Positions 1 through 64,000 of a DNA stretch of 64,000 nucleotides are shown here, one piece after another. Location: contig NZ_CP090977.1 of assembly GCF_021513255.1 (NCBI RefSeq), positions 3,162,001 through 3,226,000 on the forward strand. Reading direction: 5' to 3'. A program made the translations under genes and the position numbers. The notes beneath the pieces were generated by a model. The model was not told the DNA's origin. It worked only from the letters and a program-made list of their open reading frames with translations, and ran no database searches. Position 1 is the first letter of the stretch. The number at the start of each line of letters is the position of its first letter. Source of the DNA: Planococcus sp. 107-1 (lineage in GTDB: Bacteria > Bacillota > Bacilli > Bacillales_A > Planococcaceae).

Positions 1-645
1 TTCGAAGAGGAATTGCTTCACCACTGTGAAATCACTCCATACTTGAGCACCGGTCATTTTAGGAATCGCCTCACGGTCAATCTCTTCCTTCGCTGGAAGT
101 CCCACAAGCAGAAGTGCTGCAATTACAAAGAAAATCGAATTGATCCAAAGGGTTGCTTGAATCGAGATAAGCAAAATCAATGCACCCCCGATGGCAGGAC
201 CGATGATAAATGCTCCCGAAGAAGTTACCGACCGAATGGAATTGAAGCGTTTCCTCTTTATTTTCGGTACTAGCATGGTGGTGTACGTGGTTGAAGAAGG
301 ACCAAAAAAAGACTTAGCGATACTGAGGAAAACCAGAATCACGTAGATGCCTATGATATTGGAGGCAAACGGAATCACTGCGAGAAAGCCCGCTCGCAAT
401 AGATACGTCGCAATAATGACTTTCTTCTTGCTTCGGTAATCAATAAAGCTTCCGGTCCAAAACTTTGTCAAGATATTGACGATTGGTCCGATAATCCAAA
501 GCCCAGCCACAGCTGCGGCAGAACCGGTCATCTGGTAAACGATGATATTGATGGCAACCAGATAGATAAAGTCACCGATTCCAGCAATCCCAAGTGAAGT
601 CAACAGCATGGCCTGCTCTTTCCAATCCTTTAGCTTTTCTTTCAT
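1..645 (-). CDS. MFS efflux transporter, 3' part beyond the window edge
   Basis: An open frame of 215 codons runs without a stop from an ATG at 645 to the first base of the window, so only the N-terminal half is present. The start follows GGGGGACC. The product begins MKEKLKDWKEQAMLLTS and has repeated hydrophobic helices. After helix 2 comes the loop GSFIDYRSKKK, the MFS motif A position (D-x-x-x-[RK]-[RK]). The layout resembles the macrolide-efflux type of the Major Facilitator Superfamily; the substrate cannot be told from this part. It reads away from the neighbouring DJ-1 gene's terminator. Family is clear from the fold pattern; the drug-efflux role is inference. Confidence 0.75.
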   Translation of the reverse strand, partial: MKEKLKDWKEQAMLLTSLGIAGIGDFIYLVAINIIVYQMTGSAAAVAGLWIIGPIVNILTKFWTGSFIDYRSKKKVIIATYLLRAGFLAVIPFASNIIGIYVILVFLSIAKSFFGPSSTTYTTMLVPKIKRKRFNSIRSVTSSGAFIIGPAIGGALILLISIQATLWINSIFFVIAALLLVGLPAKEEIDREAIPKMTGAQVWSDFTVVKQFLFE

Positions 646-773
646 TTCGGTCCCCCTATAAGAAATATTGGGCATTCTTAAAGCTCTATTATTCCAGCAA
701 AGTACTTAATATTCTTATAATAACATTAATTTCCATCTGTATGGGAACTTAAAAGTCTGTAGTTAATGCATCT

Positions 774-820
774 AAAAAGCTCAGCTTCTCTACAAAACAA
801 ATAGAGAAATTGAGCTTTTT
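774..820 (-). terminator. Rho-independent terminator of the DJ-1/PfpI gene
   Basis: The arms AAAAAGCTCA (774-783) and TGAGCTTTTT (811-820) pair, with a further TTCTCT/AGAGAA stem inside. It lies just past the stop of the minus-strand gene ending at 832. Confidence 0.7.
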
Positions 821-831
821 ACTTACTTTAT

Positions 832-1464
832 TTATTTATTTATTGAATTCATTAACTGGAAGAAATACTCCGGTTTGTGTGTCTTATTCAAGTTATACCA
901 TGAATCTAATGCATCCGGTGAAAATACAGCTAATTTTCCCAGTACCTCCTTTGCAAATTCCAAAGGGGCTATTCCTGCGGCTGTAACTAAATTCGCATCG
1001 GATGCCGCTGATTCCATCACATAGAACTTTTCTCCTTTGTAATTAGGGCATACCATTTTAGTATATTCCAAGTTATTACTTGTATGCTTTCTAGTATCTA
1101 AGTATCCCATATTCGCGAGGCCCTCAATTGCCCCACAAATGGCGGCAACTATAGTGCCCGAATCCAAAGCTTCGCCAACTCTTTTTAAGACAGGGTGATG
1201 AATTTCTTCACTCCAAGTAGTCCCTCCTGGCAAAATGATAAGATCTTTACTGTTAAGCATACATTCATCAAGGGAGATATCCGGTTTTATGCCCAGTCCT
1301 CCCATCGTAGTAATCATTTCTTTGTTTGCTCCTACTGTAATTACTTTTAAAGGCACCAAATCTTTTTTGAAATATCTTCCTGAGTTCAGCTCCGCAATTA
1401 AATATCCATATTCCCAGTCTGACATTGTATTAAATACATAGAGAAAAACGTTTTTTGTTTGCAT
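832..1464 (-). CDS. DJ-1/PfpI family protein (class I glutamine amidotransferase-like)
   Basis: This 210-residue protein has the DJ-1/PfpI fold pattern. The nucleophile elbow AAICGAIEGL puts the reactive Cys at residue 110, with LPGGTTW about 30 residues earlier and an acidic residue (E18) near the N-terminus, as in the family. Members act as small hydrolases, glyoxalase-like enzymes or stress proteins; the exact reaction cannot be read here. I chose the ATG at 1464 (MQTKNVFLYV) because it follows TTGGAGTG and gives the normal family N-terminus. The longer frame from 1539 would run across a terminator hairpin at 1508-1536. It lies directly downstream of a WYL-type regulator. Confidence 0.8.
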   Translation of the reverse strand: MQTKNVFLYVFNTMSDWEYGYLIAELNSGRYFKKDLVPLKVITVGANKEMITTMGGLGIKPDISLDECMLNSKDLIILPGGTTWSEEIHHPVLKRVGEALDSGTIVAAICGAIEGLANMGYLDTRKHTSNNLEYTKMVCPNYKGEKFYVMESAASDANLVTAAGIAPLEFAKEVLGKLAVFSPDALDSWYNLNKTHKPEYFFQLMNSINK

Positions 1465-1507
1465 CCAACAACACTCCAATTCCAATTGATAAAGCCAGTA
1501 TAAAATA

Positions 1508-1536
1508 ACTTCCCTGACAGCTAGCGTCAGGGAAGT
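1508..1536 (-). terminator. Hairpin between the WYL regulator and the DJ-1 gene
   Basis: A perfect 11-bp stem (ACTTCCCTGAC at 1508-1518, complement at 1526-1536) with a 7-nt loop sits on the regulator's stop codon and is followed on the minus strand by TTATTTTAT. It could terminate or attenuate readthrough from the regulator into the DJ-1 gene. Confidence 0.55.
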
Positions 1537-2500
1537 CATTGTACTTCATGAAAATTTATTAATTCTAACAGGACTTCAACAAGTCTTCTCTTAAAACTTA
1601 TTGGCTCAATAACTTTAATCGACTGATTGTATGGTAAAAGTAAATGAGGCACATATGTATGCAGCACATCTTGTTCAAGAAGAAAAACAGCTTGATTTAG
1701 CGTCCGCTCTTTTAAATAATGCCCCAAAAACCAATGTTGGCAAATATCATTCAAGACATTTTTCTCCCCATTAATAACGAAAGAAATAATTCCTTCCTTA
1801 TCTTCTGTAGTTGGAAGAAGGTTTTTTATAAAAAAGTCACGTGCTGAAAAGTTTTCCGGCCGGTTAAACTTATCTCCGGTTAAAACGAGGCTTTCAATTC
1901 GATCTGCTCTAAAACTGCGGAGATCTTGCCTAAGATGACAAAACCCAACCACATACCACTTATTATGCCAATAAATGATTTTGTACGGATCGACCAATCT
2001 ATCATTTAATTGCTTTTCGCCGCTTTTCTGGTAAAGAATTTTTACGGAGCGCCCATCAGCTAGCGCCTGTTCCAACTCCTTCAAAAAAGGTTCTGCAGAG
2101 AATGGGATTGACCGATTCATTACTTCAAGACTCGTTACATGATGGTTTATCTTTGTTTCCTGTTCTTGATTTGAGTAGTTACTTAGTTTTGAAACAGCTC
2201 TGTTGAGCGCTTCGCCTCCATAATATCCCGCTTCTTCTGCAAAAACAGCGGCGTGAAATAAGGAAGTTTGTTCCTCTGAGTCAAAAAAAGAGGAGCCTCA
2301 ATAAAATTATTCAATAAAGTGTATCCACCGTTATGGCCCGGTTCTGAAATGATAGGTACGCCACTTGTTGAAATCGTATCAATGTATCGATATACCGTCC
2401 TGATATTCATCTCTAGCTTTTCTGAGATTTGTTGTGCCGTAATTTTTTCACCTGATCGAAGCATCCATAAAATCGCTAACATATTGTCGATTTTAGCCAT
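1536..2500 (-). pseudogene. YafY/YobV-type HTH-WYL transcriptional regulator, frameshifted
   Basis: The N-terminal part (2183-2500) is an HTH_11 winged helix (TAQQISEKLEMNIRTVYRYI) and the C-terminal part (1536-2120) carries a WYL domain (YKIIYWHNKWYVVGFC). They lie in different frames. Reading one base over after the A7/T7 run at 2283-2289 joins them without a gap: APLF, then DSEEQTSLFHAAVFAEEAG, and on into the WYL half. One T missing from that run explains the break. Intact homologues are about 320 residues, which the joined frame matches. The start at 2500 follows GAGAGGTGAAA. It probably controls the adjacent DJ-1 gene. It may be functional if the indel is a sequence error. Confidence 0.8.
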
Positions 2501-2680
2501 ATGATTTCACCTCTCTATGAATTTTATTTCCTATCTTTTCTCGCCTGGATGATTATACCATTATTACAGAAACCTAAGACAGTTCGCCCCAGTAGTTGCT
2601 CTTTCAATCGCAATTGAATTTATCATAAAAACAAGTATGCCTTTTCATCTTTAATCACTAAAGCTTGGAGCAACCATGAA

Positions 2681-2712
2681 AAAAAACAGCTCGTTTTCAG
2701 AGCTGTTTTTTT
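2681..2712. terminator. Bidirectional terminator
   Basis: The arms AAAAAACAGCTC (2681-2692) and GAGCTGTTTTTT (2700-2711) flank a short loop, with A and T runs on both sides. The arm overlaps the last codons of the membrane gene ending at 2697. Confidence 0.75.
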
Positions 2713-3122
2713 AGTTGCTGAGTTCTTTTCAGTTGTCCTCTTAATCCTCCGAATAACCCCAGCGCCAGTTGCAGAATGCCCATCGCAAGAAGTTGAACGG
2801 TCGGCAAATACCATTCCCCCACCAAAACCGCAGGCAGGACGGATGCTGCGAACAGCAAAGCACCCATCATGGCCGTCAGCCCAAATACGTGTTTCGTGTT
2901 TTTTACGAATCCCATTACCGCAATCGCTGCATTTCCAACTCCAAAAACCACGATTCCGAATAGCGCTAAGCTCTCCCAGCTGTTAAACGGCATACGGCCG
3001 GTCCATTCTGGCGGGAATTCCGCAAATATCCCATCACCAAGCAATATGCTAGTCCCCATATAGAATGCACCCAAAGCCAATAATAAGTTATATCCACTCA
3101 CATATTTTCTCAACAAATCCAT
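2697..3122 (-). CDS. Small integral membrane protein of unknown function
   Basis: The 141-residue product has four predicted membrane helices (near residues 8-24, 49-70, 76-99 and 106-125) and ends in a basic tail, LRGQLKRTQQLKKQL. No domain is recognised. I favour the ATG at 3122 because AAAAGGGGGAA precedes it. An ATG at 3140, directly abutting the TGA of the upstream gene, would add six residues. It is co-directional with and immediately downstream of the DUF2975 gene, so the two are probably one transcript. Confidence 0.6.
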   Translation of the reverse strand: MDLLRKYVSGYNLLLALGAFYMGTSILLGDGIFAEFPPEWTGRMPFNSWESLALFGIVVFGVGNAAIAVMGFVKNTKHVFGLTAMMGALLFAASVLPAVLVGEWYLPTVQLLAMGILQLALGLFGGLRGQLKRTQQLKKQL

Positions 3123-3140
3123 TTCCCCCTTTTCAATCAT

Positions 3141-3623
3141 TCAGACAATCAAATCGTTTTCTTCTTTGATCCGGATCGCGTCCTCCAGCAATTTTTGAAG
3201 CACAGCTGCAAAGACTGCGACGACCAGCGAAGCGAAAATGACGACTGCTCCGATCAGAACACCCGGTGCATCATCCGCTTTTGTCAGGAGATAAAAGAAT
3301 GGCAGCTCAATAGTGAACAGCGCACTGACCGCGACAGCACAGTATTTGATGGTTTTCAGCGCTTTGATGGACAGCTGCGAAAATGCCTGATCCCGGTCGA
3401 TGAAGCTCAGCAGTTTCAAGGTTTGGAAAAGCGCGATGAAAAACGGGACCATGGCCGCGTACATGCCGATTAGCAATGGATACTGTAATTTTGCCAGCTC
3501 TTCGGTTGCCCAGTACGGCGAATCCGGATCGAACCGTGATAAGCCGTAGATGCAGCCGGCAAGAATCGGCATTCCCATGAGGATGATGACGAACTTCAGA
3601 AAAAGTGTAGATCCCCTGCTCAT
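3141..3623 (-). CDS. DUF2975 family membrane protein (YoaS-like)
   Basis: The 160-residue protein has four helices: FLKFVIILMGMPILAGCIYG, a second hairpin LLIGMYAAMVPFFIALF, and a C-terminal pair ending LQKLLEDAIRIKEENDLIV. The spacing and the tail (ALKTIKYCA, LEDAIRIKEENDLIV) are typical of DUF2975. In many Firmicutes this family sits beside a small Xre-type regulator, but none is present here. The start at 3623 follows GAGGTG with 7 nt spacing; the longer frame to 3737 has no ribosome site. Function is not known. Confidence 0.75.
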   Translation of the reverse strand: MSRGSTLFLKFVIILMGMPILAGCIYGLSRFDPDSPYWATEELAKLQYPLLIGMYAAMVPFFIALFQTLKLLSFIDRDQAFSQLSIKALKTIKYCAVAVSALFTIELPFFYLLTKADDAPGVLIGAVVIFASLVVAVFAAVLQKLLEDAIRIKEENDLIV

Positions 3624-3841
3624 GATAAGCACCTCGCTTCGTTTTAATATTGATTTGATTTTATCATCATATTTATCGAAATACAATAAATTAATATTGA
3701 GTAAGAGAACTATTGTATTGTTTTTTAGGATATCCACTCTTATGCTCGTACATTCCTATTGATTAATTTGAAATTGAAGGCGTTTGTAGTATGCACCAGA
3801 AATTCTTCTTGCCGCAGCCCTGTTTTGCCGTTTCAACTTGC

Positions 3842-3870
3842 TTGAAGAGTGGTATGGTTAAAAATGTAAT
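3842..3870 (+). promoter_or_regulatory. Candidate sigma-A promoter of the YehR-like lipoprotein gene
   Basis: TTGAAG at 3842-3847 and TGTAAT at 3865-3870 are 17 bp apart, about 50 bp upstream of the ATG at 3919. This is inspection only. Confidence 0.4.
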
Positions 3871-3918
3871 ACATATTTAAAAAATGTAAAAAAATATGAT
3901 GACATAAGGGGTGCACGA

Positions 3919-4374
3919 ATGAAAAAGTTCAAAGGGGCAATGGCCTTATTGGCAGCAGCAATGCTATTAGCAGCATGCGGAGGAGAAGAAGAATCAACCC
4001 GAACATTTGAATTGGAGAATGACGGCGTTGTCACGACGATGATCTACACGACTGAAGGAGACAAAGTAACGAAACAATCGACGGAAAATCTGATTCAGTA
4101 TGATGTAGCCGGCCTCGAATCGAAAGAACAGGCACAGGAAGTATTCGATCCGTTGATCGAGCAATTCCAAGGCATCGAAGGCATCACGCATAATATGGAA
4201 TACGACGAAGAAAAAGCAGTGGAAACACTGGAAATTGATTACGAAGCGGTCGATTTTGATGAAATCGAGAATTTGCCGGGCATGTCCTTCAGTGATGACC
4301 CTAAAGACAATGGCGTCAGCATGGAAAAGTCCCTTGAAATCCTTGAAAGCCAAGGCTTCAAAGAAGTGGAATAA
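3919..4374 (+). CDS. YehR family lipoprotein (DUF1307)
   Basis: The 151-residue precursor has a lipoprotein signal peptide ending in the lipobox LLAAC (Cys20), so the mature protein should be tethered to the outer face of the membrane. The acidic mature part starts with a TFELENDGVVTTMIYTTEGDKV strand pattern and ends SLEILESQGFKEVE, both typical of the YehR/DUF1307 family. The role of the family is unknown. AAGGGGTG precedes the ATG at 3919, and a strong terminator follows. It is transcribed alone, divergently from the DUF2975 gene. Confidence 0.8.
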   Translation: MKKFKGAMALLAAAMLLAACGGEEESTRTFELENDGVVTTMIYTTEGDKVTKQSTENLIQYDVAGLESKEQAQEVFDPLIEQFQGIEGITHNMEYDEEKAVETLEIDYEAVDFDEIENLPGMSFSDDPKDNGVSMEKSLEILESQGFKEVE

Positions 4375-4393
4375 CAAACTGAAATCGGCAAAC

Positions 4394-4442
4394 AAAATAG
4401 GAAGAGTAAAAGCAGTGTTTGGGCTTTTTCTCTTCCTATTTT
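4394..4442. terminator. Terminator between convergent genes
   Basis: The 13-nt arms at 4394-4406 (AAAATAGGAAGAG) and 4430-4442 pair, with an inner AAAAGC/GCTTTT stem. It ends the YehR-like transcript on the plus strand and could also act on the convergent anti-sigma operon. Confidence 0.75.
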
Positions 4443-4480
4443 TCAGTTCTGTTAAATCTGTCTCCCGATACAGCCTGATC

Positions 4481-5137
4481 TTACTTTTCCCAAATCAAGT
4501 CAGCGCGCTTTAGAACGGACTCCCATGAATCTTCGCCTTCTGTTATATCTTCTATGTCGTAATGAGCGTAATAAATTGCATCAACTTTTTCGCTTTCGAC
4601 AATGTTAAAAGTGTATCCATTTTCGTTAGACGTTTTCTCGGTGTTGATCAAGTTGCGGCTTGGTCCGTCCACCATGGTTTTCGTATAGTAGATAAAGCTG
4701 ACATTTTTGCTTTCCCCGTCCACTTCAAGGAGCATTGGGTGGGTTTCATAAACTGTCGCATAGCTCTTGCCGTAGTAACGGGCAACCAATTCGCCGCCTT
4801 CGCCTTCGATTTGAACGAGATCCACCGAATACGGAATGACGCTTTCATAATACAACGCGTATGAAAATACCCCTGCTAAGAGAATGGCGGTAGTTAACAC
4901 GGAAGCCAGGGAAATCATCCATTTTTTATTGCGCCATTTTCTGCGGATGGTTTGGAGCGGTGCTGCATTGTTTTCCGCTGGCAGGATCAGATCGCGCTTC
5001 ATCGACTCAACGTCCTTTTGGCAGCTTGGGCAATGCTGCAAATGCTCTTCCACCATTTCTTTTGTATCCGGGCTGATTACCTCATCGACATAGAGAGGCA
5101 GTATATCTTGGATGATTGTGCATTTAACTTCTTTCAT
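4481..5137 (-). CDS. Anti-sigma factor with zf-HC2 domain
   Basis: The 218-residue protein starts with a zinc-binding anti-sigma domain: C6, then the H-x3-C-x2-C signature HLQHCPSCQKD around residues 33-43. One membrane helix (WMISLASVLTTAILLAGVFSYAL) follows, then an external domain of about 130 residues. It should bind and hold the ECF sigma factor encoded just upstream. The ATG at 5137 follows GGAGGAGATGG and overlaps the end of the sigma gene by 14 bp, indicating translational coupling. What signal the external domain senses is unknown. Confidence 0.88.
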   Translation of the reverse strand: MKEVKCTIIQDILPLYVDEVISPDTKEMVEEHLQHCPSCQKDVESMKRDLILPAENNAAPLQTIRRKWRNKKWMISLASVLTTAILLAGVFSYALYYESVIPYSVDLVQIEGEGGELVARYYGKSYATVYETHPMLLEVDGESKNVSFIYYTKTMVDGPSRNLINTEKTSNENGYTFNIVESEKVDAIYYAHYDIEDITEGEDSWESVLKRADLIWEK

Positions 5138-5618
5138 GGTCCATCTCCTCCATGTATTTTCTAATTTGTTTTCGGGCTCTGTGAAAAGTTACGCGCGCCC
5201 AGCCTGCACTTTTCCCAAATAGAATTCCGATTTTCTCAAATGGCAGTTCGCCGAACGTCCGCAAGGAAAACACTTCTTTGTACGGCTCTTCCATCGTGTG
5301 AAGAAACTGATGGACGATAAACGCATCGTCCTTATCCATTAAGTGCTTCACTATGTGAATTCCTGTGCTTGGTTCTTCGACCCCTTCTAAGCCGGTTTGC
5401 CTTTTCTGGTTTTTGTAATGCGAAAAGTATGTATTTTTAGCAATAGCAAAAAGCCATGCCCGAATATCCTGGGATCCATCAAACCGTTCAATAGCCTTTA
5501 GGGCCTTAAAAAAAGTCTCTTGCGTCATTTCTTCCGCCACTTTTTCATTGCGGCTGAATGATCGGATGTACAAAAAAACTTCTTTAAAATAGCGGCGATA
5601 GATTTCCTCAAAGTCCAT
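5124..5618 (-). CDS. ECF-type RNA polymerase sigma factor
   Basis: The 164-residue protein has sigma region 2 (residues about 3-75, with AEEMTQETFFKALK and DIRAWLFAIAKN) and region 4 (about 110-160, with a helix-turn-helix GKSAGWARVTFHRARKQI). No sigma regions 1 or 3 are present, as expected for ECF factors. The ATG at 5618 (MDFEEIYRRY) follows GAGGGGGTG. It is the first gene of a pair with its zf-HC2 anti-sigma factor. The upstream region carries TTGTAACGAAAT, which is shared with a second ECF operon in this window and may be part of an autoregulated promoter. Confidence 0.9.
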   Translation of the reverse strand: MDFEEIYRRYFKEVFLYIRSFSRNEKVAEEMTQETFFKALKAIERFDGSQDIRAWLFAIAKNTYFSHYKNQKRQTGLEGVEEPSTGIHIVKHLMDKDDAFIVHQFLHTMEEPYKEVFSLRTFGELPFEKIGILFGKSAGWARVTFHRARKQIRKYMEEMDHERS

Positions 5619-5658
5619 CCCATTTTCACCCCCTCGTTTATACAACTCCCGAATCCGA

Positions 5659-5670
5659 ATTTCGTTACAA
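5659..5670 (-). promoter_or_regulatory. TTGTAACGAAAT motif upstream of ECF sigma gene (copy 1)
   Basis: On the minus strand TTGTAACGAAAT lies 41-52 bp upstream of the sigma start at 5618. An identical 12-mer lies 48-59 bp upstream of the second ECF sigma gene. The TGTAAC core resembles the AAC-containing -35 elements of ECF promoters. Confidence 0.4.
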
Positions 5671-5729
5671 CTTTTTTATCTTTTTTTGAATCGCTTCATT
5701 TCGGTGGAATAAAAGAATCCGCAAAAAAA

Positions 5730-5752
5730 GAGTCGGCCCTTATGAGCGACTC
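5730..5752 (-). terminator. Terminator of the small membrane protein gene
   Basis: GAGTCG (5730-5735) pairs with CGACTC (5747-5752), followed on the minus strand by a run of seven T. It overlaps the stop codon at 5740. Confidence 0.6.
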
Positions 5753-5958
5753 CTTTCTTCTTTGCGTTTTTTCCTATGTACATACCGCCAACCGTAATAG
5801 ATCACCCAACCAAGCAAAACAATTACCGGACCGAAATATTGGTAGCGGTAGTCCGTATACCAGACGACCAAAAGAGCTGCAATGGTACAAGGCAGCATAA
5901 TATAGCACCATGCCCGAAATTCGATGTTCCGGAAACTCATTTCAAATCGTTCACCCAT
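5740..5958 (-). CDS. Small two-helix membrane protein of unknown function
   Basis: The 72-residue product (MGERFEMSFRNIEFRAW at its start) has two hydrophobic helices and a strongly basic tail, RYVHRKKRKEERSRS. The ATG at 5958 follows GGGGTGA with good spacing; the longer frame starts at a GTG inside that site. No family is recognised. It is flanked by terminators on both sides, so it is transcribed alone. Confidence 0.55.
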   Translation of the reverse strand: MGERFEMSFRNIEFRAWCYIMLPCTIAALLVVWYTDYRYQYFGPVIVLLGWVIYYGWRYVHRKKRKEERSRS

Positions 5959-5980
5959 TTTGTTCACCCCGCTTTGATGA

Positions 5981-6014
5981 AAAACGCCTAACCATCGAAA
6001 CAGTTAGGCGTTTT
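5981..6014. terminator. Terminator downstream of the YiaA/YiaB-like gene
   Basis: Perfect 12-nt arms AAAACGCCTAAC (5981-5992) and GTTAGGCGTTTT (6003-6014) lie 3 bp past the restored stop of the frameshifted YiaA/YiaB-like gene. Confidence 0.75.
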
Positions 6015-6016
6015 GT

Positions 6017-6471
6017 TTATTTATCCTGATTTGCTTCTTCGGTATCCCGGACGTTCTTCTGAACCGTGACCACTGCAAACAAGCTCAAGACGAACGAAAT
6101 GCCGTAAAAGCCTTTTTCGCTCAAAATGATGCTTCCGCGTTGAACAAGCCGATGGCCATAAGGGCAATTGCGGCAATCAGCGCGAACCAGCTGATGCCGT
6201 AATACAAGTTCGTAACCCGGATGCCTTCATCGCGGTCCCTAACAGCTTTCTGCAGCGAAACTGCCGAATAGAGCCCGAGAATCAATAACGCAATGTAATA
6301 ACCTTTTTCATTCAGTTCCATAGAGGCGTTATATAATCCGATCAAATACGATGACGCACCGATCAGTAGCGCTCCCCACGCAGCCCCTTTGAATGCGCCT
6401 GTCGGTTCCCCGAGCCTGCGCGGCGTTCTTGGCTTTTCCGCAAACACTTCTTCGTCTTTATCCCCTAACAT
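6017..6471 (-). pseudogene. YiaA/YiaB-like membrane protein, frameshifted near its end
   Basis: The family carries two similar two-helix units. Unit 1 here reads GAFKGAAWGALLIGASSYLI, then NEKGYYIALLILGLYSAVSLQ, then KAVRDRDEG. Unit 2 starts [19 protein letters not shown], then the frame stops at 6121. One base further, the missing half of unit 2 continues: [20 protein letters not shown], then [10 protein letters not shown], stopping at 6017 just before the terminator. Adding one T to the four-base run at 6123-6126 restores ASFLSEKGFY. The repeat logic makes the frameshift nearly certain; whether it is real or a sequence error is open. The start at 6471 follows AAAGGAAAGGGG. Function unknown. 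Confidence 0.75.
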
Positions 6472-6626
6472 ATACTTGACCCCTTTCCTTTAAAGCTTAT
6501 GCACTTAGAAAAATCCACCAATTTATTTTCTCTTCTTCCATTTTCTCCCCTGTGAATGGTTCTATTTTATCACAGTTAGACAATTCAAATAACTACCCGG
6601 CCGAGAATATTTTCAGCAACGCCGGA

Positions 6627-6977
6627 TCATTCTTTCTCGCGCGTTTCTGTTTTCAAATCTTGATACAGCAAACCCAGCAGATTGAGTGCAAACACCGGAA
6701 TTAAGAAATCTCTATCGCTTGCGAAACTTGGGCTCAAATAATGGTCGAATACAATTGTCCCGGTCAACACCAAAAGGAAGAGCGCGCTTAGGATCATGAA
6801 AACAGACTTGCTTATCGATATGTAATTTTTTCGCAGCTGGACAATCAGGTATACGGCCGCGAAAGCCACTAACAGCAAGCGTGTCGCTACTAAAAATTCG
6901 TAGCCCCAGTAAAATGTAAGGAGCAAAAACCCTAGAAGCAAGATATCCAATATAATCGAAACTGCGTTTTGTATCAT
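6627..6977 (-). CDS. Four-helix membrane protein of unknown function
   Basis: The 116-residue protein has four hydrophobic helices, with polar loops such as QLRKNYISISKS between helices 2 and 3 and a charged end (QDLKTETREKE). The ATG at 6977 follows AAAGGAGATTCCC. No known family or motif is visible. It is a single gene between the YiaA/YiaB-like gene and the DUF2812/PadR pair. Confidence 0.65.
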   Translation of the reverse strand: MIQNAVSIILDILLLGFLLLTFYWGYEFLVATRLLLVAFAAVYLIVQLRKNYISISKSVFMILSALFLLVLTGTIVFDHYLSPSFASDRDFLIPVFALNLLGLLYQDLKTETREKE

Positions 6978-7068
6978 GGGAATCTCCTTTTCCTGCCTTT
7001 TCTTTCATTATAGAGCATTTTACAGAATTCTCCTTTTTTATTTTTTTGATTCCACATCAATAAAAAAA

Positions 7069-7085
7069 GGAAAGCCAGGCTTTCC
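7069..7085 (-). terminator. Terminator of the PadR-DUF2812 operon
   Basis: GGAAAGCC (7069-7076) pairs with GGCTTTCC (7078-7085), followed on the minus strand by a T7 run. It lies 25 bp past the DUF2812 stop. Confidence 0.65.
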
Positions 7086-7109
7086 TCCTCGAATCTGCAT
7101 ACATTGAAC

Positions 7110-7709
7110 TTAAGTCGTCTTATCCAATTCTTTCGCTTTTTTGTGGTATTTCGAATACACCACCATAAAAGCGATTCCCCAGACCAGGAGCAGCCAAGGC
7201 ATGCCGAATCTCATTAAGGCAAAAGGAGTTTCAAAAAGAAAGGCAAACAGAAAGTCGCTTCCTTCTTTCTCCCATAATCCCGGTGTGAGGTAGGCGCCTT
7301 TTAAACTTTTCGAATAAGAGCCGTTGCCCATGACCGAAAAAGCGATGATCAAGAAAACAAATCCAAACGAGCCGTAATACTCGAGCAGCCGGCGAAGATA
7401 AGCTTTTTGCGACGCCTGGTCTGAAAACAGTTCGTCTCTTCCATCAGCTGGTTTAAGCCAATAATGCAGCCAGTTTCCGCCGAGGTGCTGCCAGCCGTAA
7501 TCCTCATACAATTCGATATAGCGCTTTTTTGCATCTCTAGTCCGAAAAGTCGGGTAGTCGATGCGGATGACCTGCTCCACAGAAGCTGTTTTTTCGAAAT
7601 CGTAGATTCCCCAGGCGCTAACGTGTTTGCATAACCAGCCTTTTTTCGCCATACTGTTCAGCCAGTCTTCTTCTTTTTGGATATCCATAAATAATTTAAA
7701 CTTTTTCAT
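7110..7709 (-). CDS. DUF2812 domain membrane protein
   Basis: The 199-residue protein begins with the DUF2812 signature: MKKFKLFMDIQKEEDWLNSM, then GWLCKHVSAWGIYDFEK and the WQHLGGNWLHYWLKP block near residues 80-95. Two membrane helices follow (about 125-145 and 170-192). DUF2812 genes commonly follow a PadR-family regulator, as here; the start at 7709 (GGGAGACCGG upstream) overlaps the regulator's end by 14 bp. The pair likely responds to membrane-active compounds, by analogy only. The biochemical role is not known. Confidence 0.82.
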   Translation of the reverse strand: MKKFKLFMDIQKEEDWLNSMAKKGWLCKHVSAWGIYDFEKTASVEQVIRIDYPTFRTRDAKKRYIELYEDYGWQHLGGNWLHYWLKPADGRDELFSDQASQKAYLRRLLEYYGSFGFVFLIIAFSVMGNGSYSKSLKGAYLTPGLWEKEGSDFLFAFLFETPFALMRFGMPWLLLVWGIAFMVVYSKYHKKAKELDKTT

Positions 7710-8019
7710 GATCCGGTCTCCCTTCATAAAGAGAAAGAATATGCTGCAGCCGTTCTTGTTCAATCGTCAAAATCCCTACGCCTTCATCCGTAATCCGGTA
7801 GACTTTCCGTCTGGAATCTTCTGCGGGCAAAAGTTCGATCAATTGGTATTTCAGCAGGTTTTCAATCGCTCCATATAACGTGCCTGCCGCGATCCGGACT
7901 TGTCCGTTGCTCATCTCTTCCACTTTTTGCATGATGGCATACCCGTGCAAGGGCTCTTTCAAAGCCAATAAAATATAATGCATCGTTTCCGTTAACGGAA
8001 GCAGTTTATGCCTTTTCAT
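7696..8019 (-). CDS. PadR family transcriptional regulator
   Basis: The 107-residue protein has the PadR winged-helix: TETMHYILLALKEPLHGYAI at residues 7-26, then RIAAGTLYGAIENLLKYQLI and the wing EDSRRKVYRITDEGVGIL. A short C-terminal helix for dimerisation follows. The ATG at 8019 (MKRHKLLPL) follows GGGGATGAG. A block of three 20-bp operator-like repeats lies immediately upstream and suggests autorepression. It forms an operon with the DUF2812 gene, which should be its main target. Confidence 0.9.
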   Translation of the reverse strand: MKRHKLLPLTETMHYILLALKEPLHGYAIMQKVEEMSNGQVRIAAGTLYGAIENLLKYQLIELLPAEDSRRKVYRITDEGVGILTIEQERLQHILSLYEGRPDHEKV

Positions 8020-8031
8020 TTTCTCATCCCC

Positions 8032-8091
8032 TATACAGTTCAACTATATAGTTCTAGTATATACAGTCAAACTATATAGGTCAACTGTATA
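8032..8091 (-). promoter_or_regulatory. Triple 20-bp repeat, likely PadR operator
   Basis: TATACAGTTCAACTATATAG at 8032-8051 recurs with 18 of 20 matches at 8060-8079, and again with 18 of 20 matches in inverted orientation at 8072-8091, sharing its CTATATAG end with copy 2. The copies start just upstream of the padR ribosome site and spell TATATAG -10-like boxes, so binding would block the promoter. Confidence 0.65.
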
Positions 8092-8113
8092 AAAGAAAGA
8101 AAATGATTCCATT

Positions 8114-8138
8114 AAAAAAGACTCTCAAAATGAGAGTC
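8114..8138 (-). terminator. Terminator of the flavin reductase gene
   Basis: GACTCTCA (8120-8127) pairs with TGAGAGTC (8131-8138), followed on the minus strand by six T (8114-8119). Confidence 0.7.
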
Positions 8139-8157
8139 TCACGTAAGCAAAAAGCTT

Positions 8158-8760
8158 TTATTTTTCCCTTGGCAAACTGAAAAATCCATGCATTTCGCTG
8201 TATTGATGCGCGATACGGCCGAGCGGCTTCAATTTGTCGAGATCGACTTTGTAGTTGCCGAGGTAGTATTCGTCCTTGATGTGATAATGGACGACTCTTC
8301 CAAGAATGAGATGGTCACTGCCCAGTTCGATGATGCGGTCGAGTTCAAGCTCGAACGAAATCGGCGCTTCCCCGACGCGCGGAACGGATACCGAAGTGCT
8401 CGCAACCGGCGTCACGCCAGCCGCCGCAAATTCATCCACCTCCTTCGGAAAGTTTTTGGCGCTTTCATGCATTTCATTGGCAAGATCCGTATTGACGATA
8501 TTGATGACATATTGCTTGTGCTGCCGGATATTCTCAAGCGTATCTTTGACCGTGCCAAGCCGTTCGCCGACTCCCGGTCCAATAGAGATGCACAACATTG
8601 GCGGATTTCTTGACGCCACTGTGAAGAAACTGAACGGCGCGAGGTTCAGCTCCCCTTCCGTATCCATACTTGAGACCCAGGCAATCGGCCGCGGAACGAC
8701 CGAACCTGACATCAATTTATAAGCTTGCTGCGTATCAATTTTTCGTAAGTCGACATCCAT
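8158..8760 (-). CDS. Flavin reductase family protein (FMN-binding, DIM6/NTAB type)
   Basis: The 200-residue protein shows the flavin reductase-like split barrel: a start YKLMSGSVVPRPIAWVSSMD, then LNLAPFSFFTVASRNPPMLC, which bind FMN, and a C-terminal YHIKDEYYLGNYKVD segment. Such proteins pass reducing power from NAD(P)H to free or bound flavin, or act as flavoredoxins. The start at 8760 follows GGAGTG with 6 nt spacing. A terminator separates it from the thioesterase of the acyl-CoA operon upstream, so it is probably an independent gene; a role in that operon's chemistry is possible but unproven. Confidence 0.85.
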   Translation of the reverse strand: MDVDLRKIDTQQAYKLMSGSVVPRPIAWVSSMDTEGELNLAPFSFFTVASRNPPMLCISIGPGVGERLGTVKDTLENIRQHKQYVINIVNTDLANEMHESAKNFPKEVDEFAAAGVTPVASTSVSVPRVGEAPISFELELDRIIELGSDHLILGRVVHYHIKDEYYLGNYKVDLDKLKPLGRIAHQYSEMHGFFSLPREK

Positions 8761-8883
8761 TTCCATCACTCCAGACAAGTCATTTCTGTAACTAAAGGCT
8801 TGCCTTTAAGCTACCATTCCTTTAAGGGTGGTGGCAAGAAACACTGCCTGAAGCTTTCAATATTATTTATAAATATAAATCAA

Positions 8884-8919
8884 AAAATCTCTGGGTCCTG
8901 TAAAAGACACAGAGATTTT
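8884..8919 (-). terminator. Terminator ending the acyl-CoA catabolic operon
   Basis: AAAATCTCTG (8884-8893) pairs with CAGAGATTTT (8910-8919), 3 bp past the thioesterase stop, with a T run on the minus strand. Confidence 0.7.
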
Positions 8920-8921
8920 CA

Positions 8922-9347
8922 TTATTGTCCATTAGATACTGCAGCAACTTCCGTGTCTTCAACCAAATGCTTTTTCAATTCTAAACGAATCGAATCTGGA
9001 ATCGTTTCCGCTTTTTGCTTTTCAATATTAAAATTCACGTAAACAGCTTTAGCTTTTACACATAAAATTCCATCCTGATGGATTTCTTCATACAGTTCAA
9101 GACTGGAATTTCCGATACGATTCACCCATGTCAGTACTTCTGCATCTTTTCCAAAATAGATTTGGCTCACGTAATCGACATTCATGTTCAATATAATCAT
9201 TCGCCAATTTTCAAATGAATGGTCCGGGGTGAATAAAGTGAAAATAGGATTTCGACCAGCTTCTAGCCAGACTGGAATTGTGGTGTTGTTAATATGCCCA
9301 ACTCCATCCGTCTCTGAAACACGCGGCTCCACTTTTGTACGGTACAT
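8922..9347 (-). CDS. 4-hydroxybenzoyl-CoA thioesterase-like hotdog protein
   Basis: The 141-residue protein has the hotdog-fold thioesterase opening: RVSETDGVGHINNTTIPVWL, where the D-x-x-G-H-[IV]-N motif holds the catalytic Asp (residue 14). The family hydrolyses short or aromatic acyl-CoA esters. GGAAGTG precedes the ATG. It is the last gene of the acyl-CoA operon, 29 bp past the symporter, and could recycle CoA when intermediates accumulate. Confidence 0.82.
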   Translation of the reverse strand: MYRTKVEPRVSETDGVGHINNTTIPVWLEAGRNPIFTLFTPDHSFENWRMIILNMNVDYVSQIYFGKDAEVLTWVNRIGNSSLELYEEIHQDGILCVKAKAVYVNFNIEKQKAETIPDSIRLELKKHLVEDTEVAAVSNGQ

Positions 9348-9376
9348 CTTTTCACTTCCTTGCTTCTTTTTCTTTT

Positions 9377-10861
9377 CTATATCGGTTCTACGGGTTCAAT
9401 ATCCTCTGGCAAGAATTCCCGTTGATGGGCAATCGTCATTCGACGCAATTCTTTTTCTGTAGGCTCTGGAGTTAATAATGTTACTCCCACAGCAAATACC
9501 AATGAAATTGGCAATGCGTAAACAATTTCTGACAGCGCTGGCAAATCAAATGCGAAGAATAAAATCATATAAGATATAGCTCCGGAAAGAGCAGCTGCTA
9601 GCGCGCCTTCTTTGTTCATCCGTTTCCACCATACTCCTAACAACAGTGGGAAGAAAAGCGTTGAAGCAAGCAGGCCCATCGCTGCGGAATACAAAAGCGA
9701 CAACAAAGCAGGTGGATTAAACGCAAACAACATTGTGATGATACCGAAAACAACAATACTGATTGGCACTAATTTTCTTTTCTTTTCTTCTGGATAATCA
9801 GGTTTGACTGTTCCAATCAGATCGTATGCAAATGCCGCTCCAAGAGCCAGAAGCATTGCACTTACGGAAGACATAACTGCTGCGAAAATTGCAGCAAATG
9901 CGATTCCTTCGATCCAGCTTGGGGTCAATTCTTCTAAGAAAACTAAGAAAGCAGTATCTGCATCCGGTAAAGCGATTCCTCCTGTTACTACCATTGTAGA
10001 TCCTACCACGAGGATTAACGTCACTACGCATGTTACGATATATAGCCCTAACCCAAGCGTAAGAGATGCTCGGCCAGTTTTTTCATCTTTCGCTGCGAAA
10101 ATCCTCATAACTGTATGAGGTAAAACGGTCACTGCTGTAGCCCATACGATAAATGCCCCTAAATAGGCTATATAAGGATAGGTTTCAGATGTTGTCCAAC
10201 TTGGTTTGATAGCCTGAGCTGCGGAATACAGATCAATCGGTCCACTTCCATACATCAACGCAATGATTCCTGTCACAATAACAACACCAATCATTAATAA
10301 ACCTTGGAAAAAATCAGTCAAAGTAACCGCTTTCATGCCACCGTAAGCCGTATAGAAAATATAAACGATGCCGATAATTACAACTGACCATGTATAAGGA
10401 ATGCCAAGAAGCCTTTCGCCGATTAAGCCGCCAATTTTCATCTGTGCCACTACATAGGCTCCAAGAGTTAAAATTAGGACAATCGGTATAACTATATTTA
10501 AAAGCTTGCTATTAAATCGAACTTTTATAAACTCTGGAACGGTCGAAACGCTCATATTGCGGAAGATTTTTGCTAAGTAGAATACCGTAATGACGTAGCC
10601 TACAGCCACCCCACCATTATAGGCCATAATGTATCCCCAGCCGCCAGCGTAGGATACTCCCATATTCCCCATCATCGTTCCGCCAGTTGCAAAAGCGGCG
10701 AAAATCGCAAATCCATTGACCCAAAATCCAACGCCGCCTCCTCCAGTTAAGTATTCGTGACTCGTTCCACTTTTCTCTAATCTCTTAGCATAAATACCGA
10801 TTCCGATACACAGCAGCAAATATAAAACTGTTATGGATGTAGGTAAAATTTGAATGTTCAT
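9377..10861 (-). CDS. Sodium:solute symporter (SSS family)
   Basis: The 494-residue protein has 12-13 membrane helices and typical SSS family marks: an N-terminal loop SGTSHEYLTGGGGVGFWVNG, FAAFATGGTMMG in helix 2, the GGMKAVTLTDFFQG signature near residue 175, and MSSVSAMLLALGAAFAYDL near residue 330. SSS members use the sodium gradient to import organic acids, sugars or amino acids. The start at 10861 overlaps the stop of a small two-helix protein by ATGA, an arrangement like the YjcH-ActP acetate transporter pair. Its place in a CoA ligase operon points to a carboxylate substrate (inference). Confidence 0.88.
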   Translation of the reverse strand: MNIQILPTSITVLYLLLCIGIGIYAKRLEKSGTSHEYLTGGGGVGFWVNGFAIFAAFATGGTMMGNMGVSYAGGWGYIMAYNGGVAVGYVITVFYLAKIFRNMSVSTVPEFIKVRFNSKLLNIVIPIVLILTLGAYVVAQMKIGGLIGERLLGIPYTWSVVIIGIVYIFYTAYGGMKAVTLTDFFQGLLMIGVVIVTGIIALMYGSGPIDLYSAAQAIKPSWTTSETYPYIAYLGAFIVWATAVTVLPHTVMRIFAAKDEKTGRASLTLGLGLYIVTCVVTLILVVGSTMVVTGGIALPDADTAFLVFLEELTPSWIEGIAFAAIFAAVMSSVSAMLLALGAAFAYDLIGTVKPDYPEEKKRKLVPISIVVFGIITMLFAFNPPALLSLLYSAAMGLLASTLFFPLLLGVWWKRMNKEGALAAALSGAISYMILFFAFDLPALSEIVYALPISLVFAVGVTLLTPEPTEKELRRMTIAHQREFLPEDIEPVEPI

Positions 10862-11163
10862 TTCATCTCCCCCTCTTTCTCAATCTGTGTAAAGGGAACT
10901 TCACGTTTGAATTCTTTTGTTTTACTTGTTTCGTTAACTGCAGCAGGATCTTTAACTTCTACTTTCAGCAAATCATAAAGGATAATTACAAAGCTCAATG
11001 CCATTATTCCAAGCAGCATCCAGTTAATTAACGCTGTTCCTTTGAATTCGAGTTGGTAAGAGTATGGATTCATTGTAACGAGTATGGCCACTATAATCAC
11101 AATGCTCCAAACCAATCGATGACGTGCCAATGGATAAAACCCTGTTGCTTTTTTAGTTTTCAT
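10858..11163 (-). CDS. Small two-helix companion protein of the symporter
   Basis: The 101-residue protein has two membrane helices (about 20-33 and 45-65), a basic N-terminus with HRLVWSIVII, and a charged tail ending EIEKEGEMK-like. Size, topology and position directly before an SSS permease recall the YjcH (DUF485) and DUF3311 families that accompany such symporters, though I cannot assign the exact family. The start at 11163 follows AGGGGTGAATT. The stop overlaps the symporter start, so the two are translationally coupled. Confidence 0.7.
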   Translation of the reverse strand: MKTKKATGFYPLARHRLVWSIVIIVAILVTMNPYSYQLEFKGTALINWMLLGIMALSFVIILYDLLKVEVKDPAAVNETSKTKEFKREVPFTQIEKEGEMK

Positions 11164-11209
11164 TTGAATTCACCCCTATTTCTTTTTTTGTTAGAGCACT
11201 TCAAAAAAT

Positions 11210-11995
11210 TTATCGATTGTTGAATTCCGGTTTTCGCTTTTCAATGAAAGCAGTTATTCCTTCTCTTGCATCTTCTGAAAAGAAGACTCGCTCAAAGTAA
11301 TCCACTTCTTTTCTTAAAGCTTCTTCCTGCGGGATTTCACTTCCTCGATTAACTAACTCTTTAATTAATGTAATAGCGATTGCAGGTTTAACGACTAATT
11401 TTCCGGCCAATTGATTGGCACATTCCATTAATTTATCAGGAGGGGCAATTTCATCAATCAACCCAATTTTTTCCGCTTCTTGTGCCGAAATGGTTTCTCC
11501 AAGGAACATCATTCTCTTTGCTTTTGCTGTGCCGATTAAACGCGGCAGCCTCTGAGTCCCGCCACCTCCTGGTAACAGCCCCAAATTAATTTCTGGCAAT
11601 CCTAGCTTGCTTGTGTCAGCTGCAATTCGAAAATCACAAGCTAAAGCTAACTCGCATCCCCCTCCAAGAGCTAGACCATTAATAACAGCAATTATTGGTT
11701 TTGGAAAGTGATCGATTTTGTTTAAAACTTCATGGGTCTTCCCAGCAAATCCCGCTACTTCTCCAACTTTTTTATTTTTCAAAAACTGAGGAAACTCTTT
11801 GATATCTGCTCCTGCTACAAAAGCTTTCTCTCCCTTTCCTGTTATCAGCACCACTTTTAATTCATCATCTTTTTCAATCTCTTGCAAATGGCTAAGTAAT
11901 TGGCTAACAATCGCACTGTTTAATGCATTCACAGGTTTATTATCGATAGTTAGGGTTGCTATTGGACCGGCGACTAACATTTCTACAATACTCAC
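11210..11995 (-). CDS. Enoyl-CoA hydratase/isomerase family protein
   Basis: The 261-residue crotonase-fold enzyme contains AFVAGADIKEF (oxyanion hole, near residue 62) and NGLALGGGCELALACDFRIA with the second oxyanion Gly. The catalytic acids lie in LGLPEINLGLLPGGGGTQRL (the E of PEI and the usual ExxLGLxPGGGG block). It should hydrate a trans-2-enoyl-CoA, the second step of beta-oxidation. I chose the GTG at 11995 because AAAGGAGGG lies 8 nt away; the GTG at 12001 touches that site. It lies inside the eight-gene acyl-CoA operon. Confidence 0.9.
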   Translation of the reverse strand: MSIVEMLVAGPIATLTIDNKPVNALNSAIVSQLLSHLQEIEKDDELKVVLITGKGEKAFVAGADIKEFPQFLKNKKVGEVAGFAGKTHEVLNKIDHFPKPIIAVINGLALGGGCELALACDFRIAADTSKLGLPEINLGLLPGGGGTQRLPRLIGTAKAKRMMFLGETISAQEAEKIGLIDEIAPPDKLMECANQLAGKLVVKPAIAITLIKELVNRGSEIPQEEALRKEVDYFERVFFSEDAREGITAFIEKRKPEFNNR

Positions 11996-12072
11996 TAGCA
12001 CACCCTCCTTTCCTTAAAATTCAGTCTTATTAAACTAAAATATTTTTTCTGCTTCTGCTCGAGAAAGTCAGG

Positions 12073-12992
12073 CTAATTATTAGGTATCGCCAAGAGTTCG
12101 GCTGCATTCTTATATAACCAACGTTCTTTTGTTTCATCGCTCAAATCGAGTGCTAAGATTTCCTGAATAATAGATTCTTGAGAGATAGCCATAAGTTGCC
12201 AAGCGGAACCGAATAAGACTTTGTTTCGAATCACAGTTTGACCATAATTCAAAAGAGGTTCCCACCCACTGCCTGACTTCTCCATATACTTAGGCCGATG
12301 TGCAGAAATATCAATATAGATATTTTCATAATTCCAAGCGAGCATTACCATTTCATGGAGCCATGGCCAACCTCCATGGCCTGCTACAATTTTTAATTTC
12401 GGATATTCCATTGCCACTTTTTCAATATTTTTTGGATGCCCCAAGTAGTTAGAGCTATTAGGCTTCCGATTTGCAGAACAATGAATCCATATAGGAAGCC
12501 CCGTGTTTCGCAAACCTCATATATTGCCGAATAGCGTCCATCATCTGGTGGGATTCCTGAAACGAAAGGTGTTAGACAAAGTCCTGCTACCTCATCATTC
12601 TCGATCGCATCTAAAGCTATTGCTACTCCTTCACTATTTAACGGATCTAGAGCTAAAAATGGAATGATGAATGAATCAAACTTACTTAGTAATCGAGCTT
12701 CTTCGGGCGTAGTGCAAAAAACCACACTATGCTGAACCCCTATTTCTTTTTGCTTTCGCACTGATTCTTCCGCTGACAGTCTGTATTTCAATTGATTTTT
12801 TAGCTGATCGAACCTTTCTAGTTTATCTTTGCTTGTTGATAAGTCGTCTAATAGAGCAGCATCCAGATGCAGGTTTTTCGCCAGACCCGAACCAAATGTT
12901 TCAGGATAGCCTTCCTGTTGAATAACAGATTCCATTATGAAGCTAGCCGCTGCTTCATGCGGCACATATCCAAAAAAATCAATAATGGGCAA
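12073..12992 (-). pseudogene. Amidohydrolase_2 family metal-dependent hydrolase, frameshifted
   Basis: The first part (12393 upward) begins LPIIDFFGYVPHEAAASF and ends YEVCETRG. The second part (12073-12513) begins LPIWIHCSANRKPNSSN and carries VAGHGGWPWLHEMVML and YIDISAHRP, the His-containing strands of the amidohydrolase_2 barrel. Inserting one G in the G4 run at 12499-12502 joins them as CETRG-LPIWIHC. The usual N-terminal H-x-H is not seen (IIDFFGY). The start is uncertain: TTG at 12992 after AAGGGAAG, or TTG at 13019. Relatives hydrolyse or decarboxylate cyclic acids, so it may give this operon its special step. Functional if the indel is an error. Confidence 0.72.
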
Positions 12993-13028
12993 AGGAAATA
13001 CACTTCCCTTCCAAAACAAGTATTTTTA

Positions 13029-13796
13029 TTATTTTGGAGCCATGCGAACTGCCCCATCTAAGCGAATGGTTTCACCATTTAGCATAGGATTTTCAATGAT
13101 TGACTTGGCCAAATAAGCATATTCTTTTGGCTGCCCGAGTCGCGATGGGAAAGGAACTGATTTTCCAAGAGATGCACGCGCTTCTTCAGAAAGTTCGTTG
13201 AATAATGGTGTTTCGAAGAGCCCAGGCGCAATGGTCATTACCCGGATTCCCATCTTAGATAGATCTCTAGCAATAGGCAATGTCATACCAACGATGCCGC
13301 CTTTCGAAGCACTGTATGATGCTTGCCCTATTTGTCCGTCATAGGCAGCAACGGAAGCTGTATTGATCATTACACCTCTTTCGCCTTCCTCATTCGGCGT
13401 ATTTTCTGCCATCTTTTCTGCAGTTAAACGGATTACATTAAAAGTGCCAATCAAGTTTACTTGAACGACTTTTGTAAAATCTGCCAAACTATGAGCTCCG
13501 GTTCTCCCAAGAGTTCTTTGTGGATTTCCGATGCCGGCACAATTAACTAGAATTCCAATATCTCCGAATGATTCCACCACTTCATTGAGTGCTTGTTTAA
13601 CAGATACCTCATCCGTAACGTTTACTTTGTAGTAACTAACGTCACCATCAAATTCTTCCGCTAAAGAACGTCCTTTTTCTTCATTCAAATCAAAGATGGC
13701 TGCTTTTCCACCTTCTGAAACTATTCTTCTCACTGTAGCTTCCCCTAAGCCTGAAGCTCCACCTGTCACTACCGCTACTGAATCTTTAATCTCCAT
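13029..13796 (-). CDS. SDR family 3-hydroxyacyl-CoA dehydrogenase
   Basis: The 255-residue short-chain dehydrogenase has the NAD-binding [10 protein letters not shown] (residues 11-20), the NCAG motif, and the catalytic set S-Y-K ([23 protein letters not shown]). The insert [18 protein letters not shown] is typical of the HSD17B10-type 3-hydroxyacyl-CoA dehydrogenases that oxidise 3-hydroxy-2-methylacyl-CoA. It should carry out the third step of beta-oxidation in this operon. AAGGAGG precedes the start. The amidohydrolase follows within about 40 bp. Confidence 0.88.
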
Positions 13797-13808
13797 TTCA
13801 TTTCCTCC

Positions 13809-14927
13809 TTAAATCTGATATTTATAAACCATTTGTTTTCCAATCATATTTTTTAATACTTCACGAGTCCCGCCCCCGATCGCCACACTCTTGCTGTCCC
13901 TGAAAATGCGTTCGACTTCGTTTTCCATCAAGTATCCATTTCCGCCCATTAGATCGACTGCTTTTGAAGCAATTTTCTCTGCCAGGCGTGTGGCTTCTAA
14001 TTTTCCTACCGCAAGTGACGTGATGTTAACTCTGTCGGCGGCAAAGTCTTTAAGTTCTGTATCTGCCAAATGATTAATAATTTTTAAATCAGCAGCCATT
14101 TCGGCAATAATAAATTGTATACCTTGGAAGTCACCAATGTTTTGGCCAAATTGCTGGCGTTCTCTTATGTAAGCTAAAGCCTTTTCAAAGGCCGATTCTG
14201 CCATCCCAAGTGCCATGATAATAGCTCCAACACGGTCAAAGTTAATAGCGGACAAAACGTCCTTTAAACTAGTAGCCAATAGGTTTTGATGATTTGCTTT
14301 AGCCGTTTTGAAAGAAACCGTTGCAAGTCCAGAACCTTTTACACCTAGAGTCTCTAGCTTCTCTCCCATAATTCCATGTTCATTTTGCTCCTTTTCCAGC
14401 AGCAAAGTATAGACATCTTGATCTTGTCGAGCAGCAACAATAAAGAGATCTGCATTCACACCATTTACGATATATTTTTTGGTTCCAGTGACTGCGTAAC
14501 CATTTCCATCCTCTTCTACTACGGTATCCATCGAAGAAAGGTCCGAACCATTTCTTGGCTCTGTAAGAGCAAAAGCACATAAGGCATTTCCACTTTTAAT
14601 TTGCTTTATAAGCCGTTGCTTTATATCGCTCTCTTCCATTCGCATACTGATTACCAGTGCACATAGATGATTGATGTGATACGACAAGGCAAATGAAGCG
14701 GAGACTTTCGCAATTTCTTTTAGTACAGCTGCAAAAAAATGAATTTCTTGCTTGAAATCATCTCCGATTGAATTAAAATATCCTTCATCTCCAAGGGATT
14801 TCATCAACTCTTTTGGAATGTATCCGAGGACTTCCGTCTTTTCTACTTGTTCTCTAATTTGAGCATGATAAAATCCTCTAAAATCCTCAGTTAACTGAGG
14901 ATTCCATTGTTTAGAAAGAAACATCAT
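13809..14927 (-). CDS. Acyl-CoA dehydrogenase
   Basis: The 372-residue flavoprotein has the family signatures FALTEPRNGSDLSSMDTVVE (near residue 118, FAD and substrate binding) and YIRERQQFGQNIGDFQGIQF plus DLMGGNGYLMENEVERIFRD near the C-terminus, followed by IGGGTREVLKNMI. The usual catalytic base of short-chain dehydrogenases lies in this last block. It should introduce the 2,3 double bond into the acyl-CoA, passing electrons to ETF. AGAAGGGGGAAA precedes two adjacent ATG codons (14927 and 14924). The gap to the SDR gene is 12 bp. Confidence 0.9.
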   Translation of the reverse strand: MMFLSKQWNPQLTEDFRGFYHAQIREQVEKTEVLGYIPKELMKSLGDEGYFNSIGDDFKQEIHFFAAVLKEIAKVSASFALSYHINHLCALVISMRMEESDIKQRLIKQIKSGNALCAFALTEPRNGSDLSSMDTVVEEDGNGYAVTGTKKYIVNGVNADLFIVAARQDQDVYTLLLEKEQNEHGIMGEKLETLGVKGSGLATVSFKTAKANHQNLLATSLKDVLSAINFDRVGAIIMALGMAESAFEKALAYIRERQQFGQNIGDFQGIQFIIAEMAADLKIINHLADTELKDFAADRVNITSLAVGKLEATRLAEKIASKAVDLMGGNGYLMENEVERIFRDSKSVAIGGGTREVLKNMIGKQMVYKYQI

Positions 14928-14958
14928 TTTCCCCCTTCTCTTTTCTACTTGAAAGCGA

Positions 14959-16509
14959 TCAATTTTTGGAGCTGCTCAGCTGGTAATCCCGAAGTTCACG
15001 TTTTAAAATTTTTCCGGCAGCGGTACGCGGCAGGCTTTCGACAAAAGTCACATGTTTCGGTTTCTTGTAGCCAGATACTTTCCCTTCACAATATGACTTG
15101 ATATCTTCAGAAGACAAAGATTCATTGCCGCTGACGATATAAGCGGATAAAACTTCTCCCCATTTTTCATCCGGCAATCCTACTACTGCGACTTCTATTA
15201 CTTCAGGATGTGACAGAATTATCTCTTCGATTTCCGTGGTGAAAATATTTACGCCGCCACTAATAACCATGTCTTTTTTTCTATCTACAATATAGAGGAA
15301 ACCTTCTTCATCAAAGTAGCCCATATCACCTGAAGAAACCCAATCGCCGCGGAAGCACTCTTCTGTTGCCTGTTTATTTTTATAGTATTCTGCTCCCAGC
15401 AATAGACCTTTTTTATAAACTTCTCCTACTCCTCCCTCTTCTACAGGATTTCCATCTTCATCTAAAATCTTGAGTTCCATGCCGAAAATCGGTATGCCAC
15501 ATGAACGGGTTTTTCTCATTTGATCTTGCGGTTTCATAATTGTATAAAGACCATGTTCAGTTGAGCCGTAATATTCGTATAGGCCAGCATTGACGAAGTA
15601 ATTGATGACCCCTTCCTTTACTTTGGTTAGTAATGCTGAACCTGCACAAATTAAAACTTTCATGGAAGAAACATCGAATTTCTCTTTGCTCTTAAAAGTA
15701 ATAAGATCGTTGTACATAGTTGGCACCATCGGAGTAGCCGTAATCTTTTCATTTTCAATCAAAGAAAGGACTGTTTCCGGATGAAATTTATCCAAGATGT
15801 AAATACTTCCCCCGACATTGAGCTGTTGGAGCCCATATAAGAAGCCAAGCCCGTGATAAAAAGCTCCCGCAATTAATTCATAATCGTCATCAAGCACTCT
15901 AAATTCTTTTGTAATCACTTCCCAATTTTGAATGATTGTCTTGTGCGTAGTTAAAGCCGCTTTCGGATAACCTGTGGTTCCTCCGGTAAAGCCCATCCAA
16001 AAGTAATCATCTTCATAAACCTCTGCACTAATCGTTGAGATATCTTTTGTCCGGATTCGCTCTTCGTAATTGGCTTTCTTGCCTGAACCAATAACCAGAA
16101 TTCGATCATGAGAAATATTCACCTCTTCTTGTATCTCGTAAAAAGTTTCCAATAATTCTTCGGAAATGATAATGGCTTTTGCATCAGAATGATCGATTGC
16201 ATATTTCAGTTCTCTTGAGACAAAACGATAACTGATCGGTGCTACCACAATCCCCATTTTTGCTAACCCATATATAATCTCCGGGTACTCTCCACAATTA
16301 ACTAAAAAAGTTAAAACCTTATCATTTTTTTGCAGACTATAATCTTCACTCATGATGCGTGCTACTTGATTACTTCGTCGATTTAATTGCTGCCAGGTAA
16401 TTTCAAAGCCATTATTGGATTTCACAGCTAATTTATTTTTCGTGTGAAAACTTTCTCCAAAAAACTCAGGAATTTGACCTACTACCCGGTGATTGTGCTT
16501 CTTATACAT
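14959..16509 (-). CDS. AMP-dependent acyl-CoA synthetase (carboxylate-CoA ligase)
   Basis: The 516-residue adenylate-forming enzyme carries the AMP-binding motif GFTGGTTGYPKAALTTHK (near residue 170), EYYGSTEHG, the YIVDRKKDMVISGGVNIFTT hinge, and the C-terminal PRTAAGKILKRELRDY with the catalytic Lys. It activates a carboxylic acid with ATP to the CoA thioester. The substrate cannot be read from sequence. The ATG at 16509 (MYKKHNHRVVG) follows AGGAGTG; the longer GTG start lies inside that site. It is the first gene of the operon. Confidence 0.9.
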   Translation of the reverse strand: MYKKHNHRVVGQIPEFFGESFHTKNKLAVKSNNGFEITWQQLNRRSNQVARIMSEDYSLQKNDKVLTFLVNCGEYPEIIYGLAKMGIVVAPISYRFVSRELKYAIDHSDAKAIIISEELLETFYEIQEEVNISHDRILVIGSGKKANYEERIRTKDISTISAEVYEDDYFWMGFTGGTTGYPKAALTTHKTIIQNWEVITKEFRVLDDDYELIAGAFYHGLGFLYGLQQLNVGGSIYILDKFHPETVLSLIENEKITATPMVPTMYNDLITFKSKEKFDVSSMKVLICAGSALLTKVKEGVINYFVNAGLYEYYGSTEHGLYTIMKPQDQMRKTRSCGIPIFGMELKILDEDGNPVEEGGVGEVYKKGLLLGAEYYKNKQATEECFRGDWVSSGDMGYFDEEGFLYIVDRKKDMVISGGVNIFTTEIEEIILSHPEVIEVAVVGLPDEKWGEVLSAYIVSGNESLSSEDIKSYCEGKVSGYKKPKHVTFVESLPRTAAGKILKRELRDYQLSSSKN

Positions 16510-16624
16510 ATTTCTCACTCCTAAAATTAATTTTTATAACCGGAAATTGAATACGTAACCATTTTGAAAATAAAAAAATATGGTTCTTTTGAAACTTAGT
16601 CTTGTTAATAATTTCAGAATTAAA

Positions 16625-16638
16625 GTAAAGCGCTTTCA
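16625..16638 (-). promoter_or_regulatory. cre-like site (possible CcpA binding)
   Basis: On the minus strand TGAAAGCGCTTTAC has the palindromic core AAAGCGCTTT and matches the Bacillus cre consensus TGNAANCGNNNNCA except at the last two bases. It lies about 115 bp upstream of the ligase start, so CcpA could repress the operon in the presence of preferred sugars. Confidence 0.5.
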
Positions 16639-16854
16639 TTTAAGAAATTAATGAATAGTTAATTTGGTTACGATAAACATTTAAACTAACTAGTGAATTT
16701 TCTGTGAACTTTCTTATATTTAGAAATACTAGCTTAGGTAGATAGTTCCGTCAATAGTATTCAGAAAATTAATAAAACATAAAAAAATAAATTATATTTA
16801 AAAAACATCAAAAAAAAAATTAATGGTACTATTTGTTAAAGAAATAAGAAAGAA

Positions 16855-16885
16855 AAACAAAAAAACCGCGTCCCTCAAGGCGCGG
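16855..16885 (-). terminator. Terminator of the hydroxyacid dehydrogenase gene
   Basis: CCGCG (16866-16870) pairs with CGCGG (16881-16885), extended by partial pairing, and is followed on the minus strand by a T7 run. It insulates the acyl-CoA operon from upstream transcription. Confidence 0.65.
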
Positions 16886-16987
16886 ATTTGTAAATAGTAT
16901 TATTTGAAACTAAAATTGAAAATAAAACTATATAAATTATTATTCAAGTTTTTATCAAGAAATTTCCTTGGAATTAATTTAGCTACT

Positions 16988-17971
16988 TCACTTGTAAGTA
17001 TCTTTTAATTCTTTCATCACATTCTCCGGAATTTCCCCCGTTACGCCCGCCACTAAATTCTCGGCAGCTTTCATGACCATCGCTTCACGGGTTTTAGCTG
17101 TCGCTGAGCCGATATGTGGAAGTGCAGTGACTTGTTTCATTTTCAATAAAGGGTTATCCAGATCGACCGGTTCTTTTTCAAAGACATCGAGCGCTGCTCC
17201 TGCAATATCACCGGATGTCAGCGCTTCGATCAACGCCTGTTCATCGACTACTGCCCCTCTTGCGGCGTTGATCAGGTAGGCGGAAGCTTTCATGCGTTTG
17301 AATTGTTCCATGCCCATCATGTGACGGGTCGAATCGGTGAGCGGAACGATCAAAACGACAAAATCGGATTTCTCTAAGAGCTCATCCAGCCCGCTGTACC
17401 GCATGCCATATTTTTCGTCGAGGTCGGGCTTAGGCGTTGTTGCGTAGTAACGGACGTTCATCTCAAAACCGAAGACTGCTCTTCGTGCAATCTTTTCACC
17501 AATGCGCCCCATTCCGACAATTCCTAGATTTGCATGGTGTACATCCGCGCCGAAAAGCTCTTCCGCTTTTGTGTCTTTGCTCCAAAGCCCTTGTTTTACG
17601 TAGTTGTTCAGCTCCGGAACTCTTCTCGCCGCTGATAAAATCAATGCAAATACAAGATCAGCAACCGTTTCATCCAGAACAAACGGCGTATGGGTGCCGA
17701 TGACGCCAAACTCCCTCATGGCTTCCAGGTCAAACGAATCGTAGCCGACTGCAGTATTGCTAATGATTTTTAAATTCGGCAGCTGCGAGAGAAAGTCGCG
17801 CGTCACAGCTGCATTCTGCACAAGTAATCCGTCTACCTTCTTTGCTTCCTCGAGCAGAATATGGTTCGGAATCTTCTCTGGATTCTTCCAGATTTTATAG
17901 TCGCAATGCTTCGCTATGTAAGTTTCCACTTCAGGCGACACCGGCCTCGCAATAAAAACTTTTGGCTTCAT
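16988..17971 (-). CDS. D-isomer-specific 2-hydroxyacid dehydrogenase (glyoxylate/hydroxypyruvate reductase type)
   Basis: The 327-residue enzyme has the NAD(P)-binding fingerprint LGIVGMGRIGEKIA near residue 148. The catalytic Arg is in LINAARGAVVDEQAL, a Glu follows about 30 residues later, and the His is in TALPHIGSAT. The interdomain stretch TPFVLDETVADLVFALILSA is typical. Members reduce 2-oxoacids such as glyoxylate or hydroxypyruvate to D-2-hydroxyacids. AGGGAGG precedes the ATG. It appears to be transcribed with the small upstream gene. Confidence 0.9.
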   Translation of the reverse strand: MKPKVFIARPVSPEVETYIAKHCDYKIWKNPEKIPNHILLEEAKKVDGLLVQNAAVTRDFLSQLPNLKIISNTAVGYDSFDLEAMREFGVIGTHTPFVLDETVADLVFALILSAARRVPELNNYVKQGLWSKDTKAEELFGADVHHANLGIVGMGRIGEKIARRAVFGFEMNVRYYATTPKPDLDEKYGMRYSGLDELLEKSDFVVLIVPLTDSTRHMMGMEQFKRMKASAYLINAARGAVVDEQALIEALTSGDIAGAALDVFEKEPVDLDNPLLKMKQVTALPHIGSATAKTREAMVMKAAENLVAGVTGEIPENVMKELKDTYK

Positions 17972-17994
17972 CTGGATTCCTCCCTGCTTTCAAG

Positions 17995-18150
17995 TCATTT
18001 CTTGCTGGCTGAATGATTTTGCTGCTCTTTTAATAGCGCAATTAATTCTTGATTTTGCCGTACCTGTTCACTCAAGCTTCTCTTAATCGAAAGCATCCAC
18101 CACATGATTGCCAGTAATCCGACTAAGCTGAAAAAAGATTGCAGCTCCAT
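17995..18150 (-). CDS. Short single-helix membrane protein (51 residues)
   Basis: The short frame starts with MELQSFFSLVGLLAIMWWML, a membrane helix, and continues into an amphipathic, glutamine-rich tail that ends SASKK. AGGAGTG lies 7 nt upstream of the ATG at 18150. It sits between the CXXC-type membrane gene and the hydroxyacid dehydrogenase, all on the minus strand. No family is recognised; the good ribosome site and protein-like composition are the support. Confidence 0.55.
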   Translation of the reverse strand: MELQSFFSLVGLLAIMWWMLSIKRSLSEQVRQNQELIALLKEQQNHSASKK

Positions 18151-18188
18151 TCGTTTTCACTCCTATCTCAACCACTTCACCATTTCTC

Positions 18189-18491
18189 TTACCACAACGG
18201 TTCGTCTTTGCTTGTCAGCTCCATCTTGAATGGATAGAGCATTAACGAAATTCCAAAAAGAACAACAGCCAGCAAGATATAGACCGGGATGCTCAAATCA
18301 AACAATAAATCGCTGAAAATCAGAATGGCAAGCGGAAGAAAACTGAACACGCCTGCCTCGCCACGGCTCTTGGACGTCACGTATTGGATTTCGCCGCAAT
18401 GAGGACATTCCATCCCGTGGTTGAATTTCATGTACTTCTTAAACGATTTCTTCCAACTCCATTGCTGTCCGCAGTTTTGGCATGTCGGCAT
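18189..18491 (-). CDS. CXXC-20-CXXC type zinc-ribbon membrane protein
   Basis: The 100-residue protein begins MPTCQNCGQQWSWKKSF and has a second pair, CPHCGE, 21 residues after the first pair. This matches the cxxc_20_cxxc family, in which the four Cys likely bind one zinc. Two membrane helices follow (about 49-65 and 68-86). AGGAGGGG precedes the ATG. The function of the family is not known. Confidence 0.75.
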   Translation of the reverse strand: MPTCQNCGQQWSWKKSFKKYMKFNHGMECPHCGEIQYVTSKSRGEAGVFSFLPLAILIFSDLLFDLSIPVYILLAVVLFGISLMLYPFKMELTSKDEPLW

Positions 18492-18574
18492 GATTTTCCC
18501 CTCCTGTTTTCTCTAATTCTTCTTACTATTACTTACGATCCAAATTAAAAATAGTTTCAAATTTTTCCCTTTTT

Positions 18575-19603
18575 CTAGTTTTTAAAGCGGAATACCGTTT
18601 TCGCTTCAAATACTTCTCCTGCATCAAGCAATATAGCCGCCAGATTGCCAGGTGCCACCTGCGTCTCCAAACAGATGCCAAGATGACGTTCGGACTTGCG
18701 TTCTTTCAACTGGATATCGCCGTCCAGATTATTGCCGGAAAAGAAAATTACTGCCGGGCGGTCCGTTTCCACTTCCATAACCCGTCCGCTCTCCGGATCT
18801 TCGAGTTTCAATTCCGACATGCCTTCTCCGTTCAAAAGAAAGGGATGATCGTATCCGCTGCCGACCATTTCAATTTGTGGATGTTTCGATTCAATTCCTT
18901 CTCCAATGGTCCGGCCATTCCGAAAATCAAATACTGAATCCTCTACATTAAGAGCATTGCCTGTGGGGATAAGGGAAGAATCCAGTTCAACAAACTGTTC
19001 GCTTTCCATTGTCAGCGCATGTTCTAAAGCATTGCGTTTCAAATCACCGCTTAAATTGAAATACGAATGGTTCGTCAAATTGACGGCAGTCTTTTTATCA
19101 GACACTGCCCGGTAGCTGATTGCCAGTTCGTTTTGTTCATTCAAGGTGTAAACAACTTCGGTTTCAAGACGTCCAGGAAAGCCTTCTTCCCCGTCTTCGC
19201 TGATATAAGTTAAACGGACGCGAACTTCTTTGTCGTCCACTTCTGCCTGGCCATTCCACACTTTCCGGTGAAATCCTTCCGGCCCTCCGTGCAGCGTATT
19301 ATTTCCGTCGTTTGCCGGCAATTTCAAAGATTCCCCGTCTATAGTAAGCACAGCTTGCTGAATGCGTCCGGCAACCCGGCCAACAACCACCCCTAAAAAC
19401 GCTTGGTCGTTCACGTATTCATCCAAGGTTTCGTAGCCTAGAACCACATTTTCCACTTTACCTTCACGGTCCGGCACACGGATTTCCTGAATAGCACAGC
19501 CCCATTCAAGGAATGTCGCTTCCATGCCATTTGAATTGCTGACGGTAAATGCCTTCACCGCTTCGCCTTCCACTGTCCCAATCACTTTCTCTTCCACCTT
19601 CAT
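18575..19603 (-). CDS. galM: Aldose 1-epimerase (galactose mutarotase family)
   Basis: The 342-residue protein follows the GalM pattern: AFLGVVVGRVAGRI, then NNTLHGGPEGFHRKVW with the first conserved His. NLTNHSYFNLSG holds the catalytic His, and SGYDHPFLLNG and CLETQVAPGNL (usual catalytic Glu) come near the end. It interconverts alpha and beta anomers of aldohexoses in the cytoplasm. GGGGGAATG precedes the ATG. No galactose operon is next to it, so it acts as a stand-alone mutarotase. Confidence 0.88.
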   Translation of the reverse strand: MKVEEKVIGTVEGEAVKAFTVSNSNGMEATFLEWGCAIQEIRVPDREGKVENVVLGYETLDEYVNDQAFLGVVVGRVAGRIQQAVLTIDGESLKLPANDGNNTLHGGPEGFHRKVWNGQAEVDDKEVRVRLTYISEDGEEGFPGRLETEVVYTLNEQNELAISYRAVSDKKTAVNLTNHSYFNLSGDLKRNALEHALTMESEQFVELDSSLIPTGNALNVEDSVFDFRNGRTIGEGIESKHPQIEMVGSGYDHPFLLNGEGMSELKLEDPESGRVMEVETDRPAVIFFSGNNLDGDIQLKERKSERHLGICLETQVAPGNLAAILLDAGEVFEAKTVFRFKN

Positions 19604-19732
19604 CGTTCATTCCCCCTGAATTTCTATTTCCTCTATTCTTTCACTTTCCCCGCACACTGACAATGCTTTTGGCTGAAAGTTGAAATAATTGAACGGATTC
19701 GATACGATGTAAAGAAATGGGAGGTCCTTCCG

Positions 19733-20128
19733 ATGAGTGTTGATCCACGTTCTGTCTTTATCGATGCCGATTTGGATACCGTCTGGAAAGCCCTGACGAT
19801 TGAAGGGAGTTTTTCCACTTGGTACGCACCGGGTTCCTTATGGACAATTCCACTTCTGGAAGCCGGAGAAAAAGCCGTTTTCACCTTAATGCCGAATGAA
19901 CACAACCAATTGGAGGAAGGCGAACATGTCGAAATGATTTTTACGATTGAAGAAGTCATTTTGAATCGCCGTTTTTCCTATTCTTCCGATATGGATGGCC
20001 TGAAGTTCGTCTTTGACCTCGTACCGGAAGAGTCCGGTACACGCGTGCATATTAATATGGACGGATTTGAGCTGAGCCTTGCCAATCTCAAAGCATTTGC
20101 GGAAGGCCGCGAATTGCCAAACCGTTAA
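19733..20128 (+). CDS. SRPBCC (AHSA1-type) domain protein
   Basis: The 131-residue protein begins with the SRPBCC start-domain pattern, VFIDADLDTVWKALTIEGSF, followed by STWYAPGSLW. It ends with the long C-terminal helix MDGFELSLANLKAFAEGREL that lines the ligand cavity. Such proteins bind hydrophobic ligands; the specific ligand is unknown. GGGAGG precedes the ATG and a strong terminator follows, so it is a single-gene unit. Confidence 0.8.
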   Translation: MSVDPRSVFIDADLDTVWKALTIEGSFSTWYAPGSLWTIPLLEAGEKAVFTLMPNEHNQLEEGEHVEMIFTIEEVILNRRFSYSSDMDGLKFVFDLVPEESGTRVHINMDGFELSLANLKAFAEGRELPNR

Positions 20129-20133
20129 TGAAA

Positions 20134-20167
20134 AAAGACAGCCAGAGATGAATCTCCGGCTGTCTTT
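20134..20167 (+). terminator. Terminator of the SRPBCC gene
   Basis: AAAGACAGCC (20134-20143) pairs with GGCTGTCTTT (20158-20167), with further GAGAT/ATCTC pairing inside. Confidence 0.75.
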
Positions 20168-20294
20168 CCAGTTTCGTCTTATAAGCAAATTCTTTTCTGA
20201 AAATATTAATTATTGAAACTTTTTACAGATTTATCCGTATACTAACTATAAACCGAAATTATTGGACGTTAAATCAATGAAGGAGGAGTTGGAT

Positions 20295-20483
20295 ATGCAT
20301 TGGATGATGTGGGTTTTTTGGGGATCTCTTGTAGCGATATTCTTAATTGCTTTTCTAGTCGATGTGGTGACGAAAGGAAAATATAAGCTAAGCAAACCGG
20401 CGAAGACGCAAAACCAGGATGCAGCTGAAGCAGATGCCCGGCGGCACGCGGACGAAGCGACAATCAAGGCATGTTTTAGCTGA
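20295..20483 (+). CDS. Small single-helix membrane protein
   Basis: The 62-residue product begins MHWMMWVFWGSLVAIFLIAF, one membrane helix, followed by a polar tail rich in Ala, Asp and Gln (DAAEADARRHADEATI). AAGGAGGAG lies 6 nt before the ATG at 20295, so I start there rather than at 20262. A perfect 16-bp terminator follows. The function is unknown. Confidence 0.7.
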   Translation: MHWMMWVFWGSLVAIFLIAFLVDVVTKGKYKLSKPAKTQNQDAAEADARRHADEATIKACFS

Positions 20484-20488
20484 GACAC

Positions 20489-20524
20489 AAAATGAGCTTG
20501 GATCAATTGATCCAAGCTCATTTT
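20489..20524. terminator. Bidirectional terminator, perfect 16-bp stem
   Basis: Arms at 20489-20504 (AAAATGAGCTTGGATC) and 20509-20524 are exact complements around AATT. It separates a plus-strand gene from the convergent lipoprotein gene. Confidence 0.85.
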
Positions 20525-20549
20525 GATGTCCATTTTTATTTAATCGCCA

Positions 20550-21326
20550 TTACTTCCTTATAAAAGAACTCATTTCAGTTGGCAGGAATTCACGGTCCCA
20601 CGGATACCACAACCATTGCTTGCCTTCTTTATAAATATGGAACTTTCTTGCGATATCCTCGCCATTATGTAAAACAGCTGCATAAATTTCAGGATCTGGC
20701 GGATTTCTGATCAGCTCCGGATCTTGCGGGGCGTGTTCACCTTTAAGTATCTTCAAAAACTCTTGTACATCTTGCTCATCTTCCAGCATGTTGAGCAGCT
20801 CCGGCGAACTGAAATTATCATAGAGAAACAGATCGTAAATCTCGATTTTTGCTATTTCCTCCAGTTTAAGGTCTTTGAAATGCTGCGGGTAGCCCCCGCT
20901 TTTTGCCTCATTCATGTACAGGCTATACCCGTTGATTTCTGCAGAGTCTTTCGCTGCTAAAAAATCCGGCAGCCCTTCCACGTAATAGAGTTCAGTGCCA
21001 GGCTCCCAGAAGGCCGCATCCCCGTTTTTCACTTTGTACTGGGTGGAATTGATATTGTCGCTTACCCTGAATGCTACTTCGCCTGCTTTTCCGCCAATCT
21101 TTTCCGGATCAGCCAGAACAGCAGAGTCTAACGCTATGTAATAGTTTCCATCCCATTGGATGAAATCAACCCAATCCAAGATCGCTTCCGGTCCTTCTTC
21201 CTGAATTTGCGGCTTGGCATTTACAGCATCCTCTTGCATCTCTTCTGGAGAAGCGGCTGGAGATTCGTTAGCGCCGCATGCCCCAAGACATAAGGCCAGT
21301 AAAATCAGTAAAATGATCTTTTTCAT
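20550..21326 (-). CDS. Lipoprotein of unknown function
   Basis: The 258-residue precursor starts MKKIILLILLALCLGACGAN with a lipobox LGAC, so it should be anchored outside the membrane. The mature part is acidic and ends with a repeated aromatic block, KQWLWYPWDREFLP. No family is recognised. GAGGGGAAGT precedes the ATG at 21326; the longer frame starts within that site. A small membrane protein gene lies just upstream in the same direction. Confidence 0.75.
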   Translation of the reverse strand: MKKIILLILLALCLGACGANESPAASPEEMQEDAVNAKPQIQEEGPEAILDWVDFIQWDGNYYIALDSAVLADPEKIGGKAGEVAFRVSDNINSTQYKVKNGDAAFWEPGTELYYVEGLPDFLAAKDSAEINGYSLYMNEAKSGGYPQHFKDLKLEEIAKIEIYDLFLYDNFSSPELLNMLEDEQDVQEFLKILKGEHAPQDPELIRNPPDPEIYAAVLHNGEDIARKFHIYKEGKQWLWYPWDREFLPTEMSSFIRK

Positions 21327-21383
21327 ACTTCCCCTCACATTCCGCTTTACTTATTAGACGCATCAACAACAAGCCGGTTACAG

Positions 21384-21542
21384 TTAACTCGATTCTTTCT
21401 TCCTGGGTGACTGCACGAGCCAAATGACACCAACTCCGAATAAAGCAAACAAGACGCGCCAATACCCATTCGAAAAATCGATATCCAATAAGAACGTCAA
21501 GGCGAAATACAGGAAAAATATAATGAGGTACCGGTAAATCAT
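21384..21542 (-). CDS. Short membrane protein (52 residues)
   Basis: The short frame encodes MIYRYLIIFFLYFALTFLLD at its start, then a second helix (VLFALFGVGVIWLVQ) and a basic end, PRKKESS. GGAGGAGAGCTAAGGG precedes the ATG at 21542. It sits between the M23 peptidase and the lipoprotein in the same orientation. No family assigned. Confidence 0.55.
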   Translation of the reverse strand: MIYRYLIIFFLYFALTFLLDIDFSNGYWRVLFALFGVGVIWLVQSPRKKESS

Positions 21543-21578
21543 CCCTTAGCTCTCCTCCTTACTGCCAAGCCATTTCAG

Positions 21579-22571
21579 TTACTTGAAAAACTGTCCGATA
21601 AGGCGCGGAATGAATAAGAAAAAATCAGCTAAGGAAAAAGCGGCTTCCGCCTTATCGAAAGCATCGAATTCCTGTTTGTTCTTTTCGAATGCGGCAGGAT
21701 GGACCGTATCTCCTTGAATCGGTTCAATCCCACCTTTGAAGCGAATATTCAGCGAGCTGCTCTGTTCCATTTCTGGTGAATCCATCACTTGAAAGTGGAT
21801 ATGCGCTTCCGACGAATTCCCGGAATTGCCGCATAGCCCAAGCAGTTGGCCTTGTTCTACGGAATCCCCACTCTTCACTCGAATCGTTTCTTTCTTAAAA
21901 TGCGCCAGCAAACTGTATTCGCCCTGTCCATGCTCCAGAACGATAAAATTGCCTGCAGGATCTGACTCATTCATTTCGCCAAGTGGATTGTCCCGAATTC
22001 CATCAACCACTTCGATGACTTTCCCACCCGCAGGGGCCACTACTTTTTTGCCGAAAGCGTAATAGTCTTCATTGCGCAACCCTTGGTTTCGGTAGGTCTG
22101 TCCAGCTTTCATAACGACCAAATCATAAGCGTAGCGCTGCTGCTCGTACGCGTAATGGTAATTGATGAACTCGTTTTTTCCGCCCCAAAACACAAACCAG
22201 TCATCCGCAATCGGCATGATGAATTCTGTCTTGGTAACTTGGTTGTCGCTTTTCGGATACGTTACGTAAGGCTTTGTGTACATTCCTTGAATCTCGTTGC
22301 CGTCAAAAGAAACATTGATCGCTTTTTCTTTTCGGTCATCCAGCCAGATATACTGCTTAAATCCGGGCATGGTGGTCTCAAAGGCCAAATGATAGCCTTT
22401 CACGCCTCTATTGAAGGACTTCGCCAATTCGATAAAATCCCGAAGGGCAATCGTCTCCCTAAACTCCTTGATGCACTGGCGGTAAATCGCAGTAAAATCT
22501 TCCGCTAAAAAACGTTCTCCAAATTCCTCGGGTTTGAATCCGTTCTTTCTGCCCCTGCCCATAAACACCAT
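21579..22571 (-). CDS. M23 (LytM-type) peptidase domain protein
   Basis: The 330-residue protein has a beta-barrel M23 domain in its second half: QQRYAYDLVVMKAGQTYRNQ, VVAPAGGKVIEVVDG, NFIVLEHGQGEYSLLAHFKK, GQLLGLCGNSGNSSEAHIHF. The last block keeps the H-x-H zinc pair and YAYD keeps the Asp. The usual first His appears replaced by Arg, so peptidase activity is not certain. The N-terminal third resembles a DUF3887-like helical region. The protein ends in an unusual hydrophobic tail, FSLADFFLFIPRLIGQFFK. No signal peptide is seen. The start is unclear among ATG 22571, GTG 22568 and ATG 22562. Confidence 0.75.
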   Translation of the reverse strand: MVFMGRGRKNGFKPEEFGERFLAEDFTAIYRQCIKEFRETIALRDFIELAKSFNRGVKGYHLAFETTMPGFKQYIWLDDRKEKAINVSFDGNEIQGMYTKPYVTYPKSDNQVTKTEFIMPIADDWFVFWGGKNEFINYHYAYEQQRYAYDLVVMKAGQTYRNQGLRNEDYYAFGKKVVAPAGGKVIEVVDGIRDNPLGEMNESDPAGNFIVLEHGQGEYSLLAHFKKETIRVKSGDSVEQGQLLGLCGNSGNSSEAHIHFQVMDSPEMEQSSSLNIRFKGGIEPIQGDTVHPAAFEKNKQEFDAFDKAEAAFSLADFFLFIPRLIGQFFK

Positions 22572-22750
22572 CCACTCCTTTCACCGAATAACTGAACTTA
22601 AACTGCCTGTTCTTTTATATACGGTTAAAGCTGCCAAAAAGTTTCCATCAATTGTAAATAAACACAAAAAAAACGATTTAATTTGAATGGAACTTCTTCT
22701 ATCCAATAAAGTCTAAGGAGTAATCACCTTTTTACGAAAGGAGCATCCCG

Positions 22751-23041
22751 TTGAATCTTTTATTAATCGCCTTTTCTTTTATGAGTTCGATGTTTGTGTC
22801 CGGGTTGATGATTCGCAAGCAGCAGCGCAAAATAAGGATTATCGTCTCAGCACTTCTCATCAATACAGCCATTATCGGTGCCTCTGTTTCACTCATTTAT
22901 AGCTTCGACCATAAAATGCAGTCGTTCGGCGTGGGCCTCGAAAAAGCCTTTATGCCATTGATGGCAATCCCTGTCCTGACATGGCTGAATGCTGTCTTAC
23001 TTCCATTTGTCCCAATTAAAATTTCACCTGAAAATCGCTGA
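22751..23041 (+). CDS. Three-helix membrane protein with a TTG start
   Basis: The 96-residue product has three membrane helices, a basic loop MIRKQQRKIR after the first, and ends FVPIKISPENR. The start is TTG at 22751, preceded by AAAGGAG with normal spacing. It overlaps the end of a short minus-strand frame by 18 bp. No family is recognised. Confidence 0.65.
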   Translation: MNLLLIAFSFMSSMFVSGLMIRKQQRKIRIIVSALLINTAIIGASVSLIYSFDHKMQSFGVGLEKAFMPLMAIPVLTWLNAVLLPFVPIKISPENR

Positions 23042-23104
23042 AATGATAAAACCCGCAAGCATTCCAAAAGCGAAGATGATGAGTAATTTTGTTTTTTTAT
23101 TCAT
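23024..23104 (-). CDS. Possible 26-residue membrane peptide
   Basis: The frame encodes MNKKTKLLIIFAFGMLAGFI and six more residues: a basic start followed by one hydrophobic helix. AAAGGAGAAGGAC precedes the ATG at 23104, a strong ribosome site for so short a frame. It overlaps the convergent gene's 3' end. It could be a real micropeptide or chance. Confidence 0.4.
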   Translation of the reverse strand: MNKKTKLLIIFAFGMLAGFIISAIFR

Positions 23105-23133
23105 GTCCTTCTCCTTTCAACAATGCTTTTCTT

Positions 23134-23508
23134 TTATTTCGATTCGGCTTCTTCAATAACTGACGTATCGCTTTGCCGAGATTCTCCATGGCCAGGTCCA
23201 AATAAATTTAAAATCACCACTCCCGCGAGAATTAGCAGAATGCCGGCTATACTCGCCCCGTTAATCTTTTCTTTCCAGATCAATACGGAGATAATCGTGG
23301 TGGCGACCATGCCGAGACCCGACCAGATGGCGTAAGCCGCATTCAAGGGAATGACTTTCAATGCCAACGATAAAAAGAAAAATGAAGCGGCGAAAGCGAA
23401 CAGCAAGCCGATGGTCGGAAAAATTTTGGTAAAGCCTTCCGACGCCTTCAACAAGGACGACCCAATCAACTCCCCGACAATCGCAAGCCCAAGAAACAGA
23501 TAATGCAT
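23134..23508 (-). CDS. Small multidrug resistance (SMR) family efflux protein
   Basis: The 124-residue protein has four helices and the SMR marks: the membrane-embedded Glu13 in IVGELIGSSLLKASEGFTKI, YAIWSGLGMVATTIISVLIWKE in helix 3, and a last helix GILLILAGVVILNL. It works as an antiparallel or paired dimer exporting cationic compounds in exchange for protons. GGGAGGAG precedes the ATG. A short membrane protein gene lies upstream in the same direction. A single SMR gene is typical of a homodimeric pump. Confidence 0.88.
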   Translation of the reverse strand: MHYLFLGLAIVGELIGSSLLKASEGFTKIFPTIGLLFAFAASFFFLSLALKVIPLNAAYAIWSGLGMVATTIISVLIWKEKINGASIAGILLILAGVVILNLFGPGHGESRQSDTSVIEEAESK

Positions 23509-23522
23509 TTCTTCTCCTCCCT

Positions 23523-23699
23523 TCAGGTCGTCGTTTTCATTTTCGGTTTCCGGTTCTTTTTGCTATTGATAATGACTAATATCGAGCAAACAATGGCTGC
23601 AATTACCGTCAAGATATAGCCATTTTGGTACAAATCATATATAAAGCCTGCCATGAATAACGTCATAATTAAAAAATGATAAAAATAATATTTGCCCAT
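23523..23699 (-). CDS. Short two-helix membrane protein (58 residues)
   Basis: The short frame starts MGKYYFYHFLIMTLFMAGFI, has a second helix (ILTVIAAIVCSILVII) and a basic tail, NSKKNRKPKMKTTT. AAAAAGGAGTTG precedes the ATG at 23699. It lies 14 bp upstream of the SMR gene and may be cotranscribed with it. No family recognised. Confidence 0.6.
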   Translation of the reverse strand: MGKYYFYHFLIMTLFMAGFIYDLYQNGYILTVIAAIVCSILVIINSKKNRKPKMKTTT

Positions 23700-23724
23700 T
23701 TTTTCAACTCCTTTTTGGTCCTTT

Positions 23725-24189
23725 TTAAACGCCTAAATGATAAAGGTACAGATTTTCTTCTTTCATTCTTTTAGTCATGTGAATCAATTTTTCCAACCAC
23801 GAAAGAAGTTCCATCTTGTCGAAAACCATTCGTTCCAGTTCGGCTGACTCGCTTTTTTCAGAAGGTAAATGAAAAGAACCCGTCAACTCCACCGCTTCTG
23901 GAGCATTCGAAAACAGATGATGCCACGAAGATAAAATGTTCTCCATCTTCACAGTTGAATCACCAGTAAATAGCGTGATTCCATAATAATTCAAACCTGT
24001 CTGTTCTATAAGCTTCCTCTTCGCCGGGTTCCTGCTCGGAATCCATTGCAGCGAATCCAAAATGTACTGGATAAAATCGTCCGGCACTTCAAGCGATTCC
24101 AGTATAAGTTCCTTTTCTTTCCCTCTTCCCCATAACCGATCATGTGCAGTTTTTTTCGGCACTAAAAGAAAATCATGTGCTAAACCCAT
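23725..24189 (-). CDS. Hypothetical cytoplasmic protein
   Basis: The 154-residue protein is soluble and mixed alpha/beta, with no signal peptide or membrane helix. Features are WIPSRNPAKRKLIEQTGLNY and LNYYGITLFTGDST in the middle, and a helical, Met- and Lys-rich C-terminus ending YLYHLGV. AAAAGGAGTTGG precedes the ATG. I do not recognise the family. It is co-directional with the SMR cluster but 25 bp from the next start. Confidence 0.6.
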   Translation of the reverse strand: MGLAHDFLLVPKKTAHDRLWGRGKEKELILESLEVPDDFIQYILDSLQWIPSRNPAKRKLIEQTGLNYYGITLFTGDSTVKMENILSSWHHLFSNAPEAVELTGSFHLPSEKSESAELERMVFDKMELLSWLEKLIHMTKRMKEENLYLYHLGV

Positions 24190-24336
24190 GTGGCCAACTC
24201 CTTTTGTTGATTAGTTCCGCATATAAGAACTGCCCCACCATAACCGCGGCATGCTTTTTAGCTTACGGATGCTCGGATCGCATTCGATTTTCTACAGATG
24301 GTCGATGGCATCATTGAACGGTTACTTTTCATCCAC

Positions 24337-24888
24337 TTAGCATTCCTCTTCTAAAATAGCTTTTGCCATATAATAGGCACTGACTGTAAAAAGCTGCGTC
24401 TGAATGGATTGAGTTTGAATCATATGCCCGAATTCCTTAAAATCATAGAATTTTACATTAATGTCTTCGGTTTCATCCAACTCCTGGTCCCCTGATTTGT
24501 ACGCTTCTTTCACAAGGAAGGTTTTGATTTTATTGGTTTGTGTTGCCGGATTGACCATGAATTCGCCTAAGAGAACCGGTTTTTCCAAGGAAGCATAGCC
24601 CGTTTCTTCCCGAATCTCACGGAGGATGCCTTCTTCATCGCTTTCACCCTTTTCGATTTTCCCTGCTGGAATTTCCAGATAAACACCTTGTCCTGCATAT
24701 CTGTACTGTTCAACCAATAAAATCTGTTGTTCTTTCGTCACGACGACAGCGTTTACCCAGTCTGCAAATTCGTTGACGTAATAATCATCGATAATCAATC
24801 CGTTCGGCAATCGGCAACTGTCTTTCCGTAAGTTACCGAATGGTGTTTGATAAAGGTATTCCGACTTTAAAGTTTTCCACTTTTCCAT
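24337..24888 (-). CDS. NUDIX hydrolase, ADP-ribose pyrophosphatase-like
   Basis: The 183-residue protein contains a complete Nudix box, GKIEKGESDEEGILREIREE followed by TGY, near residues 86-108, which binds the divalent metals. The preceding VEQYRYAGQGVYLEIPAG and the LLGEFMVNPATQTNKIKTFL segment match the ADP-ribose/sugar nucleotide group. It hydrolyses a nucleoside diphosphate linked to another moiety. The ATG at 24888 follows TTGGAGGGCGG. It forms a cluster with a deoxyribosyltransferase-like and a GNAT gene upstream. Confidence 0.86.
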   Translation of the reverse strand: MEKWKTLKSEYLYQTPFGNLRKDSCRLPNGLIIDDYYVNEFADWVNAVVVTKEQQILLVEQYRYAGQGVYLEIPAGKIEKGESDEEGILREIREETGYASLEKPVLLGEFMVNPATQTNKIKTFLVKEAYKSGDQELDETEDINVKFYDFKEFGHMIQTQSIQTQLFTVSAYYMAKAILEEEC

Positions 24889-24911
24889 GTCCGCCCTCCA
24901 ACTCAGCATTT

Positions 24912-25304
24912 TCAGTAGAAAGCTGCTTTTGAACGAATCTCGCCTACTAAATCCTCAATCGTTCCAATGACTTTAAAAACTTCCGGCAAATGATAGAACG
25001 TGCTGGTGAGCGCCAAGTCATTCACCGTTTCATCGGGTGAATACAGAAAAACTTGCTTGCCCGTCCCTAAAGCGATGCCCATCTCCACATGGCTTCCTTT
25101 TCCGGCTGGCAGCATGATAATCACTACATCCGATTCCATCACTGCTTGTTTTTCACTTTTGCCGATCGTTTCAAGTTCCGCAATGGATATCGCAGCGCCA
25201 TGGGTCCAATCATAGGTAAGGACGAATCCATTGCTTATCAGCCGCTCTGCTACCAATCTAACAGCTTCGATATTTCGAAAGCTCGACGCGATATAGAATT
25301 TCAT
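24912..25304 (-). CDS. Nucleoside 2-deoxyribosyltransferase-like protein
   Basis: The 130-residue protein opens MKFYIASSFRNIEAVRLVAE and has ESDVVIIMLPAGKGSHVEMG followed by IALGTGKQVFLYSP. This is the pattern of the nucleoside 2-deoxyribosyltransferase family, whose catalytic Glu lies in the GSHVEMG block. The family swaps or removes the base of deoxynucleosides or related glycosides. The ATG overlaps the stop of the upstream GNAT gene (ATGA), so translation is coupled. Substrate unknown. Confidence 0.78.
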   Translation of the reverse strand: MKFYIASSFRNIEAVRLVAERLISNGFVLTYDWTHGAAISIAELETIGKSEKQAVMESDVVIIMLPAGKGSHVEMGIALGTGKQVFLYSPDETVNDLALTSTFYHLPEVFKVIGTIEDLVGEIRSKAAFY

Positions 25305-25762
25305 ACGGCGCTGCTCTTTTTTATTTCCCAGGAAATCATTTCACCTGTTTTCTTTGTTTGGCGCATGCCCGCTTTTTCCAGCACTCGGATGGAACCGATG
25401 TTATCCTTTTCTGTTTCGGCGAGCACTTTCTCTACTTTTCCGGTTTCAAAAGCCCACTCGATAAGACCTTTCACCGTTTCGGTCGCATAGCCTTTATTCC
25501 AATACCGTTCAAGCAGACCGTAGCCGATTTCAATTTCCTGATTGGCATTCGGCTTTCCTTTGAAGCCGGCATCGCCGATCACCTGCCCCGTCATTTTATC
25601 GATAACGAGCCAATGGCCCCAAGCCAAAAGCTCAGGATCTTCTTCCAATGCTTTCAAATACACCATAATTTCAGGACCGTTTTCATAGTATTGTTCTTCC
25701 AGCATTTGAAGGTGTTCCTTTTTGCATGGAATAATGTCAAGTCGCTGTGTTTCAATTTTCAT
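25301..25762 (-). CDS. GNAT family N-acetyltransferase (RimJ/RimL type)
   Basis: The 153-residue protein begins IETQRLDIIPCKKEHLQML and holds the acetyl-CoA binding motif YWNKGYATETVKGLIEWAFE, then AETEKDNIGSIRVLEKAGM, the usual R-L/R-T-R-L and N-x-x-S-x-x-[LV]-x-E-K-[AV]-G-[MF] signs of the RimJ/RimL group. It should acetylate an amino group of an unknown target. AGAAGGGG precedes the ATG. It heads the GNAT-deoxyribosyltransferase-Nudix cluster. Confidence 0.85.
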   Translation of the reverse strand: MKIETQRLDIIPCKKEHLQMLEEQYYENGPEIMVYLKALEEDPELLAWGHWLVIDKMTGQVIGDAGFKGKPNANQEIEIGYGLLERYWNKGYATETVKGLIEWAFETGKVEKVLAETEKDNIGSIRVLEKAGMRQTKKTGEMISWEIKKSSAV

Positions 25763-25965
25763 TCTTTTAACCCCTTCTTGTTGAAAAATCAGCAGTAGCC
25801 TAAATTTCTCTTTCCTTTCTTTTATTCTAACTTGAATATGTGGAAATAAATAGAATGTTTAGATATAGTTATGGGAAAGCTTTGGTAATACGTCGGAAAG
25901 GAGGCATAAGACAGTGGAAAAATTGCGCCGAATCTCTTCAAATTAAAATTTGAGGAGGAGAAAAA

Positions 25966-26376
25966 ATGGAAATTAGCTTCAGTGAAAAAAAACGGATGGA
26001 TAAAAATGAATTAAAAGCTCTTTATGAGGATGCAGAATGGTTCGCCTATACGCAGGATTTAGTGTTATTGGAAACAGCCTTGGCCCATTCACTTTACGTA
26101 TTATCCGCTTGGGACGGATCGAAACTCGCAGGCTTGGTACGAGTGGTCGGCGACGGTCTTACGATTATCTATATCCAAGACATCCTCATACTCAAAAGCC
26201 ATCAGAATCGTGGAATTGCCACCGAATTGATAGCACAGGTTATGGATAGGTATAAAACGGTACGTCAAAAAGTGCTGCTAACCGAAGAAGCACCGGACGT
26301 CCGTAATTTTTATGAAAAGAACGGATTTCAGTCATGTGACAGCGGGGAGCTTGTCGCATTTGCGAAGATGAGTTGA
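25966..26376 (+). CDS. GNAT family N-acetyltransferase
   Basis: The 136-residue protein has LAGLVRVVGDGLTIIYIQDI and the acetyl-CoA motif HQNRGIATELIAQVMDRYK (Q-x-x-G-[IV]-A-[TS]), then the C-terminal NFYEKNGFQ. It belongs to the small GNAT enzymes of unknown substrate. GAGGAGGAG precedes the ATG at 25966 and a strong terminator follows, so it stands alone. Confidence 0.85.
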   Translation: MEISFSEKKRMDKNELKALYEDAEWFAYTQDLVLLETALAHSLYVLSAWDGSKLAGLVRVVGDGLTIIYIQDILILKSHQNRGIATELIAQVMDRYKTVRQKVLLTEEAPDVRNFYEKNGFQSCDSGELVAFAKMS

Positions 26377-26384
26377 CCCCATAG

Positions 26385-26421
26385 AAAAAAGCTTATTCGA
26401 AAAATTCGAATAAGCTTTTTT
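26385..26421. terminator. Bidirectional terminator
   Basis: The 17-nt arms at 26385-26401 (AAAAAAGCTTATTCGAA) and 26405-26421 are exact complements around a 3-nt loop. It serves the GNAT gene and the convergent sdhB-like gene. Confidence 0.85.
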
Positions 26422-26447
26422 TTGCAACAATTCTTGCTTTATTCCCT

Positions 26448-27215
26448 TTAAACCATACTGTCGCTTCCGAAGAAATTGCGGAACATTTGGATGGTTGTAT
26501 CACGGTTCATCGATGCGATGGAAGTTGTTAAAGGGATGCCTTTAGGACAGACTTCCACACAGTTTTGTGCCATGCCGCATTCCTGTATACCGCCTGGCCC
26601 CATCAGTAAATTCAATCGCTCATCTTTATTCAAGGCACCCGTTGGATGCGCGTTCATCAAGCGTACTTGGGAGATCGGGGCTGCCCCAATATAGTCGGAT
26701 TTATCGTTGACATTTGGGCACGCCTCCAAACAGACCCCGCATGTCATGCATTTGGATAATTCGTAAGCCCATTGGCGTTTGCGTTCCGGCATGCGCGGAC
26801 CTTCACCAAGCTCATAGGTTCCATCAATGGGAATCCACGCCTTCAATTTTTTTAAGGTGTCGAACATCGTGTTCCGATTGACTATCAAATCACGAATGAC
26901 CGGGAATTTTTTCATTGGCTGCAGCCGAATAGGTTGTTCCAGCTGATCGACTAACGCGGTACAGGATTGGCGTGCATAGCCATTGATGACCATCGAGCAG
27001 GCTCCACATACTTCCTCCAGGCAGCTCATTTCCCATGCGACTGGTGTGGTTTTTTCCCCTTCCATATTTATCGGGTTGCGCCGAATTTCCATTAAGGCAG
27101 AAATCACATTCATATTCAGGCGATACGGCAATTCGAATTTCTCCCAGTAGATTTTTCCTTTGGGTACATTTCGGCGTTCAATCTCGAATATGACTGTTTT
27201 CGCTCCTTCACCCAC
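26448..27215 (-). CDS. sdhB: Succinate dehydrogenase iron-sulfur subunit
   Basis: The 255-residue protein carries the three cluster motifs of SdhB: the [2Fe-2S] site SCLEEVCGACSMVINGYARQ with its last Cys beyond, the [4Fe-4S] site CMTCGVCLEACP, and the combined site CGMAQNCVEVCPKGIPL. Length is normal for the family (about 253). It passes electrons from the flavoprotein SdhA to the membrane anchor. The start is GTG at 27215 after AGGAG. No sdhA or sdhC lies next to it, which is unusual because the three are normally one operon. The neighbours are a GNAT gene and a small divergent gene. Confidence 0.92.
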   Translation of the reverse strand: MGEGAKTVIFEIERRNVPKGKIYWEKFELPYRLNMNVISALMEIRRNPINMEGEKTTPVAWEMSCLEEVCGACSMVINGYARQSCTALVDQLEQPIRLQPMKKFPVIRDLIVNRNTMFDTLKKLKAWIPIDGTYELGEGPRMPERKRQWAYELSKCMTCGVCLEACPNVNDKSDYIGAAPISQVRLMNAHPTGALNKDERLNLLMGPGGIQECGMAQNCVEVCPKGIPLTTSIASMNRDTTIQMFRNFFGSDSMV

Positions 27216-27288
27216 AACAAATCCACTCCTTCTTTGGTTTGAAGTACCTTAATCATACCATATTTATCAGAATATTTTGAAATTATGA

Positions 27289-27294
27289 TATAAT
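27289..27294 (+). promoter_or_regulatory. Candidate -10 box (TATAAT) in the sdhB/small-gene divergent region
   Basis: A perfect TATAAT at 27289-27294 lies 82 bp upstream of the small gene at 27376; the -35 is weak. A 6-bp hairpin (ATCCGT 27307-27312, ACGGAT 27323-27328) lies in the leader. Confidence 0.35.
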
Positions 27295-27375
27295 AAAGAA
27301 AGAGGTATCCGTCTGTAACTGAACGGATCTTATTACACCTTTTAGGCATAAATGACAAATCGAGGAGGAAATAAA

Positions 27376-27561
27376 ATGAGAAAGCAACATCAAGCTGCTT
27401 TAGACCGCTTTAATGCAGTGGACCGGATGATTAATGAAGGCTTAGGCAGCGGTACAATCAATCCTGCCTATGCAAATGCTCATTTAAAGTTGAAAGAGAA
27501 ACAGGAAGCGCAGCTACTTGCCGCTTTACAGCACGCTCCCTTGGAAAAGAAGGGAAAATAA
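27376..27561 (+). CDS. Small basic protein of unknown function
   Basis: The 61-residue protein (MRKQHQAALDRFNAVDRMIN at its start) is helical and hydrophilic, with a Lys/Glu/Gln-rich middle and a basic end, LEKKGK. GAGGAGG precedes the ATG at 27376. It is divergent from the sdhB-like gene and ends before a terminator. No family recognised; the strong ribosome site and codon pattern support a real gene. Confidence 0.65.
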   Translation: MRKQHQAALDRFNAVDRMINEGLGSGTINPAYANAHLKLKEKQEAQLLAALQHAPLEKKGK

Positions 27562-27600
27562 TAAATGAGCATGGTTCTTCGCAAGCGAAGAAGTCTGTGA

Positions 27601-27648
27601 AAAAGACGTCTATCCACTATCAGGCAAGGTTGGGGATAAACGTCTTTT
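27601..27648. terminator. Terminator between convergent genes
   Basis: AAAAGACGT plus CTATCC (27601-27615) pairs with GGATAA plus ACGTCTTTT (27634-27648). Confidence 0.65.
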
Positions 27649-27660
27649 GTTTGAGCGGTT

Positions 27661-28344
27661 TTAATTAACATCTTCTATTGTCAGTTCTTGTTCTGGTGAA
27701 ATGCTCACGTATTCGTATATTTCTTCTCCGTCCACCACATTGCGATAACCTACTTCAGCTGTGTGGTAATTGATGGACTCGCCGTTTAGCTCTTGTTGGA
27801 TTGTTTTGCTTTGCTGCAGCATTTGATCTTTCGTCAATTCGCCTTTATCAATTTCCAGCATGATAAGCATCGGCTTTGGCGTTTCGAGCTCCGGTGTCCA
27901 TTTGTCGGCTCCGTCGTGATAAACTTCTACATCTGTAGATACACTTTCAACTTCTGGAACTTTTTTCTGGAGAAGCGTCAGAATGTGCTCCTCTGCCTGT
28001 GCATTTAACTTGCTTGATGCCTCTTTATCGATCTTGGAAAAATGGATGGTATCTCCCAGGATTTCGTACGGCTCCATAGCGGAAACATAGATTTTATAAG
28101 TGGTTTCAACCGCGGCGGAATCCTGCTCGACTACTGTAAAGCGGAACGTAGCATCGCTCCAGCCATAGTCTGCCGACTGCTTGATCTTATAGTCCATATC
28201 CGGATAGTTTTCTTCCAAATACGCTTCCAAGCTTTCCTTCGCCTTGTTTTTTTCGATGGGATTTCCGCTCATCTGAATGTAAGCAAAAATCACGGCGCCA
28301 ATCAATAAAACCGCAATTCCGCCGTATAATAGTTTCTTTTTCAT
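27661..28344 (-). CDS. Membrane-anchored protein of an ECF operon (YfjL-like)
   Basis: The 227-residue protein has one N-terminal anchor helix (LLYGGIAVLLIGAVIFAYIQ) and an extracytoplasmic domain with mixed strands and helices. KAKESLEAYLEENYPDMDYK near residue 35 recalls YfjL-like proteins. The ATG at 28344 follows GAGAGGAAC and lies 3 bp after the anti-sigma stop, so it is the third gene of the sigma operon. It may modify envelope stress signalling; this is inference from position. Confidence 0.65.
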   Translation of the reverse strand: MKKKLLYGGIAVLLIGAVIFAYIQMSGNPIEKNKAKESLEAYLEENYPDMDYKIKQSADYGWSDATFRFTVVEQDSAAVETTYKIYVSAMEPYEILGDTIHFSKIDKEASSKLNAQAEEHILTLLQKKVPEVESVSTDVEVYHDGADKWTPELETPKPMLIMLEIDKGELTKDQMLQQSKTIQQELNGESINYHTAEVGYRNVVDGEEIYEYVSISPEQELTIEDVN

Positions 28345-28346
28345 GA

Positions 28347-28895
28347 TCAATGTTCCTCTCTTATTTTAAGGATGCAAAAGCCGATGGCGATTCCGATAAA
28401 CGTAAACACGAGATGGACAGTTAAAGAAAACAGTGATAATTGCAGAGCTTCCGAAAAGCTCTCCGCATAAAATTCGCCGAACCAGTCCGTCATGTAAAGC
28501 AAGCAATTCCAAATGAAATTCGGGACGCCTGCAAGCAAAACGGCAACAAGCACCGAACGATAAAACAGGTAAGTCGCCGCTCCTAAAATGGCATAGGTCA
28601 GGATAAAAGTTTTGTTGTCATTTATGATGGTCGTGCTCATTGCAAGTATAAAGGCGATGGCCACGAAGAAAATTTGGATCGTTGTTAAACGCACGGTTAT
28701 TTTCTGGATCATTTTCTTTGAAGAAGCCCCCGGTTTTACGTGTGCAGGCAGCGGAATTTGCGACTGCTCCGCAATTCGGCGGCATTCTTCACAGCTTTGC
28801 ACATGCTCTTCCAGAAATTTTTTCGTTTCCTCTTGAAGCAATTCCTCTTCGTATAAAGGCAGCAAATCCTGTACGATTGCACAATCTTTGTTCAT
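28347..28895 (-). CDS. Anti-sigma factor with zf-HC2 domain
   Basis: The 182-residue protein starts with a zinc-finger anti-sigma domain: C5, then H31-x3-C35-x2-C38 in EEHVQSCEECRR. Four membrane helices follow (starting near residues 70, 95, 115 and 150), unlike the single-helix anti-sigma at 4481. It should sequester the co-transcribed ECF sigma factor. GGAGGTG precedes the ATG, which overlaps the sigma stop codon. Confidence 0.85.
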   Translation of the reverse strand: MNKDCAIVQDLLPLYEEELLQEETKKFLEEHVQSCEECRRIAEQSQIPLPAHVKPGASSKKMIQKITVRLTTIQIFFVAIAFILAMSTTIINDNKTFILTYAILGAATYLFYRSVLVAVLLAGVPNFIWNCLLYMTDWFGEFYAESFSEALQLSLFSLTVHLVFTFIGIAIGFCILKIREEH

Positions 28896-29386
28896 AAAGT
28901 CACCTCCATCATTTTTTGAATCCTCAATTTCAACCGGTGAAAAGTAACGCGTGCGTAGTTTTCGGATTTGCCGATCAGCACGCTAATTTCTGCAAAGCTC
29001 AATTCTCCGTATATCCGCAGAAGTAAAATTTCCCTCGCCGCATCATCGAGTTTCGAGATATGATGCAGCAGCATTTTTGCATCTTCATTGATTTCCGTTA
29101 ACTCTTCGACCGAGTGGATGTCTGCTTCCGGAATCGCTGCTAGCTTTTCCATCAAATTTTGCTGATATTTGTTTTTGCGGTAAAACTTTTTCAAGAGGTT
29201 GTTCGCAATGGCGAACATCCATGTCGATAAAGTGGACTCGCCATTGAATGACGCAATATTTTTGCACGCCTCGTAAAACGTATCGTGGCAGAGATCCTGT
29301 GAGGTTGCCCGATTGCCTGTTTTGGCGTAAAAGAATGCATAGATTTTCGGTTGGATTTCTTCATACTCCTTTTCAAGCTGGTTCAT
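28892..29386 (-). CDS. ECF-type RNA polymerase sigma factor
   Basis: The 164-residue protein has region 2 (SQDLCHDTFYEACKNIASFN, then STWMFAIANNLLKKFYR) and region 4 with a helix-turn-helix ending GKSENYARVTFHRLKLRI. The GKS-x3-ARVTFHR block is shared with the ECF factor at 5124, so the two are of one subgroup. The ATG at 29386 (MNQLEKEYEE) follows GTGAGGG. It leads an operon with an anti-sigma factor and an anchored protein. A TTGTAACGAAAT motif lies upstream. Confidence 0.9.
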   Translation of the reverse strand: MNQLEKEYEEIQPKIYAFFYAKTGNRATSQDLCHDTFYEACKNIASFNGESTLSTWMFAIANNLLKKFYRKNKYQQNLMEKLAAIPEADIHSVEELTEINEDAKMLLHHISKLDDAAREILLLRIYGELSFAEISVLIGKSENYARVTFHRLKLRIQKMMEVTL

Positions 29387-29433
29387 GGCGGCCCTCACTT
29401 TCCCTGTTCTTAGTATTAATACCTTGGCCTTCT

Positions 29434-29445
29434 ATTTCGTTACAA
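29434..29445 (-). promoter_or_regulatory. TTGTAACGAAAT motif upstream of ECF sigma gene (copy 2)
   Basis: The 12-mer is identical to that at 5659-5670 and lies 48-59 bp upstream of the sigma start at 29386. Shared position and sequence suggest a common ECF promoter element. Confidence 0.4.
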
Positions 29446-29534
29446 TTATTTTAAAATTAATTTTCCTTCTATCATTTCAACGATTTCTCTAGAATAAAGT
29501 TTTAAAAATGTTTTGTATACCCTAGCCCAAAAAG

Positions 29535-29575
29535 AAAAGGAGTAATCCCAAATCACTCTTGGGATTACTCCTTTT
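29535..29575 (-). terminator. Terminator of the cytidine deaminase gene
   Basis: Perfect 17-nt arms at 29535-29551 (AAAAGGAGTAATCCCAA) and 29559-29575 lie 27 bp past the cdd stop. Confidence 0.85.
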
Positions 29576-29601
29576 CTCTAATTCCTTTGATGGTCCAGAT
29601 C

Positions 29602-29999
29602 TTACATTTCTAAATCTAAGAAAGCATATGGCAATAATTCTTTTAGCTTTAATTCCAATATTTCTTTCTTCTCATTCGTTAAATAAACCGGCATTTCAGG
29701 CGAGAAAAACTCCGCCATAACCTGTCTGCAAATGCTGCAAGGCGGAAGGTAGTCTTCCGTGTTCCCCGCTACTGCAATCGCCTGGAAATCGCCTTTTTTG
29801 TATCCTTGCGCTACGGCTGTGAAAATAGCGGTTCTCTCAGCGCAATTTGTGGCGCCTAAAGACACGTTCTCCACGTTTACGCCGTTGATAACGGTTCCAT
29901 CTTTCATCAATAAAGCGGCTCCTACCGGAAATTTCGAATAGGGAATGTATGCTTTTTCTTTCATCCGCGAGCGCTTTCCATCAATTGTTCTTTATTCAT
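29602..29999 (-). pseudogene. cdd: Cytidine deaminase, frameshifted near its start
   Basis: The main frame holds the cytidine deaminase motifs: NCAERTAIF (zinc Cys and catalytic Glu) and PPCSICRQVMAEF (two zinc Cys). It recycles cytidine and deoxycytidine to uridines. The open frame begins only at 29964 without a ribosome site and lacks the first helix. Upstream, an ATG at 29999 after GGATGGAG encodes MNKEQLMESAR, the normal family start, but in another frame. One base missing near the CC at 29965-29966 would join them. With the base restored the length is about 132 residues, as usual. Probably intact in the living cell. Confidence 0.78.
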
Positions 30000-30407
30000 A
30001 ATCTCCATCCTTTTCATAGAAGAATGAACTTTTCACAGTTCCCTGGACGCCAACACACAGTTGGCAGGACTATTGATTTTACAGTCTATTGGAAAAATAG
30101 TCAATTGTGTTAAAGCTTATTTGCTTTATTTTTTTGCAGCTTACTGAAGGTTAATTTCATTTAACTAAATAAAAAAGTGAAACTTCCAGATAATTCTATA
30201 CGTAGTAGACAGTAGAAAGAACTTCTTCATGAGGCAGTGATTTTATATAAAAATCATACTTCTGAAAGTCTGAAAGCAATTGGATTTTTGGAAGGATCAT
30301 ACTGATTGATTAAAAAGATTCAAAATTCGATGCTATTACACCAATCGGTTACGTAGGAATTTTTAAAACAAGAGTAAACGCAGCGTCCAACCAAAGGAGG
30401 AATTTCA
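30000..30407. other. Intergenic region without a confident gene
   Basis: These 408 bp carry the divergent promoters of cdd and the small gene at 30408. A 23-codon in-frame stretch near 30230-30303 ends AIGFLEGSY and could be a remnant of an acetyltransferase-like gene, but it is too short to call. Nothing else is supported. Confidence 0.4.
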
Positions 30408-30641
30408 ATGGCTTATGCAGTTGGTTTTATTGCGATAATAATTATCTTCGGTTTGCTGGCAGATCGGCGCTCTTCTGAACAAGCGAAATTCAGAAAAACC
30501 AAATCCTCGACTTCCAGTAGTTCGAGTGATTATCATGGAGACTACGAGGAAAAAGACAATAGATGGGGCAGTGAAGATTCGAGTCATTACGACGGCGGAT
30601 CCGATGGAGGATCTGATGGTGGCGGCGGTGGCGGTGATTAA
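30408..30641 (+). CDS. Small membrane protein with a Ser- and Gly-rich tail
   Basis: The 77-residue product has one membrane helix (VGFIAIIIIFGLLA), a Ser-rich linker (KSSTSSSSSD), an acidic stretch, and a glycine tail ending GGSDGGGGGGD. AAAGGAGG precedes the ATG. The low-complexity, probably external or flexible tail is the striking feature. No family assigned. It stands alone. Confidence 0.65.
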   Translation: MAYAVGFIAIIIIFGLLADRRSSEQAKFRKTKSSTSSSSSDYHGDYEEKDNRWGSEDSSHYDGGSDGGSDGGGGGGD

Positions 30642-30809
30642 TTCCACTCTTTTTGTCATAGGATAACTAAATTTTGTGAAGAGATCACTGGATCATAGCT
30701 GATTGAGGTCTGGAGAAAATCCATCCTATCATAGAAATATAAAGAACCTTTTACATTTGATCATAAAAAAGAACCGTTCGAGACAGTTCTCAAAGAAAAA
30801 GATATTCAA

Positions 30810-31178
30810 TTATTCAAGAGATGCCACACTTTTCTCATCAAACCTTCTGCTCACTACCGATTTTTTATCCATATCTACAAATAGGACAAGATTTCCTTTG
30901 GATGGGGTTTCCGTATGGTTGTAAGTAACTTTGTAAAGAATTTTTTTCGAATAAGCGGGATCAATTACACTTTTGATGTAATCATCCACTGCCGCGATTT
31001 CCACTTCTGAATCTTTTGGGCTTATTGGAATCAACGATTCCTCCTCATCTGTTAAATCATTATAGGCAACAAGCTGAATCGGCTGTTCAGGCGGACCTAA
31101 GCCTGAGTCATACCAGCTCCAGGCACCTGCAACTAATGCAGTGAGAATGAGGATGTGGACAATCGGGTTGTTTTTCAC
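30810..31178 (-). CDS. Membrane-anchored or secreted hypothetical protein
   Basis: The 122-residue protein starts with a short hydrophobic helix (IVHILILTALVAGAWSWY), which may be an anchor or a signal peptide. The acidic domain that follows contains KKILYKVTYNHTETPSKGN near residues 78-96. The ATG at 31178 is preceded by AAAGGAGG. I do not recognise a family. Confidence 0.6.
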   Translation of the reverse strand: MKNNPIVHILILTALVAGAWSWYDSGLGPPEQPIQLVAYNDLTDEEESLIPISPKDSEVEIAAVDDYIKSVIDPAYSKKILYKVTYNHTETPSKGNLVLFVDMDKKSVVSRRFDEKSVASLE

Positions 31179-31267
31179 TATGTAAGACCTCCTTTATTCC
31201 GATTAGACATTAAAACTCTGAAGAAAGTTTCAACTTAACTTTCCCACTGAAAAAAGGAAATGTTTGG

Positions 31268-31273
31268 TATAAT
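31268..31273 (+). promoter_or_regulatory. Extended -10 promoter box (TGGTATAAT)
   Basis: TGG directly followed by TATAAT (31268-31273) fits an extended -10 element, 31 bp upstream of the ATG at 31305. Confidence 0.4.
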
Positions 31274-31304
31274 GGATTTCTATCAAACTAGACGGAGGCA
31301 ATCC

Positions 31305-31601
31305 ATGGACTTTATCAACTCTTTAGACCCTTTCCTGTTTCAGCTCGTCATTCTTCCTGTTGTAGTCATTGGGTTAGGCATCGTCGTATCTCTCGTAACC
31401 GGAAAGATTTTTGTCGGTCCATTGGTCACGCTTCTATTAAATCTGGCGTTTGAAACTTGGTATTTCACTAGCTACGATTTTGACGTAGGGCTCTATTACT
31501 CTCCTTGGAACCTAATACTGCCCGCTATCTCACTGGTTTTTTGCTGGATTGTTGTATCTGTTAGAAAACAAATCATTAACGTAAGACAGGCGGACGTATA
31601 A
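31305..31601 (+). CDS. DUF2651 family membrane protein
   Basis: The 98-residue protein starts MDFINSLDPFLFQLVILPVV and has three to four helices, including GKIFVGPLVTLLLNLAFETW and a last one NLILPAISLVFCWIVVS. The F-L-x(4)-P-x(3)-I-x-L-G start and P-L-x-T block match DUF2651. Function unknown. The start at 31305 follows GGAGGC; the longer frame to 31260 lacks a ribosome site. A terminator follows. Confidence 0.7.
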   Translation: MDFINSLDPFLFQLVILPVVVIGLGIVVSLVTGKIFVGPLVTLLLNLAFETWYFTSYDFDVGLYYSPWNLILPAISLVFCWIVVSVRKQIINVRQADV

Positions 31602-31615
31602 TAGCCGCCTGTCTT
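31583..31615. terminator. Terminator between convergent genes
   Basis: AAGACAGGCGG (31583-31593) and CCGCCTGTCTT (31605-31615) are exact complements, followed by TATTTTTCTT. Confidence 0.8.
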
Positions 31616-31630
31616 TATTTTTCTTCATGA

Positions 31631-32263
31631 TTAATGAGCTTCAAGCAGTTTCGTCTGCAATCCGTCCTGATCTTCAAATTGAATCGAGCCGATCTTCCCT
31701 TCCTCTGGTACCATGGCATTCCCCGCGAAATTGAATTCTTCGGTTTCTGCTTTGTTTGTATAAGTCACCTGGAATGTGAAATCGTATAAAGTCGGCTCCT
31801 GTTCATTCTGCGTAACTTCGATAGCGGCCGGCATCAGTTGATAATCCCCTTCATAAACACTGTACATAAAAGCAGGAGCGGTATTGATGAAATTCACGTA
31901 GCCGTTATCCGTGAAATACCCCGCATAAATTTCTTCCATGTATGCCGTAAACTCTTGATATACCGGCTCTTCCATCAATGCATCAAAATTTGCAGGATCT
32001 TTGATCTGGCTTTGCGCGATCATCGTCGCCTGCCGCAGCTTCCGGTAATCATTATCCGGCGCCGTAAACTCCTTTTCAATCACCGCTTGAACCGCTTCTC
32101 TATTGCGATCTATCTCTTCTGTCGCATCCGGAACTTCCGTTTCTTTTTCTACCGCTTTCGGCGAACATCCCGCGATGAATAAACCTACCAGACTTAATAA
32201 TAAGAATGTCCTGATCGTATTTTTAACAAACCCCTTTGTAAACATATCCATCCATATCCCCAT
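31631..32263 (-). CDS. Lipoprotein, paralogue of the protein at 55104
   Basis: The 210-residue precursor has a signal peptide and lipobox FIAGC. The mature part begins with an acidic spacer, then NREAVQAVIEKEFTAPDNDY. Later YAGYFTDNGYVNF and YDFTFQVTYTNKAE are close to YAPYFTEKGYDVF and YNFTFQVTYTNPNK in the protein at 55104-55721. The pair defines a small family of unknown function with a helical first half and a beta second half. Several starts are possible; the ATG at 32263 has AGAGGTG 9 nt upstream. It is a single gene. Confidence 0.72.
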   Translation of the reverse strand: MGIWMDMFTKGFVKNTIRTFLLLSLVGLFIAGCSPKAVEKETEVPDATEEIDRNREAVQAVIEKEFTAPDNDYRKLRQATMIAQSQIKDPANFDALMEEPVYQEFTAYMEEIYAGYFTDNGYVNFINTAPAFMYSVYEGDYQLMPAAIEVTQNEQEPTLYDFTFQVTYTNKAETEEFNFAGNAMVPEEGKIGSIQFEDQDGLQTKLLEAH

Positions 32264-32314
32264 CTCTCTTTTCACCTCTTTTTAATACGTAAAAATTTCT
32301 ATAAAGATTCAGAA

Positions 32315-32349
32315 AATAAAAAAAGAAACGGTTTATCGCGGACCGTTTC
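32315..32349 (-). terminator. Terminator of the membrane gene at 32366
   Basis: GAAACGGT (32325-32332) pairs with ACCGTTTC (32342-32349), followed on the minus strand by a T7 run. Confidence 0.65.
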
Positions 32350-32365
32350 TTCACTGAAATAAGTT

Positions 32366-32665
32366 CTAAGACCAGACAGAAATAATATATTTTAAAACCT
32401 TATGACGGAATAAAACAAAAGGCGTGATAATCGCTGCAAAACCGGCAACAAAAAAACCGATGGCGTAAAACTGAATATCACTCGTAAGGACTCGATCATT
32501 TATTTCAAAGAAAAGAAAATACACACCGATGCCTGCCCCGTCCACGTGCTTCATGCTATCGAGTAAATGGAACCCCTCTCTCATTAATAGAAATGCAAGG
32601 ACAAAAAAGAAGAAAAATCCGCCTATCTTTACCAATTTGTGATGGACTATATGTGCATTCTGCAT
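32366..32665 (-). CDS. Two- or three-helix membrane protein of unknown function
   Basis: The 99-residue product has an N-terminal helix IGGFFFFFVLAFLLMREGF, a middle helix with GIGVYFLFFEI, and a C-terminal helix FYAIGFFVAGFAAIITPFVL. The ATG at 32665 follows TTGGAGGAATT. No family recognised. Confidence 0.6.
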   Translation of the reverse strand: MQNAHIVHHKLVKIGGFFFFFVLAFLLMREGFHLLDSMKHVDGAGIGVYFLFFEINDRVLTSDIQFYAIGFFVAGFAAIITPFVLFRHKVLKYIISVWS

Positions 32666-32941
32666 GCTAATTCCTCCAAATCTTGAGAGTGGTTTCATCT
32701 AATTGTATTTATAGGCATATTGGTATCCTTACAGGTAAATCTTTTGAGAAAAGAGCTGTGAAATCTTTACAGGCAACTTTCACATCCAATAAAAACTCTA
32801 TTGTTTTAGATGAAAATGAAACTTTCTTAGATATAACCAGTATAGTAGGGTAAGGAATTATAAATTCCATTATTCAATGTATCCGGAATTTTAAAAGCTT
32901 CTGTTCTAAAATCATTAACGAATTTGGGAAGGATGAATAAA

Positions 32942-33331
32942 ATGGATAGTCTAATGAAAAAGAGAGTAAAAGGCATTTTGATTGATACCGTATTTTCCAC
33001 AGCTGTGTCTGCGGCAGTGGAGCAAGTTGTGAAGAAGAAAATAAAAAACAGCTTTGTCCAAACGGTTGCAGCACCGGCTCTTGCATTATACGGATTGGAA
33101 TACGCACAGCTGCGCAGAAGCGGCCAGACCATCGGGCAAAAAGCTGCGGGCATCAAAGTTCAAAGTGAAAACGGAGGAGAACTGACGCCTGAACAGATTA
33201 TAAAACGAATGGTTCACCGTGATACCATCAGTTCTCTCCTGTATTTTAAAGATCGAAAAACATACAATGCCTCAAGCGGCGCGAAATTCCCGCATGACGT
33301 GTATGCAGAAACCGTTGTAAAAGAAGTCTAA
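32942..33331 (+). CDS. RDD family membrane protein
   Basis: The 129-residue protein starts MDSLMKKRVKGILIDTVFST (the R-x-x-A-x-x-I-D of RDD proteins, here R-V-K-G-I-L-I-D). Later come RRSGQTIGQKAAGIKVQ and the C-terminal RDTISSLLYFKDRKTYN. RDD proteins are small membrane proteins of unsettled function, some of them ion antiporters. It is shorter in its helices than typical members. The ATG at 32942 follows AAGGATG. Confidence 0.72.
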   Translation: MDSLMKKRVKGILIDTVFSTAVSAAVEQVVKKKIKNSFVQTVAAPALALYGLEYAQLRRSGQTIGQKAAGIKVQSENGGELTPEQIIKRMVHRDTISSLLYFKDRKTYNASSGAKFPHDVYAETVVKEV

Positions 33332-33350
33332 AATGGATGAATACATAGAG

Positions 33351-33395
33351 GTTGTCTCAAAAGTCTTGGAAATGACTTTTAGGACAGCCCTTTTT
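33351..33395 (+). terminator. Terminator of the RDD gene
   Basis: GTTGTCTCAAAAGTC (33351-33365) pairs, with mismatches, with GACTTTTAGGACAGCC (33374-33389), then six T follow. Confidence 0.65.
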
Positions 33396-33476
33396 ATTTT
33401 ATATAAGTATTGGACACCTGATTAAAATTCCCTAGCACAAAACTGTTCCTCTACTATATAACCGCGCGCTCTCCAC

Positions 33477-33956
33477 TTACCTCTTGGAGTCGAATTTCCT
33501 TTCGATTTCACGAAATTCACGGCTACCCGCTGCGAGAGGTTCCGGCTCATCTTTTCTCGCGATGAAATTGATCAGACCTGCACATAAAGCGAACAGGAAA
33601 GCTCCTTGCCAACTGATTGAGATCGTTTCCATGAAATGGTCAATAGCGGCAATTAACCCGAAAGTTGAAGCTGTTTGCAGCACAAACGCCAGCCACCCTC
33701 TACTCGAATGGATCATATTCAGCGACTTTAGCGCTTTTGGCACAGCATTTGCGATAAGCGAAATTGGCAACTCCAAGAACAGATAGATGACAAAGAAAAA
33801 TATCAAAGCATGAATCGAATCATATTGGAAACCAAGAAGTTTTAACAAGATGTATTCAAAGAATGCAAATCCTGCTGCTATTACCAGAACAATTCCTAGG
33901 GTGATGCCAATTGGGATGAATTTTTTTATCGGTATCGCCTCCTTCTTATTCTTCAA
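33477..33956 (-). CDS. YrvL family regulatory membrane protein
   Basis: The 159-residue protein has five helices. The first block (VLVIAAGFAFFEYILLKLLG, then FQYDSIHALIFFFVIYLFLE) follows the YrvL family, whose Bacillus subtilis member is a negative regulator of the SigO-RsoA system. No sigO/rsoA genes are near. The start is unusual: TTG at 33956 has no ribosome site. A perfect AAGGAGG lies downstream, 8 nt before an ATA codon (33929) that would give a protein starting at IKKFIPIGIT. A non-standard ATA start is therefore possible. Confidence 0.62.
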   Translation of the reverse strand: MKNKKEAIPIKKFIPIGITLGIVLVIAAGFAFFEYILLKLLGFQYDSIHALIFFFVIYLFLELPISLIANAVPKALKSLNMIHSSRGWLAFVLQTASTFGLIAAIDHFMETISISWQGAFLFALCAGLINFIARKDEPEPLAAGSREFREIERKFDSKR

Positions 33957-34148
33957 CTCGGTAGAAGTTTCCTTCTCCCATTAACAATGAGAAGTAATGG
34001 GAAACTTAAAGTGCCCCTCCTGCTGCTGATAACCGCTCATCAATTTAACATTTCCCATTCTCTTTCTCTCCGTTTCTCCTGAATTGCTTATCATTCAATC
34101 CTACATTGTTCTTCAAACGTACCAGTTTTCACTGAAAATTAATATACG

Positions 34149-34190
34149 AAAAAACTTCGCAGCTCTCACAAAGAGGGTGCGAAGTTTTTT
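34149..34190 (-). terminator. Terminator of the Bce-type ABC operon
   Basis: AAAAAACTTCGCA (34149-34161) and TGCGAAGTTTTTT (34178-34190) are exact complements, 8 bp past the permease stop. Confidence 0.8.
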
Positions 34191-34197
34191 CATGCCG

Positions 34198-36186
34198 TCA
34201 ATTGCTGTTTCTCACGATATTTTTGACACCTAGGTAAGTGGCATAAAAATAGCCTCCATAAATGACTCCTACCAGCAAAGAACCGACGATGATATTTTGG
34301 TAACTAATATTTAATAATTCTCTGAATCCACTTATGCCGACGATGGTATGGATAACCGCTATGCTCAATGGCAGCATGAAATAGATAAAAGTTTGTTTCC
34401 AGATGACACTGTTGATCATGTTTTCCGTGACGCCGATTTTCTTCAGCGACTTATACCGCTCCAGGCTGTCACTCGCATCCGATAATTGCTGCAATGCCAG
34501 CACCGCTGCACAGGTGATGATGAAAATCAGTCCTAAGAACAGCCCGAGGAAAACAACGATTGCAGCAGGAGCATTCCGATTATCCAAGTATTGCTTCCAT
34601 GTTTCGCCACTAGCTGAAACGGAGAAATAGCTTTTGTATTTCCCTGACTCTAAGTCTTTGAAAAAAGTCGAGAATTTCTCTTCTGATTTTCCAGAATCGG
34701 CTTTACCGTATACCACATTAAAACGCGTCGACTCTAACTGCATGTTTTCCGTAACTTCATCCGGAACAATCAGGTATAGAAAGTCGCCGACTAATGGGAC
34801 TCGGAGATCCTCTTTTGCAGGGGACTCGTTTTTGATAGCAAAAGCTTTGTCTTCCAAGATAAAAGGTTTTTTATTTTCCTGGTATTCCGCCAATGCTATT
34901 TCCACCGGCTCAGAGTCCGACACTACAAAGAGCTCATTCTCCTTTAGCTCAATAGGCTGTTGCCCCATCAGCTCCCGGAGTGCATTATAATCCGAAACTT
35001 TAAGAACAGAACTCATCATGAACCCAGCTTCTAATTCCAGCTGCTCCTGTTCATTTAAATAAGCGGCCAACAATTCCTCTAGCGGCACTTCCAGTTCATA
35101 AGCGTCGTAGAAGACATGCTTCTCATCCGCTTCAAACTGGAACTCGATTGCGTTCAAGTATTCTTCCATATTACCCGCTTCACTCTCTGAAGATAGGTAG
35201 CCGGACGCATCAAAAGGCGATCTATCTGCCGACTTCTCGTCGATGCTTCCTTTTACATTAAAAGCAATAAACAGGAAAGTGACCGTCAAAAAAAGCAGCA
35301 GCGAAATAACGGTCATCGACAGGAAATTCGTATTTACTTTATTATTGATCTGCCTTAATACAAATAGGTTGATGTCTTTCAAATACACCCGTTTGCTTTT
35401 CCGCACAATCTGAATGAAAAAATTGGAAAGGCTGAAGAAATACAGCAGGGTTCCAATGCCACCCAGCACAACAATGATAAGCAGTTCAATTTTATCAGCA
35501 GCCATGCCTTTCGTCAGAAACAGATTGTAGGCGATCATTAACAGCGCCACCGATAAAAAGAAGATCAAAATAGAAGCAAACGCATTCTTTACCTTTACCT
35601 CTTCGTTTTTCTTCGCTGCATACAGCAAATCAATCAGTTTGTATTTCGAAATGGTAAATTGATTGAAAATCATGACCAAGGTATAAATGATGCCAAAATA
35701 GATCACGGTTTTGCCGATGGCCTCCATCGAGACGACGAATTTGTATCTCCCGAGATCTGCCGACAAAATATTAGCTGTAATGACTGCCATGCCTTGGGAT
35801 ACGATAATTCCAAGTACCAGTCCAACTAAAAGAGAGAGAACGCCGATCAATAGCGTTTCGAGAATCAAGATGCTCGAGATTTTCCCTTTTGACATGCCCA
35901 GCGTAATGTAAACGCCCATTTCTTTTTTCCGCTTTTTTATGAGAAAGTTATTCGCATAAATAATCAGCCAGCCAAGCACAAAAGACACAAACACCGACAT
36001 GCCCGTCGTAAAATAATTCAAGTTCAGCATAAAATCTTTATCTTGATTCATTTCCAGCATGATATTTTGATCTTCAAGTGAATTGAAGCTGTAAAATACG
36101 CAAATGGCCAAGGTCAGCGTCAGAAAATAGATGGAATAATTCTTAAAGCTTTTTTTCACATTATTAACGGCTATTTTAGAGAACAT
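34198..36186 (-). CDS. BceB-type ABC transporter permease (peptide antibiotic resistance)
   Basis: The 662-residue protein has ten helices. An N-terminal FtsX-like set contains MGVYITLGMSKGKISSILIL. A large external domain of about 200 residues (about 310-520) lies between helices 7 and 8, the hallmark of BceB permeases. The C-terminal set includes SLERYKSLKKIGVTENMINS. BceB senses cell-wall-active peptides such as bacitracin and signals to the partner histidine kinase, besides conferring resistance. The start overlaps the ATPase gene by 11 bp. The target antibiotic cannot be told from sequence. Confidence 0.88.
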   Translation of the reverse strand: MFSKIAVNNVKKSFKNYSIYFLTLTLAICVFYSFNSLEDQNIMLEMNQDKDFMLNLNYFTTGMSVFVSFVLGWLIIYANNFLIKKRKKEMGVYITLGMSKGKISSILILETLLIGVLSLLVGLVLGIIVSQGMAVITANILSADLGRYKFVVSMEAIGKTVIYFGIIYTLVMIFNQFTISKYKLIDLLYAAKKNEEVKVKNAFASILIFFLSVALLMIAYNLFLTKGMAADKIELLIIVVLGGIGTLLYFFSLSNFFIQIVRKSKRVYLKDINLFVLRQINNKVNTNFLSMTVISLLLFLTVTFLFIAFNVKGSIDEKSADRSPFDASGYLSSESEAGNMEEYLNAIEFQFEADEKHVFYDAYELEVPLEELLAAYLNEQEQLELEAGFMMSSVLKVSDYNALRELMGQQPIELKENELFVVSDSEPVEIALAEYQENKKPFILEDKAFAIKNESPAKEDLRVPLVGDFLYLIVPDEVTENMQLESTRFNVVYGKADSGKSEEKFSTFFKDLESGKYKSYFSVSASGETWKQYLDNRNAPAAIVVFLGLFLGLIFIITCAAVLALQQLSDASDSLERYKSLKKIGVTENMINSVIWKQTFIYFMLPLSIAVIHTIVGISGFRELLNISYQNIIVGSLLVGVIYGGYFYATYLGVKNIVRNSN

Positions 36187-36942
36187 TGCTCATATCGCCT
36201 CCAAGCAAAGTCACCACTTCAATGATTTTGTTGAAGAATTCCTTTCTTGTGTCAGTGCCGCGGACAAGTTCGTTGAACACCCGCCCGTCTTTGATAAAAA
36301 GAATCCGGTTTGCATAGCTTGCCGTAAACGAATCATGGGTAACCATGATGATTGTGGAGTGAAAATCCCGGTTCAGCTTTTCAAACGAATCCAACAGCAA
36401 TTTCGAAGAATTGGAGTCCAAGGCACCCGTCGGCTCATCGGCTAAAATCAGGGAAGGCTCCGTCACCATCGCTCTTGCACAAGCTACGCGCTGCTTCTGC
36501 CCGCCAGACAATTGAAATGGATACTGGTTGAGCACTTTGGCAATATCCAGTTTTTCTGCCACGTCTTTGATCAGTTGATCGATTTCGTTTGCTTCCGCTT
36601 TTGGATTGTCAGGGCGAGCGCAATGTTTTCATACGCAGTCAATGTATCCAGGAGGTTGAAATCCTGGAAGATAAAGCCCAGTTCATCCCGTCTGAATTTT
36701 TCCAGAGCCTTTCCTTTCAGCTTCGTGATGTTTTTTTCATTGATTGTGATGTTCCCCGTAGTGATATTGTCTACAGTCGAAATGCAGTTCAGAAGCGTGG
36801 TCTTGCCGCTGCCGGAAGGGCCCATGATTCCTAAGAATTCCCCTTTTTTCACTTGGAAGCTGATATTATCAATCGCTTTCGTGACATTTCCTTTGTTGCC
36901 GTAATACTTTTCAATTTTTTCTACACTTAGTATGTTTTGCAT
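36176..36942 (-). pseudogene. BceA-type ABC transporter ATPase, frameshifted
   Basis: The N-terminal part (36571-36942) has Walker A GPSGSGKTTLLN and the Q-loop FIFQDFNLLDTLT. The C-terminal part (36176 upward) has the signature LSGGQKQRVACARAM, Walker B LILADEPTGALD and the H-loop VTHDSF. The frames break at the four-T run 36599-36602 (AAAA on the coding strand). One added A restores LTIQKAEANEIDQLIKDVAE and one chain of about 255 residues, the normal size. It drives the adjacent BceB permease. GGAGGAAAAAGG precedes the ATG. Since the rest is intact, a sequence error is likely. Confidence 0.85.
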
Positions 36943-37070
36943 CCTTTTTCCTCCATTAGCTTCACGTCTGGACTGGCTTTGGCCTCCTTTTATCTGTTTA
37001 CAGAAGCCTTTCTTATTTGTATCTTATCAATTGCCAGTTGGAATGCGTATTTGTTTTGTTATTATTTAAG

Positions 37071-37084
37071 TTACATTCCTGCAA
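37071..37084 (-). promoter_or_regulatory. Candidate BceR operator upstream of the ABC genes
   Basis: TTACATTCCTGCAA (plus strand) matches the BceR-type inverted repeat TNACA-N4-TGTAA with one mismatch (TGCAA). It lies 129-142 bp upstream of the ATPase start and 11 bp from the kinase operon's terminator. Confidence 0.45.
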
Positions 37085-37094
37085 GATTCGACAG

Positions 37095-37143
37095 AAAAAC
37101 GGATTTACAGCCGATGCTATGCATGAGCCATAAATCCGTTTTT
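37095..37143. terminator. Terminator of the BceRS-type operon
   Basis: AAAAACGGATTTA (37095-37107) and TAAATCCGTTTTT (37131-37143) are exact complements, separating the two-component operon from the ABC operon. Confidence 0.8.
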
Positions 37144-37159
37144 ATAAGACTTCTCTGTA

Positions 37160-38163
37160 TTAAGTGGCGCTTCCTAAAGGAAAAACGATGCTGACGGTGG
37201 TGCCTTTTCCGAGCTCGGAACTCAAAGCGATTTCAAGGCCAAGCTGATCTGCTAACTTTTTGCATAAGTAAAGGCCGATGCCCGTAGATCCCCCGAACTT
37301 CCGTCCATTTTCTCCTGTAAATCCTTTTTCAAAAACCCGCTCTTGGTCCTTTTCAATAATCCCGATGCCGTTATCTTTTATGGAAAGGACCAGATTGGTT
37401 TTATTTCGAACCGTCTCAAACTCCACTTTTCCATTTTGTCCCTGTATGTATTTAACCGCATTTCCGATTAATTGGTTCAAGATGAATTCCAGCCATTTCG
37501 CGTCACTGTAAACGGCGCCTTCTACGGACTCGATATCAACCGCAATCCCTTTGCTGATAAAGTCCCGTGAATTCCGCTTGATCACTTTCCTGATCAAGTC
37601 AGGCAGCGCCACTTCTTTGATCAGGTAATCCTTGCTGACCTGGTTGCTCCGCGAATAATAAAGAACTTGTTCAATGTATTCTTCAATTTTTTTATTTCAT
37701 CGCCAATGTTTCGTGTCGTGGGGTTTTGATTGTTTTCGATGATCAACCGTGTAGAGGCAATTGGCGTCTTGATCTCATGCACCCAGGTTTCGATATATTC
37801 CCGATACTCATTTTCCCGGTCGCGGTAACTTTTCACATGCTCGTGCATGTCTTTATTCACCTCGCCCAGCACCTCATATAAAAGCTTCCCTTCAATATGG
37901 CTGGGTTCCTCCATGATTTCAGAGAGCAGGTATTTTTTATCCGAATGGTCCAAAATGCTGGTTAACTCGTCATACAAAGTTTTCTGTTTGAAGAATTCAA
38001 TGGTGATATAGGCAAGCAGGGGAAGAAACCAGATGCAGCACATCAGAAAAATGAAAGCACCTTCCATTTTAATCAAGAGCATAAGCCCGCTCACTAAAGT
38101 GAACAATATCACATTAAACAGCAGAAATGGCAGCTTATCGCTGATGTATTCTTTTAAACTCAT
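37160..38163 (-). pseudogene. BceS-type histidine kinase, frameshifted
   Basis: The N-terminal part (37621-38163) has two membrane helices separated by only a few residues (FLLFNVILFTLVSGLMLL and GAFIFLMCCIWFLPLLAYI), the mark of intramembrane-sensing kinases, and the DHp box ETWVHEIKTPIASTRLIIE. The C-terminal part (37160-37612) is the ATPase domain (NQLIGNAVKYI, DNGIGI, GGSTGIGLYLCKKLA). The frames part at the T7 run 37687-37693. One more A on the coding strand restores IKKIEEYIEQVLYYSRSNQV and a chain of about 334 residues, normal for BceS. Its start overlaps the response regulator stop. It works with the adjacent BceAB transporter. Confidence 0.85.
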
Positions 38164-38828
38164 GGCAGTATATATCCGAGGCCGCGTCTTGTTTCGATAT
38201 TTTTCTGCATGCCCAGGCCTTCCAGTTTCTTTCTTAATCTGGTTACGTTTACGGATAAATTATTATCATCGACAAAAGCATCTGCGTTCCACATAAAGTC
38301 CATAAGGTCGTCCCTTGAGACAATCTTGCCTTTGCTTTTATATAAACACGAAAGAATTTTGAGTTCGTTTTTCGTCAGCTCGGCTGTTTCCCCTTTATAT
38401 GAAACCGACCCGTTCGATAAATTGAGTTTCAAATCGTTGTAAACGTGGACATCCTGAATCGCTGCTCCCTGCATTCTTTTCAAGATGTTCTCAATTCTCG
38501 CTAAAAGGATTTGCGTATTATACGGTTTGGTGACAAAATCATCAGCGCCCAAATTCATGCTCATCAATTCATCCATTTCATTGTCCCGGCTCGTTACCAC
38601 GATAATCGGCACATTGGATTCTTTGCGGATTTCCCGGCAAATATAATATCCGTCGAATACAGGCAAGTTAATGTCCAATAGGATGAGATCCGGTTCTTCT
38701 TTCAGCGTATCCGAAATGATCTGTTCAAAATTCGTTGGTGCTACTGCCTCGTAGCCGTATCTCAGCAAAAAAGTTTTCAGTTCTTCTCTGATTTTTTCTG
38801 TATCTTCGATAATTACTATTTTCGGCAT
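38160..38828 (-). CDS. BceR-type response regulator (OmpR family)
   Basis: The 222-residue protein has a receiver domain (IIEDTEKIREELKTFLLR; phosphorylated Asp in LILLDINLPVFDGYYIC; the VTSRD and FVTKPYN blocks) and a C-terminal winged-helix OmpR domain (AELTKNELKILSCLYKSKGK, then NLSVNVTRLRKKLE). Adjacent genes identify it as the BceR partner of the kinase and ABC transporter. AAGGAAGTG precedes the ATG. It should activate the ABC genes through a site such as the one at 37071. Confidence 0.9.
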   Translation of the reverse strand: MPKIVIIEDTEKIREELKTFLLRYGYEAVAPTNFEQIISDTLKEEPDLILLDINLPVFDGYYICREIRKESNVPIIVVTSRDNEMDELMSMNLGADDFVTKPYNTQILLARIENILKRMQGAAIQDVHVYNDLKLNLSNGSVSYKGETAELTKNELKILSCLYKSKGKIVSRDDLMDFMWNADAFVDDNNLSVNVTRLRKKLEGLGMQKNIETRRGLGYILP

Positions 38829-38997
38829 GGGTTCACTTCCTTACGGATATTTAAATGAGTTGGTCATTGCCGAAGAGAAATTCAGCAAAATGGAATGCTC
38901 TTTTCTGGATTCTTTTACACTTATACCATGAGCCTTCATTTATAACAATATCTGCAAAATGGTCCATATTTCAATTGCATTGGATTTTACTCACAAA

Positions 38998-39026
38998 AAA
39001 CCACCTTGCTAGTTGCAAGGTGGTTT
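38998..39026 (-). terminator. Terminator of the MFS gene
   Basis: AAACCACCTTGC (38998-39009) and GCAAGGTGGTTT (39015-39026) are exact complements, 8 bp past the stop. Confidence 0.8.
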
Positions 39027-39033
39027 CTCTCTT

Positions 39034-40266
39034 TTATAAATCCGATCCTTCATACACTTCTGCATGCGAGTAACTGTTTTTCCTATCCAAACGGTAGCTT
39101 GCGTAGGCTAGACCAGAAGCTGCCAAAGCACATAAACCGCCAACCCAAGCGAGATCGGCATAGCTGCCATTTGCCACTGTATACCCGCCCAATGTTGCCC
39201 CAAGTGCAATGCCAATATTAACCGCAACCGGGGTCAAAGAAGACGCGAAATCTTTCGCTGAAGGGAAATAGACGACAGCCAAGTTCATCAAATACAATTG
39301 AATGGTCGCATTCATCGCATAAATCATCACAGCCATCAACATCAGGCTGATCAATCCCATAAAAGTGGATTCCATCGTGAAATACAAAGAACCTAAAATT
39401 AGCGCCTGGACAAAAAAAACAAAGCGAAGTTTGCTGATGCCGTTCTGGCTGGCAATTTTTCCTGCCAATACGTTACTAAGGATGGAAAAGGCTCCGTAAG
39501 CCAGTAAGATCGCACTCACATAGCTTTTGGAAACACCCATGCCTTCTTCCAATATCGGTGTGATATACGTGTAAATCGTATATGTCCCTGCAATGGAAAA
39601 TGTCGGGATAAAGAAAGCCAAAATCATCCGCGGATTAGACAGCAAAGCCAGTTGTTCTTTGGCCGATGCTTTCGCTACTTTTAGTTTTCTTGGGAGGATA
39701 AAAATACTCATCACCAAGCTGATGACTCCTAATGCTGTGGTGAACCAGAAAGTCAGCTGCCAATTTCCAAGCTGGCCGATCAAGGTCCCTAAAGGAACGC
39801 CGATGACATTTGAAATCGTAAACCCGGCAAAGATCAAAGCAATGATCGGCCCTTTTTTATTTTCCGGCATTATATCACTGGCAATGCTCATGGAAAGAGC
39901 CACTAATACGCCGCTGACCACAGCCGTAATGATTCTTGAAAAAATTAAAAGTTCATAAGATCCGGATAATGCACTGATAACATTCCCGATAATGAACAAA
40001 GAAATCAAGGTCAGCATCAATGGATACTTCGGAAACCGGCTGACAAAGGCCGTCAATAAAGGCGTCCCAATCGCATAAGCGATGGCGAATCCCGATACGA
40101 GGGTGCCTGCAGTTGCTAGGCTAATCTGCAAATCTGAAGAAACTTCTGTCAAAAGGCCGACAATCACAAATTCACTGGTGCCCATTACAAAAGTTAAAAG
40201 CGTCAGCGTGAAGGCCAATACTTTCTGTTTAGTGTTTAATCGTTCTTTTTTTACATCGGTGGTCAT
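39034..40266 (-). CDS. MFS transporter (drug or sugar efflux, AraJ/YdhP-like)
   Basis: The 410-residue protein has 12 helices and family signs such as FVMGTSEFVIVGLLTEVSSD in helix 1 (the E-F-x-x-x-G-L block of AraJ-type MFS), GFAIAYAIGTPLLTAFVSRF with a motif A variant, and GFTISNVIGVPLGTLIGQ in helix 5. It exports small compounds by proton antiport; the substrate is unknown. AGGAGTG precedes the ATG. It is adjacent to an ArsR-type regulator in the same orientation, and a palindromic AGATATATCT lies upstream, suggesting repression by that regulator. Confidence 0.87.
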   Translation of the reverse strand: MTTDVKKERLNTKQKVLAFTLTLLTFVMGTSEFVIVGLLTEVSSDLQISLATAGTLVSGFAIAYAIGTPLLTAFVSRFPKYPLMLTLISLFIIGNVISALSGSYELLIFSRIITAVVSGVLVALSMSIASDIMPENKKGPIIALIFAGFTISNVIGVPLGTLIGQLGNWQLTFWFTTALGVISLVMSIFILPRKLKVAKASAKEQLALLSNPRMILAFFIPTFSIAGTYTIYTYITPILEEGMGVSKSYVSAILLAYGAFSILSNVLAGKIASQNGISKLRFVFFVQALILGSLYFTMESTFMGLISLMLMAVMIYAMNATIQLYLMNLAVVYFPSAKDFASSLTPVAVNIGIALGATLGGYTVANGSYADLAWVGGLCALAASGLAYASYRLDRKNSYSHAEVYEGSDL

Positions 40267-40400
40267 GAAAAATTCACTCCTAGTTGCTGATTTCCTTTAT
40301 CATAAGAATGAATCTTTACATCCCCATTCAAAATAGATTACGAATATAGATATATCTAAAAATGTCGATATAAGAACTTAAAAAAAGACAAGGCGATGCG

Positions 40401-40724
40401 CTAAATTTCTTCTGTAATGAATTTCGCCACTTTCGCCAATGTCTCTTCATTTCGTCTGTAATAAGTCCATTGTCCGTAACGCACAGCTTCCAGCAAACCC
40501 GCTTTTTGCATAAGCGATAAGTAGTGGGAAACTGTTGATTGAGATAAATTCACTTTCTCTTGAATATCTCCTACACATACGCCGCCCTTAATACTTACCT
40601 CCTTCGGCAAATGCGCTTGCTGCACAGGAAAATTCTTCTCTGGTTCTCTTAGCCATTTCAAAATATTAAGCCGGGTTTCGTTCGACAATGCTTTAAATAT
40701 ATCTAACACATTTAAATTATCCAT
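40401..40724 (-). CDS. ArsR family transcriptional regulator
   Basis: The 107-residue protein has the ArsR winged helix: FKALSNETRLNILKWLREPE, then VCVGDIQEKVNLSQSTVSHY and LSLMQKAGLLEAVRYGQWTY. The classical metal box (ELCVCDL) is here GVCVGDI, with one Cys, so metal sensing is doubtful. The start at 40724 gives MDNLNVLDIF and has a weak ribosome site. A palindrome, ATATCGA-N6-TCGATAT, at 40736-40755 overlaps the promoter region and fits autoregulation. Likely target is the MFS gene downstream. Confidence 0.87.
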   Translation of the reverse strand: MDNLNVLDIFKALSNETRLNILKWLREPEKNFPVQQAHLPKEVSIKGGVCVGDIQEKVNLSQSTVSHYLSLMQKAGLLEAVRYGQWTYYRRNEETLAKVAKFITEEI

Positions 40725-40735
40725 GTACCCATGGT

Positions 40736-40755
40736 ATATCGATTTAATTCGATAT
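40736..40755 (-). promoter_or_regulatory. Palindrome upstream of the ArsR gene, likely operator
   Basis: ATATCGA (40736-40742) and TCGATAT (40749-40755) form an inverted repeat with a 6-bp AT spacer, 12 bp from the start codon. Half-site ATAT-like elements recur near 40341-40376 before the MFS gene. Confidence 0.5.
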
Positions 40756-40885
40756 GTCAATGCATTAGCTTTAAGAATTGTATTCTCCTAGTTTCTTTGA
40801 CATACCTCACTTATAAAGGAACTTTACTGGTCAAAAGAGAATCTCTATTTATAAGCAAAAAAATTATGGCCAGAAAAGGATTTGA

Positions 40886-41281
40886 ATGATGAGAAAGCCT
40901 GATTTAACAAAGAAGAGACTACATCCATTTCTAAAAGCGGCGTTGATTGCCTTCATCTTCATTTTTGCAGTCGTTGGATATGGAATCCATTGGGCCTTCT
41001 TCGATATGGGAAGGCTGCCCGACGGGGAATTTCTTACAGAGGAAACATCGCCGGATGGCCAGTATACCGTGAAAATGTATGTGGCCAATGGCGGAGCGAC
41101 GACTTCTTATGCCGTTCGCGGGGAATTAGTATTCAACGAAAAGAACGGTAAATCAAAGAATATCTATTGGAACTACCGGGAAGAAACCGCCCATATCGTC
41201 TGGAAAGACAAAGATACTGTGGTGATCAATGGCAAAGAGCTCGATGTTCCAAAAGACACATTCGATTTTAGAAACCAGTAA
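40886..41281 (+). CDS. DUF5412 family membrane-anchored protein
   Basis: The 131-residue protein has one N-terminal helix (ALIAFIFIFAVVGYGIHWAF), then a beta-rich domain: SPDGQYTVKMYVANGGATTS, then YAVRGELVFN and IVWKDKDTVVINGKELDV. This pattern matches DUF5412, a family of unknown role. AAAAGGATTTGA precedes the ATG at 40886, with a second ATG next to it. A lipoprotein gene follows in the same direction. Confidence 0.75.
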   Translation: MMRKPDLTKKRLHPFLKAALIAFIFIFAVVGYGIHWAFFDMGRLPDGEFLTEETSPDGQYTVKMYVANGGATTSYAVRGELVFNEKNGKSKNIYWNYREETAHIVWKDKDTVVINGKELDVPKDTFDFRNQ

Positions 41282-41304
41282 ATAAAACAGGAGGTTCAGC
41301 AAAG

Positions 41305-41766
41305 ATGAAGGTTGTTCTCGTTTCATCCATCCTACTCATGATTTGCTTTTTGAGCGCTTGCCAAGAAGAATCTGCAAAACCCGCTTCAGAAAACAATTTG
41401 ATTGAAGCAAAAACTCAAGAGATTCCGTCATCTCGTGACGGCCTGTCCCTCGAACTAGAGCAAAACGACTATCCGATTACGGAAAAAGAAATCACCGGCA
41501 TCTATACGAACCATACAGAGCAAGAGCTTTCATACGGCAAGGGCTTCTCCGTTGAGAAGAATATTGAAGGCACCTGGTATTACCTTCAGTTCAATGAAGA
41601 TTATGGAATTACGGATGAAGGCCACATCCTCCCGTCTGGTAAGGAGGTAAAAGAAACATACTCCCTCAACGAATTAGAGTCAGCCGTTGAACCGGGCAGG
41701 TACCGCGTCATCAAACGGTTCGGTGCTAGAGGCATCGCAGCGGAATTCAATTATTCGAGTCCGTAA
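41305..41766 (+). CDS. Lipoprotein with a bacterial Ig-like domain
   Basis: The 153-residue precursor has a lipobox FLSAC (Cys19). The mature part, LSLELEQNDYPITEKEITGI, then NHTEQELSYGKGFSVEKNIE and GTWYYLQF, has the strand pattern of a small Ig-like domain common in Bacillales lipoproteins. It ends GRYRVIKRFGARGIAAEF. AGGAGGTTCAGC precedes the ATG. It follows the DUF5412 gene by 23 bp, so the two may share an operon. Function unknown. Confidence 0.75.
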   Translation: MKVVLVSSILLMICFLSACQEESAKPASENNLIEAKTQEIPSSRDGLSLELEQNDYPITEKEITGIYTNHTEQELSYGKGFSVEKNIEGTWYYLQFNEDYGITDEGHILPSGKEVKETYSLNELESAVEPGRYRVIKRFGARGIAAEFNYSSP

Positions 41767-41891
41767 TGCTTTCTATGAATCCTTTTATTCTATTCATTTT
41801 TTTAGCTTCCGGTTTTCTATTCGGTATACTCAATTGGTTGTTCAAAAGGATTTGGATGCCTTCGGCTGACAGATTTAAAAAGATGCGATGA
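41766..41891 (+). CDS. Possible 41-residue membrane protein
   Basis: The frame starts MLSMNPFILFIFLASGFLFG, one hydrophobic helix, then a basic end with WLFKRIWMPSADRFKKMR. The ATG overlaps the stop of the lipoprotein (TAATG), as in translational coupling; no separate ribosome site is seen. Support is limited to the coupling and composition. Confidence 0.4.
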   Translation: MLSMNPFILFIFLASGFLFGILNWLFKRIWMPSADRFKKMR

Positions 41892-42061
41892 AAAGTGTGC
41901 ATTTTTACAGATGTTCTTTTTCTATCACTTGGTATAGAACACTTGAGAAATGAAATGAAAACAGTAGGGTATCTATACATATTTGTAGCATTTATAGGTT
42001 TTCTAGTTGTGATTAGCGAATTGTTTTAGGAATAAGCTATTTGATTTTTTTCTTTAGTTCT

Positions 42062-42093
42062 GAATGTAACTTATTGTGAATTAAGTTACATTC
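42062..42093. repeat. 32-bp palindromic repeat, copy 1
   Basis: GAATGTAAC-N14-GTTACATTC; a second copy with the same arms, spacer length and shared AATTAA lies at 43274-43305. They bracket the two genes at 42178-43105. Confidence 0.65.
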
Positions 42094-42177
42094 GAAAATT
42101 GATTTTAAAACTTAGATTTAAAACATATTGAATAGAATTAATTATGTATGAGAAGAGAAAGAATACAAAAAATGGGC

Positions 42178-42681
42178 TTACTTCAATTGACTCAATTGCT
42201 TTATTTCAAGAGGCCAATAGCTAAAGTCTAATCCAACGTCTACTAAGGTCTTTAGATTTTCTTTTGTAATTTTAAAGGTTGTTTTACTTGGTGAAATGGG
42301 AACTGCCAATAGAACTTCACACCTGCAATTATATATTTCTTTTACATTAATAATTTGTCTTTCAGTTATGTTCATTTCAGTTAAGTACCATTTTAGTTTT
42401 TCAAATAATTTTTTAATTGCTGCATCGTGACTGTCGTTTAAGCCCTCAATTTCTTCTTTTTCCAAATAAAAAGAATGAGCCCAAAATGCATAAGAAGCTT
42501 TTCCGTATTGGCTGAAGAAGTTCGGTTCTCCTCTGTCGAAATGAAAAGTGGCTGAAGTATTCAGGAGCTCATTAATGTCTTGATGGTTGAAAACTTTGAC
42601 ATCTTTATCAGGTTCAGGATCTATAAAGGATTTTGGTTCAGAAAAAAAACAGAGACTTAAAATAAAATGCTGTAAATCCAA
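42178..42681 (-). CDS. Hypothetical soluble protein of the AT-rich island
   Basis: The 167-residue product has no signal peptide or membrane helix. It contains ATFHFDRGEPNFFSQYGKAS and a helical, Lys-rich middle (AAIKKLFEKLKWYLTEMN), and ends FSYWPLEIKQLSQLK. Start is TTG at 42681 after AGGAGGAA. It directly follows a secreted-protein gene and is probably cotranscribed; it could be its partner or immunity factor, but that is only inference. Base composition is more AT-rich than neighbouring genes. No family recognised. Confidence 0.6.
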   Translation of the reverse strand: MDLQHFILSLCFFSEPKSFIDPEPDKDVKVFNHQDINELLNTSATFHFDRGEPNFFSQYGKASYAFWAHSFYLEKEEIEGLNDSHDAAIKKLFEKLKWYLTEMNITERQIINVKEIYNCRCEVLLAVPISPSKTTFKITKENLKTLVDVGLDFSYWPLEIKQLSQLK

Positions 42682-42691
42682 GAAATTCCTC

Positions 42692-43105
42692 CTATCTAAC
42701 GAAGTAATGAGTAAATTCCACGATGGCTTTTGTTGTTATCCGTACGATAACAACTTGGCCCGTTTTTGTTACCTTATACAAATCAAATTTCGAGTCATAT
42801 CCGTACTCGTCCTTTATACGATGCGCCGTACTTCCTGTTCGCGAAATATCAGAGGTAGTCATTCTTTTGATTCCTCCACAGGCTTGGATACTTACGTCTC
42901 CATCTTCAACTACAGTGAGTTCAATTCCTTCAACTGTTTTTTCTGAAATTGGTTCATAAATGGCTGAATCCCCTTCAGAGTGATTGTTAGATATAGAATA
43001 TAAATCACAGGTAGGAAATGCTGCCGAAACTTGATTCATATTTGTGAACGAAAGAGTAACAAGCAACAAAGATAAGGTCAAAAAAACCGTTACAAATTTT
43101 TTCAT
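42692..43105 (-). CDS. Secreted protein of unknown function
   Basis: The 137-residue precursor has a clear signal peptide (MKKFVTVFLTLSLLLVTLSF at its start) with a likely cut after NQVSA. The mature part of about 109 residues has two Cys (in FPTCDLY and IQACGGI) that could form a disulfide, and is beta-rich near the end (YDSKFDLYKVTKTGQVVIVR). AGGAGGAG precedes the ATG. It is the first gene of a two-gene operon flanked by two palindromic repeats. Function unknown. Confidence 0.65.
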   Translation of the reverse strand: MKKFVTVFLTLSLLLVTLSFTNMNQVSAAFPTCDLYSISNNHSEGDSAIYEPISEKTVEGIELTVVEDGDVSIQACGGIKRMTTSDISRTGSTAHRIKDEYGYDSKFDLYKVTKTGQVVIVRITTKAIVEFTHYFVR

Positions 43106-43273
43106 AACGGACTCCTCCTAATCAGGGATTATTGAAAAAATACAAAAATATACAAAAATTCTTTTTACTACAACAACCTCCTACATTTTGTATTTTAAAT
43201 ATATTTTTAATAAAAGTAAAAAAGTTTTTTGAATATATAAAAAACTTAAAAATTATTATTAAAATTTAGATTT

Positions 43274-43305
43274 GAATGTAACATAATCCTAATTAAGTTA
43301 CATTC
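43274..43305. repeat. 32-bp palindromic repeat, copy 2
   Basis: The arms GAATGTAAC and GTTACATTC and the 14-nt spacing are identical to copy 1 at 42062-42093; the spacers share AATTAA next to the right arm. The copies are 1.2 kb apart. Confidence 0.65.
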
Positions 43306-43426
43306 AGAATCCTGATTCCATTGACTTCAGCAAAAAAACGAGCGAAACTGAAATTGCGAGAAAAAAGATACATTCAGATCGTTGATTCTCCTGCGTTCGC
43401 TTTTCCTTGGCGGCGCTCTTTATTTA

Positions 43427-43463
43427 AAAAAATCCCGATGGAAAATTTCCGTCGGTATTTTTT
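43427..43463. terminator. Terminator downstream of the small membrane gene
   Basis: An imperfect inverted repeat, AAAAATCCCGATGGAAA against TTTCCGTCGGTATTTTT, lies 9 bp past the stop at 43472. Confidence 0.6.
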
Positions 43464-43471
43464 AAGACTTC

Positions 43472-43693
43472 CTATTTTTCATTTTTCTTTGCTAATTCGC
43501 GAATGGTATTTAAATTAAGCGTCCAAATCACGCTAATGATTATGTAATAAATTGCAATGACTGATAGATTATCTGTTAGGTTCATCCCAATCGGTTTTTC
43601 TGAAACGAAGTGTCCCCAAAGGATTCCAATTACCAGTAGCGATATAGGCGTGATAATATGTGCCATCGTATACATTAGTTTATCTAGTCTCAA
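43472..43693 (-). CDS. Small two-helix membrane protein beside the bacteriocin-like gene
   Basis: The 73-residue product has two helices (HIITPISLLVIGILWGHFV and NLSVIAIYYIIISVIWTLNL) and a charged end, IRELAKKNEK. Start is TTG at 43693 with GAGGTG upstream. It follows the secreted bacteriocin-like gene by 34 bp in the same direction. Size and position are like those of bacteriocin immunity proteins, but no family is recognised, so an immunity role is only inference. Confidence 0.6.
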   Translation of the reverse strand: MRLDKLMYTMAHIITPISLLVIGILWGHFVSEKPIGMNLTDNLSVIAIYYIIISVIWTLNLNTIRELAKKNEK

Positions 43694-43727
43694 AATTTCA
43701 CCTCTTCCTGGAAGGAATTAGTATGGA

Positions 43728-44288
43728 TCAACCGTGTTTCCATGTGCATTTACCGCCATAATAAATAAGTGTACCAGCTATTCCAACAGCATTTGTACCT
43801 ACTGCGAACTTAACGAGTAGTTTTGCAGCCTCCTTATAGGCTTTCTTTTCTAAGTATGCCCATAACCCACCTTCAAGCGCAGCTGTGACAAGCGCTACAC
43901 CAAAATGGTCCTTAATAGCACCTACCATACAGTCTTTCCAAGGTTGATTGGCAGCCAGTGTAATGGCTCCGGGTTGAACTTGCCAGACTTGGGCATCGAC
44001 AGTTAACATTTTGATTTCATCTTTCACTTCTTTTCCAAATTCATTTTCGATCTTCTCGAAATCAAAGGTTCTTTCGCCATTTTCAATAATTAGAGCTTCT
44101 TCCATCAAAAATTCTAGTTGAGCTGCAAGTTCTTCAATTTGACGTTCTTCCTCAACAGTAAATTCTTCAGAAGAAGTGGCTACTTGGGCGTTGGCCTGAA
44201 TTTGCAACGGTGAAATGGATGCTAGAAAAACAGAGAAAATTAGTGTGTACAATCCAACTGATTTTACTGTCTTGTTCTTTAAAAACAT
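43728..44288 (-). CDS. Secreted precursor with a bacteriocin-like C-terminal domain
   Basis: The 186-residue precursor has a signal peptide (cut likely after QANA, residue 34), an acidic helical pro-region (EEERQIEELAAQLEFLMEEA), and a hydrophobic C-terminal domain of about 70 residues. That domain runs from WKDCMVGAIKDHFGVALVTA through GGLWAYLEKKAYKEAAKLLV to GTLIYYGGKCTWKHG. Its two Cys (120 and 181) bracket amphipathic, Lys- and Gly-containing helices. This architecture (signal, acidic pro-part, cationic amphipathic end) recalls membrane-active bacteriocins or SdpC-like toxins. I do not recognise the exact family; function is inference. AAGGGA precedes the ATG; an IS element lies 137 bp upstream. 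Confidence 0.65.
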   Translation of the reverse strand: MFLKNKTVKSVGLYTLIFSVFLASISPLQIQANAQVATSSEEFTVEEERQIEELAAQLEFLMEEALIIENGERTFDFEKIENEFGKEVKDEIKMLTVDAQVWQVQPGAITLAANQPWKDCMVGAIKDHFGVALVTAALEGGLWAYLEKKAYKEAAKLLVKFAVGTNAVGIAGTLIYYGGKCTWKHG

Positions 44289-44416
44289 TTGAAAAATCCC
44301 TTTTTTTGGAAACTTTTACTTAAACAAAGTAACATTTTTATGAAAAATACAACCTTTAACTCTATTTTTAAGGAGTCTTCCTATATCAGTCTTTTTTAAC
44401 TCTTTATCTTTAATAT

Positions 44417-44425
44417 GAATTATGT
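44417..44425. repeat. Target site duplication of the IS element, left copy
   Basis: GAATTATGT directly abuts the left inverted repeat and is repeated exactly at 45827-45835. Confidence 0.9.
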
Positions 44426-45826
44426 CACTAGTGTTGCATTAATTGATTTTGAAGATTAGGAATTCATAAAACATTCAAAAACCGATGAAAACCAAAAGAA
44501 AAAGTCCTTTATAATGGAAAGGTCAGGTAGTTCCTGTCCAAATCCAATAAAAAGGACTCACGCATGGACAAGAATACACGAAAAACTTCATTTGGTAAAT
44601 GGCTTCACGCCATTAATTTTGAGAAATTCAACGAAAACGTGAAAATTCACGGGCAAGACCGGTACACGAAAAAACTGACGACACAGGCGTATACGCTGCT
44701 GATGCTGCACGCGCAATTGACCGAGGCGGATAGTCTTCATGCGCTTGAAGCAGCGTTAACGAACGCCGATTTTCAGCGGGCGGTTGGCGTGAAGTCCATC
44801 AGTGTGTCGCAGCTTTCCCGTAAAAACAACAAGTTGGATCCAGCGATTCTGTCGAATCTTTTCCAGCAGCTGGTCAGCCAGATTGCCGCGCAAAAGCGAG
44901 CGCCGAAAAAGGGCATGTTGTTAAAAATCATTGATTCCACGACACTTCCTTTGAATGTGAACCATTTCAACTGGGCGGAATTCCGAAAAACCAAAGCGGG
45001 GATCAAACTGCATCTGCGACTGGTTTACGATGAATACGGAACGCATTATCCGGACAAAGAAGTCATGACCCATGCCAAGGAATCCGATCGCAATCAGCTG
45101 GAAGTGCTGGTGGACGACAAGGAAGCCATGTATGTTTTTGACCGCGGCTATATCGACTATGAACGCTTTGATACCTTCACAGATGACGGCATCTTTTTCG
45201 TTTCCCGATTGAAAAACAAAGCCGTCATCCATTCAGTCGAAACATTTGAACTTCCGGAAGAAAGCGATGCTGTTTCCGATTCGATGGCATTCGTGGGAAA
45301 CGCCACCAATTGTACAGAAAATGTCTTCCGAATTATCGTTCTCCCAGATGGAAAAGGCGATGTGTTGCGTCTGATCACCAACCGCTTCGATATTTCCGTA
45401 GAGGAAATCAGTGATATTTACCGGAACCGTTGGGCCATCGAACTGTTCTTCAAATGGCTTAAGCAGCACGTGAAAATCAAGCATTTTTATGGTCAAAGCG
45501 AAAACGCCGTGAAAAACCAGGTGTACCTTGCTTTGATTGCCTACTGCTTGAACGTGCTTGTTCAAATGGACACGAACAGTAGAGTGTCGATCTTACGAAT
45601 TTCGCGTGTACTGGTCGCCAACCTTTGGAAAAATCCCCAGTACTGGCTTCGGAAAATCGGAAGTGAAAAGGTTCCGTAACAAGCTGTTCTGTCATTGTCG
45701 CCTCTGCCGAAATGTATAAATTTACCAAATGGACAGTGCTACCTTTATTCGGGTGCTTCCCTTTTTGGCAAAAATAATTGAAACGTTGTGACTGAATATT
45801 TCGTCATTATTTATGCAACACTAGTG
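44426..45826. mobile_element. IS4-family insertion sequence, complete (1401 bp)
   Basis: The ends are perfect 14-bp inverted repeats, CACTAGTGTTGCAT at 44426-44439 and its complement at 45813-45826, flanked by an exact 9-bp duplication, GAATTATGT, at 44417-44425 and 45827-45835. It encodes one intact DDE transposase. Intact ends, duplication and reading frame indicate a recent insertion that may still be mobile. It landed between the bacteriocin-like gene and a minus-strand membrane gene. Confidence 0.93.
44564..45679 (+). CDS. IS4 family transposase
   Basis: The 371-residue protein has an N-terminal DUF4372-type domain (TSFGKWLHAINFEKFNENVK). The catalytic DDE core has the first Asp in KIIDSTTLPLN, the second in YVFDRGYIDYERFD, and the Glu in YRNRWAIELFFKWLKQHVKI, which also fits the Y-(2)-R-(3)-E-(6)-K signature of IS4 elements. 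It resembles the IS4Bsu1 group. AAAAAGGACTC precedes the ATG. The frame is intact, so the enzyme is likely active. Confidence 0.95.
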   Translation: MDKNTRKTSFGKWLHAINFEKFNENVKIHGQDRYTKKLTTQAYTLLMLHAQLTEADSLHALEAALTNADFQRAVGVKSISVSQLSRKNNKLDPAILSNLFQQLVSQIAAQKRAPKKGMLLKIIDSTTLPLNVNHFNWAEFRKTKAGIKLHLRLVYDEYGTHYPDKEVMTHAKESDRNQLEVLVDDKEAMYVFDRGYIDYERFDTFTDDGIFFVSRLKNKAVIHSVETFELPEESDAVSDSMAFVGNATNCTENVFRIIVLPDGKGDVLRLITNRFDISVEEISDIYRNRWAIELFFKWLKQHVKIKHFYGQSENAVKNQVYLALIAYCLNVLVQMDTNSRVSILRISRVLVANLWKNPQYWLRKIGSEKVP

Positions 45827-45835
45827 GAATTATGT
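45827..45835. repeat. Target site duplication of the IS element, right copy
   Basis: GAATTATGT directly follows the right inverted repeat and matches 44417-44425 exactly. Confidence 0.9.
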
Positions 45836-45920
45836 GAAGAGAAACTAATGATTTTGTGTTTATTCGTAAATCAATTTAAAATGCGCCGAGTAGCCGGGGC
45901 TTTCCGAACCTATTATCTCT

Positions 45921-46409
45921 CTATTCAACTCCAAATCCTTCGTAAGGCTCGCTTAAAACCACTTTTCCATTCGCCGGGTTCACCAACAAATAAATTTGTT
46001 CGCGTTCTGGTGATTGCCCGGTGAAAAAGTAGGCACTGTCCGCTTCAAAAGGATTCCAGGAGTTGACGGGCAGCGTCGGAACCGTCGTCGCCTCCACTTG
46101 TTCCAGCTGATAGCGACCTGCCGCTTTATATTGAGCCTCCTGTTGTGTGAGTGCCGGGAGGGCCAAGTAAATGGCCAGTGCCAGTATTAGCAGGAAGCCA
46201 GCATAAGTTATATACCGCTTCTGCGGTATCAAATATTTGAAAATAAGCACATGCAGCACAATTAGGACAATCGGCAAACTTAAATTCATTACGTTACGGT
46301 AGAGTTGGTCATTGAGAATGATCAAAGCTATGAGCATTCCACCTGATAGGAGAACTCCTCCTTTGTAACTTCCTAACCCTTCCCTTACCTCATCCTTTTC
46401 CCTGTCCAT
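45921..46409 (-). CDS. Membrane protein with a short extracytoplasmic tail
   Basis: The 162-residue protein starts MDREKDEVREGLGSYKGGVL and has three helices (VLLSGGMLIALIILN, LSLPIVLIVLHVLIFKYL, ITYAGFLLILALAIYLALPA), then a soluble tail of about 75 residues (TQQEAQYKAAGRYQLEQVEA). No family is recognised. The ATG at 46409 follows GGGAGG; a longer frame exists but has no ribosome site. It lies 31 bp after the P1 peptidase gene and may share its transcript. Confidence 0.6.
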   Translation of the reverse strand: MDREKDEVREGLGSYKGGVLLSGGMLIALIILNDQLYRNVMNLSLPIVLIVLHVLIFKYLIPQKRYITYAGFLLILALAIYLALPALTQQEAQYKAAGRYQLEQVEATTVPTLPVNSWNPFEADSAYFFTGQSPEREQIYLLVNPANGKVVLSEPYEGFGVE

Positions 46410-46440
46410 CTTTTTCCTCCCGTTACATTGGCTCCTCTTG

Positions 46441-47505
46441 TTAAATAAGTGAAATGCCGAATTCGTCAATCAAATCTTTAAAAGCCGGCCGATGGTTTCC
46501 ATCCCGTCCAATTACCGCTTCTGCTGTCACGATTGAATTCAACACAGCTTCTTCTGTCGCTTCGCCTACTGCCCGAAAAGCGATATCCATTTCTTCCTCA
46601 TGGATTTGCTTAATTTCCAAAAGCTGCGAAGGTTTCTCATGCGGAATTTTCGTCGCTGTCGAAAAGCCGATGGCGATTTCGCCGCTGCCGTTCGTAATGA
46701 TTGAACCGGTTCGCGACAAGCCGGCCACTGAACGTTTGAGAACCCGGTTCAGTTGCCGTTCCGATACCGGGAGATCGGTCGCCACGATAATCATAATGGA
46801 GCCTTTGTCTTCTTCCTTATGGGAATCAAGCATCGCTTTTTTCATTTCTTCGCCTACCGCTTTGCCTTTGACCAACAGATCGCTTAAAATACCGAAGTTC
46901 GATAGCACCAAAACACCGATTGTGTAATTTCCGTTCGCCAATTCCATGAGGCGCGAAGCGGAACCGATGCCGCCTTTCAGCGAATAGCAAAGCATCCCTC
47001 TTCCTGCCCCAACCGCCCCTTCTTCAAATTCAGCTGACGTCTTTTCCAGCGCTTCGCGTACATGTTCCGGCTTTACGTGTTTCGCCCGGATGTCATTTAA
47101 GAACATATCGTTGCATTCCCCGATTACCGGATTGACCGTTCCTGTGGTCCGTCCAATTTCCGGATTTTGCTCCATCATGTAATCGATTAACGTATCGGCT
47201 GCCACTCCGATGCCTAAGGTGTTCGTTAACAAAATCGGGGTCTCCAATGTACCGAGTTCGGCCATCTGGATTGCGCCCATCGTTTTTCCAAAACCGTTGA
47301 TCACATGGCTCGAAGCAATCAGTTTTTCTTTAAAAAGATTTCCGGGATGCGGCACGATGGCTGTAACTCCCGTCTGCATATTTGCACCGCTGAGCGTCAC
47401 ATGCCCGACTGTAACACCTTCTACATCGGTGATCGCATTTCGCGCTCCTGTTTTGAGGCGGCCGATTTCTACACCGTAATCGCGGATTCTTTTTTGATTA
47501 AACAT
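46441..47505 (-). CDS. P1 family peptidase (DmpA-like aminopeptidase)
   Basis: The 354-residue protein follows the DmpA/P1 family: NAITDVEGVTVGHVTLSG at the start, NTLGIGVAADTL near residue 95, VGAGRGMLCYSLKGGIGSAS near 165, and EDKGSIMIIVATDLPVSE near 232. In relatives the chain cuts itself just before a Ser that becomes the nucleophile; here that would be between Gly235 and Ser236. Members release N-terminal amino acids from peptides or amides. GAGGGAATGAG precedes the ATG. Length is normal for the family. Confidence 0.88.
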   Translation of the reverse strand: MFNQKRIRDYGVEIGRLKTGARNAITDVEGVTVGHVTLSGANMQTGVTAIVPHPGNLFKEKLIASSHVINGFGKTMGAIQMAELGTLETPILLTNTLGIGVAADTLIDYMMEQNPEIGRTTGTVNPVIGECNDMFLNDIRAKHVKPEHVREALEKTSAEFEEGAVGAGRGMLCYSLKGGIGSASRLMELANGNYTIGVLVLSNFGILSDLLVKGKAVGEEMKKAMLDSHKEEDKGSIMIIVATDLPVSERQLNRVLKRSVAGLSRTGSIITNGSGEIAIGFSTATKIPHEKPSQLLEIKQIHEEEMDIAFRAVGEATEEAVLNSIVTAEAVIGRDGNHRPAFKDLIDEFGISLI

Positions 47506-47555
47506 CTCATTCCCTCTTTTCTTGTTTCAGATTTCCCTCTCTATCTGTGCAATAT

Positions 47556-48389
47556 TTATTGATAATTTTGTTCATCTGGAATCGTATAGAGCAGAACCTC
47601 ATTTTTAGAGTGGCAGACTGAAAGGAACTGACCACTTTCTTGTGGCCCCAGCCCCCTAAGCTGGCCTTGCCCCTTGCCAATTGACTGGATTTGCGTGTTG
47701 CCGATTTCCCACCTGTATAATACTTCTTCTGAACCTGCTCCTTTAACGAAATAAGCTATATTTCCTCTGACAGAAATAGCAGTTGAGCTATGCAAACCTT
47801 CCGGCACCTCATAAGATGTGAAGTTTCCAGCATCAACTTGGACCAAAGGGAACTCGGTGTAAGGAAATAACCAAATGGCGGCTCCTTTCCCTTTCACTAA
47901 TCCGTAGCAATCGCTAATAAATGGAGCTTCCGGCAAATCTGAATGGTAGCTGAAAACTGAGTTCCCCTCAAAATCAAATAGCACAAGCCCTTCAGTCGAA
48001 GGCCCTTCTTCTTTAAAAATACCTTCATCAAAATAACTGATCCATATCCCTTCTGCCCCAATAACTGCATCGGCAATGCCATCACCCACGTTAAAGGAAG
48101 AGTAAATACTGCCATCTTTTTTCAGGATAAAAGCATTTTGCCTATCTGCATCATTTCTGGTATCGATTAGCAAAATTCTTTCTTTATCCACCCACCGGAC
48201 AGTAGGATAACTCATATTTACAGGAATTTCTGAAGAAGAGCCGTCCCAAAGTATAAATATTTTCTGCTTTCTTTTTACCAAAAGCACCAATCCATATTTG
48301 TCTTTCCAATCAGCGTCATATAGTCTATAAGAATTCAATACTGCTTCTTTTTCACTTAATAATACCTCTGTATGTAATATTGTATTCAA
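47556..48389 (-). CDS. Hypothetical beta-rich protein
   Basis: The 277-residue protein has no signal peptide and a strand-rich sequence with repeated elements of about 40 residues (for example YGLVLLVKRKQKIFILWDGS and TEGLVLFDFEGNSVFSYHSD), suggesting a small beta-propeller. Start is TTG at 48389 after GGGGGATCC. The stop follows a short linker before the P1 peptidase gene region. I do not recognise the family. Confidence 0.6.
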   Translation of the reverse strand: MNTILHTEVLLSEKEAVLNSYRLYDADWKDKYGLVLLVKRKQKIFILWDGSSSEIPVNMSYPTVRWVDKERILLIDTRNDADRQNAFILKKDGSIYSSFNVGDGIADAVIGAEGIWISYFDEGIFKEEGPSTEGLVLFDFEGNSVFSYHSDLPEAPFISDCYGLVKGKGAAIWLFPYTEFPLVQVDAGNFTSYEVPEGLHSSTAISVRGNIAYFVKGAGSEEVLYRWEIGNTQIQSIGKGQGQLRGLGPQESGQFLSVCHSKNEVLLYTIPDEQNYQ

Positions 48390-48564
48390 GCGGATCCCCC
48401 TATTATCTTAATTATAAATCTTCTCCCCTAAATATACGTAGTACGAGTGAAGATTGCCAGCACGTCTCAAAAACCATTGAATTTCTCCACCGATAAATTC
48501 AACTAAAAATGGAGAAAAAAGAAGCTAGGCCCATTGCTCAAAAGGAAAAGGACAGCATGAAAAA

Positions 48565-48592
48565 GAAGAAACCCCGGCCTTGCAGTTTCTTC
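48565..48592 (-). terminator. Terminator of the DHFR-like gene
   Basis: GAAGAAAC (48565-48572) pairs with GTTTCTTC (48585-48592), with TTTTT following on the minus strand. Confidence 0.6.
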
Positions 48593-48605
48593 TCTTTCCA
48601 CCGAA

Positions 48606-49148
48606 TTATTGGATTAACTTATAGTAAATTTCCACTTGCCGGCTGGTTTCAATGGTCCGGATTTTCTCTAAGTTGATTTCAAGCTCTTCCAACTGCTCAA
48701 AAAGCCGCAGCCCTTTTCCAAGAAGGATCGGCGCGATTGCGATTTGCAGTTCCTCGACAAGTCCGGCTTTCAGCGCTTGCCGGAAAACATCCGCACCGAG
48801 AATGAGCACATCTTTTTCTCCTGCTGCCGCTTTTGCCTGCTGGACTGCGCTTTCAATCCCATCGGAGACAAAGGTAAACTTTAATTGGCCGTTTTCTTTC
48901 GGGTGCGTTACCGGTGGATGATGGGTCATTACGAAGATTGGCACTTGAAACTCATAATTGTCTGCGTAGGCATCCGGTTCGCCTAAATCGAATGTCCGGC
49001 GACCAAGAATGACCGATCCCGTTCTTGCCATCATGTCATTGATTTCTTTGTTCGGTTCAAAGCTGGCATACAGTTTGTCCATTCCTCCGTTCCGGTCGTT
49101 CACAAAACCATCAAGCGACATGATCATTCCAAAACAGACTTTTGCCAT
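48606..49148 (-). CDS. Dihydrofolate reductase family protein (RibD C-terminal type)
   Basis: The 180-residue protein has the RibD C-terminal/DHFR-like fold: MIMSLDGFVNDRNGGMD at residues 8-24, GSVILGRRTFDLGEPDAYAD, then DVLILGADVFRQALKAGLVE and ELQIAIAPILLGKGLRLFEQ. These bind NADPH and a pterin- or pyrimidine-like substrate, although stand-alone members are mostly uncharacterised. AAGGAGG precedes the ATG. It is flanked by a terminator and transcribed alone. Confidence 0.85.
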   Translation of the reverse strand: MAKVCFGMIMSLDGFVNDRNGGMDKLYASFEPNKEINDMMARTGSVILGRRTFDLGEPDAYADNYEFQVPIFVMTHHPPVTHPKENGQLKFTFVSDGIESAVQQAKAAAGEKDVLILGADVFRQALKAGLVEELQIAIAPILLGKGLRLFEQLEELEINLEKIRTIETSRQVEIYYKLIQ

Positions 49149-49289
49149 CCTGCTTCCTCCTTAAATTTTATTAAATAAAAGATTATCGATCGCTGCTTTT
49201 AGAATTTTCTTTATTTTAATTCCTTTTCGTTTAAAATAATAGTTTAGTGGTTCTATTAGTTGGAATCATAGTTCAGAAAGGAGATCAAC

Positions 49290-50501
49290 ATGAAAATCAT
49301 TAAAGGTGCTTATAGTGACGCCAAAGTTTTTACAGATAATATCGATGAAGTGACGGTGTCTCAAATAGAAGGTTTTTTGAACGAGGAACTAACGAAGGAA
49401 GCAAATGTACGTATTATGCCGGATTGCCATGCTGGAAAAGGTGCGGTTATTGGTACAACCATGAAAGTGACTGACCGTGTCGTTCCGAATTTAGTAGGCG
49501 TAGATATTGGGTGTGGAATGCTTTGTGTAGAAATTAAAAAGGCCGATGTGGATTTTGCGAAACTGGATGCAGCTGTCCAGACGCTCGTTCCTTCCGGCCA
49601 ATCGATTCGACAAACCGCTCATGAATATATTAGCCACATCGACCTTGAGAAAGTGTTGGCCAACTTTTCAAAAGAAGCAGCCGCTCTTTCACTCGGCACG
49701 CTTGGCGGAGGCAATCATTTCATTGAAATGAACCAAACAGAAGATGGCCGCCTGTTTATGGTCATCCATAGCGGCAGCCGTCATTTAGGTGTACGCGTTG
49801 CGAATTACCACCAGAAAAAAGCCATTGAAAGCCTGACAAGCGATAAAGAAGGATTAAATGAAATGATTGCCCAGCTAAAAGCTGAAGGACGAGAGCGGGA
49901 AATTCAAGCCGCGATGAAATCTTATAAATCTGCGAAGCCGATCATTCCGAATGATCTTGCTTATCTACAGGGTTCCCTCATGGAAGATTATTTCAACGAT
50001 TTAAAGATTGCCCAGAGTTACGCCAAATGGAACCGGGCAGCGATGATGCAGGTGTTGTTGGAAGCGATGAATTTTGAAGAAGCTGGGCGCATCGATACCG
50101 TCCATAATTATATTGACTTGGACCATATGATTTTGCGAAAAGGCGCCATTTCAGCAAGAAAAGATGAACTTGTGCTGATTCCCATCAATATGCGCGATGG
50201 CTCCCTTCTTGCTAAAGGCAAAGGCAACGACGACTGGAACCAGTCCGGACCGCATGGCGCTGGCCGCATTCTGTCCCGGACGAAAGCCAAAGCGCTGCTG
50301 CAATTGGATGATTTCACCGATACGATGAAAGGCGTCTACACGACAAGCGTGAATCAGGACACCCTTGACGAGTCGCCATTCGCATACAAACCGATGAATG
50401 AAATTATCCAAAACACGCAAGAAACCATCGAGATCCAGTCCATTCTAAAACCTGTCTATAATTTCAAGGCAGCGGAATTCCAAGGCTGGAGAAGAAAATG
50501 A
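49290..50501 (+). CDS. rtcB: RtcB family RNA ligase
   Basis: The 403-residue protein carries the RtcB active-site blocks: MPDCHAGKGAVIG, VGVDIGCGM (Cys75, metal), GGGNHFIE, VIHSGSRHLG, and GPHGAGRILSR with the His that takes GMP (His322). RtcB joins RNA ends with 2',3'-cyclic phosphate to 5'-OH using GTP and Mn. No archease or rtcA gene is next to it. AAAGGAG precedes the ATG and a terminator follows. With Pnkp/Hen1 at 59-63 kb the window holds two RNA-sealing routes. Confidence 0.92.
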   Translation: MKIIKGAYSDAKVFTDNIDEVTVSQIEGFLNEELTKEANVRIMPDCHAGKGAVIGTTMKVTDRVVPNLVGVDIGCGMLCVEIKKADVDFAKLDAAVQTLVPSGQSIRQTAHEYISHIDLEKVLANFSKEAAALSLGTLGGGNHFIEMNQTEDGRLFMVIHSGSRHLGVRVANYHQKKAIESLTSDKEGLNEMIAQLKAEGREREIQAAMKSYKSAKPIIPNDLAYLQGSLMEDYFNDLKIAQSYAKWNRAAMMQVLLEAMNFEEAGRIDTVHNYIDLDHMILRKGAISARKDELVLIPINMRDGSLLAKGKGNDDWNQSGPHGAGRILSRTKAKALLQLDDFTDTMKGVYTTSVNQDTLDESPFAYKPMNEIIQNTQETIEIQSILKPVYNFKAAEFQGWRRK

Positions 50502-50545
50502 AAAAAGAACGGCTTAAGGAATAATCCTTTTAGCCGTTCTTTTTT
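50501..50545 (+). terminator. Terminator of rtcB
   Basis: AAAAAAGAACGGCT (50501-50514) and AGCCGTTCTTTTTT (50532-50545) are exact complements around a short inner stem. Confidence 0.85.
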
Positions 50546-50578
50546 AGAGAATGCTTTTATTTCTGTAAATGCAGGACT

Positions 50579-51620
50579 TCATTGATAAGGATTCACTGTG
50601 ACGCCTAAGGCCGATGCCCGCACCATCGGCATGTCTTCTAAAGTTTGCAGGTTCTCTTTCGTTCCCGTTACGACTGCACCGACGACTTGCACATCATCGG
50701 CCGTTAAGCGTTCGCCTTCACCTTTTAACAGGTCATGGATTCGTTTGTATTCGCTGTAATATTTACCGTTTTCAAGCGTCATCCCGTCTTGGATCCTATC
50801 CACAAACCCCTCTTCGCTTGTCGGCTGTTCTTCTTCGGTAAAGATGTCTTCGTCAAAAGAAAATTCTTCGATGCCATACACTTGATCTGAAAGTTCCGGG
50901 GAATTAACGAATTCCCCTTCGAATTTTTGATTCATCCGTTCCAGATCATCCGGGGAATACGTGTCAATCCAATACCATTTTAATGTGACGTCTTCCGGCA
51001 AACTTTCCCGGATTTCCTTGGGCGTATAGGCTTGGTCAAAAGACAAGGCGATTTCGGCGGACGTTTCTTCTGGGAAACTTTCCAATTCGCCTAGTCCATC
51101 TGCGAGTCCGGCATATTCCACTTCCGGATGATAAAAACCAAGCACACGCTGCTTCGTTTCCCGGTCATAATAGTTCATCAGCTCCGTTTCTTCGTCTTCC
51201 ACTGTGATATAGGAATGGTCGCCGGTAAACCCGCTTGACCCCGCCAAAAAGGCTGTAGGTCATCGTCTCTTCGCTCCAATCAACCGGAATTCCTTCAATC
51301 ACTTTATAGCGTTCGAACCTTAAAATGCTTTCAAACAAGCCATTGCTTTGCTGCTGAGGCCCCATCTCTTCAATATTCGGATCGGTGATCTGGCTGAATA
51401 ATTCAATGTCCCGCAACGCATTGGATTCGTGCCATCTCATAATCGATAGCCAAGCAATTCCGGAAGCGATGGTCAATAAACCCAGAACTACAACAGAAAT
51501 TAATACATTCCGAAAAACCGTTCTTCTTTTGGCTTTGTTGATGATCTTTCCAAATGAATCATTGGAAGGATCCTGCTTAAAAAGCTGTTCTAATTCTTTT
51601 TCTTTATGAGAACCTTTCAT
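50579..51620 (-). pseudogene. Anti-sigma factor with Sigma_reg N and C domains, frameshifted
   Basis: The first part (51165-51620) has a cytoplasmic start (ELEQLFKQDPSNDSFGKIIN), one helix VFRNVLISVVVLGLLTIASG and the beginning of the external domain. The second part (50579-51247) holds the Sigma_reg C-terminal domain (LGELESFPEETSAEIALSFD). The frames part at the C4/G4 run 51239-51242; removing one G restores YSLFGGSSGFTGDHSYITVE. This is the only break explained by an extra, not a missing, base. The joined chain is about 347 residues. The ATG at 51620 (AGGAGATGG upstream) overlaps the sigma gene. It should control the adjacent ECF factor. Confidence 0.8.
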
Positions 51621-52122
51621 GTCTTGCCATCTCCTTTTCGTACTGTTCCTTAAACGCTTTTCTCGCTCGGAACAGATAGGTTTTGAGCGTCCCTAAATTC
51701 AAGTCCAGCATTTCGGAAATCTCTGCATAACTTAATTCCATTTCGTATTTCATGAGCAATAATTGCTTTTGGAGAGGAGGCAATTGATCGAGCACCTGCT
51801 CAATTTCACTTCTCATCTCTCCTTGCCGGACAAAATCTTCCGGCAAAAACGAGTCATCGACAAATTCAAGATTCTCGAAAGTCGTATGTATTTCTTTTTT
51901 CTGTTTCCGGCACAAATCGTAATAATGATTGACGGCTACCCGGAACAGCCAGCTATAGGCTTTTGCCCCGTCCACTGAATCGATGTACAGTATAAGCCGG
52001 TACACTGCTTCCTGCACGGTATCTTCCGCATCGCTTTTGCTCGCGCCGATCTTCATCAAATACTTAAAGATGATGTCTGTCTTTCCATGCAATGCTGCCA
52101 TCAACTCTTCCCGAGGATTCAA
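51604..52122 (-). CDS. ECF-type RNA polymerase sigma factor
   Basis: The 172-residue protein has region 2 (KSDAEDTVQEAVYRLILYID, then AYSWLFRVAVNHYYDLCRK) and region 4 (LPPLQKQLLLMKYEMELSYA, then EISEMLDLNLGTLKTYLFRA). Its region 4 differs from the other two ECF factors in the window, so it belongs to another subgroup. Start is TTG at 52122 after GGAAGGAGGGG. The anti-sigma gene follows with a 17-bp overlap. Confidence 0.9.
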   Translation of the reverse strand: MNPREELMAALHGKTDIIFKYLMKIGASKSDAEDTVQEAVYRLILYIDSVDGAKAYSWLFRVAVNHYYDLCRKQKKEIHTTFENLEFVDDSFLPEDFVRQGEMRSEIEQVLDQLPPLQKQLLLMKYEMELSYAEISEMLDLNLGTLKTYLFRARKAFKEQYEKEMARHERFS

Positions 52123-52406
52123 TTGCTCCCCTCCTTCCGCTTATAAGACATTTTCATTTGTAAAAAGTTAACATCGTTTCTGAAATTATTTTATGCCGTT
52201 CAGTTGAAGGCATAGAAAAAGGAGAAGCGAAGCTGCGAAGCTTCGGCTCTCCCTATCGGTTTTACTTTTGGAATAAAAGATAACAGGAAACTGTAGAGTC
52301 TTCTCTACTTTACCATTCGATTTACGATGGTTCATCTTCCTTTTTTTAGAAAAATGAAACTTTATTAGCAGTTAATATGTAGAGTAAAGAAAGAAGGAGA
52401 TGAGCG

Positions 52407-52541
52407 ATTATTAACAGCATTGCAGAAGCTAACATCAATTACGGAGATTGGGTTTTCACTTTCTTTATCTTATTCGGAATCATCGGGTTGATTCGGCTGA
52501 TTTTGTTGGTAGTCAAATCTCGGAAAAAATCGACGCGATAG
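52407..52541 (+). CDS. Possible 44-residue membrane protein with an ATT start
   Basis: The frame IINSIAEANINYGDWVFTFF, then ILFGIIGLIRLILLVV and KSRKKSTR, looks like a real one-helix protein with a basic tail. AAGAAGGAGATGAGCG precedes it with ideal spacing, but the codon at that spot is ATT (52407) and the codon two before is a stop; there is no ATG, GTG or TTG that would include the helix. Either a rare AUU start is used, or the start has mutated. Confidence 0.4.
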   Translation: MINSIAEANINYGDWVFTFFILFGIIGLIRLILLVVKSRKKSTR

Positions 52542-52573
52542 CTTTTGCGTCTACTTTTTCCGTGGCTTTTCTT

Positions 52574-52873
52574 CTATTCTTCCACAATCACTTCCAAAGC
52601 CAGGATATACGGGAATTCAGTAGTGGTGTCCACAGGCACGACCTTGACCTGGTCTCCTTCTTCCAGTTCTTCGTACGAACTGATTTTTCCGCTGAACTCA
52701 GTAATATCGGTAAGATGGATCTCCTCTTTTTCCGATTTCTCTTCATCTATCGTCACGATGAAACTCGTATCTCCTTTTTCCGCTACAGTTCCCTCGTAGT
52801 TTCCACAAGCTGCAAGTCCCAAAGCTAAAAAAGCCAAAACTGCGATACTGGCTACCTTCTTCGTCCTCTTCAT
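52574..52873 (-). CDS. Small lipoprotein of unknown function
   Basis: The 99-residue precursor starts MKRTKKVASIAVLAFLALGL with lipobox LAAC (Cys22). The mature part of about 78 residues is acidic and beta-rich (TSFIVTIDEEKSEKEEIHLT, then VPVDTTTEFPYILALEVIVE), similar in style to DUF3221-type lipoproteins with one OB-like fold. GGCGGGAGATC precedes the ATG at 52873. No close partner is evident. Confidence 0.72.
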   Translation of the reverse strand: MKRTKKVASIAVLAFLALGLAACGNYEGTVAEKGDTSFIVTIDEEKSEKEEIHLTDITEFSGKISSYEELEEGDQVKVVPVDTTTEFPYILALEVIVEE

Positions 52874-52948
52874 GATCTCCCGCCTCTCTCTTTGGTTTTT
52901 CTTAAACACCTCTCTCACATTTTCCCTTCCTTTATCCAGCTCCAGATT

Positions 52949-53797
52949 TCACCACGGACTGTAGGAAGAATTCCATCCAATTTCGGAAAGGAAGTCATCA
53001 AACGGCGGGAGCTTTTTCTTTACTTGTCGGTACGGCAAAAGAATTTCTTCTCTGAACCTCTGAAATAAAGCCGAATCCATTTCAGGGAATTTCTGCTCCA
53101 ATCCGAGTTTGCTTCTTTTGTCTATGGCGCTAAGTGCATCCACTGCATAAACCGTCATGACCGGGAATTCCTGCTCAAGAGCAGCGTAATTTGAATAAAA
53201 AGCAGTGATATAGCCATTGAGTTCAAAATAAGGTTCGTCCGGTTGAAATCCTCCCGTATATTTCCGCTCATGCTGCGGCATGAAAGAAGTGGCACTTTCG
53301 GTCTCCCAAATGCCGGCCATCATGGCGAATGCTGCAAATGCCGCTCGCCGGGTTTGGTCATCCGGGTCGGCAAAATGCAAATCATAGCGATGAAATTCGA
53401 ATGTCCAGCCTCCATGGAAAGAAGCGGGTTCAAAAACCTTCAGAACATCTTCCACTTTTTCTGTAAGTGATTTCTCCTTTTCTGGCGCTTTGTTTTCGTC
53501 ACTAAAAGATTCCGTAAGGATTCCCATAATGTCCAAGGTATCCAAGTTGCTGCCAAGATAACCGATCTGTCCATATGCGTTCACGGCTTGGGGTTCTGGC
53601 AGTCCGAGTTCAAGCGCTTGTTTATAGGAAGAAATCGCTTCCTCGTCTTTCGCCAGGATGTCGCAGCTCCAGGCATACTCATAGCGCAGCAATGCATCTT
53701 CCGGATCCGCGGATATCAGTTCTTCAAGAACATGGTGGGATTCGAACAACTTGCCTTCTCTTCGCAACTTTAAAGCGTGATTCAGAGAATTTTCCAT
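52949..53797 (-). CDS. TPR domain fused to an unknown C-terminal domain
   Basis: Residues 1 to about 80 are a tetratricopeptide region (MENSLNHALKLRREGKLFES, then DAALLRYEYAWSC-like and EEAISSYKQALELGLPE). From about residue 110 a different domain follows: FHGGWTFEFHRYDLHFADPD, then RRAAFAAFAMMAGIWETESA and LNGYITAFYSNYAALEQEFP. It ends with Pro-rich PPFDDFLSEIGWNSSYSPW. I do not recognise the second domain. Start is ambiguous between ATG 53797 and 53806; the first has better spacing to GAGGG. The gene appears intact. Confidence 0.65.
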   Translation of the reverse strand: MENSLNHALKLRREGKLFESHHVLEELISADPEDALLRYEYAWSCDILAKDEEAISSYKQALELGLPEPQAVNAYGQIGYLGSNLDTLDIMGILTESFSDENKAPEKEKSLTEKVEDVLKVFEPASFHGGWTFEFHRYDLHFADPDDQTRRAAFAAFAMMAGIWETESATSFMPQHERKYTGGFQPDEPYFELNGYITAFYSNYAALEQEFPVMTVYAVDALSAIDKRSKLGLEQKFPEMDSALFQRFREEILLPYRQVKKKLPPFDDFLSEIGWNSSYSPW

Positions 53798-53941
53798 TTC
53801 GCTCATTCCCTCTTTTGGTTTTCTTTCTTTTACGCATTGAAAAGGGCAAGCGTTTCATTATCCTGGAAATAAATCCAGAATAGTCAAACTTCTTATAGTA
53901 TTTCCCTCTCGTTGCGATAGAATTAGCTTAGGAGGTGGCGG

Positions 53942-54217
53942 ATGAAGAAATTTTTGCTTTCTATTTTAGGCGGGCTCTTAATAGGCGGCGTGCTGTCTTT
54001 CTTTTTGTGGGATTACAGCGCCCCAACGTTTGAAGTGATTAATGACAATGGAGAAAACTATTCCATCACAGAAATGGATTTTGATTTTGTGTTTAATGCG
54101 TCTTTACTGATTCTCGCTTTTTCAGTTCTTCTTTATGTGATCTGGACCCTTGTCGATAAAAAGAAAGACGAGAAATTTTTAGCGGAGTATGAGCGTGATA
54201 AAAAATCCGGCCGTTAG
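53942..54217 (+). CDS. Two-helix membrane protein of unknown function
   Basis: The 91-residue product has a first helix (FLLSILGGLLIGGVLSFFLW), an external loop of about 30 residues with ITEMDFDFVFNAS, a second helix (LLILAFSVLLYVIWTLV), and a charged tail, DKKKDEKFLAEYERDKK. AGGAGGTGGCGG precedes the ATG. Another membrane protein gene follows 20 bp later; the two likely form one operon. Confidence 0.65.
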   Translation: MKKFLLSILGGLLIGGVLSFFLWDYSAPTFEVINDNGENYSITEMDFDFVFNASLLILAFSVLLYVIWTLVDKKKDEKFLAEYERDKKSGR

Positions 54218-54237
54218 ATGCATGAGGAGGGATTTTG

Positions 54238-54522
54238 ATGGAGCTTTTGGTTTTAGCCGTCTATATCGCTTTGTTGAGCTTTGCGGTAAAACTGTTTGCC
54301 GGGAACAAATCGCACAGGTGGATTCATGCTGGCTATCTCACGGCATTTTTGCTGCCGATTCCTGTCTGGTTCCTTTTTATGAACATTGCCGGAAGAGTAA
54401 CGGGCGGCGGCATTGGCGCGAGTGCAGGTGGCTTTGTCCATGCCATCGCAACTTCTATCGCAGGGTTTGTTTTTCTTTATATCGGTTTCAATTCGAAACG
54501 CTTTGAAAACAGCAGCCGTTAA
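54238..54522 (+). CDS. Three-helix membrane protein of unknown function
   Basis: The 94-residue product has helices LLVLAVYIALLSFAVKLFAG, AGYLTAFLLPIPVWFLFMNI, and a Gly/Ala-rich last one (GFVHAIATSIAGFVFLYIGF). GAGGAGGGA precedes the ATG at 54238. The 3' end overlaps the convergent DUF1871 gene by 4 bp. No family recognised. Confidence 0.65.
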   Translation: MELLVLAVYIALLSFAVKLFAGNKSHRWIHAGYLTAFLLPIPVWFLFMNIAGRVTGGGIGASAGGFVHAIATSIAGFVFLYIGFNSKRFENSSR

Positions 54523-54767
54523 AAAGTGGGGGCCGTTATTTTGATGGCTGCTGCATAGCACTCTTCCAGTTTTACTTCTTCGCCGAACCATTCCAGAAAT
54601 ACTTGTTTAATCATGCGTGCTGCTTCCTCGACTGAATGGATTTCTTTTAACTGTTTGGCAATATCCGCTATTTCCGGATGGTATTCGTCTTCAGGACATT
54701 CCATCGCAAGCAAGCCTATCGGATCCCATTCATTAATCACCCGTTTAATTTCATTGAAGTTTTCCAT
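54519..54767 (-). CDS. DUF1871 family protein
   Basis: The 82-residue protein has the DUF1871 pattern: INEWDPIGLLAMECPEDEYH near residues 11-30, then EIADIAKQLKEIHSVEEAAR and IKQVFLEWFGEEVKL. It is a small helical soluble protein. Relatives are often found among contact-dependent or immunity-type genes, but no function is proven. AAAAGGAGAG precedes the ATG. Confidence 0.82.
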   Translation of the reverse strand: MENFNEIKRVINEWDPIGLLAMECPEDEYHPEIADIAKQLKEIHSVEEAARMIKQVFLEWFGEEVKLEECYAAAIKITAPTF

Positions 54768-54840
54768 ATTCTCTCTCCTTTTATTTTCATTTTATCAAAC
54801 GATCAAAACGTTCAAGACAGCTGACCTGAACAGAGTGTAC

Positions 54841-54978
54841 TCATTTTTGAAACTCTTCCATAAATAGCAGAAGGATAAAGCCTCCTATCAATAGAAATCC
54901 CAAAATCAACCAGATCAGCAGCAGCCCTGACACGGCCATAAATGCCTTTTCAAACCATTTACAGTTTAATAGCTTCAT
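54841..54978 (-). CDS. Short membrane protein (45 residues)
   Basis: The short frame starts MKLLNCKWFEKAFMAVSGLL and continues in one long hydrophobic stretch (LIWLILGFLLIGGFILLLF) to the end MEEFQK. GAGGTGAAC precedes the ATG at 54978. It lies upstream of the DUF1871 gene in the same direction. Family unknown. Confidence 0.55.
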   Translation of the reverse strand: MKLLNCKWFEKAFMAVSGLLLIWLILGFLLIGGFILLLFMEEFQK

Positions 54979-55081
54979 TTGTTCACCTCATTTTATCGGA
55001 ATTCTCCTTGTTTAATGAAACGAAGAAAACCGGAAAAAGTTACAGCCCCGCAAACTGATGCCGCCATCAAATCCCCAAAAT

Positions 55082-55105
55082 AAAAAGCTGCCATAGGCAG
55101 CTTTT
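55082..55105 (-). terminator. Terminator of the secreted protein gene
   Basis: AAAAAGCTGCC (55082-55092) pairs with GGCAGCTTTT (55096-55105) at the stop codon of the gene ending at 55104. Confidence 0.7.
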
Positions 55106-55721
55106 ATTTTTTGTTGAGTTTATTCAATTCTTTCTCCAGCCCGTTCAAGTCTGTGAATTCGATGACACTGATTTTCCCCTTTTGCGGCAAACTCGCTTTT
55201 CCTCGGTAATTGAACACGGAGGATTTCTTATTTGGATTCGTGTAAGTCACTTGGAAAGTGAAATTATACGATTTTGTTCTTTTCATATTCTGTTTGATTT
55301 TGATATTGGACACTTTTAAGCTGAAGTCCCCTGGATAGATGCTCGCCATGAACGCATCTCCTGTATAAGTGAACACATCATAGCCTTTTTCAGTGAAATA
55401 AGGTGCATAGGTTTTTTCCGTATAAGCCAATAAATTCAAGTTTGTCGGTGATTTCAAATACTCCTGGTACTGTTCTTCCGTCAAATCTTTCGATAGCTCT
55501 TTCATTGCTGCATTCCACAGCTCGCGGTACTTTTTATCCGGTCCGTTGAATTCTTTTTCAATGACGGTTTGAATGGCCTCCCGGTTGTCGAGCTTCACTT
55601 CCGCAGCTTGTACGTTTTCTGTGAGCCCTTTCGGTAAGCTGCTTAATACGAGTAGACAAGCCGCCACCAGTAACATTACATTTCTTACGTTCTTCAAAAG
55701 CCCCTTTTTATTTCTCTCCAT
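55104..55721 (-). CDS. Secreted protein, paralogue of the lipoprotein at 31631
   Basis: The 205-residue precursor has a signal peptide (MLLVAACLLVLSSLPKGLTE) cut probably after VQAA. The mature part (DNREAIQTVIEKEFNGPDKK, YAPYFTEKGYDVF, YNFTFQVTYTNPNK, GKISVIEFTDLNGL) is clearly related to the lipoprotein at 31631-32263, but without a lipobox Cys in the expected place. So one paralogue is membrane-tethered and the other is released. AGGAGGAAG precedes the ATG. Function unknown. Confidence 0.75.
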   Translation of the reverse strand: MERNKKGLLKNVRNVMLLVAACLLVLSSLPKGLTENVQAAEVKLDNREAIQTVIEKEFNGPDKKYRELWNAAMKELSKDLTEEQYQEYLKSPTNLNLLAYTEKTYAPYFTEKGYDVFTYTGDAFMASIYPGDFSLKVSNIKIKQNMKRTKSYNFTFQVTYTNPNKKSSVFNYRGKASLPQKGKISVIEFTDLNGLEKELNKLNKK

Positions 55722-55818
55722 CTTTCTTCCTCCTTGTTCACTCTTTTCTTTTAAAAGAGTTGTTACCCGAATAGACGGATGACTTTAAAAAAGGAGTCGC
55801 TTTTTAAAACTTTTTATT

Positions 55819-56787
55819 TTATTTCAAAAAACGATCGAGGAATGTGAAAACATCGTCGAGATTTTCTTTCGCGTTAAAAGGTTCGCCGCCATGAACCGCA
55901 TCTTCGAACAGGTTGAACTCCACTTTGTCTTCGCCTAAAGTCTTCGTCAGCTCTTCTGCAAAATCAATGGATTGCTGAGCGGGTACATTCGGATCTGCTG
56001 AGCCATGCTGAATTAAGAAAGCCGGATCGTTTTTCGTGATATACGTTTCGGGATTCGCCTTTTCGACAGCATCCACTTTTTCGGCAATGCTGCCGCCTAA
56101 AAATTTGCTTTCAGGTGATTCGGCGTCTTTTCGCTCGCCTATTTTCGGCGCAATTCCCGATTCTTCAAACTGCTCATCCATCTTGAGGAAGTCGATCTGG
56201 CCGTACCAATCAACCACGGCCTGCACATCTGAAGAATAGCTGGCATTTGCCATGTTCTTGCTTTCCAATGCATCATCTTCCCCGCTAGTTCCTGCGAGCG
56301 CTGCTAAATGCCCGCCGGCACTGCTGCCCCATGCGGCAATTTTTTCAGGATCCAAATTATATTCTTCAGCATTCGCTTTTAAATAACGGATGGCTGCTTT
56401 TACGTCGCTGATGGCTGCGGGAAACAAGGACTCGCCTGACAGGCGGTAATTGACTGCTGCCACCGCATACCCGCGATTCACACCTTCTAACATGGGTTCA
56501 ATGTCTTTTCCGGTTTTATCCCCTTGCATAAAGCCGCCGCCGTGAATGGCTACGATCACCGGGAACGGACCCTCTCCTTCATTTGGCAAATAGAGGTCGA
56601 GTTTCTGCGTTTCCCAAGGACCGCCATAGGCTACATCCAAATGGGTATTTTCAACGAACGAAGCATCAAGGGCTTCATTGGAAGTTTCACTGGCTTCCAC
56701 GGCCACATCGTCCACCGAATCGGGTGAACATCCCGCAAGCAGCGCTGCCAGCGAGAAGGATAAGACAGCTACGGCAGATTTTTTCAT
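55819..56787 (-). CDS. Alpha/beta hydrolase lipoprotein (esterase)
   Basis: The 322-residue precursor has lipobox LLAGC (near residue 20), so the enzyme should sit on the outer face of the membrane. The hydrolase domain has IVAIHGGGFMQGDK (oxyanion HGGG), AAWGSSAGGHLAAL with the nucleophile Ser, HGSADPNVPAQQS with the acid, and DAVHGGEPF with the His. It resembles BD-FAE-like and carboxylesterase groups that deacylate carbohydrate or small esters. The ATG at 56787 follows AAAAAGGAGTG. Substrate unknown. Confidence 0.85.
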   Translation of the reverse strand: MKKSAVAVLSFSLAALLAGCSPDSVDDVAVEASETSNEALDASFVENTHLDVAYGGPWETQKLDLYLPNEGEGPFPVIVAIHGGGFMQGDKTGKDIEPMLEGVNRGYAVAAVNYRLSGESLFPAAISDVKAAIRYLKANAEEYNLDPEKIAAWGSSAGGHLAALAGTSGEDDALESKNMANASYSSDVQAVVDWYGQIDFLKMDEQFEESGIAPKIGERKDAESPESKFLGGSIAEKVDAVEKANPETYITKNDPAFLIQHGSADPNVPAQQSIDFAEELTKTLGEDKVEFNLFEDAVHGGEPFNAKENLDDVFTFLDRFLK

Positions 56788-56904
56788 ACATACAACACTC
56801 CTTTTTGTTTTGTCGGTTTTTCTATAACCAAACCATAACAAAACAATGTGGCACAAAAATGGCAGAAAAACGATGCAAAACGCACGTTTTCCTGCCGATC
56901 GATT

Positions 56905-58143
56905 TCATGCTTTTTTTAAAGTGATCGTAAAAGTGGTACCGGAACCCGGCTTACTGTCGACCTTGATTTTTTCGCCGAGCTGTTCCATGATTTCATGCGC
57001 GATGGCAAGGCCAAGGCCGCTGCCGACGCTTGTATGGGATAAGTCTTCTTTATTGAACCGCCCGAATATTTGCGGAAGAATCTCTTTTGAAATTCCCGGG
57101 CCGTTGTCGGCTACCGTAATCTCCGCTTTTCTGCCGATTGTTTTCGCATCAATTGTCACTTGTCCCTGGATTGGCGTGAATTTGAACGCATTATCCAAAA
57201 GAATCGTCAGCACTTGGACAATCCGGTCTTTATTGGAATAGACAGCCGGAAGGTTTTTGGCTTCCTCGGTTATCCGGAACCGCAGTTCCATATCGTCTGC
57301 TAATATTGCAAAAGGCTCTGCGACTTCCTCAAGAACTTCGTTGGCATCCACTACCGATTTTGTGAAAGCCGTCTTTTTATGCTGAAGCCGCGACAGTTCC
57401 AGCAAATCCGCAATGAGCTTTTCGAGACGCGCACTTTCCCTCAAAATGATGCTGTAGTACTGATCCACTTTCTGCGGGTCCGTTACGACATGATCCGATA
57501 AGGTTTCCGTCAGGGCTTTTATAGAAGCAAGCGGTGTTTTCAACTCGTGGCTGATGTTCGCCACGTAGTCTTTGCGCATTTGCTCCAATTCGTTTTTCTG
57601 CCGGATAAATGTCCAAAGAAAAACGAGAATAATGATAGTCCCCACTGCCAATGTCACGAAAAAAACCAAATAGAAACCGTTCAATGCCGCTTGATAAGCG
57701 CGAGCTTCTTTCAACAGGTAGATCCCCCCGGTTACTTTTCCCCCTTCGGTAAGCGGCTGTCCAATGATGATGGCTTGAGAAGAGAAGCCCGGCACTTCCC
57801 GAATCTCCGCTTCTGTTTTTCCGCTGATGACTTTAGGCAGATGCGAAACGAGTTTTTCGTTCACTTGCTCGTCTTCAGCAACCGGCGGAACCCGTTCATC
57901 TTTGTAGACATCGATTTCCTTGCCATAAACGTCATAGGCTTTGATGAGAAAATCATCGGTCCTGCTGATTTTTTCGCCTTCTACCACTTCTTCCCCGACC
58001 AGGGAAAGCGACGGCTGAAGTTCTTCGAATTTGGATTCGATGAAATAATGCTTAATCGCTAAAGCACCGAGCAATTGGCCGGAGATGAAAATGGCTAAGA
58101 TGACAAAGGCGATCCATAGATTACTGGAAAATAGCCGCTTCAT
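56905..58143 (-). CDS. PhoR/ResE-like sensor histidine kinase
   Basis: The 412-residue kinase has a first helix (WIAFVILAIFISGQLLGAL), an external sensor of about 120 residues, a second helix near residue 165, then the DHp box YVANISHELKTPLASIKALT and the ATPase blocks (VLTILLDNAFKFTPIQGQV, VADNGPGISKEILPQIFGRF, GSGLGLAIAHEIMEQLG). It should autophosphorylate on the His of HELKTP and pass the phosphate to the regulator upstream. Its start overlaps the regulator's stop. The sensor has no known ligand domain. The pair lies between the esterase and the RNA repair cassette. Confidence 0.88.
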   Translation of the reverse strand: MKRLFSSNLWIAFVILAIFISGQLLGALAIKHYFIESKFEELQPSLSLVGEEVVEGEKISRTDDFLIKAYDVYGKEIDVYKDERVPPVAEDEQVNEKLVSHLPKVISGKTEAEIREVPGFSSQAIIIGQPLTEGGKVTGGIYLLKEARAYQAALNGFYLVFFVTLAVGTIIILVFLWTFIRQKNELEQMRKDYVANISHELKTPLASIKALTETLSDHVVTDPQKVDQYYSIILRESARLEKLIADLLELSRLQHKKTAFTKSVVDANEVLEEVAEPFAILADDMELRFRITEEAKNLPAVYSNKDRIVQVLTILLDNAFKFTPIQGQVTIDAKTIGRKAEITVADNGPGISKEILPQIFGRFNKEDLSHTSVGSGLGLAIAHEIMEQLGEKIKVDSKPGSGTTFTITLKKA

Positions 58144-58835
58144 AAGTTTGCCTCGAATTTATAGCCAACGCCGTAAATCGATTTAATGGAAAATTCCGGG
58201 GAAGCGGCCGCAACTTTTTGGCGAATGCGCTTGATCATCGTATCCACGGTACGGGTATCACCCAAATAATCATAGCCCCATACTTTATACAGCAGCTCTT
58301 CCCGGTTTATGACCGTTCCCGAATTTCGGACCAGAAACACTAATAGCTCCGTTTCTTTAGCAGTCAATTCCACAAGTTCACCATTAATGCGCACCTCGTA
58401 TCCTTCTACATCTATTGAAAGATTGCCGCCCGTTAAACGTTGAGGGTTTTCTTTTTTCGGCTGCACCCGCTTCAAGATGGTTTTGATGCGGACCACCACT
58501 TCACGGGGCGAGAAAGGTTTGGTGATATAATCATCTGCCCCAATTTCGAGGCCAATAATCCGGTCGATTTCCTCACTTCGCGCACTCAGCATCAGAATGG
58601 GAATGTCGCTCGTTTTACGGATTTCTTTGCACACTTCCGTGCCGAACATTCCAGGCATCATAATGTCCAGCACCACTAAATCGAACTGGTTCTCTGCCAG
58701 GATTTGAAGTGCCTGTTCCCCGTCATATGCGGAAACACTTCCCATCCCTTCAGCCTGCAAGTAGGCATTGAGGCTCTCATGGACAGCAATATTATCATCA
58801 CAAACCAACACCATTATGCGTGGATCCATCACCAT
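58140..58835 (-). CDS. Response regulator, OmpR/PhoB family
   Basis: The 231-residue protein has a receiver (VLVCDDNIAVHESLNAYLQA, phospho-Asp in LVVLDIMMPGMFGTEV, MLSARS, YITKPFSP) and an OmpR-type winged helix (VELTAKETELLVFLVRNSGT, then RTVDTMIKRIRQKVAAASPE, and YGVGYKFE). It pairs with the kinase that follows. GGAGGATGT precedes several in-frame starts: ATG 58835, GTG 58832 and ATG 58829; the choice is uncertain. Confidence 0.88.
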   Translation of the reverse strand: MVMDPRIMVLVCDDNIAVHESLNAYLQAEGMGSVSAYDGEQALQILAENQFDLVVLDIMMPGMFGTEVCKEIRKTSDIPILMLSARSEEIDRIIGLEIGADDYITKPFSPREVVVRIKTILKRVQPKKENPQRLTGGNLSIDVEGYEVRINGELVELTAKETELLVFLVRNSGTVINREELLYKVWGYDYLGDTRTVDTMIKRIRQKVAAASPEFSIKSIYGVGYKFEANL

Positions 58836-58966
58836 ACATCCTCCATTCGTCAAAATTGCTTTCACTGAATTTTATCCAAAGCCTTTATCTTCTATGTTTC
58901 CATATAATCAACTATAAATCAATCTTGTCACTTTTTTGCGCTTTTTTTGCGTATACAGCAAAGAAA

Positions 58967-58993
58967 AAAGGAACTTCGAGGTGAAGTTCCTTT
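58967..58993 (-). terminator. Terminator of the Hen1-Pnkp operon
   Basis: AAAGGAACTTC (58967-58977) pairs exactly with GAAGTTCCTTT (58983-58993), followed on the minus strand by T runs. Confidence 0.75.
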
Positions 58994-59058
58994 CGACTTA
59001 TAGATAATAAATTGATTTGATGAACTTGAAACGTTTTCTACTTCTTTAAGCCATTTTG

Positions 59059-61647
59059 TTATAATCTCGGATCTACAGGATCAGATTCTAAAGCAAGTGC
59101 CCCTAATACACATTCGTGGACCCGTTCAATCGTTTCCCCGTTTACATAGCGACTGATTCCCTCTATCCCCAAAGTAAATTCTTTTAAGGCTAATTTCTGC
59201 TTTTTGCCGGTGTTTCGGTTTTTCAATCTTATTAAATTAGCCGGTTCTAAATAATCCATGCCGTAAATGATTTTCAAATAGCGGCTGCCCCTTACCTTAA
59301 TAGCCGGCTGCAACAGCTTCCCTCTCTGCCTGGCTATATAGAACTCCGGTTTGATAATGATGCCTTCATGGCCGTCTTCCGTTATTTCTTTCCACCAGTC
59401 AATCACTTCCGCTTCGCTGGCTTCATCGGAAATCATTTTGTATTCCGTCTCCACAAACAAATCAGAATGGCTGGCCAGATGCCGGTTCATTTCCATATGC
59501 CAAGTATGCGGCTTGTCGAAGAATGTCCGGTTACTGTGGGCAAGGATATGGAAAGGCGCAATTTGAATGGCCTCTACTGAATCGACATCCCAGCAATATT
59601 TTTGAAAAACGTCATTGAAATCTTGCGCATTTCCAAGTTTTTGTTCGTACTCCTCCAGCCAATGCTGCAATTCTGTGTTGCTTTTCGCAGCTGCAGCCAG
59701 CTTGTCTCTCAAAAACGTCCGGTCTAATAAGGCGTTCTCTGCTACATGCGCGTACTGGCTGCTGATTAATTCTTTGGCTTTTAAATTCCACGGCATGATT
59801 TCGGCATCCAATAGAACAAACTCAGTTTCTTTCTCCTCAAAATAGTTCATCCGCTTTAAATCCTCGTTGATCTGTCTCAACAATTGCGCTTCCGTTTCGC
59901 GGTCGAAAAAGCGCTTTCCGGTTCTCGTATGGATTGTCCCTAAAGAACGGATACCGGTATGCTTTTCGGAAGCTTCCTCGTCTTTGAATAAAAACAGAAT
60001 AGCGCGGCTGCCCATATGTTTCTTTTCTGCAATCATGGTATGGATTCCATTTGCTCTGAAATACTCGATTGCTTCTTTTGGATGCTCCAAATAGTTTTCC
60101 ATCGCAGAAGGATTTGGTGTTGGACTCATTGTTGGCGGAATGTAAACCAATTGCTCGATCGGAACCGTAAAATGCGACACTGTATCAATTGCCGGTTTCA
60201 CCAGTTCTGGCGGAATCCGCACTTCCCCCAACTCTTCCGTCAAAACTGAATAACCTTTCAGGAATTTGGCAATATCGGGAGGATTCAATCGATTCTTTTC
60301 CCATTCTATAAGCGGATTATCAGGATGTCCGGAGTAATCCTGCTTTGCCTCGACTGCTGAAAATTCCCTTTCCGGGTATCGGTATGCCGTTAATTGACCA
60401 CCGAAAACAACTCCTTGGTCGATATTGATCGTCTGATTGACCAAAAGCGGCTTCGGTTTCGGGTCATGCCCCCAGACAACCAATACACTTTTGTGATGGC
60501 CGATTGTCCAGTCTTTTCGGACTGGCCGCCCATTTTCGCGGGATTCGTCGGAATCTCCATAACGGCAGAAGTCACTGATGGTTTGGGATTGTTTGCCGAT
60601 AAATTCATCTTTTATGCCTGCATGCGTGACGATCACCACCGGTACGCCGTTTTTCTGAAAGACGTAGTGGGAGGGAGCATTTAAAAGAAAGTCTTTTAAT
60701 TGCTGTTTTATTTCCTGAAGCTTTTCAATTCCCACTTTTTGTTCGTATACACGGAATTCTTCTTCCACTTTTTCATCCCCATGGCTTAATACGACCTGAC
60801 GACCATCCAGCCACCGGGCAATCTTCCAGCCATGATTGCTGTCAACCATCAGCGCAAGTCCTTTTTGGACATGCTGATAAAAGAACATCATTGTCTTAAG
60901 CGACTCAGGCCCTCGGCTCATTACATCACCGACGGAAACGAACCGGCGTCCTTCGGGGTGTATGTAAAACCCTTCTGAATTTTCTTCATACCCAAGTTTG
61001 GTTAACAGCTCTATTAGCTCCTCATAGCATCCGTGAATATCGCCAATCACATCGATGCCTTTATCGATATCCAGTTCAATCGGGTTTGTTCTCCGGAAGA
61101 ATTCAACTTCTTCTTCTTTCAGTGTATGAACGGCTGTAAAGCCTTCTTTTTTAATAAAGCGCTTTTCATTTCTGAAGATCTGGTACTGCTGCTTAATCCG
61201 ACGCTTTCCTCTCGGGTTGTCGCGTACTTCATCGCGGGCAGTTAGAATGCGTTCATTTACATCAAAGACGATTGCTTGAATGGGCACATGATTTTCTTTC
61301 GCCAGTTCAATGTATCTTTTACGGTCCTCAGAACGAAGGTGCGTTGCATCGACAAAAACCAGTTTATTTAAGCGGCATCTCGCTTTAATCACGTTGTCCA
61401 TCAAGGTAAATGCCTCTTTTGACAGCTCCTGATATTCATCCATCAAACCATTCGCTTCATCTTGCGGCCGGTTTTTCCAGTCAATGAATTCCAGATCGCC
61501 AACCCTCATACGGAAGTCATCAGAACTGACCACTTCAGATGGCAGAACAGCCTTTTCCTCAATTTGTCTTTTTAGGAACGTAGATTTTCCGCTGTTGGAC
61601 GGACCAATCAGCAAAACGATTCCTGCGTGCGGCAAGCCAATTCTCAT
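59059..61647 (-). CDS. pnkp: Bacterial polynucleotide kinase-phosphatase-ligase (RNA repair)
   Basis: The 862-residue protein is the three-part bacterial Pnkp. A 5'-kinase has P-loop GPSNSGKST at residues 15-23. A calcineurin-like 2',3'-phosphatase has GDIHGCYEE at 202-210, GDVMSRGP at 240-247 and NH at 271-272. A C-terminal ligase domain has the AMP-binding Lys543 in EKKHMGSRAI. It heals broken RNA ends (5'-OH and 2',3'-cyclic phosphate) and, with Hen1, seals them. Its ATG overlaps the stop of hen1 (ATGA). Length is normal for the family (about 860). The likely job is repair of RNAs cut by ribotoxins. Confidence 0.95.
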   Translation of the reverse strand: MRIGLPHAGIVLLIGPSNSGKSTFLKRQIEEKAVLPSEVVSSDDFRMRVGDLEFIDWKNRPQDEANGLMDEYQELSKEAFTLMDNVIKARCRLNKLVFVDATHLRSEDRKRYIELAKENHVPIQAIVFDVNERILTARDEVRDNPRGKRRIKQQYQIFRNEKRFIKKEGFTAVHTLKEEEVEFFRRTNPIELDIDKGIDVIGDIHGCYEELIELLTKLGYEENSEGFYIHPEGRRFVSVGDVMSRGPESLKTMMFFYQHVQKGLALMVDSNHGWKIARWLDGRQVVLSHGDEKVEEEFRVYEQKVGIEKLQEIKQQLKDFLLNAPSHYVFQKNGVPVVIVTHAGIKDEFIGKQSQTISDFCRYGDSDESRENGRPVRKDWTIGHHKSVLVVWGHDPKPKPLLVNQTINIDQGVVFGGQLTAYRYPEREFSAVEAKQDYSGHPDNPLIEWEKNRLNPPDIAKFLKGYSVLTEELGEVRIPPELVKPAIDTVSHFTVPIEQLVYIPPTMSPTPNPSAMENYLEHPKEAIEYFRANGIHTMIAEKKHMGSRAILFLFKDEEASEKHTGIRSLGTIHTRTGKRFFDRETEAQLLRQINEDLKRMNYFEEKETEFVLLDAEIMPWNLKAKELISSQYAHVAENALLDRTFLRDKLAAAAKSNTELQHWLEEYEQKLGNAQDFNDVFQKYCWDVDSVEAIQIAPFHILAHSNRTFFDKPHTWHMEMNRHLASHSDLFVETEYKMISDEASEAEVIDWWKEITEDGHEGIIIKPEFYIARQRGKLLQPAIKVRGSRYLKIIYGMDYLEPANLIRLKNRNTGKKQKLALKEFTLGIEGISRYVNGETIERVHECVLGALALESDPVDPRL

Positions 61648-62996
61648 CCTGCATTCACCTTCCTTCTAAATAGGCACATTTGCGTCGGCGCTCCCTGCTC
61701 CGGGTGTTCTTCGCCAATTCCTGTAAATTCAAGTTCATAGATTCCTTTCGTATTGCGTTCAGCACACCAGCTGCGAAATTCCGCCCGTGTCCATTCAAAC
61801 CGATGGTCATCATGGCGGAAATGCTCGGCCATATCATAGATTTCATTGTATTCACGGTTAGGAGTCGTGACAATCAGGGATTTCGGGCTGTATAAATGAA
61901 GAAGTGTATCAAATACTTTCGGAAGCCGCATTTCATCAATATGCTCAATCACTTCGCATAGAATCATCAAATCTTTATCTTTTAAACGTTCATCGTAATA
62001 GAACAAAGAACCCCATAAGGTTTCCGGCTCAACGAAAGCTTCTTGGCCTTTCGCTTTTTCAAAACGTTTTTTCGCTTTGATAATTTCAACTTCAGAGGGC
62101 TCAACTGCAAGAACTTCTCTGACCCCGCTGACAAACCCTAATTTGACAGCCAGTTTCCCTTCGCCTGAACCAAAGTCCACGACCGTTTTGGGATGCAGCG
62201 TTTCTGCAGTTTCCGCAATTTTTTCATACCGCAATTCATTTAACCGTGATTTTTTCACAGGTTCCGCTTTCGGAGCTTCTGCAGTGGTATTTTCAACGAG
62301 ACTGTATACTTCCTTAAAGCGCAGGGCTCGGCGGTATATCACTTCTCTCAGGGGGTGCTTTTCCAGCCATCCTTCGCCGTACCTCTCCAGCTTTTCAATC
62401 TCCTTCTCGTCAATGAAATAATGTTTGTAGTCGTCGATTACTGGAATCAGGACAAATAAATGACGCAAGGAATTTTGTAAAGTTTGGATTCCCGCCAAAG
62501 AAATCATGCGTACTTGGCTGCTTTCTTTTAAACGAAAGGAATAGTGAAGCTCCGGTTGGGTAATTTCCACTCCATAGCCCAGCGGTTCGAACAATTCTCT
62601 TAGTTGGCGGTCTGAAAGCGTTGAATTTACTGGCCCGAGTTCGAGCGTAAAGGCGAAGGGATGCTCCACCCATTCCATCTGTTCTTCTTTAGGCTGGCCA
62701 TTTAAAGCAGTCCCCAACGCAGAACGGATTAAGGATAAAAAGATGCTGCTCGCTGCAAATTCCCGGTCGTTTATATAATGGGTGATGTCATACGAATTTG
62801 TTTTATTTTGAATCAGTCCAATCGGGTCCGGCGTGACAAAAATTGTTGCCTCCAGTTCATCTTCTGTGAACTTGCTATAGAAAAAGCGCACTAAGTGGCC
62901 TTTTTGATTTCTTTCATATAGATTGTTTGGATTTTTAGACAACAGATGAGAAATCGACTTCACATTTTCACCCGTTGCACGAATCGTCAATTGCAT
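61644..62996 (-). CDS. hen1: Hen1 3'-terminal RNA ribose 2'-O-methyltransferase
   Basis: The 450-residue protein has an N-terminal half that in relatives helps activate Pnkp ligase, and a C-terminal methyltransferase with VDFGSGEGK at residues 273-281 for AdoMet. The Mn-binding set ILCEVIEHIDEM (Glu348, Glu351, His352) is followed by FRHDDHRFEWTR. It methylates the 2'-OH at the 3' end of broken RNA before sealing, so the repaired site cannot be cut again at the same place. The ATG at 62996 follows GATGGGGGA. It overlaps pnkp by 4 bp. Confidence 0.93.
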   Translation of the reverse strand: MQLTIRATGENVKSISHLLSKNPNNLYERNQKGHLVRFFYSKFTEDELEATIFVTPDPIGLIQNKTNSYDITHYINDREFAASSIFLSLIRSALGTALNGQPKEEQMEWVEHPFAFTLELGPVNSTLSDRQLRELFEPLGYGVEITQPELHYSFRLKESSQVRMISLAGIQTLQNSLRHLFVLIPVIDDYKHYFIDEKEIEKLERYGEGWLEKHPLREVIYRRALRFKEVYSLVENTTAEAPKAEPVKKSRLNELRYEKIAETAETLHPKTVVDFGSGEGKLAVKLGFVSGVREVLAVEPSEVEIIKAKKRFEKAKGQEAFVEPETLWGSLFYYDERLKDKDLMILCEVIEHIDEMRLPKVFDTLLHLYSPKSLIVTTPNREYNEIYDMAEHFRHDDHRFEWTRAEFRSWCAERNTKGIYELEFTGIGEEHPEQGAPTQMCLFRRKVNAG

Positions 62997-63144
62997 AATA
63001 AATCCCCCATCTCTCACTTCATATAAGATAAAACCAATATATCATATTAGCTGGAAATGATTTTATCGATGTCCATTTAACTCCACTCATTCTTTCACTT
63101 TTTAAACATGCTCTCATCATTTCATTTATATAAAACGAAAAAAG

Positions 63145-63178
63145 CCAGGAAAAAACCAATTTGAGGTTTCCTCCTGAC
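63145..63178 (-). terminator. Terminator downstream of the fructose-bisphosphatase gene
   Basis: An imperfect stem (GCCAGGAAAAAACC against GGTTTCCTCCTGAC) is followed on the minus strand by six T, 25 bp past the stop. Confidence 0.55.
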
Positions 63179-63202
63179 TTCATTCGTTGGCTGAATTGTA
63201 AA

Positions 63203-64000
63203 TCAGTCCATATACCGATGTTCTCTTAAACTGTTCAAGCTTTCAATTTGCTGGAGCAATCCTTTACCGATATTCGTTTCGCGGACCACTTTCCGTTCGA
63301 GTTCTTCATCGACCAGCCGCTTGACTGACAAGACGTCTGTTTCATTGGATAACACTTCTTCTTTCGAGTTGAACAATTGATGGGCAACGAGCTGCATGCC
63401 GTAAGAATTATACAGCAGCGTGTAGCCGGCAATCCCTGTAGTGGACTGATAGGCTTTCGAGAATCCCCCGTCGATGACAAGCATCTTGCCGTTCGCTTTG
63501 ACCGGATCTTCTCCATCACGCTCTTTTACCGGGGTATGTCCGTTGATGATGCGACCCTGGTCTGGATTCAAATCAAATTCCTCAAGCATGCGGCGGCATA
63601 CTTCCTCGTCTTCGCGCAAGTAATAGTACGGGTTTTTCCGTTCTTTATGCGTTTCTTTTTCCTTGATGAAATACCGTTCGAATGTTGTCATTTCGCGCTT
63701 TCCAAAAAGTGAAGAATTTTCGCCTGTCCACAGATACCAAATCATGTCAGTCGCAAAATCCTCGGTTTCTTCCGGATGGGCAAATGCGTGGCGCATATAG
63801 CGTTCGAATACATCCAAGAGCTCACGTCCGGCATAGGTCTTGCCTTCGATTTCCATCGCTTTCATGCTGCCGTCTTCATCCAATGGAATACATCCGTGAA
63901 TCAGCAAATTGCCGTTGTATTTCAAATACAGGCTGCCTTTTTTCATGAGGAATTTCATATGGCGCGCCAATTTCTCCGACTGCTGGATTGAAAACAGCAA
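63203..64000 (-). CDS. fbp: Fructose-1,6-bisphosphatase class III, 3' part (start beyond the edge)
   Basis: The frame is open to the last base of the window, giving 265 C-terminal residues of a protein that is normally about 650 long. [20 protein letters not shown], then [20 protein letters not shown] and [17 protein letters not shown], are characteristic of the class III enzyme. [20 protein letters not shown] also fits. It makes fructose-6-phosphate in gluconeogenesis. The N-terminal metal-binding part of the phosphoesterase domain is not in the window. Confidence 0.92.

What the first reader, a model, noticed from the sequence alone, without database searches (positions are those of the whole stretch)
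59059..62996. Hen1-Pnkp RNA repair cassette together with RtcB in one neighbourhood
The window has the two-gene Pnkp/Hen1 system (translationally coupled, all active-site motifs present) and, about 9 kb away, an intact RtcB ligase (49290-50501). They use different chemistry: 5'-kinase, phosphatase and ATP ligase with 2'-O-methylation, versus direct 3'-cyclic-phosphate/5'-OH joining with GTP. Pnkp/Hen1 is known to repair RNAs cut by ribotoxins and to mark the site against re-cutting. Having both suggests defence against RNA-cleaving toxins or phage-triggered anticodon nucleases.
Basis: partly seen in the sequence, partly recalled or inferred. Interest (0 to 1): 0.72.

Follow-up and report, generated by a model that had tools for sequence, protein, structure and literature searches.

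The report
Two neighbouring but separate RNA-repair tools
A Planococcus chromosome carries the known Hen1-Pnkp RNA-repair gene pair and, 8.6 kb away on the other strand, a separate RtcB RNA-ligase gene; both are predicted to mend cut RNAs, but the Hen1-Pnkp pair likely moved between species without RtcB, so this is probably two familiar repair tools side by side and not one new system.

Summary
Hen1 (61644-62996, -) and Pnkp (59059-61647, -) overlap by 4 nt and pass their NCBIfam cut-offs; RtcB (49290-50501, +) is an intact, divergent member of its Pfam family. They are not one unit: hen1-pnkp lies between two terminator-like hairpins, and rtcB is on the other strand behind about 12 predicted genes. 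The clearest new result: window and Planococcus ruber DNA are 98-100% identical over about 58,982-63,080, which is the hen1-pnkp unit, against 88-94% in the adjoining genes; rtcB is at the background level (90%). So hen1-pnkp was probably exchanged recently as a cassette, without rtcB. Across the class the two loci still lie close more often than chance: within 20 kb in 4 of 13 clades with chromosome-sized contigs (3 of 12 without the window's own clade; P 4e-4 to 2e-3). At least three RtcB subfamilies are involved, and a Paenibacillus sub-clade has rtcB directly behind pnkp. That keeps a functional link alive. RNA repair as an answer to ribotoxins is established. No PrrC/RloC-type or RelE/ParE-type match was found in this genome; other RNases were not searched. 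New member of a known kind.

The parts
61644..62996 (-). hen1: Hen1_L N-terminal domain plus 3'-terminal RNA ribose 2'-O-methyltransferase (450 aa; open frame extends to 63017)
   Evidence: TIGR04074 363.3 bits, cut-off 340; Hen1_L and methyltransferase domains; PDB matches 3jwg, 4dqz
59059..61647 (-). pnkp: 5'-kinase, metallophosphoesterase and ATP-dependent RNA ligase domains (862 aa)
   Evidence: TIGR04075 785 bits, cut-off 750; PDB matches to ligase 4drf/3ty5, phosphatase 4j6o, kinase 4gp6; motifs
58982..63080 (-). inferred exchanged block: near-identical to P. ruber DNA, coincides with the hen1-pnkp unit
   Evidence: third-codon mismatches Hen1 1 of 451, Pnkp 24 of 863, against FBPase 103 of 645, response regulator 58 of 242, kinase 116 of 413
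63141..63181 (-). terminator-like hairpin between the fructose-bisphosphatase gene and hen1 (17 pairs, T-rich tail)
   Evidence: consensus match only: 6 such sites found in the region, shuffle mean 5.2
58966..58994 (-). terminator-like hairpin after pnkp, before the response-regulator gene (12 pairs)
   Evidence: consensus match only
49290..50501 (+). rtcB: divergent RtcB-type RNA ligase, separate unit on the opposite strand
   Evidence: PF01139 207 bits; catalytic motifs; P. ruber copy 90.3% identical DNA
48606..49148 (-). RibD_C-domain gene divergent from rtcB; also beside rtcB in P. ruber and G024
50579..58865 (.). about 12 predicted genes between rtcB and pnkp (sigma-factor regulator, ECF sigma factor, esterase, two-component kinase and regulator, others); those at 50579-54767 were not found in the P. 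ruber locus read
   Evidence: my choice among the ORFs

Best explanation
The window holds two separate RNA-repair loci of known kinds, a hen1-pnkp pair and an rtcB gene, which are predicted to mend RNAs cut by ribonucleases by two independent routes. Route 1 (inferred from characterised homologues): Pnkp phosphorylates the 5'-OH end and removes the 3' phosphate, Hen1 opens the Pnkp ligase and methylates the terminal 2'-OH, and Pnkp seals the break, leaving a junction that resists the same toxin. Route 2 (inferred): RtcB would join the same kind of ends directly, with GTP and without a mark. The hen1-pnkp unit was likely swapped between the window's lineage and that of P. ruber by recombination as a free-standing cassette, while rtcB followed the chromosomal background. 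The 8.6 kb proximity is therefore a loose, recurrent clustering and not an operon.
For: Family matches and motifs. Terminator-like hairpins on both sides of hen1-pnkp, rtcB on the opposite strand, about 12 genes between. Identity block against P. ruber confined to hen1-pnkp: 25 of 1314 third-position mismatches against 277 of 1300 in the FBPase, regulator and kinase genes, Fisher P 8e-62; rtcB at 90.3%. A second pair (G003/G039) has Hen1 79% and Pnkp 87% third-position identity against 51-59% for the four genes upstream and 47-58% for the next three downstream. Context differs between clades. Mechanism from PMC4411300 and PMC3973293 passages.
Against: Proximity is above chance: 4 of 13 clades within 20 kb, 3 of 12 without the window's clade, P 4e-4 to 2e-3, while the ArsB control has 0 of 15 (Pnkp) and 0 of 11 (RtcB) clades within 20 kb, though 2 of 15 within 40 kb. 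Co-occurrence in the family is also high: 39 of 57 Pnkp genomes (3 of them with partial or disrupted pnkp) carry RtcB against 24 expected. Both suggest more than accident. The exchange signal is absent or weak in the P. glaciei-group, g11 and G026/G031 pairs; in G003/G039 two further genes (c9, c12) reach 85%. In the window/P. ruber alignment a few short stretches outside the block are also near-identical (200-bp bins of 96-98% in the esterase gene and 98% in FBPase).
Confidence: 0.74

Rival explanations
1. RtcB and Hen1-Pnkp form one cooperating RNA-repair module whose genes tend to gather, RtcB sealing fast and Hen1-Pnkp healing ends that RtcB cannot use and marking them.
For: Recurrent closeness in five clades (window group, P. 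glaciei group, g11, g21, g55) with at least three RtcB subfamilies; rtcB directly downstream of pnkp in a Paenibacillus sub-clade; RlaP, a nucleotidyltransferase of RNA-repair systems, within 0.8 kb of hen1-pnkp in 3 P. glaciei-group genomes and 2 Paenibacillus loci.
Against: No shared transcription unit in the window; hen1-pnkp probably exchanged without rtcB; unlinked by more than 200 kb in 10 genomes of the same family and by more than 500 kb in all 8 g44 genomes measured; 5 of 13 Planococcus genomes with intact Pnkp have no RtcB match.
Confidence: 0.2
2. Both loci sit in regions that tolerate accessory genes, so they are close only because patchy genes share insertion regions; there is no functional tie.
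For: The genes at 50579-54767 are absent from the P. ruber locus; a DDE transposase gene lies 3.6 kb from rtcB; the gene set c11-c12-c9-c13 lies near hen1-pnkp in G003/G039 and near rtcB or its remnant in G032/G017.
Against: ArsB, another accessory gene, is not within 20 kb of Pnkp in any of 15 clades or of RtcB in any of 11; but it is one control only.
Confidence: 0.3
3. The Pnkp phosphatase is inactive because of the GDVMSRG/DSNHG changes, so RtcB does the actual ligation.
For: Motif differs from 4j6o.
Against: The Asp, His and Asn positions of the motifs are kept, and all 38 proteins aligned share the SRGP and SNHGWK forms, so a broken enzyme is unlikely.
Confidence: 0.04

Closest known systems
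Bacterial Pnkp-Hen1 RNA-repair complex (as in Clostridium thermocellum and Anabaena; species recalled)
   Same: Same two genes in one operon (PMC4411300 passage), same domain order, same kinase, ligase and methyltransferase motifs
   Different: A subfamily just above the family cut-offs, with GDxxSRG and DSNHGW in the phosphatase
Pnkp1-Rnl-Hen1 complex (PMC4411300, passages seen)
   Same: Same chemistry spread over subunits
   Different: There the ligase is a separate protein (Rnl) and hen1 lies far from the pnkp1-rnl operon; here ligase and kinase-phosphatase are one chain next to hen1
RtcB ligase
   Same: PF01139 family and catalytic motifs
   Different: Weak match to solved RtcBs (best 39.5 bits); the two genes flanking it are a RibD_C and a sigma-regulator gene
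RNA-repair systems surveyed by Burroughs and Aravind 2016 (not held; cited in PMC6514570 and PMC7824862, passages seen)
   Same: RtcB, other ligases and RlaP in neighbourhoods that answer RNA-cutting effectors
   Different: Here the loci are only loosely near each other; RlaP is absent from this genome

Membership tests
bacterial Pnkp (TIGR04075) | whole-protein score above curated cut-off | tested here: met
   785 against 750 bits
bacterial Pnkp (TIGR04075) | kinase P-loop, ligase lysine motif | tested here: met
   GPSNSGKST, EKKHMGS in an alignment of 38
bacterial Pnkp (TIGR04075) | canonical GDxxDRG and GNHD phosphatase motifs | tested here: inconclusive
   GDVMSRG and SNHG; Asp, His and Asn positions kept
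bacterial Hen1 (TIGR04074) | score above cut-off, N-terminal Hen1_L plus methyltransferase domain | tested here: met
   363.3 against 340 bits; Hen1_L 179.4 bits
Pnkp-Hen1 complex | same operon | tested here: met
   4-nt overlap, same strand; co-transcription not measured
Pnkp-Hen1 complex | Hen1-dependent ligation and 2'-O-methyl mark | not testable with these tools
   needs biochemistry
RtcB ligase | PF01139 above cut-off and Cys/His/guanylated His motifs | tested here: met
   207 against 27 bits; DIGCG, GNHF, HSGSRH, HGAGR aligned to the archaeal RtcB chains 4dwr/1uc2, VHN by motif only; residue roles recalled
Rtc operon | rtcA, archease or rtcR beside rtcB | tested here: not met
   the two flanking genes are RibD_C and Sigma_reg_C; genome-wide rtcA/archease not searched
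RtcB-PrfH (RtcB2) | TIGR03073 / PRK09588 above cut-off and prfH neighbour | tested here: not met
   108.1 of 271.8 and 140.7 of 407 bits; the two flanking genes are not prfH
anti-phage defence system (PADLOC) | credible match to a model | tested here: not met
   RtcB none; Pnkp and Hen1 only weak mad8/mad2 matches, E 8e-4 and 3e-4

The most novel reading that the evidence does not exclude
RtcB and Hen1-Pnkp are partners in a two-tier RNA-repair response in Bacilli: at least three RtcB subfamilies have repeatedly been drawn near hen1-pnkp (4-18 kb in two Planococcus groups, 7-10 kb in genus g21, 22-35 kb in genus g11, directly behind pnkp in Paenibacillus g55), and hen1-pnkp cassettes are swapped between species at a fixed site as if under selection by changing ribotoxins.
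Probability: 0.25. Interest if true: 0.55.

Novelty: new member of a known kind. Interest (0 to 1): 0.33.

Why it matters
Both ligation routes would use the same toxin-cut ends (2',3'-cyclic phosphate and 5'-OH), so a genome that keeps both raises the question of which route wins and why. The above-chance closeness, the Paenibacillus hen1-pnkp-rtcB order and the sharply bounded exchange of hen1-pnkp give concrete genomes in which to test whether the two routes cooperate, compete or merely coexist.

Tried and rejected
Rejected: (1) one operon or regulon, because strand, terminator-like sites and about 12 intervening genes speak against it. (2) The two-component system beside pnkp as a regulator: it is next to hen1-pnkp only in the window and P. 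ruber among the Planococcus loci compared. (3) A resident anticodon nuclease as the reason: AAA_13 at E <= 1e-20 in 1 of 69 genomes and not in the window's; ParE/RelE none in the own genome; other RNases not searched. (4) Phage or plasmid origin: no plasmid DNA match, protein matches below 60% identity in 35 plasmid records, and only partial matches below 60% in 9 phage records. (5) Rfam elements in 40000-64000: none at gathering scores. (6) Insertion signs at the cassette edges: no shared 10-mers, direct or inverted, between 58850-59075 and 62990-63260.

Statistical limits: 70 genomes hold both genes (39 in the family set, 31 in the class set). One search kept the 41 with both on one contig and dropped 27 with them on different contigs and 2 with a disrupted pnkp (G002, about 350 kb; G025, about 1.4 Mb). 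Dropping different-contig genomes favours short distances, so the fairer test uses only contigs holding positions beyond 2.3 Mb (13 clades, 25 genomes) and, without the window's clade, 12 clades and 24 genomes. Clades and distance limits were chosen by me after seeing the data; distances were taken as linear. Co-occurrence tests are not corrected for descent; in the genus alone P is 0.012, or 0.024 if the contig-end copy in G040 is counted. The ArsB control is one family; one search left out seven same-contig genomes of it by oversight, all 90 kb or more apart, added.
Full report
WHAT IS THERE. The window lies in one 3.51 Mb contig of a Planococcus close to P. ruber: G021 of the same genus has a contig of the same length as the P. 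ruber record, and its Pnkp is 99% identical to the window's. hen1 (61644-62996, -) and pnkp (59059-61647, -) overlap by 4 nt. Both pass the NCBIfam cut-offs (363.3 of 340; 785 of 750 bits), have the expected Pfam domains and match solved Hen1 and Pnkp domain structures. rtcB (49290-50501, +) scores 207 bits in Pfam (cut-off 27), but below the cut-off of all four NCBIfam RtcB models it matches, and only 39.5 bits to the best solved RtcB; its catalytic motifs are present. All 38 Pnkps aligned share SRGP and SNHGWK. That the Asp, His and Asn positions retained are the catalytic ligands is recalled, not from a call.

ONE UNIT OR TWO. hen1-pnkp lies between a 17-pair terminator-like hairpin (63181-63141) after the fructose-bisphosphatase gene and a 12-pair one (58994-58966) before the response-regulator gene. 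The number of such sites in the region (6) is near the shuffle mean (5.2), so this is suggestive only; the promoter-like sites are likewise at the shuffle level. rtcB is on the other strand, divergent from a RibD_C gene, with about 12 predicted genes between it and pnkp. Those at 50579-54767 were not found in the P. ruber locus, where the distance is 4.1 kb instead of 8.6 kb.

EXCHANGE OF HEN1-PNKP. Aligning the window with P. ruber gives 98-100% identity per 200-bp bin from about 58,982 to 63,080; the adjoining response regulator is at 89.5% and FBPase at 94.1%. Third-codon mismatches are 1 of 451 (Hen1) and 24 of 863 (Pnkp), against 103 of 645 (FBPase), 58 of 242 (regulator) and 116 of 413 (kinase); pooled, Fisher P 8e-62. 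A few single bins outside the block are also high (96-98% in the esterase gene, 98% in FBPase). RtcB, at 90.3% DNA identity and 77% third-position identity, is at background level. The simplest reading is a recent replacement of hen1-pnkp between the lineages, or gain from a common donor at the same site, not including rtcB. A second pair, G003/G039, shows Hen1 79% and Pnkp 87% third-position identity against 51-59% in the four genes upstream and 47-58% in the next three downstream, although genes further away reach 70% (c11, c13) and 85% (c9, c12). The three P. glaciei-group pairs, the three g11 pairs and G026/G031 show no clear excess. I found no repeats at the cassette edges.

LINKAGE. In the genus, 13 of 46 genomes have Pnkp over the cut-off (G002 and G025 hold disrupted copies, and G040 a copy cut by a contig end) and 15 of 46 have RtcB (G017 only a part). 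Of the 8 with both, 5 are linked within 20 kb: G000 8.6, G021 4.1, G004 17.4, G007 17.9 and G013 15.8 kb. G026, G027 and G031 have the genes on different contigs. The RtcB of G004/G007/G013 is about 49% identical to the window's, that of G026/G031 about 24%. In the family, 57 of 261 genomes have Pnkp and 111 of 261 have RtcB; 39 have both (3 with partial or disrupted pnkp), against 24 expected (Fisher P 8e-6, not corrected for descent). In genus g11 the distance is 22-35 kb in 4 of 5 genomes (the fifth has different contigs); in 10 other genomes of the family it exceeds 200 kb. In the class, 48 of 398 genomes have Pnkp; the 39 of these 48 not covered by the family search were searched for RtcB and 31 of 39 have it. 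On contigs holding positions beyond 2.3 Mb, 4 of 13 clades are within 20 kb (expected 0.16-0.29, P 1e-5 to 1e-4); without the window's own clade, 3 of 12 (expected 0.15-0.28, P 4e-4 to 2e-3). The ArsB control is within 20 kb of Pnkp in 0 of 15 clades (2 of 15 within 40 kb) and of RtcB in 0 of 11. So closeness is above chance, but the contexts are unrelated.

NEIGHBOURS ELSEWHERE. In genus g55, which includes Paenibacillus nuruki (its RtcB and the Pnkp part read in G626 are 100% identical to L087), an rtcB of another subfamily (26% to the window's) follows pnkp directly, with gaps of about 0.1 kb, in G303 and G545; hen1-pnkp-rtcB in a row was read in L087. Of 16 such rtcB genes, 15 loci were fetched: 4 have the C-terminal half of pnkp upstream and 1 a shorter stretch; the other 10 have none in the 1.4 kb read, and all 10 share a downstream flank, 9 of 10 also the upstream one. 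RlaP, a nucleotidyltransferase family of RNA-repair systems, sits within 0.8 kb of hen1-pnkp in the 3 P. glaciei-group genomes and in two Paenibacillus loci. It is present in 14 of 46 Planococcus genomes, and the window's genome has none. PMC6514570 and PMC7824862 (passages seen) describe RlaP and RtcB as parts of systems that answer RNA-cutting effectors, citing Burroughs and Aravind 2016, which is not held.

HOW IT LIKELY WORKS. From PMC4411300 (passages) and PMC3973293 (one passage): Pnkp-Hen1 repairs ribotoxin-cut RNA, Hen1 is needed for ligation, and its 2'-O-methylation protects the junction from re-cutting. For this window that is inferred from homology. RtcB joining 3'-phosphate or 2',3'-cyclic phosphate ends is described in PMC7824862. 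Both routes would use the same ends, so they may overlap or compete. No damage source was identified: AAA_13 at E <= 1e-20 is absent from the own genome (1 of 69 genomes positive) and ParE/RelE is absent; MazF and other RNases were not searched.

LITERATURE. A search for papers holding Hen1, Pnkp and RtcB listed 3; further searches, whose lists were capped (15 of 21, 14 of 14, 12 of 106 and 15 of 56 papers), showed no title on linked RtcB and Hen1-Pnkp genes. I opened passages of four papers only, and the library lacks the main survey, so I make no claim that the link is unpublished.

VERDICT. The neighbourhood is loose and probably not a unit of transfer. The above-chance clustering and the Paenibacillus gene order keep a functional tie possible.

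Noticed in passing
58982-63080: Sharp-edged 98-100% identity to P. ruber over hen1-pnkp inside an 88-94% background, a likely recombination signature.
   Followed up: yes
L105 3183-6894 (G111): An rtcB gene in two pieces with about 2.5 kb between them that holds a reverse transcriptase/intron maturase ORF (group II intron type).
   Followed up: partly
L041, L037, L044 with L042, L038, L045 (P. glaciei group): RlaP nucleotidyltransferase beside hen1-pnkp, a gene that I read as nucleotidyltransferase-like (not tested) on the other side, and rtcB 16-18 kb away: a fuller RNA-repair neighbourhood than in the window.
   Followed up: partly
L087 8469-13882 (Paenibacillus nuruki): hen1, pnkp and rtcB in a row on one strand.
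   Followed up: partly
own genome G000:C1:416480-417747 and 2304424-2305126: ArsB and the PrpE-like phosphatase are each split over two frames, and completeness is 94% against 99-100% for the other 45 Planococcus genomes; the assembly may contain indel errors.
   Followed up: no
44564-45679: DDE transposase gene 3.6 kb from rtcB.
   Followed up: no
50579-51620: Two overlapping ORFs of which the second carries the sigma-factor regulator C-terminal domain; possibly one gene split by a frameshift.
   Followed up: no
47556-48389: A gene of unknown function near rtcB whose 36-44% relatives lie upstream of hen1 in G003, G026, G027 and G039.
   Followed up: partly
L016/L046 (G025) and L017/L047 (G002): Disrupted pnkp copies in two Planococcus genomes, which suggests the system is also lost.
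   Followed up: no
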